NCBI GenBank assembly: GCA_013297765.1
Contig: JAAFID010000016.1
Coordinates: forward strand, 1-36,176
Reading direction: 5' to 3'
DNA: 36,176 bases
Source: Cytophagales bacterium
GTDB lineage: Bacteria > Bacteroidota > Bacteroidia > Cytophagales > Cytophagaceae
The notes beneath the pieces were generated by a model. The model was not told the origin of the DNA. It did no database searches and worked only from the letters and a program-made list of their open reading frames with translations. Position 1 is the first letter of the stretch. Each line of letters starts with the position of its first letter. Positions 1 through 36,176 of the stretch are shown here, piece by piece. Made by a program: the position numbers and the translations under genes.

Positions 1-3
1 CTC

Positions 4-615
4 TCATTGATAAACAAAGCTTCCCCTAAATTCTCCTTGAGTTAATTGTTTGATGCTGCTGGGGGAAGTAACATCGTAAAGTAGGCAATTAAACGTACAC
101 ACTACATTCACTTGATATTCGCCTTTGCTGTTTTGCCCATCTATCATGGAAACTATTCTAAATCCTCCAGGAGATTGGCTAAAATAAAGACCTTCTGTAG
201 AATACTTGGCACCCCCTTCTACATAATAGATAGAAAATCCAGAATTGGGATTATTTGCTGTAAAAGCATAAGAGTAATTGCCTACTAGAAAGTAGTTTTT
301 AAAGTCAAATTGCGAAGGTGAGTTGCCCACAAAACCAATACGTCGCCTTGTAAATTCTATACTGTTTCGTTGGCTTGTAATCTGGTTTACATAATTATTA
401 AATGATGAATCTGATCGTGGTGGTTCTGGAATTACTGTGGATAGACCTGTAAAGCCTGCTGAGTCGGCGGTCCAGCGTACTCTTTTGCCATCAATATTTG
501 CAGAAAAAGTCCCTTTAACATCGGGAATAGGATTTTTATTTACCTCGGTATCGTACTTTTTACAACTCCCAAATATTAGTAAGACGAGAAAACAATAGAG
601 AATAAATTTTGCCAT
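4..615 (-). CDS. Putative lipoprotein of unknown function
   Basis: I do not recognise the family. The 203-residue product starts with a short lipoprotein signal peptide: Lys3, a hydrophobic stretch, then a lipobox ending FGSC with the acylated cysteine at about residue 18, followed by KKYD. This predicts export and membrane anchoring. The mature part begins with a segment reading TFSANIDGKRVRW, a pattern common at the start of small Bacteroidota lipoproteins with a beta-sandwich-like domain, and is rich in Ser, Thr, Tyr and Phe. The gene lies 25 bases downstream of the antiporter gene on the same strand with no terminator visible between them, so the two may share a transcript. The stop codon sits at the window's left edge, so the gene is complete. 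Function is unknown. Confidence 0.75.
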   Translation of the reverse strand: MAKFILYCFLVLLIFGSCKKYDTEVNKNPIPDVKGTFSANIDGKRVRWTADSAGFTGLSTVIPEPPRSDSSFNNYVNQITSQRNSIEFTRRRIGFVGNSPSQFDFKNYFLVGNYSYAFTANNPNSGFSIYYVEGGAKYSTEGLYFSQSPGGFRIVSMIDGQNSKGEYQVNVVCTFNCLLYDVTSPSSIKQLTQGEFRGSFVYQ

Positions 616-640
616 TACGGTAATTAAGAAGATAAATTAT

Positions 641-1957
641 TTACAAAATAAAAATTAGCCAACATATTACGATGACGGGCAACAATATTGGAATTACATA
701 TTGGTAAATATATTGTACAAAACTAGGCATTTTTATATTTTCTTTTTCGGCCATAGCTTTTACTAGAAAATTTGGACCATTGCCCACGTAGGTAAATGCC
801 CCAAATATAACCGATGCAAATGATATGGCTACTAAGTAGTGTGGCAAATTTGCCGCTTCTTGCATGGCTACAAATTGCTGTACATCGCCATAAACACCAA
901 TATTTAACCCATGCTTTGCCATAGTAACCGTAAGTGCATTGATAAAACTGGGGGCATTGTCGAGTATTGCCGACATCATGCCCGTACCCCAAAAGGTAAA
1001 AGATGGGGTAATGGCAGCAGCAACCTGGGGCGACGAGGCCAGATGTCGCATGGCTTCTAGTGCGGGCATCATGGTTACAAAAATACCACAAAATGCAAAT
1101 GCTACTTCTTCTATGGGTTCCATAGAAAATTCATTCATTTCTAGAGCACCTTTGTTTGATGTTTTATAACAAATATATGCGGTCACTACTTGAATCATTT
1201 CTCGCACAAACGACAATTGGTGGTGCCCAAAATGAATGGTGGGTAGCCATTCCATTTTTCTGGGGTCGAGAAATAAACTCAATAAAATAACCCCTAACCC
1301 TATAAAATTTCTTTTGCCAATAATTATCGTTTTTTGAATTTTAGGATCATGTATAATCTCAGACTCTATTCCTTTGTCATTTTTCTTATCCATTAGAAAA
1401 AAGACAATGCCCAATACACCTAAAACAAACAACCAAGGCAAAAACAACTTTTGGGTAAACCAAAAGAAAGGAATTCCTTTCAAATACCCCATAAACAAAG
1501 GTGGGTCACCTAGCGGCGTGAGCAGTCCACCAGCATTGCTCACGATAAAAATAAAGAAAATAATATGATATGGCTTTACCTTGTATCTATTTAGCCTAAT
1601 AAATGGCTTTAGCAATAGCACCGATGCCCCAGTGGTGCCTATAATATTGGCTATTACTGCCCCTATCATCAAAAATACCACATTGACCGTAGGCGTACCG
1701 TTGCGATAGGGGTGAATACATATACCACCTGCTACCACATACAATGAACCAATAATGCTGATAAATGACACATACTCTGATACTGTTTCGGCCAATTCTT
1801 CGCTCTTGCCTTGATACAAGTACACTACTGCCACCAGTGTTGCCAATGAAACTGGCACTATCTTGCCTATCTTGCTCCACCACTTGGCAAAAAACAATGG
1901 GCCAGCAGAAAGCAAAAATATAATAGCAATAAATGGAAGAATCAATAAAAAAGCCAT
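641..1957 (-). CDS. Na+/H+ antiporter-like protein, ion transporter (CitMHS/ArsB/NhaD) superfamily
   Basis: The 438-residue polytopic inner-membrane protein has about eleven to thirteen hydrophobic segments and no signal peptide. A conserved motif near residues 140-160 (NAGGLLTPLGDPPLFMGYL) and a second related re-entrant motif in the C-terminal half (SAILDNAPSFINAL) are the paired helical-hairpin signatures of the ion transporter superfamily, where similar Bacteroidota proteins are annotated as sodium:proton antiporters or putative citrate transporters. Substrate cannot be fixed from sequence; Na+/H+ exchange is the most likely role and an organic anion is the alternative. It is followed by the small lipoprotein gene 25 bases downstream. 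An ATG start with a hydrophobic N-terminus fits the family. Confidence 0.8.
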   Translation of the reverse strand: MAFLLILPFIAIIFLLSAGPLFFAKWWSKIGKIVPVSLATLVAVVYLYQGKSEELAETVSEYVSFISIIGSLYVVAGGICIHPYRNGTPTVNVVFLMIGAVIANIIGTTGASVLLLKPFIRLNRYKVKPYHIIFFIFIVSNAGGLLTPLGDPPLFMGYLKGIPFFWFTQKLFLPWLFVLGVLGIVFFLMDKKNDKGIESEIIHDPKIQKTIIIGKRNFIGLGVILLSLFLDPRKMEWLPTIHFGHHQLSFVREMIQVVTAYICYKTSNKGALEMNEFSMEPIEEVAFAFCGIFVTMMPALEAMRHLASSPQVAAAITPSFTFWGTGMMSAILDNAPSFINALTVTMAKHGLNIGVYGDVQQFVAMQEAANLPHYLVAISFASVIFGAFTYVGNGPNFLVKAMAEKENIKMPSFVQYIYQYVIPILLPVIVICWLIFIL

Positions 1958-2036
1958 GATGGGAATATTGAAATGAGAACTATAAAATCTTAAGTTAGCT
2001 TCAAAACAAGCAATACTTACTGTTTTTTGTAAGGTA

Positions 2037-2486
2037 TTATACAGCCTCTACCAACTTTTTCACAGCTTCTAAAATGGGTTGCCATCCGCCGCCGTCTATG
2101 GTTTCTTTGTACCTTTTTGCCCCGTCGCCTACTTGCGAGTAATCGCCTTGGGTGGCCGTAAAAATAGTTTGCCCGTTATTTTCCTCTAGCTCATACGTTA
2201 CCGTCAAGTAATTTTCTTCTATGTCTGCAACGGCAGTATTGTTGGGGTCTATCGTGGTGTAGGCTAAAAAAGTTTGTGGTCTCAGTTCAGTAATAATTCC
2301 TTTCACAAATACCATTGGCTTGCCTTCATAATCTGCTCTCCAAAGTAGTGGGCTGCCCACTTGCCAGTCAGAAACTGTTTCGCAGCCAAACATGTATTTC
2401 TTTGTTTGTTCTGGATTGATAAGTGCATCCCAGACCTTGGCGGCAGAAGCATTTATGGTAATGGTGTTTTTTACAAATAAATTCAT
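2037..2486 (-). CDS. SRPBCC/AHSA1-domain protein
   Basis: The product is 149 residues, the usual length for a single START-like SRPBCC domain of the AHSA1 (Hsp90 ATPase activator homologue 1) family. It opens with the characteristic pattern ITINASAAKVWDALINPEQTKKY, typical of the first strand and helix lining the hydrophobic ligand cavity, and ends with a long amphipathic C-terminal helix (GWQPILEAVKKLVEAV). It has no signal peptide, so it should be cytosolic. Bacterial members bind small hydrophobic ligands or act in stress responses; the ligand here is unknown. Its start codon overlaps the stop of the upstream SET-domain gene by four bases (ATGA type), which implies co-transcription and translational coupling. 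Confidence 0.85.
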   Translation of the reverse strand: MNLFVKNTITINASAAKVWDALINPEQTKKYMFGCETVSDWQVGSPLLWRADYEGKPMVFVKGIITELRPQTFLAYTTIDPNNTAVADIEENYLTVTYELEENNGQTIFTATQGDYSQVGDGAKRYKETIDGGGWQPILEAVKKLVEAV

Positions 2487-3109
2487 AATTTAATTTTTTC
2501 TCTTTCGTCTATCTTTTTTTGAATCCAGTGCATATAGTGTCCATGATATACATTACGCAGTTCCCACCAATCGTTCTTGCCTACTTTGCCTCTGCACAGG
2601 TGGCTACCACACAAACAAGGGTCTATGCGAGAACTCTCAAATTCATTGACTACAAAGGTAGCATAGTCGATGGTTATTTGCTCACCAGCCAATATATTTC
2701 GCCTTGCTGCTACATCGCCATCATTTATCATCCACGTATTGGGGTCGCAACTGTGGTTTATAAAATAATCATATTGAGTGTCAATATCCTCATTTTCATA
2801 AGGACCCACATAGATATGCTCGTCTAGTTCGGTCGAATATTTTTGATAAATACTTTTATAAGGTTGGGAAAGTATCTCTACTTCTGCTCTAGTCTTGGTG
2901 GCACAACTGTCATTCCAGTTTTTAAAAATGATTTCTCCTAATGAAATATCGCTAGCGGCGAACACACCGAAAAAATTTTCGCAAATTTCCTTTTTCTCAA
3001 TCTTACTATTGTACATGAAAAAGGTTTTTGCATCTGTTTCTGATATACGAGAGGTTTGAACTAAAAATTGTGCTCCCGTGAAAGCACTTCGGCTAGCGGT
3101 ATTTGCCAT
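2483..3109 (-). CDS. SET-domain protein, putative lysine methyltransferase
   Basis: This 208-residue protein carries the landmarks of a SET domain in order: a GVFAASDISLGEII segment at 48-61, NHSCDPN at 118-124 (the pseudoknot motif that binds S-adenosylmethionine), GEQITIDYAT at 142-151 with the catalytic-type tyrosine, and a post-SET cysteine cluster C165, C167, C172 that with C121 could bind one zinc. The family transfers methyl groups from S-adenosylmethionine to protein lysines; the bacterial target is unknown. The first 32 residues precede the SET fold and look unrelated to it, so a start at the internal Met32 is possible. It is the first gene of a two-gene unit with the AHSA1-family gene. 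It has no signal peptide and should be cytosolic. Confidence 0.85.
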   Translation of the reverse strand: MANTASRSAFTGAQFLVQTSRISETDAKTFFMYNSKIEKKEICENFFGVFAASDISLGEIIFKNWNDSCATKTRAEVEILSQPYKSIYQKYSTELDEHIYVGPYENEDIDTQYDYFINHSCDPNTWMINDGDVAARRNILAGEQITIDYATFVVNEFESSRIDPCLCGSHLCRGKVGKNDWWELRNVYHGHYMHWIQKKIDEREKIKL

Positions 3110-3544
3110 AGAAACAAGGGAAGATATATGAATAAAAAGACATTTTGGGGATAGGTAATGATAATGTTTAACGCCTATTTTTATTACAAAAGTTTTCTAT
3201 CTATGATTATGCTTGAAGGCAAGCAAAGTTCTCTTAGTTAATTTATCAATTACTTTCTATTTTAAAAAAAATAAAAGACAAAAATTTTATCTTCATTAAA
3301 ATTAAGTACTTTCTAAAATTATATTTCAATACAAAATTTAAAATAAGGATTACCCAGTATTATGCCATGCAGATTTTTGTAACAATGTCACTATTTAAAA
3401 AATTGTACCACAATATGAATCTAGTTTACTCGTAAAAGATGTAAAGTATTTGTATATTATAAGTTTACATCACAACTTTCATTGTGGTTAAGCATCTCAA
3501 AATCGAATATTAATTTTTTTACAACTTTAGTTTCTTGGATTCAA

Positions 3545-3574
3545 TAGATAAATTCAGTTTATCTACTTTTTTTT
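3545..3574 (+). terminator. Orphan terminator-like hairpin
   Basis: An 8-base perfect inverted repeat (TAGATAAA / TTTATCTA) with a 5-base loop is followed by C and a run of eight T at 3567-3574. The stem is AT-rich and therefore weak. No plus-strand gene lies upstream within the window's intergenic region, so either it ends an unannotated small transcript or it is chance in AT-rich DNA. Confidence 0.35.
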
Positions 3575-3691
3575 GACATCAAAAATCATTTCCTAAGCGG
3601 TGCAATTTTTATTATGGCAATAAATTGGTATTAAAATAGCCCATGCTCTTTGTTGTGGAAAACCCATGCCTATCTAACCAATTTTTCAGGC

Positions 3692-3699
3692 TAAATTTG
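3692..3699 (+). promoter_or_regulatory. Putative -7 promoter element of dnaE
   Basis: TAAATTTG matches the Bacteroidota -7 consensus TAnnTTTG and would start transcription about 25 bases before the dnaE start codon. No convincing TTG -33 element is seen at the usual 19-base distance, so support is the -7 box and position only. Confidence 0.45.
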
Positions 3700-3731
3700 A
3701 CTAAATTATAAAGCAAAAATAGCCTGCGGAT

Positions 3732-6700
3732 ATGCCCGATTTTTCACATTTACACGTTCACTCACAATATTCTTTGCTCGATGGTGCGGCCAGCATTGAG
3801 GGCATGATGAAAAAAGCCAAGGCCGATGGCATGAAGGCCATAGCCCTTACCGACCATGGCAATATGTTTGGTGCATTTAACTTTGTAGCCGAGGCCAATA
3901 AAGCTGGGGTGAAACCGATAGTAGGCTGTGAGTTTTACCTTGTCGAAGACCGATTTAAAAAACAATTTAGCAAAGAAAATAAAGACCAACGGTGCCACCA
4001 ACTGTTTCTAGCCAAAGACCAAGAAGGCTACAAAAATCTGTCAAAACTATGCTCACTTGGCTACATCGAGGGGCTTTACAGCAAGTGGCCAAGGATAGAT
4101 AAAGATTTAGTATTGAAATACCACAAAGGCCTTATTGCCACCACTTGCTGCATAGGAGCCGAAGTGCCGCAAGCTATATTAAATAAAGGCGAAGATGAAG
4201 CAGAGAAAGCTTTTAAGTGGTGGCTCGACCTCTTTGGCGAAGACTATTATGTAGAGCTTCAACGCCACAGCATGCCAGAGCAAGACCAAGTAAATGCTGT
4301 CTTGCTGAAATTTGCAAAAAAATACAATGTAAAAATTATTTGCAGCAACGACTCGCACTACGTAGATCAAAAGGATTACAACGCACACGACATATTGCTG
4401 TGCGTAAATACTGGAGAGCTGCAAGGTACGCCAGTAGGCGACGGCAGGGGGTTTAGGTTTGGTTTTCCCAATGACCAGTTTTACCTAAAAACGCAAGCCG
4501 AAATGGCTACATTATTTAAAGACCTGCCCCAAGCCCTTGACAATACAGGCGAAATAGTAGATAAGATAGCTCCACCACATTTAAAAAGAGATATTTTATT
4601 GCCCAACTTTACATTGCCCATAGGCTTTGCAACGATGGACGACTACTTGAAGCATCTCTCTTTTGAGGGAGCAAGGAAAAGATATGGAGAAATAACGGCA
4701 GAGATTGAAGAACGCATTAACTATGAATTGCAGATAGTAAAAACAATGGGCTTCGCTGGCTATTTTTTGATTGTACAAGACTTCATTGCCGCTGGGCGAA
4801 ATATAGGCGTAAGTGTAGGCCCAGGGCGAGGTTCGGCCGCAGGGTCATGCGTCGCTTTTTGTATCGGCATTACCAATATTGACCCCATCAAATATAGTTT
4901 GCTGTTTGAGCGATTCTTAAATCCAGAGAGGGTAAGTATGCCCGATATTGATATTGATTTTGATGATGAAGGAAGGCAAAAAGTTATTGACTATGTGGTA
5001 GATAAATACGGTCGTAGCCAGGTCGCCCAAATCATTACTTTTGGCACTATGGCTGCAAAGTCATCTATCAAAGATGTAGCTCGTACGCTCGATTTGCCAT
5101 TGGCCGAGGCAAACTATTTGGCCAAATTAGTGGGCGACGCCCCAGGAATGACCCTCGACAAAGCATTCAAAGAAAGTAAAGAATTGGCCGACCTTAAAGA
5201 AGGCAGCGACCTTAAAGGAAGGGTATTGCAGCTTGCCCATCAGCTAGAGGGCTCTATTCGCAATACAGGGATACATGCGGCTGGTATCATCATTGCACCA
5301 GACGATATTACCAACTATATCCCTGTTTCTACCTCAAAAGAAACAGAACTGTTCATCACCCAATTTGATGGGAAAATAATAGAATCAGCAGGAATGTTGA
5401 AGATGGACTTTTTGGGGCTTAAAACCCTTACCATTATTAGAGATGCGTTGCTGATGATAAAGAAAAATCATCACATAGACATTGACATCGACCAGATACC
5501 GATGGACGATGCCAAAACTTATGAAATGTACCAACGTGGCGAAACGGTAGGCACTTTCCAGTTCGAGTCAGATGGTATGCGAGGGCATTTAAAAGATTTA
5601 AAACCGACCAATATTGAAGATTTAATTGCGATGAATGCCTTGTTCCGCCCAGGGCCTATGCAGTTTATCCCCAACTTTATCAATAGAAAACATGGAAGGG
5701 AAAAGGTAGAGTACCCACACCCCATGCTGGAAGGAATTTTGGGTTATTCTTATGGCATTATGGTGTACCAAGAGCAAATCATGCAAACGGCCCAAATCAT
5801 AGCTGGATATTCTCTTGGTGGTGCCGATTTGCTGAGGAGAGCAATGGGTAAGAAAGACAAAGAAAAGATGGCCAAAGAGCGGGTCAAATTTGTCGAAGGT
5901 GCATTAAAAATAAACCAAATTCCCGAAAAGAAATCGAACGAAATATTCGACATCATGGAGCGGTTTGCAGAGTATGGGTTTAACCGCTCTCACTCCGCTG
6001 CTTATTCTGTTGTTGCTTTTCAAACAGCTTATTTGAAAGCCAATTACCCAGCCGAATACATGGCTGCAGTGCTAACACATAACATGAGTAATATTGACAA
6101 GATTACTTTTTTTATGGATGAGTGCAAAAAGCAAAATATTCCTGTGCTAGGCCCAGATATTAATGAAAGTGCACTTAATTTTGATGTGAACAAAGAAGGC
6201 AAAATTAGGTTTGGCATGGGTGCTGTCAAAGGCACTGGCGAGGCTGCTGTTAACGCCATTATTGAAGAGCGAGATAAAAATGGATTTTATAAAAATATTT
6301 TTGATTTTTCAGAACGTGTCGCCTTGCGTGTGGTAAACAAGAAAACATTTGAAAGCCTCGCCTACGCTGGGGCTTTCGATACTTTTACTGACTTGCATCG
6401 TGCACAATATTTTCATGTTACGCCCACCGACACTACTCCTTTGATTGAAAAAGCAATCAAATATGGCAATGCCGCACAAGAAGAAAAAAATGCTTCTCAA
6501 GTATCATTATTTGGTGGCAGTAGTGCAGTAGCCATGCCATTACCTAAAGTTGCACCATGCGAGCCATGGAACGATATAGAGAAGCTAAAACATGAGAAAA
6601 ATGTGGTAGGGTTTTACATTTCTGGCCATCCACTAGACCAGTATAAATTTGAACTGCAACATTTTTGCAACTCTACAGCTGGCAAGGTCATGGAACATAA

Positions 6701-7202
6701 AAATCGAGAAGTAAGCATTGCTGGTATAGTGACCAAGGCAGCAGTGAAGCAAACCAAAACAGGCAAATCATTTGGCACATTTACGCTCGAAGATTTTAGT
6801 GACAGTATAGAAATAGTGTTGTTTGGCGAAGATTTCATTCGCTTTCAAAACTATCTTTTGGTAGGTCAATTTTTATACCTCAAAGGAAAAGTACAAACCC
6901 GATTTGGTGAGCAATGGGAATATAAAGTAGCTTCTATACAGCTACTTCCAGATATTCGCAATAAACTGGTGCGAGCAGTAAGCCTATCTGTAGATGCTGC
7001 AAAGCTAACCTCAGAAACTGCAACTAACATAGAGCAAGTGGTTGCTATGCACCCTGGTAAATGTTCTCTTAACGTGGTAGTAATATCGGAAGAAGAAAAA
7101 TTGAGTTTTGAAATGGTATCGAGAAAATATAGCGTAAGCCCCAGCAACGAACTACTAGACAAGTTGGCAGAAATAAACGGAGTAGCATGTAAATTGATAT
7201 AG
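3732..7202 (+). CDS. dnaE: DNA polymerase III subunit alpha
   Basis: This is the catalytic subunit of the replicative C-family DNA polymerase, 1156 residues, typical of the DnaE1 group. An N-terminal PHP domain (about 1-220) opens with HLHVHSQYSLLDG. The palm follows with GPGRGSAAGS, then PDIDIDF containing the metal-binding D405 and D407, and the third catalytic aspartate D559 in LKMDFLGLKTLTII. A tandem helix-hairpin-helix region and the HPLDQYKFEL segment precede a C-terminal OB-fold (about 990-1070). The PHP metal ligands seem complete (H8, H10, D41, H42, E67, H89, C140, D207, H209), unlike the degenerate E. coli domain. trxA follows 88 bases downstream on the same strand. The ATG start gives the family's normal MPDFSHLHVH N-terminus. 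Confidence 0.98.
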   Translation: MPDFSHLHVHSQYSLLDGAASIEGMMKKAKADGMKAIALTDHGNMFGAFNFVAEANKAGVKPIVGCEFYLVEDRFKKQFSKENKDQRCHQLFLAKDQEGYKNLSKLCSLGYIEGLYSKWPRIDKDLVLKYHKGLIATTCCIGAEVPQAILNKGEDEAEKAFKWWLDLFGEDYYVELQRHSMPEQDQVNAVLLKFAKKYNVKIICSNDSHYVDQKDYNAHDILLCVNTGELQGTPVGDGRGFRFGFPNDQFYLKTQAEMATLFKDLPQALDNTGEIVDKIAPPHLKRDILLPNFTLPIGFATMDDYLKHLSFEGARKRYGEITAEIEERINYELQIVKTMGFAGYFLIVQDFIAAGRNIGVSVGPGRGSAAGSCVAFCIGITNIDPIKYSLLFERFLNPERVSMPDIDIDFDDEGRQKVIDYVVDKYGRSQVAQIITFGTMAAKSSIKDVARTLDLPLAEANYLAKLVGDAPGMTLDKAFKESKELADLKEGSDLKGRVLQLAHQLEGSIRNTGIHAAGIIIAPDDITNYIPVSTSKETELFITQFDGKIIESAGMLKMDFLGLKTLTIIRDALLMIKKNHHIDIDIDQIPMDDAKTYEMYQRGETVGTFQFESDGMRGHLKDLKPTNIEDLIAMNALFRPGPMQFIPNFINRKHGREKVEYPHPMLEGILGYSYGIMVYQEQIMQTAQIIAGYSLGGADLLRRAMGKKDKEKMAKERVKFVEGALKINQIPEKKSNEIFDIMERFAEYGFNRSHSAAYSVVAFQTAYLKANYPAEYMAAVLTHNMSNIDKITFFMDECKKQNIPVLGPDINESALNFDVNKEGKIRFGMGAVKGTGEAAVNAIIEERDKNGFYKNIFDFSERVALRVVNKKTFESLAYAGAFDTFTDLHRAQYFHVTPTDTTPLIEKAIKYGNAAQEEKNASQVSLFGGSSAVAMPLPKVAPCEPWNDIEKLKHEKNVVGFYISGHPLDQYKFELQHFCNSTAGKVMEHKNREVSIAGIVTKAAVKQTKTGKSFGTFTLEDFSDSIEIVLFGEDFIRFQNYLLVGQFLYLKGKVQTRFGEQWEYKVASIQLLPDIRNKLVRAVSLSVDAAKLTSETATNIEQVVAMHPGKCSLNVVVISEEEKLSFEMVSRKYSVSPSNELLDKLAEINGVACKLI

Positions 7203-7290
7203 GCAGCAAATAACCTATTGAAAAGTGCAAGTGCATTCATAAATATTGTTATTTTTACAAATCATAAGTTTCAATTAAACACGAATTAAA

Positions 7291-7611
7291 ATGGGAAAAG
7301 CAATAGAAATCACCGATGCCAATTTTGAGGAAATTACCAAAACAGGGCTACCAGTACTTGTAGATTTTTGGGCAGAATGGTGTGGCCCCTGCAAAATGAT
7401 AGGGCCAGTAGTAGAAGAATTGGCTGGAGAATATGAAGGCAAAGCAGTGATAGGAAAAATAGATGTGGATGCCAATCCTGGGGTGTCGGCTAAGTTTGGT
7501 ATTAGAAGTATTCCTACATTATTGGTTTTAAAAAATGGACAAATAGTAGAAAAACAAGTAGGTGCTGTACCCAAATCGGTATTGGCACAAAAAATAGATG
7601 CCCATTTGTAA
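7291..7611 (+). CDS. trxA: Thioredoxin
   Basis: A classical 106-residue cytosolic thioredoxin that reduces protein disulfides with electrons from thioredoxin reductase. The active site EWCGPCKM has the redox cysteines C31 and C34; the buried aspartate-type segment VDFWAEW precedes it, and the cis-proline loop RSIPTLLVLKNG (P75) and the closing glycine region follow. No signal peptide is present, so this is not the periplasmic TlpA type. It follows dnaE on the same strand and is closed by a strong hairpin terminator three bases after its stop, so dnaE-trxA may form one unit, although trxA may also have its own promoter in the 88-base gap. Confidence 0.97.
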   Translation: MGKAIEITDANFEEITKTGLPVLVDFWAEWCGPCKMIGPVVEELAGEYEGKAVIGKIDVDANPGVSAKFGIRSIPTLLVLKNGQIVEKQVGAVPKSVLAQKIDAHL

Positions 7612-7613
7612 AA

Positions 7614-7651
7614 AAAATGATTGGGCAATTTTATAATTGCCCAATCATTTT
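7614..7651 (+). terminator. Intrinsic terminator after trxA
   Basis: A perfect 17-base stem (AAAATGATTGGGCAATT pairing with its complement) closes a TTAT loop, starting three bases after the trxA stop and followed by T-rich sequence. A-runs and T-runs on both sides would let it work in both directions, which suits the converging gldD gene. Confidence 0.85.
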
Positions 7652-7786
7652 ACATTTTTTATAAATATCTGAGGTTTGTAGCTCATTTATATTTCATTAT
7701 TTTTATTAGCCAAAATAATATGAGTCATGTATCTTGCTTAAGAAAAAATAGTAAACCTTCAAAATCATTTCTATATACCAAAAATC

Positions 7787-8383
7787 TTACTTCTCAAACT
7801 GCACACTATTGATAATTTTCATGGCATCTATTTTCATGTATTCAATAACTGGAGCAAGTGAATCGTTTTTTACAGCGGTACGAAAATAGAGGGCACCTCG
7901 CAAAAAGTGTTTGGTGGAGTCGGTTACATAAAACTGAAATTGGCTAGGCACCTCGCCTGATAGTTCGAATATGGTTGCGTAATAACCATTGGGAGTTTTC
8001 ACTACCGATTCGTCAATAGAGTACGCTCTGATGTTGTGCTTATTGGTCAGTTTGTGCGAATCGTCTATCAATTCATCAAACTCAGCTTTCTTCTCGCCAA
8101 ACTTTTTATACGTAATTTGAATATTGCAGTGGTTTTCTGGATAATATATGTCTAGCCAATGTGGCTCGGCAAGCCACGAAGAGTCTTTCAAAATTTTTGC
8201 CGCTGTAGAATATTCAAAAGTATAAGGATGCTTTTCTACCAGTTTTTGATAACGATGTCCTGGCAATTCAATCTTATTGAAACCTTTAGGTTTGGGATTG
8301 TATTCCTCACTACACGAAAAATTTAGGAGTGCAATGCTGAAAATTAGAAACAGAAATCGAAACGATGGAAAAGAATATTTCAT
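7787..8383 (-). CDS. gldD: Gliding motility lipoprotein GldD
   Basis: The 198-residue protein has a lipoprotein signal peptide ending LLNFSC with the lipid-attachment cysteine at residue 24. The mature protein starts YNPKPKGFNKIELP, then LDIYYPENHCNIQITYK, and near the C-terminus has FYVTDSTKHFLRGALYF and NDSLAPVIEYMKID, all of which match my memory of the GldD family. In Flavobacterium johnsoniae GldD is required for gliding motility and is grouped with the components of that machinery, which is linked to the type IX secretion system. Its biochemical role is not known. A -7 promoter element lies just upstream; the gene is transcribed alone toward trxA. A gldB-like gene lies about 4.5 kb away in the same window. 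Confidence 0.9.
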   Translation of the reverse strand: MKYSFPSFRFLFLIFSIALLNFSCSEEYNPKPKGFNKIELPGHRYQKLVEKHPYTFEYSTAAKILKDSSWLAEPHWLDIYYPENHCNIQITYKKFGEKKAEFDELIDDSHKLTNKHNIRAYSIDESVVKTPNGYYATIFELSGEVPSQFQFYVTDSTKHFLRGALYFRTAVKNDSLAPVIEYMKIDAMKIINSVQFEK

Positions 8384-8402
8384 TATGAATGGGAAAAGTT
8401 AC

Positions 8403-8410
8403 CAAACTTA
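8403..8410 (-). promoter_or_regulatory. Putative -7 promoter element of gldD
   Basis: Read on the minus strand this is TAAGTTTG, a match to TAnnTTTG, ending 19 bases before the gldD start codon. That would give a very short leader. No clear TTG -33 element is seen. Confidence 0.45.
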
Positions 8411-8445
8411 AAATTAAAGAAAGAAAAGGAAATGTTTTCCCAAAA

Positions 8446-8485
8446 AAATGCTGATGGTTCTTATTTGATTAAGCCATCAGCATTT
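8446..8485 (-). terminator. Intrinsic terminator of the MFS transporter gene
   Basis: A 12-base perfect inverted repeat (AAATGCTGATGG and its complement) with a 16-base loop lies 25 bases past the stop of the minus-strand MFS gene. On the minus strand the stem runs into seven T (8442-8448), the expected form of an intrinsic terminator. Confidence 0.8.
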
Positions 8486-8510
8486 GTATAATATGAGTGT
8501 AAAATCTAGC

Positions 8511-9671
8511 TTATGCGTTTGCCTTTTTCTTTTGAGAAAAATACAGAAATGCAAAAGCCACAATCAAACATGCAGGAAGTATTGAATAGTAACGCAATGT
8601 TTCTGCACCACTAGTGTTGTCTAGAGACCTGCCCAAAATTGGCAATACAAAAGACACAGAGAGCATTCCTGCACCGCCCATGATAGACATGCCTAGTGCA
8701 CCAGTTTTCGGCAGTGTTTCCGCTACAAAACCAATCATGGTAGGCCAAAAGAAGCAAACACCAACCGCAAATACAAATGCGGCAGCAAAGGTTGTGTACC
8801 CAGTAGCGCTACTTAGCCATAATAGGCCTAATGTCGAGAACACTGCCGAGAACAACAACATGCCCGATGCAGAGATTTTATGTACAATGTCGCCAGCGTA
8901 GGTGCGGCCAATCATCATCAAACCATTGATGAAAACAAGCACCAATATGGGTTTTGAGATATTTCCTTTTAGTAAACCATCAATCAATTGCCCAGTACCA
9001 AGTTCTGTTGCTGCGGTGATAAACATACATATTACCATGAAAATAAAAAGTGGTTTGGCACATTCCCCAAACATTTGCCCTGTAGAAATACCCGAACTAA
9101 CACGCTCTGTAACAGGAAATTTTTGCGTAAAAAATAAGTATCCGTAAAGGGCAGTAGGCACTAACATGGTAGCTATTTGCAATTGCCATGAAATCCCGGC
9201 ATTGCCAAGAAAATATCCTATCAAACCACCAATCACGATTCCTCCAGGAAACCAAACGTGAAAACGGTTAAGCATTTTTACTTTGTCATTTGGGAATAAT
9301 GAAGCTACCAATGGGTTGCAAGCTGCCTCTACCATGCCGTTGGCTATGCCCACAAACAAAGTAGAAATATAAAGTGGCCAAAAACTTTTGGACAAAATAG
9401 TAAGAATGACACCAGCCAAATGCCCAAAAAAAGCAATGCCAATAATTCGTTTCATACCTAGTACATCGCACAATGGTCCACCAAATATCATAGCCAAGGT
9501 AAAGCCATAGAAGGCAGTACCGCTAATGAACCCCACCTCTTCATTGGTAAGGTTAAATTCTGTTGTCCAGGCACCTATAAAACCTGCACGTAAGCCAAAA
9601 GACATAGCCGTGGTGATGAGTGCCATACAACTTGCTAAAAATAATTTTTGAGAATTGATGGTGTTAGTCAT
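8511..9671 (-). CDS. MFS transporter, probable sugar/H+ symporter
   Basis: The 386-residue protein has about twelve hydrophobic segments and the loop 2-3 signature GGPLCDVLGMKR (G-x-x-x-D-x-x-G-x-(R/K)-(R/K) type) of the major facilitator superfamily. The segment ANGMVEAACNPLVASLFP is typical of a Bacteroidota clade of sugar-type MFS carriers. It is encoded immediately downstream of a secreted GH78-type glycosidase on the same strand, with a 160-base gap that holds its own -7 box. I infer uptake of a sugar released by that enzyme, perhaps rhamnose, but the sequence does not prove the substrate. The short cytosolic N-terminus (MTNTINSQKL) and ATG start fit the family. A hairpin terminator follows. 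Confidence 0.85.
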   Translation of the reverse strand: MTNTINSQKLFLASCMALITTAMSFGLRAGFIGAWTTEFNLTNEEVGFISGTAFYGFTLAMIFGGPLCDVLGMKRIIGIAFFGHLAGVILTILSKSFWPLYISTLFVGIANGMVEAACNPLVASLFPNDKVKMLNRFHVWFPGGIVIGGLIGYFLGNAGISWQLQIATMLVPTALYGYLFFTQKFPVTERVSSGISTGQMFGECAKPLFIFMVICMFITAATELGTGQLIDGLLKGNISKPILVLVFINGLMMIGRTYAGDIVHKISASGMLLFSAVFSTLGLLWLSSATGYTTFAAAFVFAVGVCFFWPTMIGFVAETLPKTGALGMSIMGGAGMLSVSFVLPILGRSLDNTSGAETLRYYSILPACLIVAFAFLYFSQKKKANA

Positions 9672-9720
9672 AATAATGAAAAGTTAAGGGATTAAATAAA
9701 AGCCTATCATTAGGGTTTGG

Positions 9721-9728
9721 CAAAGGTA
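9721..9728 (-). promoter_or_regulatory. Putative -7 promoter element of the MFS gene
   Basis: On the minus strand this reads TACCTTTG, the same -7 box as at rpsL, about 49 bases before the MFS start codon. The -33 element is not clear. It suggests that the transporter can be transcribed independently of the upstream glycosidase gene. Confidence 0.5.
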
Positions 9729-9830
9729 TAGAAAAAGTTGTAAAACTTTAATGGAGAGCTATAAATTTCAGTGCAATCTAGATATTAATCGGTAGCCATA
9801 CTAGAATACTACTAAAAGTGGCAAAACAAA

Positions 9831-12209
9831 TTATCTTAAAATAATCTGTTTCCCCACCAAAGGTATTTTTTCTCCATTCCAAAGAAAAGTCCCTGTAATG
9901 TTTTGAGGTAGTGTTATGGTTGCTTCGATACCTGTATTTCCAGATTTTTTAAATTTTACCTGTATTGTGCCTTGTGGGTGTGGAATACTACCTTCGGCAA
10001 AGGTTAAGTCGCCTAGATTGGGGGCAATCAATACTGTTTTAAAGCCAGCACTGGCAGGGGTTACTCCCAGTACTGTAGCCAGTAAATCATAATTGGGGCT
10101 AGCACTCCATCCATGGCAGTCAGATCGGCTTGGTTCTGGCTTTTCGGCAAATGTAGTCAATCCTATAGCAAGCATATCTTGCCAAGGCTTTAGCATGGCG
10201 ACATATCGGTTGCCCAAACCTACTTTTTTCATTGCTTGATTGAGATAAAATCGGTAGTAAACAGTACACTGTACAATGTTTGTGTCGGCTACGATCTGTG
10301 TCATCAATTCTTTTGGGTCGATACTGGGGGGCAGTCCGGTAAGTACCGCCATTACGTTGCTATGTTGGCTAAATGATGATTTGTTGGGTAGGTCTGCCAT
10401 CATTTTCTTTTGTGCATCCCAGCAAAGTTTGTACGTATTTTTTTTCAGCGATGCCGCTAGTGCTTTGTACTGTTTGGCTTCACCAATCATGTTAAAGGCT
10501 TGAAAAATTTCTACCGCCTTTTCTATCGCAAAAACATATTGCAAAGTATGTATGGCCGAGTTGCCATTGGCCGAGCCTTTGGGCAGTCCGCTTATTTCAT
10601 CGCTTCCTAGCCAAGGCCACTCCTTGGGCCAATCTACGAAATTCCAATAAGGCAATTGACCCAACATACCTGTTTTAGCATCAATTTTATTTTTATGCCA
10701 ATCCAATACTGCTTTTATTCCTAGCAAATATTGTTTAACAAAGCTACCATCTTGCTTATGCATCCAATGGTCGTGAAGCATTACCGTCCAAAACAAAGAA
10801 AATGGAGGAATGATTTGTTTGAAAATACTGGGGTATCTGCTTTGGGTAAGGCCTTCTTCTGTGCTAGAATTATAAAATTGGCTAATGGCATTTTTCATCA
10901 AACGGTCGTCGCCAGAAACATATAGCGACACTAATGCCTGTATGCGGGTGTCGCCAATATACTGTAGTTGCTCGTAATAAGGACAATCCATATAGGTGTC
11001 AAATGCACATAGTCTAGAGGTCAGCCAACCTGTATTCCAAATAGCTTTTAAACTGGTGTCGCTACTGTTGAAACTCGCATTTTCTTTGAATGGATAGCCC
11101 GTGAATTTGGAAGAAAAATTATGAATGGTTATGGGCTGCAAGAAATTATCAATTTTTATTTCTATATATCTAAATGTGCGGTAGTAGAGGGGGCGGTACA
11201 GTACTTTTTCATCTCCATTAGGGAAAATAACATCCGAATTGCCATGGACTATCTTGCCTTCTATTTCATTACGGTTGCCTTTATATTCTTGCTTTACATT
11301 GATAAATGGTGCCTCCATATAGGTCAGTGTAATTTTTGCACCTTTGCCGCCACTAATCAGCAGTTCTGGATATGCCGTTGTAAGCTTTCCTTGATCTAAA
11401 AGTATAGTGCCTGTATTCCAAGGATAAATTTCCAACTCGCCTTTACCTTTAATAAAATCATCAGAAAAAGAGATTTTTTCCATTTTTCTTACAGTAGCAA
11501 ATTGCTGCGAAAATTCTTCGGTCAGTGGAATATTCCTTTGTACCAATCTTCTAGGAGATTTGCTCTGCACACCAATAGGGATGGCTGGTTCAGAAATTAC
11601 GGCATTGCTAAACAATTGGTCATTGTAATCTATCATTTCCCAAGCAAATGGGTACTTGGTAGCGAAAAAGGTTTCTCTAGCACCTAAATATTTATTGTCT
11701 TCTAATATGGGGAAATAGGCATTGTTTTCTAGTACTTTCCATGTTTCATTAGTATTTACAATTGACTCATCCCCTGAGTTTCCTTGTATTACTAATCCTG
11801 TTCCGTGGGTTTCTTGCGATGCTGCTCTGTAGTCGCCTTGATTCCAAACCATTGCAGCCAATATATTTTTACCTTCTTTTAAATAGTTCGCAATATCCAA
11901 ACTTTCAAACTGCCAATGTGCCACATCGCCTTTGGCAGGGCCAGTACAAATTCTTTTACCATTTACATACAGCCAATATCTATTATCGGCCGATACGTGA
12001 ATAATGAATTTGGTAGGTGCAGTAGCCAAATTAAAAACTTTACGAAAATGATATACGCCATAGTGATCGTTGGTATTAGGGTGCTTTATCCATGATGCCT
12101 TCCAAATACCTGTGGTCAAATTAGGATTGATTTCGCTAGTAAGTTGTGCAGAAGCGATAAGGTTTGTCAATAAAAGAATTAAAACAGAGATATTTTTAAT
12201 GGTCTGCAT
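9831..12209 (-). CDS. Secreted alpha-L-rhamnosidase-like glycoside hydrolase (GH78 type)
   Basis: The product is 792 residues from the chosen start, which begins with a Sec signal peptide (MQTIKNISVLILLL...IASA-Q). An N-terminal carbohydrate-binding-like beta domain with FIIHVSADNRYWLYVNG (about 60-80) and a second beta region precede an (alpha/alpha)6 catalytic domain. The motif DCPYYEQLQYIGD begins at D408 and corresponds to the GH78 acid motif D-x-P-x-R-x-E-R-x-G-W-x-G-D, with both arginines replaced; the later SDCHGWSASPNYDLL matches the family's H-W-S-A-x-P-x-Y segment. Predicted activity is release of terminal L-rhamnose from glycans; another substrate is possible because of the divergent motif. 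A longer frame starts at 12257, but the -7 box at 12236-12243 lies inside it and the signal peptide starts at 12209, so 12209 is preferred. Confidence 0.85.
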   Translation of the reverse strand: MQTIKNISVLILLLTNLIASAQLTSEINPNLTTGIWKASWIKHPNTNDHYGVYHFRKVFNLATAPTKFIIHVSADNRYWLYVNGKRICTGPAKGDVAHWQFESLDIANYLKEGKNILAAMVWNQGDYRAASQETHGTGLVIQGNSGDESIVNTNETWKVLENNAYFPILEDNKYLGARETFFATKYPFAWEMIDYNDQLFSNAVISEPAIPIGVQSKSPRRLVQRNIPLTEEFSQQFATVRKMEKISFSDDFIKGKGELEIYPWNTGTILLDQGKLTTAYPELLISGGKGAKITLTYMEAPFINVKQEYKGNRNEIEGKIVHGNSDVIFPNGDEKVLYRPLYYRTFRYIEIKIDNFLQPITIHNFSSKFTGYPFKENASFNSSDTSLKAIWNTGWLTSRLCAFDTYMDCPYYEQLQYIGDTRIQALVSLYVSGDDRLMKNAISQFYNSSTEEGLTQSRYPSIFKQIIPPFSLFWTVMLHDHWMHKQDGSFVKQYLLGIKAVLDWHKNKIDAKTGMLGQLPYWNFVDWPKEWPWLGSDEISGLPKGSANGNSAIHTLQYVFAIEKAVEIFQAFNMIGEAKQYKALAASLKKNTYKLCWDAQKKMMADLPNKSSFSQHSNVMAVLTGLPPSIDPKELMTQIVADTNIVQCTVYYRFYLNQAMKKVGLGNRYVAMLKPWQDMLAIGLTTFAEKPEPSRSDCHGWSASPNYDLLATVLGVTPASAGFKTVLIAPNLGDLTFAEGSIPHPQGTIQVKFKKSGNTGIEATITLPQNITGTFLWNGEKIPLVGKQIILR

Positions 12210-12235
12210 TGGGTTTTGATTAATATTTGAAAATT

Positions 12236-12243
12236 CAAAACTA
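12236..12243 (-). promoter_or_regulatory. Putative -7 promoter element of the GH78-type gene
   Basis: On the minus strand this reads TAGTTTTG (TAnnTTTG), 26 bases before the ATG at 12209. Its position supports that start over the upstream one at 12257. No clear -33 element was found. Confidence 0.45.
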
Positions 12244-12287
12244 AACAATACCTCCAACTAAAACATCTTTTTTTGTAAATAGATGGC

Positions 12288-12295
12288 TATATTTG
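12288..12295 (+). promoter_or_regulatory. Putative -7 promoter element of the pnuC-family gene
   Basis: TATATTTG matches TAnnTTTG 53 bases before the TTG start. A TTTG at 12272-12275 is only 12 bases away, shorter than the usual spacing, so support is limited. Confidence 0.35.
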
Positions 12296-12348
12296 ATTTA
12301 TCAATTTAGGTTTAGATAGATTTACTGCTCTAGACAAACTTAAAAAAA

Positions 12349-12936
12349 TTGAAACTATATCATAATTCCTTGACCTCGTACAACATTTTAGAAATTGTAG
12401 GTACCATATTTAGTTTACTATTCTGCTACCTCGTCATTAAAGAGAACATTTGGTGTTGGCTGTTTGGCATACTGGCCTCTGTCATTAGCATTATACTTTT
12501 TTTAAAAGCCACCTTGTATGCTGAAGCCATCTTGGCGTTATATTATATTGCTATAGGTTGCTATGGTTGGATAGTATGGAAAAGTAACAAAAATTCGGCA
12601 ATCAAAATTTCTCTATGGTCATTAAAAATTAACAGTACAGTCATCATATTGTCAGCTTTAGTAAGTGCTGGCTTGGGTTTTATTTTGTCCAATTATACCA
12701 ATGCCACCAACCCCTATACCGATGCCACCATTACCATTTTTAGTTTTCTAGCATCATATAAAGAGGCTCAAAAAATACTCAGTGGCTGGGGCTTCTGGAT
12801 TTTAATAAACGCAACTTCTTCGGTACTATATTTCCAACGATCGCTTTACTACTACGCCGTGTTGGCCGTTGTTTATACCTTTATGTCCATCTGGGGGTAT
12901 TACCGGTGGCATAAACAGTACACACAGCAGCAGTAG
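12349..12936 (+). CDS. pnuC: Nicotinamide riboside/mononucleotide transporter, PnuC family
   Basis: The 195-residue integral membrane protein has about seven hydrophobic segments. The segment KENIWCWLFGILASVISIILF and the pair ALYYIAIGCYGWIVW and YYAVLAVVYTFMSIWGYYRW are the aromatic-rich repeats of PnuC vitamin transporters, which take up nicotinamide riboside (or, in related Pnu proteins, thiamine or riboflavin) by facilitated diffusion coupled to phosphorylation. Substrate within the Pnu group is uncertain. The start is TTG: the frame is closed by a stop at 12331-12333 and the only other in-frame ATG is near the C-terminus. A second TTG at 12370 is the alternative. The gene converges on the gldB-like gene with one base between their stop codons. 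Confidence 0.85.
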   Translation: MKLYHNSLTSYNILEIVGTIFSLLFCYLVIKENIWCWLFGILASVISIILFLKATLYAEAILALYYIAIGCYGWIVWKSNKNSAIKISLWSLKINSTVIILSALVSAGLGFILSNYTNATNPYTDATITIFSFLASYKEAQKILSGWGFWILINATSSVLYFQRSLYYYAVLAVVYTFMSIWGYYRWHKQYTQQQ

Positions 12937-12937
12937 C

Positions 12938-13984
12938 CTATTTCTTAGGTTTGTATTTTGAAAGCCTAAAAATTTTTTGTGCATCATCATCGGCCATAAG
13001 CTGGGGCAATGTTACTGCAGGATTTTCTTTCATGTATTTTTTTACTATTTCCCAGCCTAGCCATTGCCCTATTCTGCCAGGACATTTCTCACCAATCTCA
13101 TTGATTTTAGGGGTTTCGCCCACATATTTATCTATCAAATGCCTATTGGTTTCAAACAATAATTTTTTTTCTATAAAATGCGACCAAATAGTACTCACAT
13201 TTTCATTCACCTCTTGCAACTGCTGCCCCGAATACATCACAATCAAACTATCTGAAGCACAAGGAAGCACGGCTTGAGCAAAGTAGATGGCCTTTCCATA
13301 AAATATCATATTGCTCAGCATGGTTTCATCTTTCATATTCACTTTGTTAAATTTTGAAGATACACCCAAAGCCAGCATAGGCAGTAGATAAGGCTTGTCA
13401 TATCGTTCTAAAAAATAATTAAAGTAAGGTGGGCGAAATTTTGCTCCTTTTCCCAGAAAATAATCAAGCGAAATCACAATCAAACTATCTGAAACATATA
13501 AATCTTTTTCAAAGTGAAATCCAGTGACAACAGTATTGACCTCGGGCACAAAAAATTGGGGGAAAGAATATTTAATATGTTGAAAAAATAAAGTCAATGC
13601 CACATGCAAAGAATCCATGTTTTGAAAACTTTTTTGAGTTTCTTTATTAAAATCTACTAGGGTTTTATTTTTATAAAAATCAAGTAATTGTGTGCTTACT
13701 ATTTCCAAATCTTCTTTTCGCTGAACCCCCAGATAGCCCATAGTAAATTTAGGATGTCGTTGCAGAACGGAATACATTGCATTTACATCTTTTGCCTGAA
13801 ACAGTTCTTTTTCTAGCCTTACTAATTGGAAGTTGGCAGCTGTTTTTTCAATCGCTTTATCATGGCATTTATCAGTACAACCTTGGCTCAAGAAAATGGT
13901 TGCAAACCAAAAAAAGCAAACTTTAATAGCATCAATTATTTTAAAGTCAAATAGATTATTGACGGGTTCTCTTTTAAATTTCAT
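12938..13984 (-). CDS. gldB: GldB-like gliding motility lipoprotein
   Basis: The product is 348 residues from the chosen ATG; a longer frame starts at 14047 but its first 21 residues do not resemble a signal peptide. The N-terminal region has KVCFFWFATIFLSQGC, a lipoprotein-type signal with the cysteine near residue 36; the lipobox is a weak match (Ser at -3). The C-terminus, with GETPKINEIGEKCPGRIGQWLGW, VKKYMKENP and IFRLSKYKPKK, matches the GldB family. In Flavobacterium johnsoniae GldB is a lipoprotein required for gliding; its mechanism is unknown and members also occur in non-gliding Bacteroidota. It is divergent from the beta-barrel gene at 14139 and ends one base from the pnuC-family stop. 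Confidence 0.8.
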   Translation of the reverse strand: MKFKREPVNNLFDFKIIDAIKVCFFWFATIFLSQGCTDKCHDKAIEKTAANFQLVRLEKELFQAKDVNAMYSVLQRHPKFTMGYLGVQRKEDLEIVSTQLLDFYKNKTLVDFNKETQKSFQNMDSLHVALTLFFQHIKYSFPQFFVPEVNTVVTGFHFEKDLYVSDSLIVISLDYFLGKGAKFRPPYFNYFLERYDKPYLLPMLALGVSSKFNKVNMKDETMLSNMIFYGKAIYFAQAVLPCASDSLIVMYSGQQLQEVNENVSTIWSHFIEKKLLFETNRHLIDKYVGETPKINEIGEKCPGRIGQWLGWEIVKKYMKENPAVTLPQLMADDDAQKIFRLSKYKPKK

Positions 13985-14138
13985 AAACCAATTAAATAGA
14001 TATTGTTGGGAATAGATATTTTGCCAAAAAATAATATTGAAATTCAAGTTCTTTTTGCAACTTTAGCATTAGTTTTCTAATTATAAAGTTTTAAAATTAA
14101 CCATTCACAATCATTATTAATATTAAAAATACATTCAC

Positions 14139-14786
14139 ATGAAAAGAATTTTTATACTTCTAGCTTTTATCGCCACCTCGCAACAACTTTTTTCACAAGT
14201 TAAAATAGGCATCAACCTTTCTCCAGCAATTGGTTATTCTCGTGTAGCTTTAAATTCTGATCAAAAAGGATTAGATGTATCTTCAAATGGAGCTGGTTTG
14301 GGTTTTATAGGCGGCCCCGAATTAAGTTTTTATCTAGGGAAAAATCAAAACTACTCCATAGCAACAGGAGTATGGTATAGTGTGAAAAAAGCATCTTATA
14401 AAACGACACACCCAGTTGCCTCTGGCGATTCTCTATCTACCGTAAATTATAATCTACAATACATACAATTACCCTTGACATTTAAGTTATATACCAATGA
14501 AATAGCCACCGATATGAAGTTGTATTTTCAGCTAGGTAGCAGTTTAGATATAAAAATTGGAGGCAAAGAAGTTGGGCAAAAGATAAAAAATACAGACCGT
14601 TTTAAACCAATAGACGCCTCAATAATACTAGGTGCAGGTGTAAAATATGCCTTAGGTGAAAACACAGCAATATTAGTAGGGCTTAGATATACAAGAGGTT
14701 TTATTAATAGTGTAAAATCTGATGAAGCTGATAGATTCAAAATTAACAACGATATAATTTCTTTAGACTTCGGTATTCAATTTTAA
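14139..14786 (+). CDS. Outer-membrane beta-barrel protein (PorT-like domain class)
   Basis: The 215-residue protein has a Sec signal peptide (MKRIFILLAFIATSQQLFSQ) and then alternating hydrophobic/polar strands such as KIGINLSPAIGYS, YSIATGVWYSVKK, MKLYFQLGSSLDIKIGG and TAILVGLRYTRGF. It ends in an aromatic residue (LDFGIQF), the usual signal for barrel assembly by the BAM complex. Length and pattern fit the eight-stranded outer-membrane beta-barrel family common in Bacteroidota, which includes PorT of the type IX secretion system. I cannot assign it to PorT specifically. It is a single gene, divergent from the gldB-like gene and followed by a hairpin terminator. Confidence 0.8.
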   Translation: MKRIFILLAFIATSQQLFSQVKIGINLSPAIGYSRVALNSDQKGLDVSSNGAGLGFIGGPELSFYLGKNQNYSIATGVWYSVKKASYKTTHPVASGDSLSTVNYNLQYIQLPLTFKLYTNEIATDMKLYFQLGSSLDIKIGGKEVGQKIKNTDRFKPIDASIILGAGVKYALGENTAILVGLRYTRGFINSVKSDEADRFKINNDIISLDFGIQF

Positions 14787-14845
14787 TTTTTGATAGGATT
14801 ATAGTTTTATTTTAAAATATATTTAGAAATAAAACTTGCATTAGT

Positions 14846-14882
14846 ATGCTGCAAAACAAAGTATCAACTTGTTTTGCAGCAT
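14846..14882 (+). terminator. Intrinsic terminator after the beta-barrel gene
   Basis: A 14-base perfect stem (ATGCTGCAAAACAA and its complement) with a 9-base loop lies 59 bases after the stop codon. The trailing T-run is weak (TTCTAATT), but the stem is strong and isolates the ribosomal block from upstream transcription. Confidence 0.7.
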
Positions 14883-14941
14883 TTCTAATTATGCAGGAAT
14901 AAACATTTGCTATTAAAAATAATTTATTTTTTTAACCACTA

Positions 14942-14971
14942 TTGCAATTGTTGATAAATTCCGTACCTTTG
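14942..14971 (+). promoter_or_regulatory. Promoter of the rpsL-rpsG-fusA-rpsJ unit
   Basis: TTG at 14942-14944 and TACCTTTG at 14964-14971 are separated by 19 bases, matching the Bacteroidota housekeeping promoter (TTG -33, TAnnTTTG -7). Transcription should begin near 14978, about 35 bases before rpsL. The sequence after the -7 box is pyrimidine-rich (CCCTTCC). Confidence 0.85.
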
Positions 14972-15011
14972 CCCTTCCAAAAAAAATAAGAATTTTAATT
15001 ACTTACAAATA

Positions 15012-15440
15012 ATGCCGACCATTCAACAATTGGTAAGAAAAGGTAGAGAAAAGCTGACCTCGAAATCGAAGTCACCCGCTTTGGACTCTTGCCCTCAAAG
15101 AAGAGGTGTTTGTACTAGAGTATATACTACAACACCTAAAAAACCGAATTCAGCAATGAGAAAAGTTGCTAGAGTAAGGCTCACAAACGGTAAAGAAGTA
15201 AATGCCTATATCCCTGGCGAAGGGCATAATTTGCAAGAGCACTCTATCGTATTGATTAGAGGTGGCAGGGTAAAAGATTTACCAGGAGTTAGATACCACA
15301 TTGTTAGAGGAGCATTGGATACTGCTGGCGTAAGTGGCAGATTGCAATCTAGATCTAAATATGGTGCAAAAAGACCAAAACCAGGTGCAGTTGCTGCAAA
15401 AGGTGCGAAAGGAGCTCCAGCTAAAGGCAAGAAAAAATAA
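15012..15440 (+). CDS. rpsL: 30S ribosomal protein S12
   Basis: S12 sits at the decoding centre of the small subunit and controls accuracy. The core includes [20 protein letters not shown] and [13 protein letters not shown], with the lysines at 43-44 and K88 that are changed in streptomycin-resistant mutants still present, and the aspartate after K88 that is methylthiolated in many bacteria. At 142 residues it is longer than the E. coli protein (124) because of an Ala/Gly/Lys-rich C-terminal tail. It is the first gene of the block, 41 bases after the predicted promoter's -7 box, and rpsG follows after six bases. Confidence 0.99.
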
Positions 15441-15446
15441 TTTATC

Positions 15447-15914
15447 ATGAGAAAGTCGAAACCCAAAAAGAGATACGTATTGCCAGATCCTAAATTTAAG
15501 GATACAATGGTGACTAAATTTGTAAATTCACTCATGTATGATGGTAAGAAAGGTCTTGCCTACAACATTTTTTATGGTGCAGTTGAATTAGTAACAAACA
15601 AAACCAAAGAAGATGGTTTAGAGATTTGGAAGAAAGCATTGACCAATGTTTCCCCATCAGTAGAAGTAAAAAGTCGTAGAGTAGGTGGTGCAACTTTTCA
15701 AGTACCTACTGAAGTAAGACCAGATAGGAAAACTTCTTTAGGAATGAAATGGCTTATCAACTATGCTAGATCTAGAGGAGAGAAAACAATGACTGAAAAA
15801 TTAGCAGGAGAAATTATTGCAGCTTCTAAAGGTGAAGGTGCAGCAGTGAAAAAGAAAGACGATACGCATAGAATGGCTGAGGCCAACAAAGCATTCTCTC
15901 ATTTTAGATTTTAA
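15447..15914 (+). CDS. rpsG: 30S ribosomal protein S7
   Basis: The 155-residue protein nucleates assembly of the 30S head by binding the 16S rRNA 3' domain and lines the E site. Family segments include [22 protein letters not shown], the [19 protein letters not shown] beta-hairpin and the C-terminal [15 protein letters not shown]. It follows rpsL by six bases and precedes fusA by 19. In E. coli S7 represses the str operon by binding the rpsL-rpsG spacer; the six-base spacer here is too short to hold that structure, so that mode of control is unlikely. Confidence 0.99.
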
Positions 15915-15933
15915 CTAGTCAATTGACCATACC

Positions 15934-18039
15934 ATGGCACGCGATTTAAGATACACAAGAAATATAGGTATAGCCGCTCATATTGATGCTGGTAAAACCA
16001 CTACAACAGAGCGTATTCTTTACTATTCTGGAGTAAGCCATAAAATAGGAGAAGTGCACGATGGTGCTGCTACTATGGACTGGATGGAACAAGAGCAAGA
16101 AAGAGGTATTACAATTACATCAGCTGCTACCACAGTAGATTGGATGTATAGAGAAAAAAGCTACCACGTAAACATTATTGATACTCCAGGTCACGTAGAT
16201 TTTACTGTAGAGGTAAATCGTTCACTTAGAGTTTTGGATGGTTTAGTATTTTTATTTAGTGCTGTCGATGGTGTAGAGCCTCAATCTGAAACCAATTGGC
16301 GACTTGCTAACAATTACAATGTTGCTCGCTTGGGATTTGTGAACAAAATGGATAGGTCTGGTGCTGATTTTTTAAATGTTTGCAAGCAAGTAAAAGAAAT
16401 GCTAGGCAGCAATGCAGTAGCCCTTCAACTACCAATAGGTGCCGAAGATAATTTTAAAGGCGTGGTAGATTTGGTAAACTTCCGTGGTATTCAATGGAAT
16501 GAGCATGACAAAGGGATGACCTTTACCGAAGTTCCAATTCCAGATGATATGTTGGAAGAAGCCACAGAATATAGAGAGAAATTATTAGAGGCAATCGCTG
16601 AATTTGACGATTCTCTAATGGAAAAATATTTTGAAGACCCAGCTTCTATTTCAGAAGATGAAATATTTGCAGCATTGAGGAAAGCAACTATTGCAATGAA
16701 GATAGTTCCTATGCTATGCGGTTCTTCATTCAAAAACAAAGGTGTTCAAACAATGCTAGATTATGTGATGGCATTATTACCTTCACCTCTAGATAAAGAT
16801 AACATTGTAGGTACTGACCCTGATACGGGTGTTGAAGTAACTCGCAGACCAGATACCAAAGAGCCATTTACAGCATTAGCATTTAAAATCGCCACCGACC
16901 CTTATGTAGGTCGTCTTTGCTTTATTCGTGCTTATGCTGGTGCTTTAGATTCTGGCTCTTATGTGTACAACACAAGATCGGGCAATAAAGAAAGAATATC
17001 TCGGATATTCCAAATGCATGCTAACAAGCAAAACCAAATTGATAGATTAGAAGCTGGTGATATAGGTGCAGTAGTTGGTTTTAAAGACATCAAAACAGGC
17101 GATACGCTTTGCGACGAAAAATCTAAAATTGTATTGGAATCTATGGATTTCCCAGAACCTGTAATTGGTTATGCTATTGAGCCTAAAACTCAAGCAGACT
17201 CTGACAAATTAGGCATTGCTATTGGGAAATTGGTAGAGGAAGATCCTACTTTGCATGTACATACAGATCATGAAACAGGTCAAACTATTTTAAGAGGTAT
17301 GGGCGAACTTCACCTAGAGATTATTATCGACAGGATGAGAAGAGAGTTTAAGGTTGAGATTAATCAAGGAGCTCCTCAAGTTGCATATAAAGAGGCATTA
17401 ACTAAAAATTATGAAACCAGAGAAGTTTATAAAAAACAAACTGGTGGTAGAGGTAAATTTGCCGATATCGTTTTTGAAATTGGACCAAGAGAAGATGGAA
17501 AGCCAGGTTTAGAGTTTGTAAACGAAATAGTAGGTGGCGTTATTCCTAGAGAATTTATTGCCCCAATCGAGAAAGGTTTTAAAGAAGCTATGAAAACTGG
17601 CGTACTTGCTGGTTATGAATTAGATTCTATGAAAGTTAGATTATATCACGGTTCTTTCCACGATGTCGATTCAGATGCACTGTCTTTTGAACTTGCAGCA
17701 AGAGGTGGGTTTAGAGAAGGAGCAAAACACGCTGGACCCAAGTTGATGGAACCAATAATGAGTGTTGAAGTAATTACTCCAGATGAATATACAGGTTCAG
17801 TAACAGGCGACTTAAACAGAAGACGTGGGTTGATGAAAGGAATGGATGGTAAAATTGGTGGTCAAGTAATTAAAGCTGACGTTCCGTTATCCGAATTGTT
17901 TGGATATGTTACTGACTTAAGAACAATTAGTTCAGGGCGTGCCACCGCTTCACTTACTTTTTCGCATTACGAATTTGTACCTGCTAACTTAGCCGATGGA
18001 ATTGTTGCTAAAGCAAAAGGTATAGCAATGGCAAAATAA
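15934..18039 (+). CDS. fusA: Elongation factor G
   Basis: This 701-residue GTPase drives ribosomal translocation and, with ribosome recycling factor, subunit splitting. The G domain has the P-loop AHIDAGKTT (residues 15-23), the G3 motif DTPGH and the G4 motif NKMD; domain IV and V segments such as [15 protein letters not shown] and [14 protein letters not shown] follow. Length is normal and all GTPase motifs are intact. It lies between rpsG and rpsJ. The elongation factor Tu gene that follows fusA in many other phyla is absent here. Confidence 0.99.
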
Positions 18040-18068
18040 TTTGTTAATTACAGTATTTTATATTTATC

Positions 18069-18374
18069 ATGAATCAAAAAATAAGAATTAAGTTAAAGTC
18101 ATTCGATCATAGCTTAGTCGATAAATCTTCCGAGAAAATCGTAAGAGCAGTAAAATCAACTGGAGCAATTGTGAGTGGCCCTATTCCATTGCCTACCGAA
18201 AAAGAAATATATACAGTCCTTAGATCGCCTCACGTAAACAAAAAAGCGAGAGAGCAATTTCAGATTTGTACCTACAAAAGACTAGTTGATATATACTCTA
18301 CTAGTACCAAAACTGTAGATGCATTAATGAAATTAGAATTGCCTAGCGGCGTTGAAGTAGAGATTAAAGTCTAA
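18069..18374 (+). CDS. rpsJ: 30S ribosomal protein S10
   Basis: S10 (101 residues) is a 30S head protein that also serves in transcription antitermination with NusB. Typical segments are [16 protein letters not shown] and [29 protein letters not shown], the latter being the long loop that reaches into the 30S subunit. It lies 29 bases after fusA and is immediately followed by an intrinsic terminator and a new promoter, so it appears to belong to the rpsL transcription unit rather than to the rplC unit. Confidence 0.99.
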
Positions 18375-18396
18375 CTTATACCAATAGCACATTTGG

Positions 18397-18428
18397 AAAG
18401 AACCAAATTGAATTTGGTTCTTTTTTTT
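18397..18428 (+). terminator. Intrinsic terminator after rpsJ
   Basis: AAAGAACCAAA pairs perfectly with TTTGGTTCTTT around a 5-base loop, and the stem runs into a run of T (18421-18428). It lies 22 bases past the rpsJ stop. This is a canonical rho-independent terminator in the middle of what is usually a continuous ribosomal cluster. Confidence 0.88.
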
Positions 18429-18462
18429 CTCTAAGAAATTAGTAATAAAAATGTGAATAAAG

Positions 18463-18493
18463 TTTGATTGCCTAGATTGTTTTCGTATCTTTG
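18463..18493 (+). promoter_or_regulatory. Promoter upstream of rplC
   Basis: TTTG at 18463-18466 and TATCTTTG at 18486-18493 are 19 bases apart, a full match to the Bacteroidota housekeeping promoter. Transcription should start near 18500, leaving a leader of about 45 bases before rplC, too short for an E. coli-like S10 leader. Confidence 0.88.
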
Positions 18494-18545
18494 CAATCCG
18501 TTTTTAGAAGCGCATAATTTAATAATAAAATAACCTTCCACATTT

Positions 18546-19166
18546 ATGTCTGGATTGATAGGAAAAAAAATTGGCATGACTAGCTTCTTTACTGAAGAAG
18601 GAAAAAGCCTAGGCTGTACTTTAGTTGAAGCTGAAGCTTCGATAGTTTCTCAGATTAAAACCATTGAAAATGATGGCTACTATGCTGTACAGCTTGCTTA
18701 TGGCGATTGCAAAGATAAATCTTTGTCTAAAGCTGAACTGGGTCACTTAGCTAAAGCCAATAGTAAAGGAAAGAGAAAGTTGGTTGAATTTAGAACTTTT
18801 GAAAATCAAGTTTCTTTGGGTCAGGCATTACAGATATCAGATGTTTTTAAAGAAGGTGAAAAAATAATTGCCGTAGGCACATCTAAAGGAAAAGGTTTCC
18901 AAGGTGTTGTTAAAAGACATGGATTTGCTGGGGTTGGTGGTCAAACACATGGTCAGCACAATAGATTAAGACATCCAGGTTCTATTGGAGCTTGTTCTTT
19001 TCCAGGTAGAGTATTTAAAGGAACAAGAATGGGAGGTCGTATGGGTGGCGACAGAGTTAAGGTAAAAAATCTTGAAATATTGAAAATATATCCAGAAAAG
19101 AATTTAATTCTTTTAGCAGGAGCAATACCAGGAGCAAAAAATTCATTTGTAATTCTTGAGAAATAA
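18546..19166 (+). CDS. rplC: 50S ribosomal protein L3
   Basis: L3 (206 residues) is an early assembly protein of the large subunit whose central loop approaches the peptidyl transferase centre. It begins [15 protein letters not shown] and has [17 protein letters not shown] and [17 protein letters not shown], followed by [22 protein letters not shown], the family's signature region. It is the first gene after the mid-cluster promoter. rplD begins one base after its stop, so the two are probably translationally coupled. Confidence 0.99.
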
Positions 19167-19167
19167 T

Positions 19168-19794
19168 ATGGAATTATCTGTAATTAACAATAAAGGTATA
19201 GACACAGGTAGAAAGGTAACCCTATCCGATGATGTGTTTAATGTAGAGCCAAATGACCACTCTATTTATTTAGATGTGAAGCAATATTTGGCCAACCAAA
19301 GACAAGGTACTCACAAATCTAAAGAACGTAATGAAATTGCAGGTTCTACTAGAAAGTTGAAAAAACAAAAAGGTACAGGTGGTGCTCGTGCGGGTAGTAT
19401 AAAATCAGGAACAATAGTAGGTGGTGGTAGAATATTTGGTCCTAGACCAAGAGATTATCATTTCAAACTCAATAAAAAAGTGAAAATATTGGCAAGAAAA
19501 TCTGCCATTGCTTACAAGATTAAAGAATCGTCTATTTTAGTATTGGATGATACTAAAATAGGTACTCCAAAAACTAAATTATTTCTTTCTCTTTTGGGAG
19601 ATTTAAAACTTTTAAACAAAAAAACATTATTAGTACTTCCAGAAGTAAATAATAACGTTTATTTGTCAAGTAGAAATATTTTGAATGCAAAAGTAGTATT
19701 GGCTGAAGATTTATGTACATACGATTTGCTTCATGCAGAAAGTGTTGTTTTGATGGAATCTTCCATTTCAAAAATAGAAAATATCCTTAATTAA
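19168..19794 (+). CDS. rplD: 50S ribosomal protein L4
   Basis: L4 (208 residues) lines the peptide exit tunnel. The long Arg/Gly/Lys-rich loop is clear ([20 protein letters not shown], then [13 protein letters not shown]). A frame with four more residues opens at 19156 inside rplC, but the ATG at 19168, directly after the rplC stop, gives the normal N-terminus. In E. coli L4 represses its own operon through the S10 leader and attenuator; no such leader can be placed here because rpsJ has been separated by a terminator. Confidence 0.98.
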
Positions 19795-19796
19795 TT

Positions 19797-20084
19797 ATGG
19801 AAATTGTATTAAGACCATTGGTAACTGAAAAAGTTACTAAGATGAACGAAAAAGGAACTTACGGTTTTGTTGTAGCTAAAAAAGCAAATAAAATTCAGAT
19901 TAAGTTGTATGTAGAAAAAACATACGGAGTTAATGTGCAATCAGTAAGGACATTAATTGTTGCTGGGAAAGCAAAAAGTAGAAATTCAAAATCTAAAGTA
20001 TTAACTGGTAGTACTTCTGCTTATAAAAAAGCTTTTGTAACTGTGGCTACTGGCGAGGTAATAGATTTTTATTCAGGTTTATAA
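19797..20084 (+). CDS. rplW: 50S ribosomal protein L23
   Basis: L23 (95 residues) sits beside the polypeptide exit and is the docking site for trigger factor and the signal recognition particle. It starts MEIVLRPLVTEKVTKMNEKG and contains NKIQIKLYVEKTYGVNVQSVRT, the usual pattern. It lies two bases after rplD. Nothing unusual is seen. Confidence 0.98.
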   Translation: MEIVLRPLVTEKVTKMNEKGTYGFVVAKKANKIQIKLYVEKTYGVNVQSVRTLIVAGKAKSRNSKSKVLTGSTSAYKKAFVTVATGEVIDFYSGL

Positions 20085-20097
20085 GACTAATTAAGTT

Positions 20098-20919
20098 ATG
20101 TCAGTAAAAAAGTTAAGACCAATCACACCAGGGCAAAGATTTAGAATTGCTCCTTCTTTTGATGAGATTACGACCAATATTCCAGAAAAGTCGTTATTGT
20201 CACCTATAAAAAAATCAGGTGGTAGAAATAGCGAAGGTCGTACTACCATGAGATATATTGGCGGTGGTCACAAAAAACAATATAGAATAATTGATTTTAA
20301 AAGAGATAAGCATAATATTCCTGCAGTAGTAAAATCTGTAGAATACGACCCAAATAGAACTGCTCGTATTGCATTGTTGGCTTATGCAGATGGTGAAAAA
20401 AGATATATAATTGCTCCCGAAGGTATTAAAGTAGGTGCTACTTTAATGTCAGGTACAACTGTTCAACCAGAATTGGGTAACGCAATGCCATTATCACATA
20501 TACCCATGGGTACTGTGATTCATAACATTGAACTTAAAGTAGGTAAAGGTGCATCTATTTGTAGGAGTGCTGGAACTTATGGTCAGTTAGTTGCACGAGA
20601 TGGTAAATTTGCTACTGTAAAATTGCCTTCTGGCGAAATGAGATTAGTTTTAGCTACTTGTTACGCAACTATCGGAACAGTATCTAACGGTGACCACATG
20701 AATGTTGTCATGGGTAAAGCTGGTAGAAACAGATGGATGGGTGTAAGACCTAGAACTAGGCCAGTAGCTATGAATCCAGTAGATCACCCAATGGGCGGTG
20801 GTGAAGGTAGAGCTTCAGGAGGTCATCCAAGATCTAGAAATGGTTTGTACACTAAAGGTAGAAAAACCAGATCTAACAATAAATATTCCGATAATCTCAT
20901 TATTTCAAGAAGAAAGTAA
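20098..20919 (+). CDS. rplB: 50S ribosomal protein L2
   Basis: L2 (273 residues, normal length) is needed for subunit association and peptidyl transferase activity. It has [19 protein letters not shown] near the N-terminus, the double-SH3 core, and the conserved C-terminal [16 protein letters not shown] with the histidine next to the catalytic centre, followed by the Lys/Arg-rich tail. It is flanked by rplW (13 bases) and rpsS (12 bases). Confidence 0.99.
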
Positions 20920-20931
20920 ATTTTATATACA

Positions 20932-21207
20932 ATGGGACGTTCTCTTAAAAAAGGGCCTTATATTGATTTTCGCTTAGACAATAAAGTTCAAGCACTAAAT
21001 GTAAGTGGTAAAAAGACAGTGGTTAAAACTTGGTCTAGAAGATCTATGATTTCTCCTGATTTTGTTGGCCATACATTCGCTGTTCACAACGGCAATAAAT
21101 TTATACCTGTGTATGTTACAGAAAACATGGTAGGTCATAAATTAGGTGAATTTTCTCCTACTAGAAATTTTCGTGGTCATACTGCTAAAAAGGATAAAGG
21201 TAAATAG
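20932..21207 (+). CDS. rpsS: 30S ribosomal protein S19
   Basis: S19 (91 residues) is a 30S head protein that contacts S13 and the A-site tRNA region. It begins [15 protein letters not shown] and includes [23 protein letters not shown] and [16 protein letters not shown], all canonical. Its ATG is preceded by TATACA and no Shine-Dalgarno sequence. rplV starts two bases after its stop. Confidence 0.99.
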
Positions 21208-21209
21208 AC

Positions 21210-21725
21210 ATGGAGCAAGTAATTAAACAAAGAAGATCTGTTGTAAAAAGACAGAAAAAGCAAGCTGAACTTGCTGCCAAAAAAAGCGGTCCCGTTAATG
21301 TAAAACTTAACAATGTTCCTACCTCAACTAGGAAAATGAGATTAGTGGCTGACCTAATTAGAGGTTTAGAAGTAAATAATGCGTTGGGTGTTTTGAAATT
21401 TCAATCCAAGCAAGGTGCTGCGAGATTAGAGAAATTGCTTCTTAGTGCTATGGCAACATGGGAAATTAACCATGGCAAAATTGATGAATACGAATTAATC
21501 GTATCTGAAATATTTGTAGATGGTGGTGCTATTCTTAAAAGACTTAGACCTGCTCCTCAAGGCCGAGCACACAGAGTTAGAAAAAGATCTAATCACGTCT
21601 CTCTTCAAATATCTTCAGTAGGTGCATCTGGACATAATGTTAAATCTGAACTTAAAGAAGTATCAGTAGTTGAAGAAGCACCAGTTGTTACAAAACCAAA
21701 AGTTGCTAAGACTAAAAAATCATAA
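21210..21725 (+). CDS. rplV: 50S ribosomal protein L22
   Basis: L22 lines the exit tunnel with a long beta-hairpin. The core runs from [20 protein letters not shown] to [18 protein letters not shown]. At 171 residues it is much longer than E. coli L22 (110): about 30 Lys/Gln/Arg-rich residues precede the core and an acidic-then-basic tail ([19 protein letters not shown]) follows. The start two bases after rpsS fits tight packing of the operon, so the N-terminal extension seems real; N-terminal extensions are common in Bacteroidota L22. Confidence 0.97.
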
Positions 21726-21752
21726 TTATAAAGATATTATCATATTACTACA

Positions 21753-22544
21753 ATGGGTCAAAAAGTAAATCCAATAGGTTTTAGATTAGGAATAGTAAAA
21801 GGTTGGGATTCTAATTGGTATGGGGGAAGAACTTTTGCTGAGAAATTAGTAGAAGACGAGAAAATTAGAAACTATGTTTTTGCTAGAATTCCTAAAGGTG
21901 GAATATCTAAAATAATCATTGAAAGAACACTTAAACGGGTTACGCTTACTATCAATACCGCAAGACCAGGTGTTGTAATAGGTAAAGGTGGCACAGAGGT
22001 AGATAATATCAAAGAAGAATTAAAGAAAATCACGGGTAAAGATGTTCAAATAAACATATTTGAAATTAAAAGACCTGAACTTGATGCTAAACTTGTTGGT
22101 GAATCTATTGCTCAACAATTGCAAGCAAGAATTTCTTTTAGAAGAGCAATGAAGCAATCTATTTCTTCTACAATGAGAGTAGGCGCTTTGGGTATAAAAG
22201 TTAAACTTTCTGGTAGATTAGGTGGTGCTGAAATGGCAAGATCTGAACAATATAAAGAAGGTCAAATTCCTTTACATACTTTAAGAGCAGACATAGATTA
22301 TGCTTTATCGGAAGCCTTAACTGTATATGGTAAAATTGGTATCAAAGTATGGATATTCAAAGGCTTAGTTTATGGAAAGAGAGATTTGTCGCCTAATATA
22401 GGCATGAATGCCTCCGTCGCCAATACTTCCTCTTCAAATTCTGCTGATTCTGGAAAATATCCTGCTGACAGAAAGAAAAGAGACAACAGCAGACCAGATA
22501 GAAGAGGTGGTAATTCATCTCCAAGAAAACCAAAGGATAATTAA
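21753..22544 (+). CDS. rpsC: 30S ribosomal protein S3
   Basis: S3 (263 residues) forms part of the mRNA entry channel and has helicase-related function. It begins [20 protein letters not shown], has the KH-domain GxxG as [13 protein letters not shown], and the C-terminal domain segment [28 protein letters not shown] Ser/Arg/Lys/Asp-rich low-complexity tail of about 45 residues extends it beyond the E. coli length (233). It is preceded by CTACAATG without a Shine-Dalgarno sequence. Confidence 0.99.
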
Positions 22545-22573
22545 TTAATACTTCAAGTATAAATTTGTAGATA

Positions 22574-22990
22574 ATGTTACAACCGAAGAGAACAAAGTAT
22601 AGAAAGCAGCAAAAAGGGAGAGTAAAAGGGATTGCAACTAGAGGAGCAAATATTGAATTTGGTTCTTATGCAATCAAATCCTTGGAGCCTGGTTTTATTA
22701 CCTCTCGTCAATTAGAAGCGTGTAGAATAGCTATTACAAGAGCTATGAAACGTGAAGGGCAAGTTTGGATTAGAATTTTCCCTGATAAACCAATTACCAA
22801 AAAACCTGCAGAGGTTCGTATGGGTAAAGGTAAAGGAGCACCTGAATATTGGGTTGCTATTGTTAAGCCAGGTACTATTTTGTTTGAAGCAGGCGGAGTA
22901 ACAAAAGAATTAGCTTACGAAGCACTAAGATTGGCTCAAGGAAAATTGCCAGTGATAACTAAATTTGTAGTTAAACCCGATGCTATCTAA
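22574..22990 (+). CDS. rplP: 50S ribosomal protein L16
   Basis: L16 (138 residues) helps position the A-site tRNA at the peptidyl transferase centre. It starts [19 protein letters not shown] and has [33 protein letters not shown], then [27 protein letters not shown], with the arginine that is hydroxylated in some bacteria lying in this last segment. It is 29 bases after rpsC and 5 before rpmC. Confidence 0.99.
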
Positions 22991-22995
22991 TTGAT

Positions 22996-23190
22996 ATGAA
23001 AAAGTCTGAAATAAAAAAATTATCCATTTCTGAAATTAAACAACAAACGTTGGTTCAAAAGGATTTGGTATCGAAGTTAAAATTTTCTCATGCCATTTCT
23101 CCTTTAGAGAATTCTTCAAATATCAGAAAGGCAAAGAAAAATGTTGCTAGATTGCTAACTGAGGCTAGAATTAAAGAAAATAATATTTAG
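22996..23190 (+). CDS. rpmC: 50S ribosomal protein L29
   Basis: L29 is a 64-residue two-helix protein near the exit tunnel that packs against L23. It has [48 protein letters not shown], the usual pattern with a conserved proline/asparagine turn. The rpsQ start follows its stop by one base. Confidence 0.97.
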
Positions 23191-23191
23191 T

Positions 23192-23467
23192 ATGGAAACT
23201 ACAGAACAATTACAAGAAAGAAAATTAAGAAAAGAAAGAGTGGGTAAAGTTGTCAGCAATAAAATGACAAAATCAATCACTGTTGCTGTAGAGAGAAAAG
23301 TAAAACATAGTAAATATGAAAAATTTATTCATAAGACGACTAAGTTAATGGCTCACGATGAAGCTAATACTTGTAACATTGGCGACACTGTTAGAATTAT
23401 GGAAACTCGTCCATTGAGTAAAAGCAAAAGATGGAGATTGGTTGAGGTGGTTGAGAGAGTGAAATAA
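23192..23467 (+). CDS. rpsQ: 30S ribosomal protein S17
   Basis: S17 (91 residues) is a primary 16S-binding OB-fold protein. It shows [42 protein letters not shown] and [26 protein letters not shown], all canonical. It starts one base after rpmC and is followed by a 30-base gap to rplN. Confidence 0.98.
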
Positions 23468-23497
23468 TACTTATATAGATTGATACTTTATTAGGAT

Positions 23498-23866
23498 ATG
23501 ATACAACAAGAGTCAAGATTAATTGTAGCGGATAACAGTGGTGCCAAAGAAGTGCTTGTTATACGTGTATTAGGTGGTACCAAGAAAAGATACGCATCTC
23601 TTGGAGACAAGGTAGTAGTTGCTATTAAATCTGCAATATCATCTAGTAATGTAAAAAAAGGAACTGTTTCTAAGGCCGTTATTGTACGTACTTCTAAAGA
23701 AGTTCGCAGACCAGATGGTTCGTATATTAGATTTGCAGACAACGCAGCAGTATTGTTGAACAACAGTGATGAGCCAAGAGGAACTCGTATATTCGGTCCA
23801 GTAGCTCGTGAATTGAGAGAAAAACAATTTATGAAAATTGTATCATTGGCACCAGAAGTATTGTAA
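23498..23866 (+). CDS. rplN: 50S ribosomal protein L14
   Basis: L14 (122 residues, the standard length) is a five-stranded barrel that contacts 16S rRNA and forms an intersubunit bridge. It begins [29 protein letters not shown] and ends with [28 protein letters not shown]. It starts the part of the cluster that is a separate spc operon in E. coli, but no promoter was seen before it here. Confidence 0.99.
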
Positions 23867-23868
23867 TT

Positions 23869-24213
23869 ATGAAAAGTATTAAATCTGCTAAGGTAAAAAT
23901 TAATTTAAGAAAGGGCGATAATGTTATTGCTATTTCTGGAGATTCTAAAGGTAAAACTGGGATAATTACTTCTGTTTTAACTCAGGACAATAAAGCAATT
24001 GTAGCTGGACTTAACATTGTAACTAAACATGTTAAACCTACTACAAATAAACCTAATGGCTCTATTGAGAAAATGGAAGCACCTATTCATATTTCTAATT
24101 TACTTATTGTTGATTCAAAAGGTAAAGCAAGTAAAATTGGAAAGAAATTGAATAAAGAAGGTAAATTCATTCGTATAGCTAAAACTACAGGGGAGGAAAT
24201 TAAAAATGGCTAA
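23869..24213 (+). CDS. rplX: 50S ribosomal protein L24
   Basis: L24 (114 residues) is an assembly-initiating protein of the large subunit. The KOW motif is at the N-terminus ([23 protein letters not shown]), followed by [20 protein letters not shown] and [17 protein letters not shown]. Its last eight bases overlap the start of rplE, and its final codons (Gly-Glu-Glu) contain a Shine-Dalgarno-like GGGGAGG that lies at the right distance to serve rplE. Confidence 0.98.
24190..24196 (+). promoter_or_regulatory. Shine-Dalgarno-like sequence before rplE
   Basis: GGGGAGG lies inside the end of rplX, nine bases before the rplE ATG. It is one of only two strong Shine-Dalgarno matches I found before genes in this window, and it decides the overlapping rplE start. 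Confidence 0.6.
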
Positions 24214-24760
24214 TCCAAGATTAAAAGATAAATACTTAAAGGAAGTTGCTCCATCATTAGTGACCAAGTTCCAATATAAATCATCGATGCAAACGCCTAA
24301 AATTACTAAAATTGTAATTAATAGAGGGATTGGTGCAGCGGTTGCTGATAAGAAGCTAATTGATGTAGGTGTTGATGAGCTAAGTACTATTACTGGTCAA
24401 AAAGCAGTATCTACAAAATCTAAAATTGACGTTTCTAACTTTAAATTGAGAGCTAATGTACCCATTGGTGCAAAGGTTACATTAAGAGGTGATAGAATGT
24501 ACGAATTTCTAGATCGTTTGATGACAGTAGCTTTGCCAAGGGTTAGAGATTTTAAAGGCATAAATGATAAAGGTTTTGACGGCAGAGGTAATTACACTCT
24601 AGGTGTTAAAGAGCAAATTATTTTTCCAGAAATTTCTATCGACAAAGTATCTAAAATCTCTGGTATGGACATCACATTCGTGACTACAGCCAATACAGAT
24701 GAAGAAAGTTTAGAATTGTTGAAGCAATTTGGGATGCCATTTGCAAATCAAAAAAAATAA
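24206..24760 (+). CDS. rplE: 50S ribosomal protein L5
   Basis: L5 (184 residues) binds 5S rRNA and contacts the P-site tRNA. It has [58 protein letters not shown] and [20 protein letters not shown], all family signatures. Its start lies inside rplX (eight-base overlap) and is preceded by a strong Shine-Dalgarno-like element, unlike nearly every other gene in the block. Confidence 0.99.
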
Positions 24761-24780
24761 TTTTATAAAAATAACATACA

Positions 24781-25050
24781 ATGGCTAAGGAATCGATTAA
24801 AGCTAGAGGTGATAAAAAAATTAAACTAGTAGCTAAATATGCTGTAAAAAGAGCCGCTTTAAAAGCAGCTGGTGACTGGTTGGCATTGGATAAATTGCCA
24901 AGAAGTTCATCAAAAGTGAGAATTCACAACAGATGTAATTTAACTGGTCGTCCTAGAGGATATATGAGAAAATTTGGAATCAGTAGGGTTCTATTTAGAG
25001 ACATGGCCTCTGCTGGTAAAATACCTGGCTTAACGAAATCTAGCTGGTAA
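24781..25050 (+). CDS. rpsN: 30S ribosomal protein S14 (zinc-free type)
   Basis: S14 (89 residues) is a 30S head protein. It is the long, zinc-independent form: it lacks the CxxC...CxxC cluster of the 61-residue type and keeps only one cysteine in [24 protein letters not shown]. The C-terminal [11 protein letters not shown] is canonical. It is followed by a 67-base gap, the widest inside the rplC-to-rplQ block, which holds an internal promoter. Confidence 0.98.
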
Positions 25051-25051
25051 T

Positions 25052-25082
25052 TTTGTATTCAGTAATTTATTTCATATCTTTG
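25052..25082 (+). promoter_or_regulatory. Internal promoter upstream of rpsH
   Basis: TTTG at 25052-25055 and TATCTTTG at 25075-25082 are 19 bases apart, with the same -7 box, spacing and downstream GCA as the rplC promoter. Transcription should begin near 25089, about 30 bases before rpsH. There is no terminator hairpin between rpsN and this promoter, so it adds to read-through. Confidence 0.85.
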
Positions 25083-25117
25083 CAGCCCTCTTTATAACAA
25101 CACTAATATTTAATACA

Positions 25118-25513
25118 ATGACAGATCCAATTGCAGATTACCTTACTAGGTTACGTAATGCGATTAAAGCTAATCATAGAATTGTAGAGATTCCATCATC
25201 TTCTATAAAGAAGGAAATCACTAAAGTTTTATTTGATAAAGGTTACATCCTAAATTATAAATTTGATTCTACTGGTGTTCAAGGTTTAATCAAAATTGCA
25301 TTGAAGTATAATGCACAAACTAAAGAATCCGCAATCACTAGTTTAGAAAGATTCAGCTCACCTGGTTTGCGTAAGTATTCTCAATCTGGAGATATACCTA
25401 GAGTATTGAATGGTTTAGGTGTTGCTATAGTTACCACTTCTAAAGGAGTAATGACAGACAAAGAAGCCAGGAAAATGAATGTTGGTGGCGAAGTGTTGTG
25501 TTTTGTTTATTAA
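25118..25513 (+). CDS. rpsH: 30S ribosomal protein S8
   Basis: S8 (131 residues) binds helix 21 of 16S rRNA early in assembly. It begins MTDPIADYLTRLRNAIKA and ends with GVAIVTTSKGVMTDKEARKMNVGGEVLCFVY, both typical. In E. coli S8 represses the spc operon by binding near the rplE start; I did not detect an equivalent structure. A full promoter just upstream makes it the first gene of a second internal unit. Confidence 0.99.
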   Translation: MTDPIADYLTRLRNAIKANHRIVEIPSSSIKKEITKVLFDKGYILNYKFDSTGVQGLIKIALKYNAQTKESAITSLERFSSPGLRKYSQSGDIPRVLNGLGVAIVTTSKGVMTDKEARKMNVGGEVLCFVY

Positions 25514-25523
25514 TTGATTTTAT

Positions 25524-26078
25524 ATGTCAAGAATAGGAAATAAACCAGTTGTTTTGCCAGCGAAGGTAGAAGTGACTGTATCAAAAAATAATGATGTTGT
25601 TGTAAAAGGACCTAAAGGTTCCCTTACAAGAGCTATAGATAAAGATATATCAGTATCTGTTGAAAACGGTATTTTGTCTGTAACAAGACCTACTGAGCAG
25701 AAACGCCATAAAGCACTTCATGGATTGTATAGATCATTAATCAACAATATGGTTCATGGCGTTAGCGAAGGTTACAAAATTGACTTAGAATTGGTTGGTG
25801 TAGGTTACAAAGCTACTGCTAATGCTAATATATTGGAATTAAGTTTGGGTTATTCTCATGCTATATTCTTTTCATTACCTACTGAAGTTTCTGTTAAAGC
25901 TGTAACTGATAAAGGTAAGAATCCGATTGTAACTTTGGAATCATCCGATAAAGAATTAATAGGTCAAATATCCGCAAAAATTAGGTCTCTAAGAAAAGTA
26001 GAGCCATATAAAGGCAAAGGTGTAAGATTTGTGAATGAGGTGGTAAGAAGGAAAGCTGGTAAAACTGCAGCTAAATAA
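25524..26078 (+). CDS. rplF: 50S ribosomal protein L6
   Basis: L6 (184 residues) consists of two similar domains near the GTPase-associated centre. Segments MSRIGNKPVVLPAKVEVTV, VKGPKGSLTRAI, GVGYKATANANILELSLGYSH and the C-terminal RKVEPYKGKGVRFVNEVVRRKAGK are canonical. It lies ten bases after rpsH and 30 before rplR. Confidence 0.99.
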   Translation: MSRIGNKPVVLPAKVEVTVSKNNDVVVKGPKGSLTRAIDKDISVSVENGILSVTRPTEQKRHKALHGLYRSLINNMVHGVSEGYKIDLELVGVGYKATANANILELSLGYSHAIFFSLPTEVSVKAVTDKGKNPIVTLESSDKELIGQISAKIRSLRKVEPYKGKGVRFVNEVVRRKAGKTAAK

Positions 26079-26108
26079 TAACTGTTCTATTAGAATAATA
26101 ACTGATTC

Positions 26109-26459
26109 ATGGCAACTAATAAAGATCTTCGTAGATCAAAAATTAAAAAATCAATACGTGGAAAAGTCACGGGGACTACTGAAAAGCCAAGATTGTCTAT
26201 TTTCAGAAGTAATGATGATGTATATGCACAACTTATAGATGATTCTAAAGGACATACTGTTTTATCATTTTCTACCAAATTGGTAAAAAACGAAACTGGT
26301 ACCAAAATAGACTTGTCGAAATTGGCTGGTAAAATGTTGGCTGAAAAAGCTGTGCAAAATGGTATTTCTTCAATAGTATTTGATAGAAATGGTTACCTGT
26401 ACCATGGTAGAGTTAAAGCACTTGCAGAAGGTGCAAGAGAAGGCGGACTTAAATTTTAG
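26109..26459 (+). CDS. rplR: 50S ribosomal protein L18
   Basis: L18 (116 residues) binds 5S rRNA together with L5. It has a basic N-terminus, [29 protein letters not shown], and the C-terminal [26 protein letters not shown]. It is eight bases before rpsE. Nothing unusual is seen. Confidence 0.99.
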
Positions 26460-26467
26460 ATATTTAT

Positions 26468-26986
26468 ATGGCACAAACAAATCTTCGTTCTGTTAAGGCA
26501 AGCGAAATCGAGCTTAAAGAAAAAGTTGTTGCGATTCAAAGAGTTGCTAAAGTAGTAAAAGGTGGTAGAAGATTCAGCTTTGCGGCAATAGTAGTAGTAG
26601 GGGATGGCAAAGGAGTTGTTGGTTATGGTTTAGGTAAGGCCAATGAAGTAACAGATGCTATTACCAAAGGAATTGATGATGCTAAGAAGAATCTAATTAA
26701 GGTTCCTGTGTTGAAAAATACTTTGCCTCATCCTATGCATGGCAAATTTTCTGGAGGTTATGTATTTCTGAAGCCAGCAGCAGCAGGTACTGGAGTAATA
26801 GCGGGCGGTGCAATGAGAGCTGTTCTAGAAAGTGCAGGCATTAAGGATGTACTTGCTAAATCAAAAGGTTCTTCAAATCCTCACAATGTGGTAAAAGCTA
26901 CTTTTGATGCTTTGTTGAAAATGAGGGCACCTCATTTAATAGCAGAAGCTAGAGGCGTAGATTTGAATAAAGTTTTTAACGGTTAG
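26468..26986 (+). CDS. rpsE: 30S ribosomal protein S5
   Basis: S5 (172 residues) takes part in decoding accuracy and the mRNA entry channel. The N-terminal dsRNA-binding-like domain has [33 protein letters not shown], and the C-terminal domain has [21 protein letters not shown] and [19 protein letters not shown]. It is followed four bases later by rpmD. Confidence 0.99.
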
Positions 26987-26990
26987 TATT

Positions 26991-27170
26991 ATGTCTATAG
27001 TAAAAATTACACAGGTTCGTAGTCTTATTGATAGACCTAGCAACCAAAGAAGAACGATACAAGCATTGGGACTTGGTCGCATTAATAAATCGGTTGAAGT
27101 TAATCTTACCCCACAAATTCAAGGGATGATTAATCATGTTAATCACTTAATTTCAGTTAAAGTTCTTTAA
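26991..27170 (+). CDS. rpmD: 50S ribosomal protein L30
   Basis: This 59-residue gene is short but clear from its sequence and position between rpsE (four bases) and rplO (two bases). The product reads MSIVKITQVRSLIDRPSNQ, then RRTIQALGLGRINKSVEV and a C-terminal MINHVNHLISVKVL, the standard L30 layout with the RPxxQRxTxxALGL signature. L30 is a small large-subunit protein; it is missing in some bacteria but kept here. Confidence 0.97.
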   Translation: MSIVKITQVRSLIDRPSNQRRTIQALGLGRINKSVEVNLTPQIQGMINHVNHLISVKVL

Positions 27171-27172
27171 TA

Positions 27173-27619
27173 ATGAAACTTGAAAATTTGAAACCAGCTT
27201 ATGGCTCGGTAAAAAATACTAAAAGAATAGGTCGCGGTACTGGTAGCGGTAGAGGTGGTACTTCTACAAGGGGGCATAAAGGTGCGAAATCTAGATCGGG
27301 TTACAGTTCTAAACCAGGATTTGAAGGAGGTCAAATGCCTTTACATAGACGTTTACCTAAATTTGGATTTACTAACCCCAATAGAGTAGAATTTAAAGGA
27401 ATTAATCTTGATGCACTTCAACTTATTGCTGATAAGATAGGGGGAAGTAAAATAGATATTCAAGTTCTTATAGAGAATGGCTACGTTTCTAAAAGTGCGA
27501 AAGTTAAAATTTTAGGTAGAGGTGAATTTAAATCTAAAATCGAAGTATTTGCAAATGCCTTTACTGCTTCTGCAGCTAAAGCGATTGAAAGTGCAGGCGG
27601 TAAAGCTGTTATAGTATAA
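27173..27619 (+). CDS. rplO: 50S ribosomal protein L15
   Basis: L15 (148 residues) is a late-assembly large-subunit protein. The Gly/Arg-rich N-terminal arm (RIGRGTGSGRGGTSTRGHKGAKSR) and GFEGGQMPLHRRLPKFGF are diagnostic. Its TAA stop shares a base with the secY ATG (TAATG), implying translational coupling. Confidence 0.99.
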   Translation: MKLENLKPAYGSVKNTKRIGRGTGSGRGGTSTRGHKGAKSRSGYSSKPGFEGGQMPLHRRLPKFGFTNPNRVEFKGINLDALQLIADKIGGSKIDIQVLIENGYVSKSAKVKILGRGEFKSKIEVFANAFTASAAKAIESAGGKAVIV

Positions 27620-28944
27620 TGAAACGGTTGATACAAACCATAAAAAACATTTTTGCAATCGGTGATTTAAGAATAAGAATTCTTAACACCGTTGCTTTTT
27701 TGCTTGTTTTCAGATTAGGATCTTATGTGGTATTGCCTGGAGTAAATCCTGCAGCTATTGAGGATTCCAATGCTCAATCTGGTTTCCTAGGAATTGTAAA
27801 TACCTTTAGCGGCGGAGCATTTAGTAACGTTTCTGTATTTGCCCTAGGTATCATGCCTTATATTACCGCTTCGATAGTTATTCAATTGTTGACATTTGCA
27901 GTACCACAAGTTCAAAAGTTACAAAAAGAAGGTGAATCAGGTAGAAAAAAACTTAACAATTGGACAAGGTTATTAACCATTGTCGTTTGTACTTTTCAGT
28001 CGGTAGGATATTTAGCGGCTTACGTTAAGCCAGATATGATATTTTTTGGTATGGATAGCTTATTCTTTTATGTAAGCCGAATTATCATTCTTATCTCTGG
28101 AACGATGTTTTGTCTATGGTTAGGTGAAAAAATTACAGATAAAGGTATCGGCAATGGTACTTCAATGCTTATCATGATTGGTATTATTTCTCGCTTCCCT
28201 CATGCTATTACAATAGAAGGTTACTCTAAAGGTATGAAAGGTGCTTTTCCTTTTGTCTTGGAGTTGGTCGCTTTATTCTTCGTTGTAATGTTTGTTGTGA
28301 TGATTACTCAGGCCGTTCGTAAAATTCCTGTTCAATATGCTAAGCAAGTTGTAGGCAATAAAGTATATGGTGGTCAAAGACAATATTTACCATTAAAAGT
28401 GATAGCAGCGGGTGTAATGCCGATTATTTTTGCACAATCTGTAATGGTACTACCTCCAATGTTGGCCAGTTTCTTTGGAAATGATAGCGATACTGCAATG
28501 CAATTAGCTTCTACCTTTTCTGATTTTACTTCGTGGCAATACAATTTGTTATTGGTTTTTCTAATAGTTGTTTTCACCTTCTTCTATACCGCATTATCTG
28601 TTAATCCTAAAAATATTTCAGATGATATGAAGAGAAATGGTGGCTTTATAGCTGGTGTTAAACCTGGTGATGAAACTTCTAATTTTATTGATGAGGTATT
28701 GTCTAGAATTACATTCCCTGGAGCCTTGTTCTTGTGTGCTATTGCAATTCTACCTGCTATTGCTTCTATGGTAGGTATTACAAGAGAATTTGCCTATTTC
28801 TATGGTGGTACATCTTTACTGATAGTAGTAGGAGTGGTGTTAGATACTATTCAACAGGTTGATAGTTATTTGTTGATGAAAGAATATGATGGTATGATGA
28901 AGTCTGGAAAAGTACTTGGTACTTCACCTACTTCACCAGCATAA
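27619..28944 (+). CDS. secY: Preprotein translocase subunit SecY
   Basis: SecY (441 residues, about ten transmembrane helices) is the protein-conducting channel of the Sec translocon, working with SecE, SecG and SecA. It has the N-terminal FRLGSYVVLPGVNPAAIED, the GGAFSNVSVFALGIMPYITASI plug/TM2 region, DKGIGNGTSMLIMIGIISR, and the cytosolic loop VQYAKQVVGNKVYGGQRQYLPLKV. Its start overlaps the rplO stop by one base. It exports all the signal-peptide proteins predicted in this window. Confidence 0.99.
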   Translation: MKRLIQTIKNIFAIGDLRIRILNTVAFLLVFRLGSYVVLPGVNPAAIEDSNAQSGFLGIVNTFSGGAFSNVSVFALGIMPYITASIVIQLLTFAVPQVQKLQKEGESGRKKLNNWTRLLTIVVCTFQSVGYLAAYVKPDMIFFGMDSLFFYVSRIIILISGTMFCLWLGEKITDKGIGNGTSMLIMIGIISRFPHAITIEGYSKGMKGAFPFVLELVALFFVVMFVVMITQAVRKIPVQYAKQVVGNKVYGGQRQYLPLKVIAAGVMPIIFAQSVMVLPPMLASFFGNDSDTAMQLASTFSDFTSWQYNLLLVFLIVVFTFFYTALSVNPKNISDDMKRNGGFIAGVKPGDETSNFIDEVLSRITFPGALFLCAIAILPAIASMVGITREFAYFYGGTSLLIVVGVVLDTIQQVDSYLLMKEYDGMMKSGKVLGTSPTSPA

Positions 28945-28969
28945 TAGCATCTTAATAATTATCTTTCAG

Positions 28970-29740
28970 ATGTTATATTACAAGACACGTGAAGATGTTG
29001 ATATAATTAAGCAATCTTCTGAAATATTAGCACATGTTCATGCTATAGTTGCTAGTAATATAAAAGAAGGAGTTGCTACGGTTGATTTAGATTTGTTGGC
29101 ATTTAAATATATAACTGATAAAGGAGGGTATCCTTCTTTTAAGAATTATAACGGTTTTCCTGCATCCTTATGTATTTCTATTAATGATGGGGTTGTTCAT
29201 GGATTGCCAAGTAATTATAAATTGAAGCAGGGAGATGTAGTTTCAATAGATTGCGGAGTATTTTATAAAGGTTTCCATAGTGATTCTGCATATACTTATG
29301 CAGTAGGCGAGGTTTCAGATGAAGTAAACACATTATTGAAAACTACAAAAGAATCGCTCTATGTTGGTATTGAGCTTGCAAAAGTGGGAAATAGATTAGG
29401 AGATGTGGGAAATGCAATCCAAACTCATGTAGAGAAAAAAGGTTTTTCAGTAGTTAGAGAATTGGTAGGTCATGGAATAGGTAAAAGCCTACATGAGTCA
29501 CCAGAAGTTCCTAATTATGGAAAAAGAGGACAGGGTTTCAAATTGCAAGATAATTTAGTGCTAGCAATTGAACCAATGGTAAATTTAGGAAAAAAGAATA
29601 TATTTCAGGATCGTGATGGTTGGACGATACGAACAGTTGATAAAAAACCTTCTGCTCATTTTGAACATACTGTTTTGATTAATAAAAATACACCTGAGAT
29701 ATTGACCACATTTAAATACATAGAGGAGGCACTAAATTAA
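28970..29740 (+). CDS. map: Methionine aminopeptidase, type I
   Basis: This 256-residue enzyme removes the initiator methionine from new proteins. The five dinuclear-metal ligands are visible: two aspartates in [18 protein letters not shown], the histidine in [10 protein letters not shown], the glutamate in IEPMVN and the one in FEHTV. A frame opening at 28916 inside secY would add 18 residues (VLHLLHQHNS...) unlike the family; the ATG at 28970 gives the usual [14 protein letters not shown]. Its stop overlaps the infA start by one base, and its last codons hold a Shine-Dalgarno-like GAGGAGG. Confidence 0.97.
29723..29729 (+). promoter_or_regulatory. Shine-Dalgarno-like sequence before infA
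   Basis: GAGGAGG lies within the final Glu-Glu codons of map, ten bases before the infA ATG. It contains the full AGGAGG core complementary to the conserved anti-Shine-Dalgarno, unusual in a region where other genes have only A/T-rich leaders. Confidence 0.6.
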
Positions 29741-29958
29741 TGTCGAAACAGTCGTCAATAGAACAAGATGGAATAATCATCGAGGCATTATCAAATGCTA
29801 TGTTTAGAGTGGAGTTGGAGAATGGACATCAAGTGGTAGCTCATATATCAGGTAAAATGAGAATGAACTACATTAAGATTTTGCCAGGAGATAAAATACG
29901 ATTAGAAATGTCTCCTTACGATTTATCAAAAGGAAGAATTGTTTACAGATATAAATAA
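29740..29958 (+). CDS. infA: Translation initiation factor IF-1
   Basis: IF-1 (72 residues, standard length) binds the 30S A site during initiation. The OB-fold sequence runs [31 protein letters not shown] to [16 protein letters not shown]. It overlaps map by one base and is eight bases before rpmJ. It is one of two genes here preceded by a strong Shine-Dalgarno-like sequence. Confidence 0.99.
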
Positions 29959-29966
29959 GATTTAAG

Positions 29967-30083
29967 ATGAAAGTAAAAACTTCAATTAAAAAAAGAAGCG
30001 CCGACTGCAAAATTATTCGCAGACACGGAAAGCTTTATGTAATAAATAAAAAGAATCCAAGGTTCAAACAAAGACAAGGTTAA
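29967..30083 (+). CDS. rpmJ: 50S ribosomal protein L36 (zinc-ligand-poor type)
   Basis: L36 is a 38-residue protein reading [19 protein letters not shown], then [19 protein letters not shown]. The zinc-binding form has three cysteines and a histidine; here only the cysteine at position 14 remains and the others are Ser, Asn and Phe, so it should not bind zinc. The gene is intact between infA (eight bases) and rpsM (three bases). This form agrees with what I recall for Bacteroidota. Confidence 0.97.
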
Positions 30084-30086
30084 TAT

Positions 30087-30464
30087 ATGGCTAGAATTGC
30101 TGGTGTAGACATCCCTGATAATAAAAGAGGGGAGATAGCTCTAACGTACATTTACGGCATAGGTCGTAAATCTGCTCAAACAATCCTTACGAAAGCAGGG
30201 GTTAATTATGATAAAAAAGCGAATGCTTGGAGTGATGATGAATCAACTGCAATTCGTACTGTGATAGGTGCCGAATATAAAGTTGAGGGGGTCTTGAAGT
30301 CTGAAGTTCAAATGAGCATTAAACGTCTTTTGGATATTGGTTGCTATCGTGGATTAAGACATAGAAAAGGTCTTCCTGTTCGTGGTCAAAGAACTAAAAA
30401 TAATTCTAGAACTCGTAAGGGTAAGAGAAAAACTGTAGCAAATAAAAAGAAAGCAACTAAATAA
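30087..30464 (+). CDS. rpsM: 30S ribosomal protein S13
   Basis: S13 (125 residues) sits at the top of the 30S head and contacts the P-site tRNA and L5. It begins [26 protein letters not shown] and has [20 protein letters not shown] followed by the basic tail [20 protein letters not shown]. It lies three bases after rpmJ. Confidence 0.99.
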
Positions 30465-30476
30465 TTAATCCTTATT

Positions 30477-30884
30477 ATGGCACAACAACAAGTGGCTGGT
30501 AAAAGAAAAGACAAAGCCAAAAAAAGAGTTGTAATCGTGGAAGCGGTTGGTGAAGCTCATATAAGGGCTTCTTTTAACAATATTATTATTTCATTGACTA
30601 ACCTTTCGGGTCAAGTTGTATCTTGGGCATCTGCTGGAAAAATGGGTTTCAAAGGGTCTAAGAAAAACACTCCTTATGCTGCTCAAATGGCAGCTCAACA
30701 ATGTGCCCAAACTGCATATGACTTAGGTATGAGAAAAGTCGAAGTTTTTGTAAAAGGGCCAGGCTCAGGAAGGGAATCTGCAATTCGTACTTTACAAAAT
30801 TCAGGTTTAGAAGTCACTCTTATCAAAGATGTAACACCCCTTCCACATAATGGATGCAGACCTCCTAAAAAGAGAAGGGTTTAA
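30477..30884 (+). CDS. rpsK: 30S ribosomal protein S11
   Basis: S11 (135 residues) lines the platform near the E site. The segment [37 protein letters not shown] and the C-terminal [17 protein letters not shown] are canonical; the last includes the asparagine-glycine that is isomerised in E. coli S11. It is 12 bases after rpsM. Confidence 0.99.
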
Positions 30885-30913
30885 TTATTGTTTTATAGAG
30901 AAAATTCAGAGTA

Positions 30914-31519
30914 ATGGCTAGATATACAGGTCCAAAACAAAAAATTGCTAGAAAGTTTAATGATCCAATCTTTGGACCTAGCAAAGTTTTACAAAAGAAA
31001 AATTATCCTCCTGGGATGCATGGTAGAGGCAAGAAAAGAAAAATGTCGGAATATGCAGTTCAGTTAAGTGAAAAGCAAAAAGCTAAATATACTTATGGTG
31101 TACTGGAGCGTCAATTTGCTAAAATATTCGAAGTTGCTGCAAAGAAAGAAGGTATTACGGGAGAGAATCTCTTAAAATTTCTAGAAGCAAGACTTGATAA
31201 TACTGTTTTTCGTTTGGGAGTTGCAACTACAAGAAGAGCTGCACGACAACTGGTATTGCATAAACATATTACTGTAAATGGGGAAATAGTAAATATTCCT
31301 TCTTACACTTTGAAACCAGGAGATGTAGTAGGTGTACGTGAGAAATCTAAATCGTTAGAGATAGTAACAAATAGTTTGGCAACAACCTTATCCAAAAAGT
31401 TCTCTTGGTTAGAATGGGATGGCAAGGATTTGATTGGCAAATTTGTAACCTATCCTATGAGAGATGAAATTCCTGAGAGAATAAATGAACAATTAATCGT
31501 AGAGTTGTACTCTAAATAA
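30914..31519 (+). CDS. rpsD: 30S ribosomal protein S4 (zinc-free type)
   Basis: S4 (201 residues) is a primary 16S-binding protein that nucleates the 30S body. It begins [21 protein letters not shown] and lacks the N-terminal cysteine cluster of the zinc-binding form. The S4 RNA-binding domain has [34 protein letters not shown]. In E. coli S4 represses the alpha operon through a pseudoknot before rpsM; I cannot identify that structure in the three-base rpmJ-rpsM spacer. Confidence 0.99.
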
Positions 31520-31570
31520 TCCTAGTACGCCTATAATTGTTTCATTGAATTTAATTTAAATAACAAAACA

Positions 31571-32560
31571 ATGTCTATACTTTCATTTCAAATTCCCGAT
31601 AAGGTGGTAATGGAAAAGGCTGATGATTTTCACGGTCTATTCGAATTCAAACCTTTGGAAAAAGGCTATGGTATTACTGTAGGTAATGCTTTAAGAAGAA
31701 TCCTTTTATCTTCTTTAGAGGGTTATGCAATTACAGGAATTAAAATACCAGGTGTTTTGCATGAATTTTCTACCATACCTGGTGTGGTGGAAGATGTATC
31801 TGAGATAATTCTTAACTTAAAGCAAGTAAGATTTAAGAAAATTTCAGAGAACGTTGACTCTAAATGTGTCATTTCAATAAAAAAACAGGAAGAATTTAAA
31901 GCTGGAGATATTTCTAAATTTACCTCCACTTTTCAAATTCTGAATCCAGAGTTTTCAATTTGCAAATTAGATTTAAGCGTCAATTTGGATATTGAAATTA
32001 CGATTGAGAAAGGTCGTGGTTATGTTCCAGCCGAAGAAAATAAATTAGGAGATCAAGTTTTTGGATATATTCCTATTGATGCTATTTTTACGCCAATTCG
32101 AAATGTAAAATATAGTATTGAGAATACTCGTGTGGAACAAAAAACTGATTACGAGAAACTGATACTTGATATAGAAACTGATGGCTCTATACACCCAGAG
32201 GATGCTTTGAAGGGGGCTGCAAACATATTGATTAAGCACTTTATGTTATTCTCGGATCAAACGATGACCTTTGAAACTGCAAAGGCAGATGAAGAAGATA
32301 CTGTAGATGAAGAGTTCTTGCACATGAGAAAATTGCTTAAAACTTCTCTTGCAGATTTAGATTTGTCTGTTCGTGCATACAACTGTTTAAAAGCAGCTGA
32401 TATCAAAACATTAGGAGATTTAGCTGCTCTTGATATTTCTGATATGATGAAGTTCAGAAATTTTGGTAAAAAATCACTTGCTGAGTTAGAGCAATTAATA
32501 AACGATAAAAACCTTTCTTTCGGAATGGATTTATCTAAATATAAATTAGACGAGGATTAA
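31571..32560 (+). CDS. rpoA: DNA-directed RNA polymerase subunit alpha
   Basis: The alpha subunit (329 residues) dimerises to start assembly of RNA polymerase. The N-terminal domain has [28 protein letters not shown]; an acidic linker ([10 protein letters not shown]) leads to the C-terminal domain with [22 protein letters not shown] and [13 protein letters not shown], whose arginine in SVRAYNCLK corresponds to the UP-element contact R265 of E. coli. A 51-base A/T-rich leader with ACAATG start context precedes it; no promoter was seen there. Confidence 0.99.
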
Positions 32561-32565
32561 TAATC

Positions 32566-33060
32566 ATGAGACACGGTAAAAAAATAAATCACTTAGGAAG
32601 AACAGCTCAGCATAGACAAGCATTATTGTCAAATATGGCTTCTTCATTGATTTTGAGCAAAAGAATTACTACTACCCTTGCAAAAGCCAAGGCGTTGAAA
32701 AAATATGTAGAGCCTTTATTGACTAGATCTAAAGATGATTCTACGCACTCGAGAAGGCTGGTTTTCTCTTATCTTCAAAACAAAGAATCAGTAGATCAAT
32801 TGTTCACTGATGTAGCAGTCAAAATTGCGAATAGACCAGGTGGATATACTAGAATTATTCGTGTTGGTACTAGATTAGGCGATAATGCTGAAATGTGCAT
32901 TATGGAATTGGTAGATTACAATACCATCTATGGAAATAAAACCAATACTACTGCTGCTAAAAACAAAACTAGAAGGTCTAAAAAATCTGCTAGTACTGCA
33001 TCTGTAGTAGATTCAACTACAGATATTATTTCTACAGAAGAGCAATCAAAATCAGAATAA
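32566..33060 (+). CDS. rplQ: 50S ribosomal protein L17
   Basis: L17 opens with [29 protein letters not shown] and includes [30 protein letters not shown], the family's hallmarks. At 164 residues it exceeds the E. coli length (127) through a Lys/Ser/Thr-rich, finally acidic C-terminal tail of about 40 residues. It is the last gene of the block, five bases after rpoA, and is followed by a strong terminator. Confidence 0.98.
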
Positions 33061-33075
33061 TATTATCATGAATGA

Positions 33076-33113
33076 AAAAAACACCTCTTGAATATTTTCA
33101 AGAGGTGTTTTTT
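33076..33113 (+). terminator. Intrinsic terminator of the ribosomal block
   Basis: A perfect 17-base stem (AAAAAACACCTCTTGAA with its complement) with a 4-base loop TATT starts 15 bases after the rplQ stop and runs into T-rich sequence (TTTTTT at 33115-33120 after one A). This is a strong rho-independent terminator. Confidence 0.92.
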
Positions 33114-33290
33114 ATTTTTTAAAGACTTGATTTTTTTAGGAATAACAACCCTTTACTTGTTCTACTTGCATCCATATCTAATTTATTTTATGGCAAAATA
33201 TAACTCGTTATTCTGTAATTTAAAAACAGACTTTATGTAACAAGCAATACATTTTCCTTTTTCTCATTCATAATTCATAAACTTGCTAAA

Positions 33291-33327
33291 CAAAAAAGGA
33301 TTCCGATAAAATCAGAATCCTTTTTTG
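33291..33327 (-). terminator. Intrinsic terminator of the MCE-protein gene
   Basis: A perfect 13-base inverted repeat (CAAAAAAGGATTC) with an 11-base loop lies 25 bases past the stop of the minus-strand MCE gene. On that strand the stem ends in six T. It may also act on plus-strand read-through from rplQ. Confidence 0.85.
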
Positions 33328-33351
33328 CAACCACTCACAACGGCTTATACT

Positions 33352-34314
33352 TTATTTACTAGTATTTGGTTGTGTGTTTTTCTCTTCTTTTGATTTTTTT
33401 TCTTTTTTACCAAATACACTAAAATGAATGTACCTGCTAGGTCTAGCTTTCATGTCTAGCAAAAGATTGTCTAGGTCTTTTGCCGAGGTATTTAAATTGT
33501 TGTAAAATTCTTTGTCATTGACCAGCATGCCCATACTGCCTTGGCCTTTGTCTATTTTAGAAGAAATGTCTGAAAGGTTCTTCATGGTGGCAGTGGCATT
33601 GTCAACCACTTTTTTTAATTCCAAATCGTTTAGCGAGTCGGCAAAAGTGTTCATTTTAACAAGTAGTGGCTTTACCGAACGCTCAGTTTCCTTTAGTGAT
33701 GCGGAAAGAGCATTCAAATTGGCTACTATTCCTATAAAATTATTTTTGCTATGTGCCATGGTCAATCGCAAATCCATAGACGCCATCTCGGCATTGGTCA
33801 TGATGCCATTGATGCTTTTGCCCATGCGGTCTCCAAGGATTTTATTTAACTTCAAAATCGTAGAATCCAAATTGTCGATGATGGGCAATGCTTTTTCAGA
33901 AATCATGTCGGCCATAGCCTTCTCTTTGTAGCCAGCTATAGTATCGCCCGATTCAAATAATTTAGCATTATGTTTCAATGTCAAAACAACCATTTTGTTG
34001 CCCAATAAACCAGAGCTAGCAAGTAGTGCAACAGTAGAATCGCCCACTTGAATGTCTCTATTCACATCTAGCGTTACCAGCACTTGGTTGTTGCGGTCGG
34101 GCATGAGTGCCAAAGACTCTACTTTGCCTACATTGATACCACTTACATACACCGCATTGGACGCTGCCAAGCCATCAACGGAATTGAAAACTACAAAATA
34201 TTTTTTTCTGGGCGAAAATACATCTTCGCCTTTCAAATAATTGACACCAAAAAATAGCATGGCACCTGCGGCCACTGCTAGAATACCTACTTTAACTTCT
34301 TTTGAGATTTGCAC
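33352..34314 (-). CDS. MCE/MlaD-family lipid transport protein
   Basis: The 320-residue protein has one N-terminal membrane anchor (EVKVGILAVAAGAMLFFGVNYL) and then an MCE domain, KKYFVVFNSVDGLAASNAVYVSGINVGKVESL to LLASSGLLGNKMVVL. A long, mostly helical C-terminal region ends in a Lys/Glu-rich tail. MCE proteins form hexameric rings in the periplasm that move phospholipids between membranes together with an MlaE-type permease and MlaF-type ATPase; those partners are not in this window. It lies 48 bases downstream of the amidase gene on the same strand, so the two are probably co-transcribed. Confidence 0.9.
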   Translation of the reverse strand: MQISKEVKVGILAVAAGAMLFFGVNYLKGEDVFSPRKKYFVVFNSVDGLAASNAVYVSGINVGKVESLALMPDRNNQVLVTLDVNRDIQVGDSTVALLASSGLLGNKMVVLTLKHNAKLFESGDTIAGYKEKAMADMISEKALPIIDNLDSTILKLNKILGDRMGKSINGIMTNAEMASMDLRLTMAHSKNNFIGIVANLNALSASLKETERSVKPLLVKMNTFADSLNDLELKKVVDNATATMKNLSDISSKIDKGQGSMGMLVNDKEFYNNLNTSAKDLDNLLLDMKARPSRYIHFSVFGKKEKKSKEEKNTQPNTSK

Positions 34315-34362
34315 GCTATAAAATTTTGTAATTGTAAAATATTAGTTTAAAAAAGCAAGCCA

Positions 34363-35136
34363 TTACCTGCCCTCAATGTCATCTTTGTATTCTTTAAAAG
34401 CCCTAAATATGCCCGATGCAATGTAGGTTCTGTTCAATTCTTTATTTAAAAACTTTTCTTCTTTTGTATTGGTCAAATATCCTATTTCTATCAATGCACT
34501 GGGCATGGCGGTTTTCCATAGCACTAAAAAGCCAGCTTGCTTTACCCCACGGCTTACACGACCTACACGACTTTGAAACTGATGCTCGACCTTCTCTGCA
34601 AATCTAAGACTATTTTCCATATTGGCATTTTGGTAGAGTGCAAACATGATGTGCCCCTGTGGCGACTTGGGGTTGTAGCCATCGTATTTTTTTTTGTAGT
34701 TGGTTTCTTTTAGTATCACCGAGTTCTCTCGCTTAGCTACCTCTAGGTTTTCTGATGTTTTGTGTGCACCCATGGTGTAGGTTTCGCTGCCAAACACATG
34801 CTCTGGCCCAGAGTTGCAGTGTATAGAAATGAACAAATCAGCATTGTGCTTATTGGCAATGCCTGCACGGTCTATTAACTCAACAAAGTGGTCGTCGTCT
34901 CTGGTCAATATTACCTTAACATCGGGCATGTTTTCATGGATGGTTTGCTGTAGTTCTAGGGCTACTTTCAGGGTTATTTCTGATTCGTTTGAAAACTTGC
35001 CTCCACAACCAGGGTCTTTGCCACCATGCCCTGCATCTATCACCAAAGTTTTTACTTTGTATTTGTAAGGGGGCGACAAAGTGGACGAGCTAAGCACAAG
35101 TAATAAAAGCACCAAGACCGATAAAAAACTTTTCAT
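34363..35136 (-). CDS. N-acetylmuramoyl-L-alanine amidase (Amidase_3)
   Basis: This 257-residue exported enzyme cleaves the bond between muramic acid and L-alanine in peptidoglycan. The start at 35136 gives the signal peptide MKSFLSVLVLLLLVLSSS; a frame 12 residues longer (from 35172) is less likely. Zinc ligands are visible in LVIDAGHGGKDPG (H37), SNESEITL (E51) and FISIHCNSG, and the catalytic glutamate is in SALIEIGYLTN. It has no SH3b or LysM binding domain. It is probably co-transcribed with the MCE gene and is divergent from lptD, a neighbourhood I recall from many Bacteroidota. Confidence 0.93.
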   Translation of the reverse strand: MKSFLSVLVLLLLVLSSSTLSPPYKYKVKTLVIDAGHGGKDPGCGGKFSNESEITLKVALELQQTIHENMPDVKVILTRDDDHFVELIDRAGIANKHNADLFISIHCNSGPEHVFGSETYTMGAHKTSENLEVAKRENSVILKETNYKKKYDGYNPKSPQGHIMFALYQNANMENSLRFAEKVEHQFQSRVGRVSRGVKQAGFLVLWKTAMPSALIEIGYLTNTKEEKFLNKELNRTYIASGIFRAFKEYKDDIEGR

Positions 35137-35307
35137 TGTTAAAAAAACAGAAATTTTATGGAATATAATCAAGAAGATTCGATTCGGTAGTATTTTTGTT
35201 TAATTTTGAAGTTCCTGAAGAAAAGATTTTTTTAAATAGTACATCTTGTTTCAAAGGAATAAAAAAACAAAAATAAAATTACTACAAAAATCTTAATTTT
35301 TTGTAAT

Positions 35308-36176
35308 CTGAAAAAGTTTGCTCATTTTCTGTTTCTACTGCTTGCCTCAGCTATTTTGTTTGGTCATGCCGCAATTGCACAAAAAGCAATAGCCACCGAC
35401 ACTATACCTAAAAAAGATACGCTACGTTCAGCTGGTTTAGTAGTCACTGCCGATACAATCGTCAAAGCTAAAGATAGTCTTGCGGTAAAGAAGAAAGGCG
35501 ACATTACCACCACCATAAAATACACTGCCAAAGACTCTATGCGAATGGATGTACGCAAGAAATTAGTATATATGTACACCGATGCCAAGATTGAATACGG
35601 TGACATATCGCTAGGTGCACAAACGGTAGATATCAATTGGGGCAATAACGAAATGCGGGCCATGGGCGGAAAAGATACTACAACAGGCAAAAAGATTGGC
35701 GTACCCGTGTTTAAGCAAGGCAGCGAAACGTACACTTCCAATAAGATTAGGTACAATTTTAAAACCAAGAAAGGCCTTATTTCGGGGCTGGTAACGCAGC
35801 AAGGAGAGGGCTACATACATGGCGAAACGGTAAAGCGTAAAGACGAAATGCTGTACATAGATCATGCCCGTTATACTACCTGCAACCTAGAGCACCCACA
35901 CTTTTACATCAATGCTACGAAACTAAAAGTAATACCTGAAAAGAAAATAGTTGCTGGGCCATTCAACATGGTATTTGCCGACATCAAAACACCTATAGGT
36001 TTTTTTCTAGGGTTTTTCCCTGTTCCAAAAAAAAATAAATCAGGCTTGATATTTCCTACTTATGGGGAAAATGCCAATGGATTTTTCTTAACCCGTGGTG
36101 GCTACTACTTTGCCTTGAACGATTATGTGGGGTTGCAGCTTACGGGGGATTATTATACCAAGGGTACACATGGGTT
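35308..36176 (+). CDS. lptD: LPS-assembly protein LptD (5' part, truncated by window end)
   Basis: The frame is open from 35263 to the window end (289 codons from the chosen start). LptD is the outer-membrane beta-barrel that inserts lipopolysaccharide delivered by the Lpt bridge. The N-terminal half looks like an OstA/LptA-type domain (KLVYMYTDAKIEYGDISLGA, QGEGYIHGETVKR), and then comes FADIKTPIGFFLGFFPVP and SGLIFPTYGENANGFFLTRGGYYF, the segment typical at the entry to the LptD barrel. There is no ATG, GTG or upstream TTG in frame; the CTG at 35308 yields KKFAHFLFLLLASAILFGHAAIA-Q after the initiator, a complete Sec signal peptide, so CTG is the best start. It is divergent from the amidase gene. 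Confidence 0.88.
   Translation, partial: MKKFAHFLFLLLASAILFGHAAIAQKAIATDTIPKKDTLRSAGLVVTADTIVKAKDSLAVKKKGDITTTIKYTAKDSMRMDVRKKLVYMYTDAKIEYGDISLGAQTVDINWGNNEMRAMGGKDTTTGKKIGVPVFKQGSETYTSNKIRYNFKTKKGLISGLVTQQGEGYIHGETVKRKDEMLYIDHARYTTCNLEHPHFYINATKLKVIPEKKIVAGPFNMVFADIKTPIGFFLGFFPVPKKNKSGLIFPTYGENANGFFLTRGGYYFALNDYVGLQLTGDYYTKGTHG

Follow-up and report, generated by a model that had tools for sequence, protein, structure and literature searches.

As an example of conserved gene order the S10-spc-alpha cluster has entered the textbooks, and the borders of its units are poorly known outside a few model organisms. In a genome of the Cytophagales the spacer between rpsN and rpsH raised the question whether the rear part of the cluster has a promoter of its own and, if so, whether the partition differs from that of E. 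coli. The initial annotation had proposed both. We analysed the window, i.e. the whole stretch of 36,176 nucleotides of contig JAAFID010000016.1, along with loci from the same order, from other orders of the class and from other classes. The features of the window (all + strand) are:

24781-25050, +, rpsN (S14), final gene of the front half (ORF; Pfam Ribosomal_S14)
25051-25117, +, rpsN-rpsH spacer, 67 nt (sequence)
25052-25055, +, -33 element TTTG (sequence; TTTG at equal distance in 20 of 79 box-bearing relatives, 2.9 expected)
25075-25082, +, -7 element TATCTTTG (sequence; conserved in relatives)
25087-25117, +, predicted leader of the rpsH transcript, 31 nt, without predicted fold (start placed by the -12 to -5 register)
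25118-25513, +, rpsH (S8), first gene of the rear half (ORF; Pfam Ribosomal_S8)
25118-33060, +, rear unit rpsH-rplQ with secY, infA and rpoA (ORFs)
18395-18425, +, terminator-like hairpin in the rpsJ/rplC interval (terminator scan)
18463-18493, +, rplC promoter, start of the front unit (motif match; junction conservation)
33076-33113, +, terminator-like hairpin 3' of rplQ (terminator scan)

The spacer between rpsN and rpsH

The arrangement before rpsH was exactly as claimed: TTTG at 25052-25055 is followed after 19 nt by TATCTTTG at 25075-25082 and then by CAGCCC. With 67 nt the spacer is also the widest of the rplC-rplQ block, as had been stated, the runner-up among true gaps being rpsD-rpoA with 51 nt. 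The rpsE-rplO and infA-rpsM stretches are longer (186 and 128 nt, respectively) but contain short ORFs reading as L30 (rpmD) and L36 (rpmJ), which is why rpsN-rpsH ranks as the widest real gap. The names rpmD and rpmJ were taken from the sequence alone, and the other gene names of the rear unit were read from the sequence unless a Pfam match exists. S8 of a Cytophagales genome of the same genus was 83% identical to S8 of the window.

A scan of 17900-33200 yielded no terminator-like site on the + strand between 18994 and 33000, in agreement with the earlier statement that no terminator lies upstream of the spacer. Because there is no terminator in between, read-through from the rplC promoter may contribute to transcription of the rear genes. 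Repeats near the spacer were weak, with two short direct ones and two long-range inverted ones, the latter 79-83% complementary. Another box resembling a -7 element, TAATTTTG, spans 25048-25055; it overlaps the stop codon of rpsN, encloses the TTTG of the rpsH promoter and is probably incidental.

Promoter class and predicted start

The passages of PMC9723704 and PMC6847099 on Flavobacterium promoters place TAnnTTTG at -12 to -5, and the revised -7 consensus in a passage of PMC6847099 is TAHHTTTG. The -7 box of the window, TATCTTTG, matches both. The primary sigma promoter of the Bacteroidota (sigma-ABfr or sigma-A) consists of a -33 TTTG and a -7 TAnnTTTG. The window has both elements, 19 nt apart, and they are no different from that promoter; only the location inside the S10-spc-alpha cluster is unusual. 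The published register from T-12 to G-5 puts the start near 25087 with a leader of 31 nt, which is 2 nt off the 5' end at about 25089 estimated initially.

We favor, with considerable confidence, the view that the spacer is a Bacteroidota-type housekeeping sigma-A promoter that yields a second rpsH-rplQ transcript nested in rplC-rplQ. RNA polymerase would recognise TTTG and TATCTTTG and initiate near 25087, both transcription and the exact start being predictions. The second transcript, from rpsH to rplQ, would add to the read-through from the rplC promoter.

TTTG-N18..20-TANNTTTGC was enriched in the own genome, with 68 sites versus 8 for the reversed pattern; TANNTTTGCANNCC had 44 sites versus 5. 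Thirty loci of TANNTTTGCANNCC were read. Nine precede tRNA genes (Val, Ser, Leu, Asn, Trp, Pro twice, Met and Glu; at the tRNA-Trp locus secE comes next), six precede the genes for L19, L21, S21, a class I aminoacyl-tRNA synthetase, L3 and S8, and one precedes threonine synthase, while 14 lie within reading frames or before nothing recognised. S20 was among the loci of the TTTG-N18..20-TANNTTTGC pattern. A classical sigma-70 scan, based on a model unsuited to this phylum, gave 57 sites versus 59.7 in shuffles. We consider the promoter of the spacer very likely real and conserved, its type being known and its location uncommon.

The combined TTTG / TAnnTTTG box was frequent immediately 5' of tRNA and ribosomal-protein genes of the own genome (L003, L004, L005, L009, L013-L015, L022, L344-L372), often with CAnnCC directly 3' of the box. 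In most rplC leaders the box is followed by CAGTCC (C in 50/53 at position 5 and in 49/53 at position 6). The rpsH leaders mostly read CA..CC, with C at positions 5 and 6 in 62/74 and 60/73, respectively. The E. coli discriminator offers an analogy: a G+C-rich stretch in this position would be consistent with regulation by growth rate or ppGpp.

Comparison with chance and with the rplC promoter

TTTG-N17..21-TATCTTTG was found twice in the window, before rpsH and before rplC (18463-18493), with 0.11 sites expected from shuffles; 0 of 100 window shuffles reached two sites. The looser TTTG-N17..21-TANNTTTG gave the same two sites and one match on the - strand at 6230. The description of the element as nearly identical to the rplC promoter held for both elements and their spacing, but not for the 19-nt spacer between them, in which 9 of 19 positions are identical. 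Altogether 25 of 38 aligned positions agree.

To weigh a functionless chance resemblance, the 67 nt of the spacer were dinucleotide-shuffled 20,000 times. By itself the -7 box arose in 6.4% of the shuffles, a rate that lends some support to chance, whereas the pair TTTG-N18..20-TANNTTTG appeared in 0.05%. Thus the -7 box is unremarkable by itself; what is remarkable is the full element together with its conservation. Because the box is found in 79 of 109 relatives versus 9.0 expected and clusters are split at the same point (see below), a chance resemblance is hardly credible.

Conservation of the box

We located the genes of ribosomal proteins with tblastn in loci from 120 Cytophagales genomes, window included. 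The main count comprised 109 of these. The other 11, with rpsN and rpsH unmapped within 700 nt, were omitted from the count and then read individually; 2 of 95 genomes were omitted likewise from the count for the class, as were 4 of 15 loci of other classes with rpsH unmapped. The conservation check suggested by the initial annotation showed TAnnTTTG before rpsH in 79 of the 109 Cytophagales genomes with adjacent rpsN, compared with 9.0 in shuffles. As control patterns in the same spacers, the reversed motif was found in 18 and the reverse complement in 5, so that the reversed pattern exceeds the shuffle mean of the true one. The box reads TAnnTTTGC in 77 of the 79 cases. A small number of the 79 boxes are probably chance matches, e.g. 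that of L229, with 5 nt left between box and start codon. All of the other 11 genomes had TAnnTTTG within 130 nt 5' of rpsH, the shuffle control covering the 109 only.

A -33 TTTG at 18-20 nt accompanied the box in 20 of 79 relatives (2.9 expected) and was missing in 59. Thus most relatives have a -7 box without a clear -33 element. By family, the box was present in 14/14 genomes of the family of the window, in 8/8 each of f11 and f15 and in 7/7 each of f5, f13 and f19. It was rare in f18 (0/7), f21 (1/6), f4 (1/8) and f2 (2/8).

The 30 of 109 genomes with adjacent rpsN and no box (including 7/7 of f18, 7/8 of f4, 6/8 of f2 and 5/6 of f21) bear on the possibility that the promoter is real but minor here, with rpsH-rplQ mRNA derived nearly entirely from rplC read-through and the box being condition-specific or a relic. 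In its favor, these relatives manage without a box, and in the window the + strand is free of terminator-like sites between 18994 and 33000. On the other hand, the box was stable on a FastTree tree made from five joined ribosomal proteins, on which the Cytophagales rows formed one group (108/109): it changed 11 times within the order versus 26.4 under shuffled labels, the minimum of 500 label shuffles being 20. These few changes, together with splits at exactly rpsN|rpsH, speak against a relic, for the order as a whole rather than for the promoter of the window in particular. We consider a merely minor promoter rather improbable.

The box was distributed unevenly over the cluster. In the order set it was present at rpsJ-rplC in 20/20 genomes covered and at rpsQ-rplN in only 1/71, and the remaining junctions apart from rpsN-rpsH had 0 to 2 boxes. 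The DNA of this set mostly ends about 400 nt past rpsH (1.5 kb for short loci), and the junctions from rpsE on represent 1-2 genomes. The 30-nt rpsQ-rplN spacer of the window is without a box. In a set of 80 named loci, which shares records with the unnamed set and is not independent of it, the box occurred at rpsN-rpsH in 59/78 and at rpsJ-rplC in 41/50, followed by rplO-secY (10/75), rpsG-fusA (6/38), rpsE-rplO, which contains rpmD (6/75), and rpsC-rplP (4/69). Other orders of the class had it at rpsN-rpsH in 9/93 (2.2 in shuffles) and at rpsJ-rplC in 2/46; in other classes 1 of 11 loci had it at rpsN-rpsH.

S8 was without a match at E up to 0.001 in all four genomes of genus g4, which belongs to the family of the window (G006-G009; completeness 88-94%). 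Perhaps the ribosomal cluster is missing from these bins, which would explain the result.

Natural splits of the cluster at rpsN|rpsH

In 10 of the 11 Cytophagales genomes set aside above (seven from f9 and three from f22), the cluster is physically interrupted at rpsN|rpsH. The front half stops after rpsN in 10/10, and rpsH is located elsewhere behind its own box. Neither rplE nor rpsN mapped 5' of rpsH within 8.5 kb (six genomes), 2.4 kb (L251) or 1.5 kb (L045, L047 and L054). The upstream reading frames matched none of the mapped ribosomal-cluster proteins of the window, the only proteins used in this comparison. The rplE gene was on a different contig except in G044, where rpsH (C1:922756-923145) and rplE (C1:1172884-1173054) lie about 250 kb apart on one contig.

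A script called a terminator-like hairpin within 120 nt 3' of rpsN in 9 of the 10 split genomes; for G026, the remaining one, inspection by eye showed a hairpin after rpsN whose loop is longer. Applied to six unsplit genomes the same script made one call, a hairpin behind the box. Where rpsN adjoins rpsH, the rpsH box was rarely preceded by a terminator-like hairpin (4/79; named set 1/58), and at rpsJ-rplC one preceded the box in 9/20 (named set 38/40). The eleventh genome, G030, has rpsN and rpsH about 920 nt apart with a terminator-like hairpin after rpsN.

Unsplit members exist in both families, namely G086 in f9 and G071, G057, G084 and G109 in f22. Therefore at least two separate breaks are likely, i.e. 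the cluster likely broke at rpsN|rpsH at least twice independently. Since the cuts fall at rpsN|rpsH and leave rpsH behind its own box, the promoter reading is very likely, and the natural operon splits are its strongest support. The relatives with a broken cluster suggest that the promoter is able to carry the rear half alone. They also suggest a course of operon fission in which an internal promoter comes first and separation with a terminator on the front half comes next.

RNA structure at the junction

We also considered that the element acts mainly as RNA, i.e. as a leader, a stabilising 5' hairpin or a processing site, with the TTTG box being incidental. The Cytophagales as a group lend this some support: of 73 distinct leaders, 33 (3.7 expected) surpass 95% of their own shuffles in folding, and two further RNA motifs were found at the rpsN-rpsH junction in other orders (see below). 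In Cytophagales rpsH leaders such as L034, L181, L231 and L208 a hairpin starts a few bases after the -7 box, and at so short a distance the extreme 5' end of the transcript may therefore be paired. Against a role as RNA stands the leader of the window, which has no predicted fold, its folding energy being zero. The models of the two motifs, R1 and R2, matched neither the window nor 85 Cytophagales loci at E up to 1. Furthermore, the box is in promoter register and is found in equal form before tRNA genes. We regard a function mainly as RNA as very improbable and retain the sigma-A promoter as the preferred reading.

A 5'-terminal hairpin as part of the element of the window was dropped; it is frequent in relatives and absent in the window. 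With Rfam 15 at gathering thresholds the rpsN-rpsH junction gave no match in 31 loci. The window and 16 further loci were without any match at these thresholds, and 15 other loci yielded only an S4-Bacteroidia leader, in L174.

Candidate RNA leaders before rpsH in other orders

Outside the Cytophagales 50 of 93 spacers were shorter than 40 nt, and many of the longer ones had hairpins directly 5' of rpsH. One candidate leader, A, was noted directly 5' of rpsH in the Flavobacterium-like families f23 and f26 (L095, L329, L319, L282, L093, L086, L099, L100, L084, L091, L092 and L089). Its alignment A2 of 12 sequences has 12 pairs, 7 of them with two-sided changes. The covariation score was 0.470 versus 0.189 in shuffles, with 0/500 reaching it and a slid maximum of 0.196; the number of pairs with two-sided changes was reached by 103/500. 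Rfam matched 0 of the 11 loci scanned out of these 12. With E limited to 0.01, model R1 matched 6 of the 149 genomes of the class, 6/6 directly before rpsH, of which four are training sequences and two are independent (G152 and G204). Among 37 loci it gave 14 matches, two outside training (L088 and L270).

Leader B was noted in several other families of the class (L273, L276, L265, L316, L320, L303, L292, L293, L309, L323, L271, L332, L314 and L174) as a hairpin with the rpsH start codon close 3' of it. Alignment A1 (14 sequences; 7 pairs, of which 4 show two-sided changes) has a covariation score of 0.432 versus 0.276 in shuffles (0/500 reach it; slid maximum 0.264). Four two-sided pairs were reached by 71/500 shuffles and the number of pair types by 418/500. 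With E limited to 0.1, model R2 matched 22 of the 149 genomes. Twenty-one matches were directly before rpsH, 10 of these outside training; the exception was a weak match in G387, and the training genomes G348 and G457 were missed. In the 80 named loci R2 matched only L172, and R1 gave one weak match (E 0.21) in L131, away from rpsH.

Both are candidate leaders, and S8 as the ligand is a guess from gene position. Perhaps the covarying leaders before rpsH in other orders are S8 feedback targets. Table 1 of PMC7247131 has 20 ribosomal leaders, none of them for S8. Compared by eye with the S8 site of 16S rRNA helix 21, the leaders of the other orders, flavobacterial ones included, gave no clear match. 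The same junction provides, in other orders, two candidate leaders open to S8-binding tests.

Unit boundaries compared with E. coli

According to a passage of PMC10931766 the spc operon of E. coli starts at rplN (uL14), and S8 is a known regulator of spc. The E. coli spc promoter and the promoter proposed here are alike in lying inside the S10-spc-alpha order and in heading a unit that reaches the spc and alpha genes. In contrast to E. coli the Cytophagales would start four genes further, at rpsH, and with the promoter sequence of their own phylum. Thus the S10-spc-alpha cluster of most Cytophagales would consist of two nested units, rplC-rplQ and rpsH-rplQ, whose inner boundary lies at rpsN|rpsH instead of 5' of rplN. 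The internal promoter that had been postulated is supported by the boxes in 79/109 and 11/11 genomes and by the 10 split genomes; the shifted partition finds support in the rpsH boxes, in the 1/71 boxes at rpsQ-rplN and in the 10 splits at rpsN|rpsH.

Most of the order would accordingly use a different unit boundary from that of E. coli. If this is true, the dosage of rpoA, secY and infA is tied to S8 rather than to L14. S8 control of spc in E. coli is autogenous with its target at rplE. In the window the gene for S8, rpsH, heads the rear unit, but an S8-like RNA site was not found in the spacer. Among the titles and abstracts listed for the phylum, none reported an rpsH promoter or an S8 leader. 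We regard the partition at rpsN|rpsH as new, while the promoter type was already known.

A broader reading is tentative and, in our estimate, rather doubtful: rpsN|rpsH may be a control point of spc in much of the Bacteroidia, operated by the promoter in Cytophagales and by the two covarying RNA leaders in Flavobacterium-like and other genomes, and the promoter may have let the cluster break there at least twice.

At the front of the cluster, a terminator-like hairpin and a promoter at 18375-18545 part rpsJ from rplC, with a box at this junction in 20/20 genomes of the order and in 2/46 of other orders. Because of the hairpin and promoter between rpsJ and rplC, S10 belongs to the rpsL-rpsG-fusA unit.
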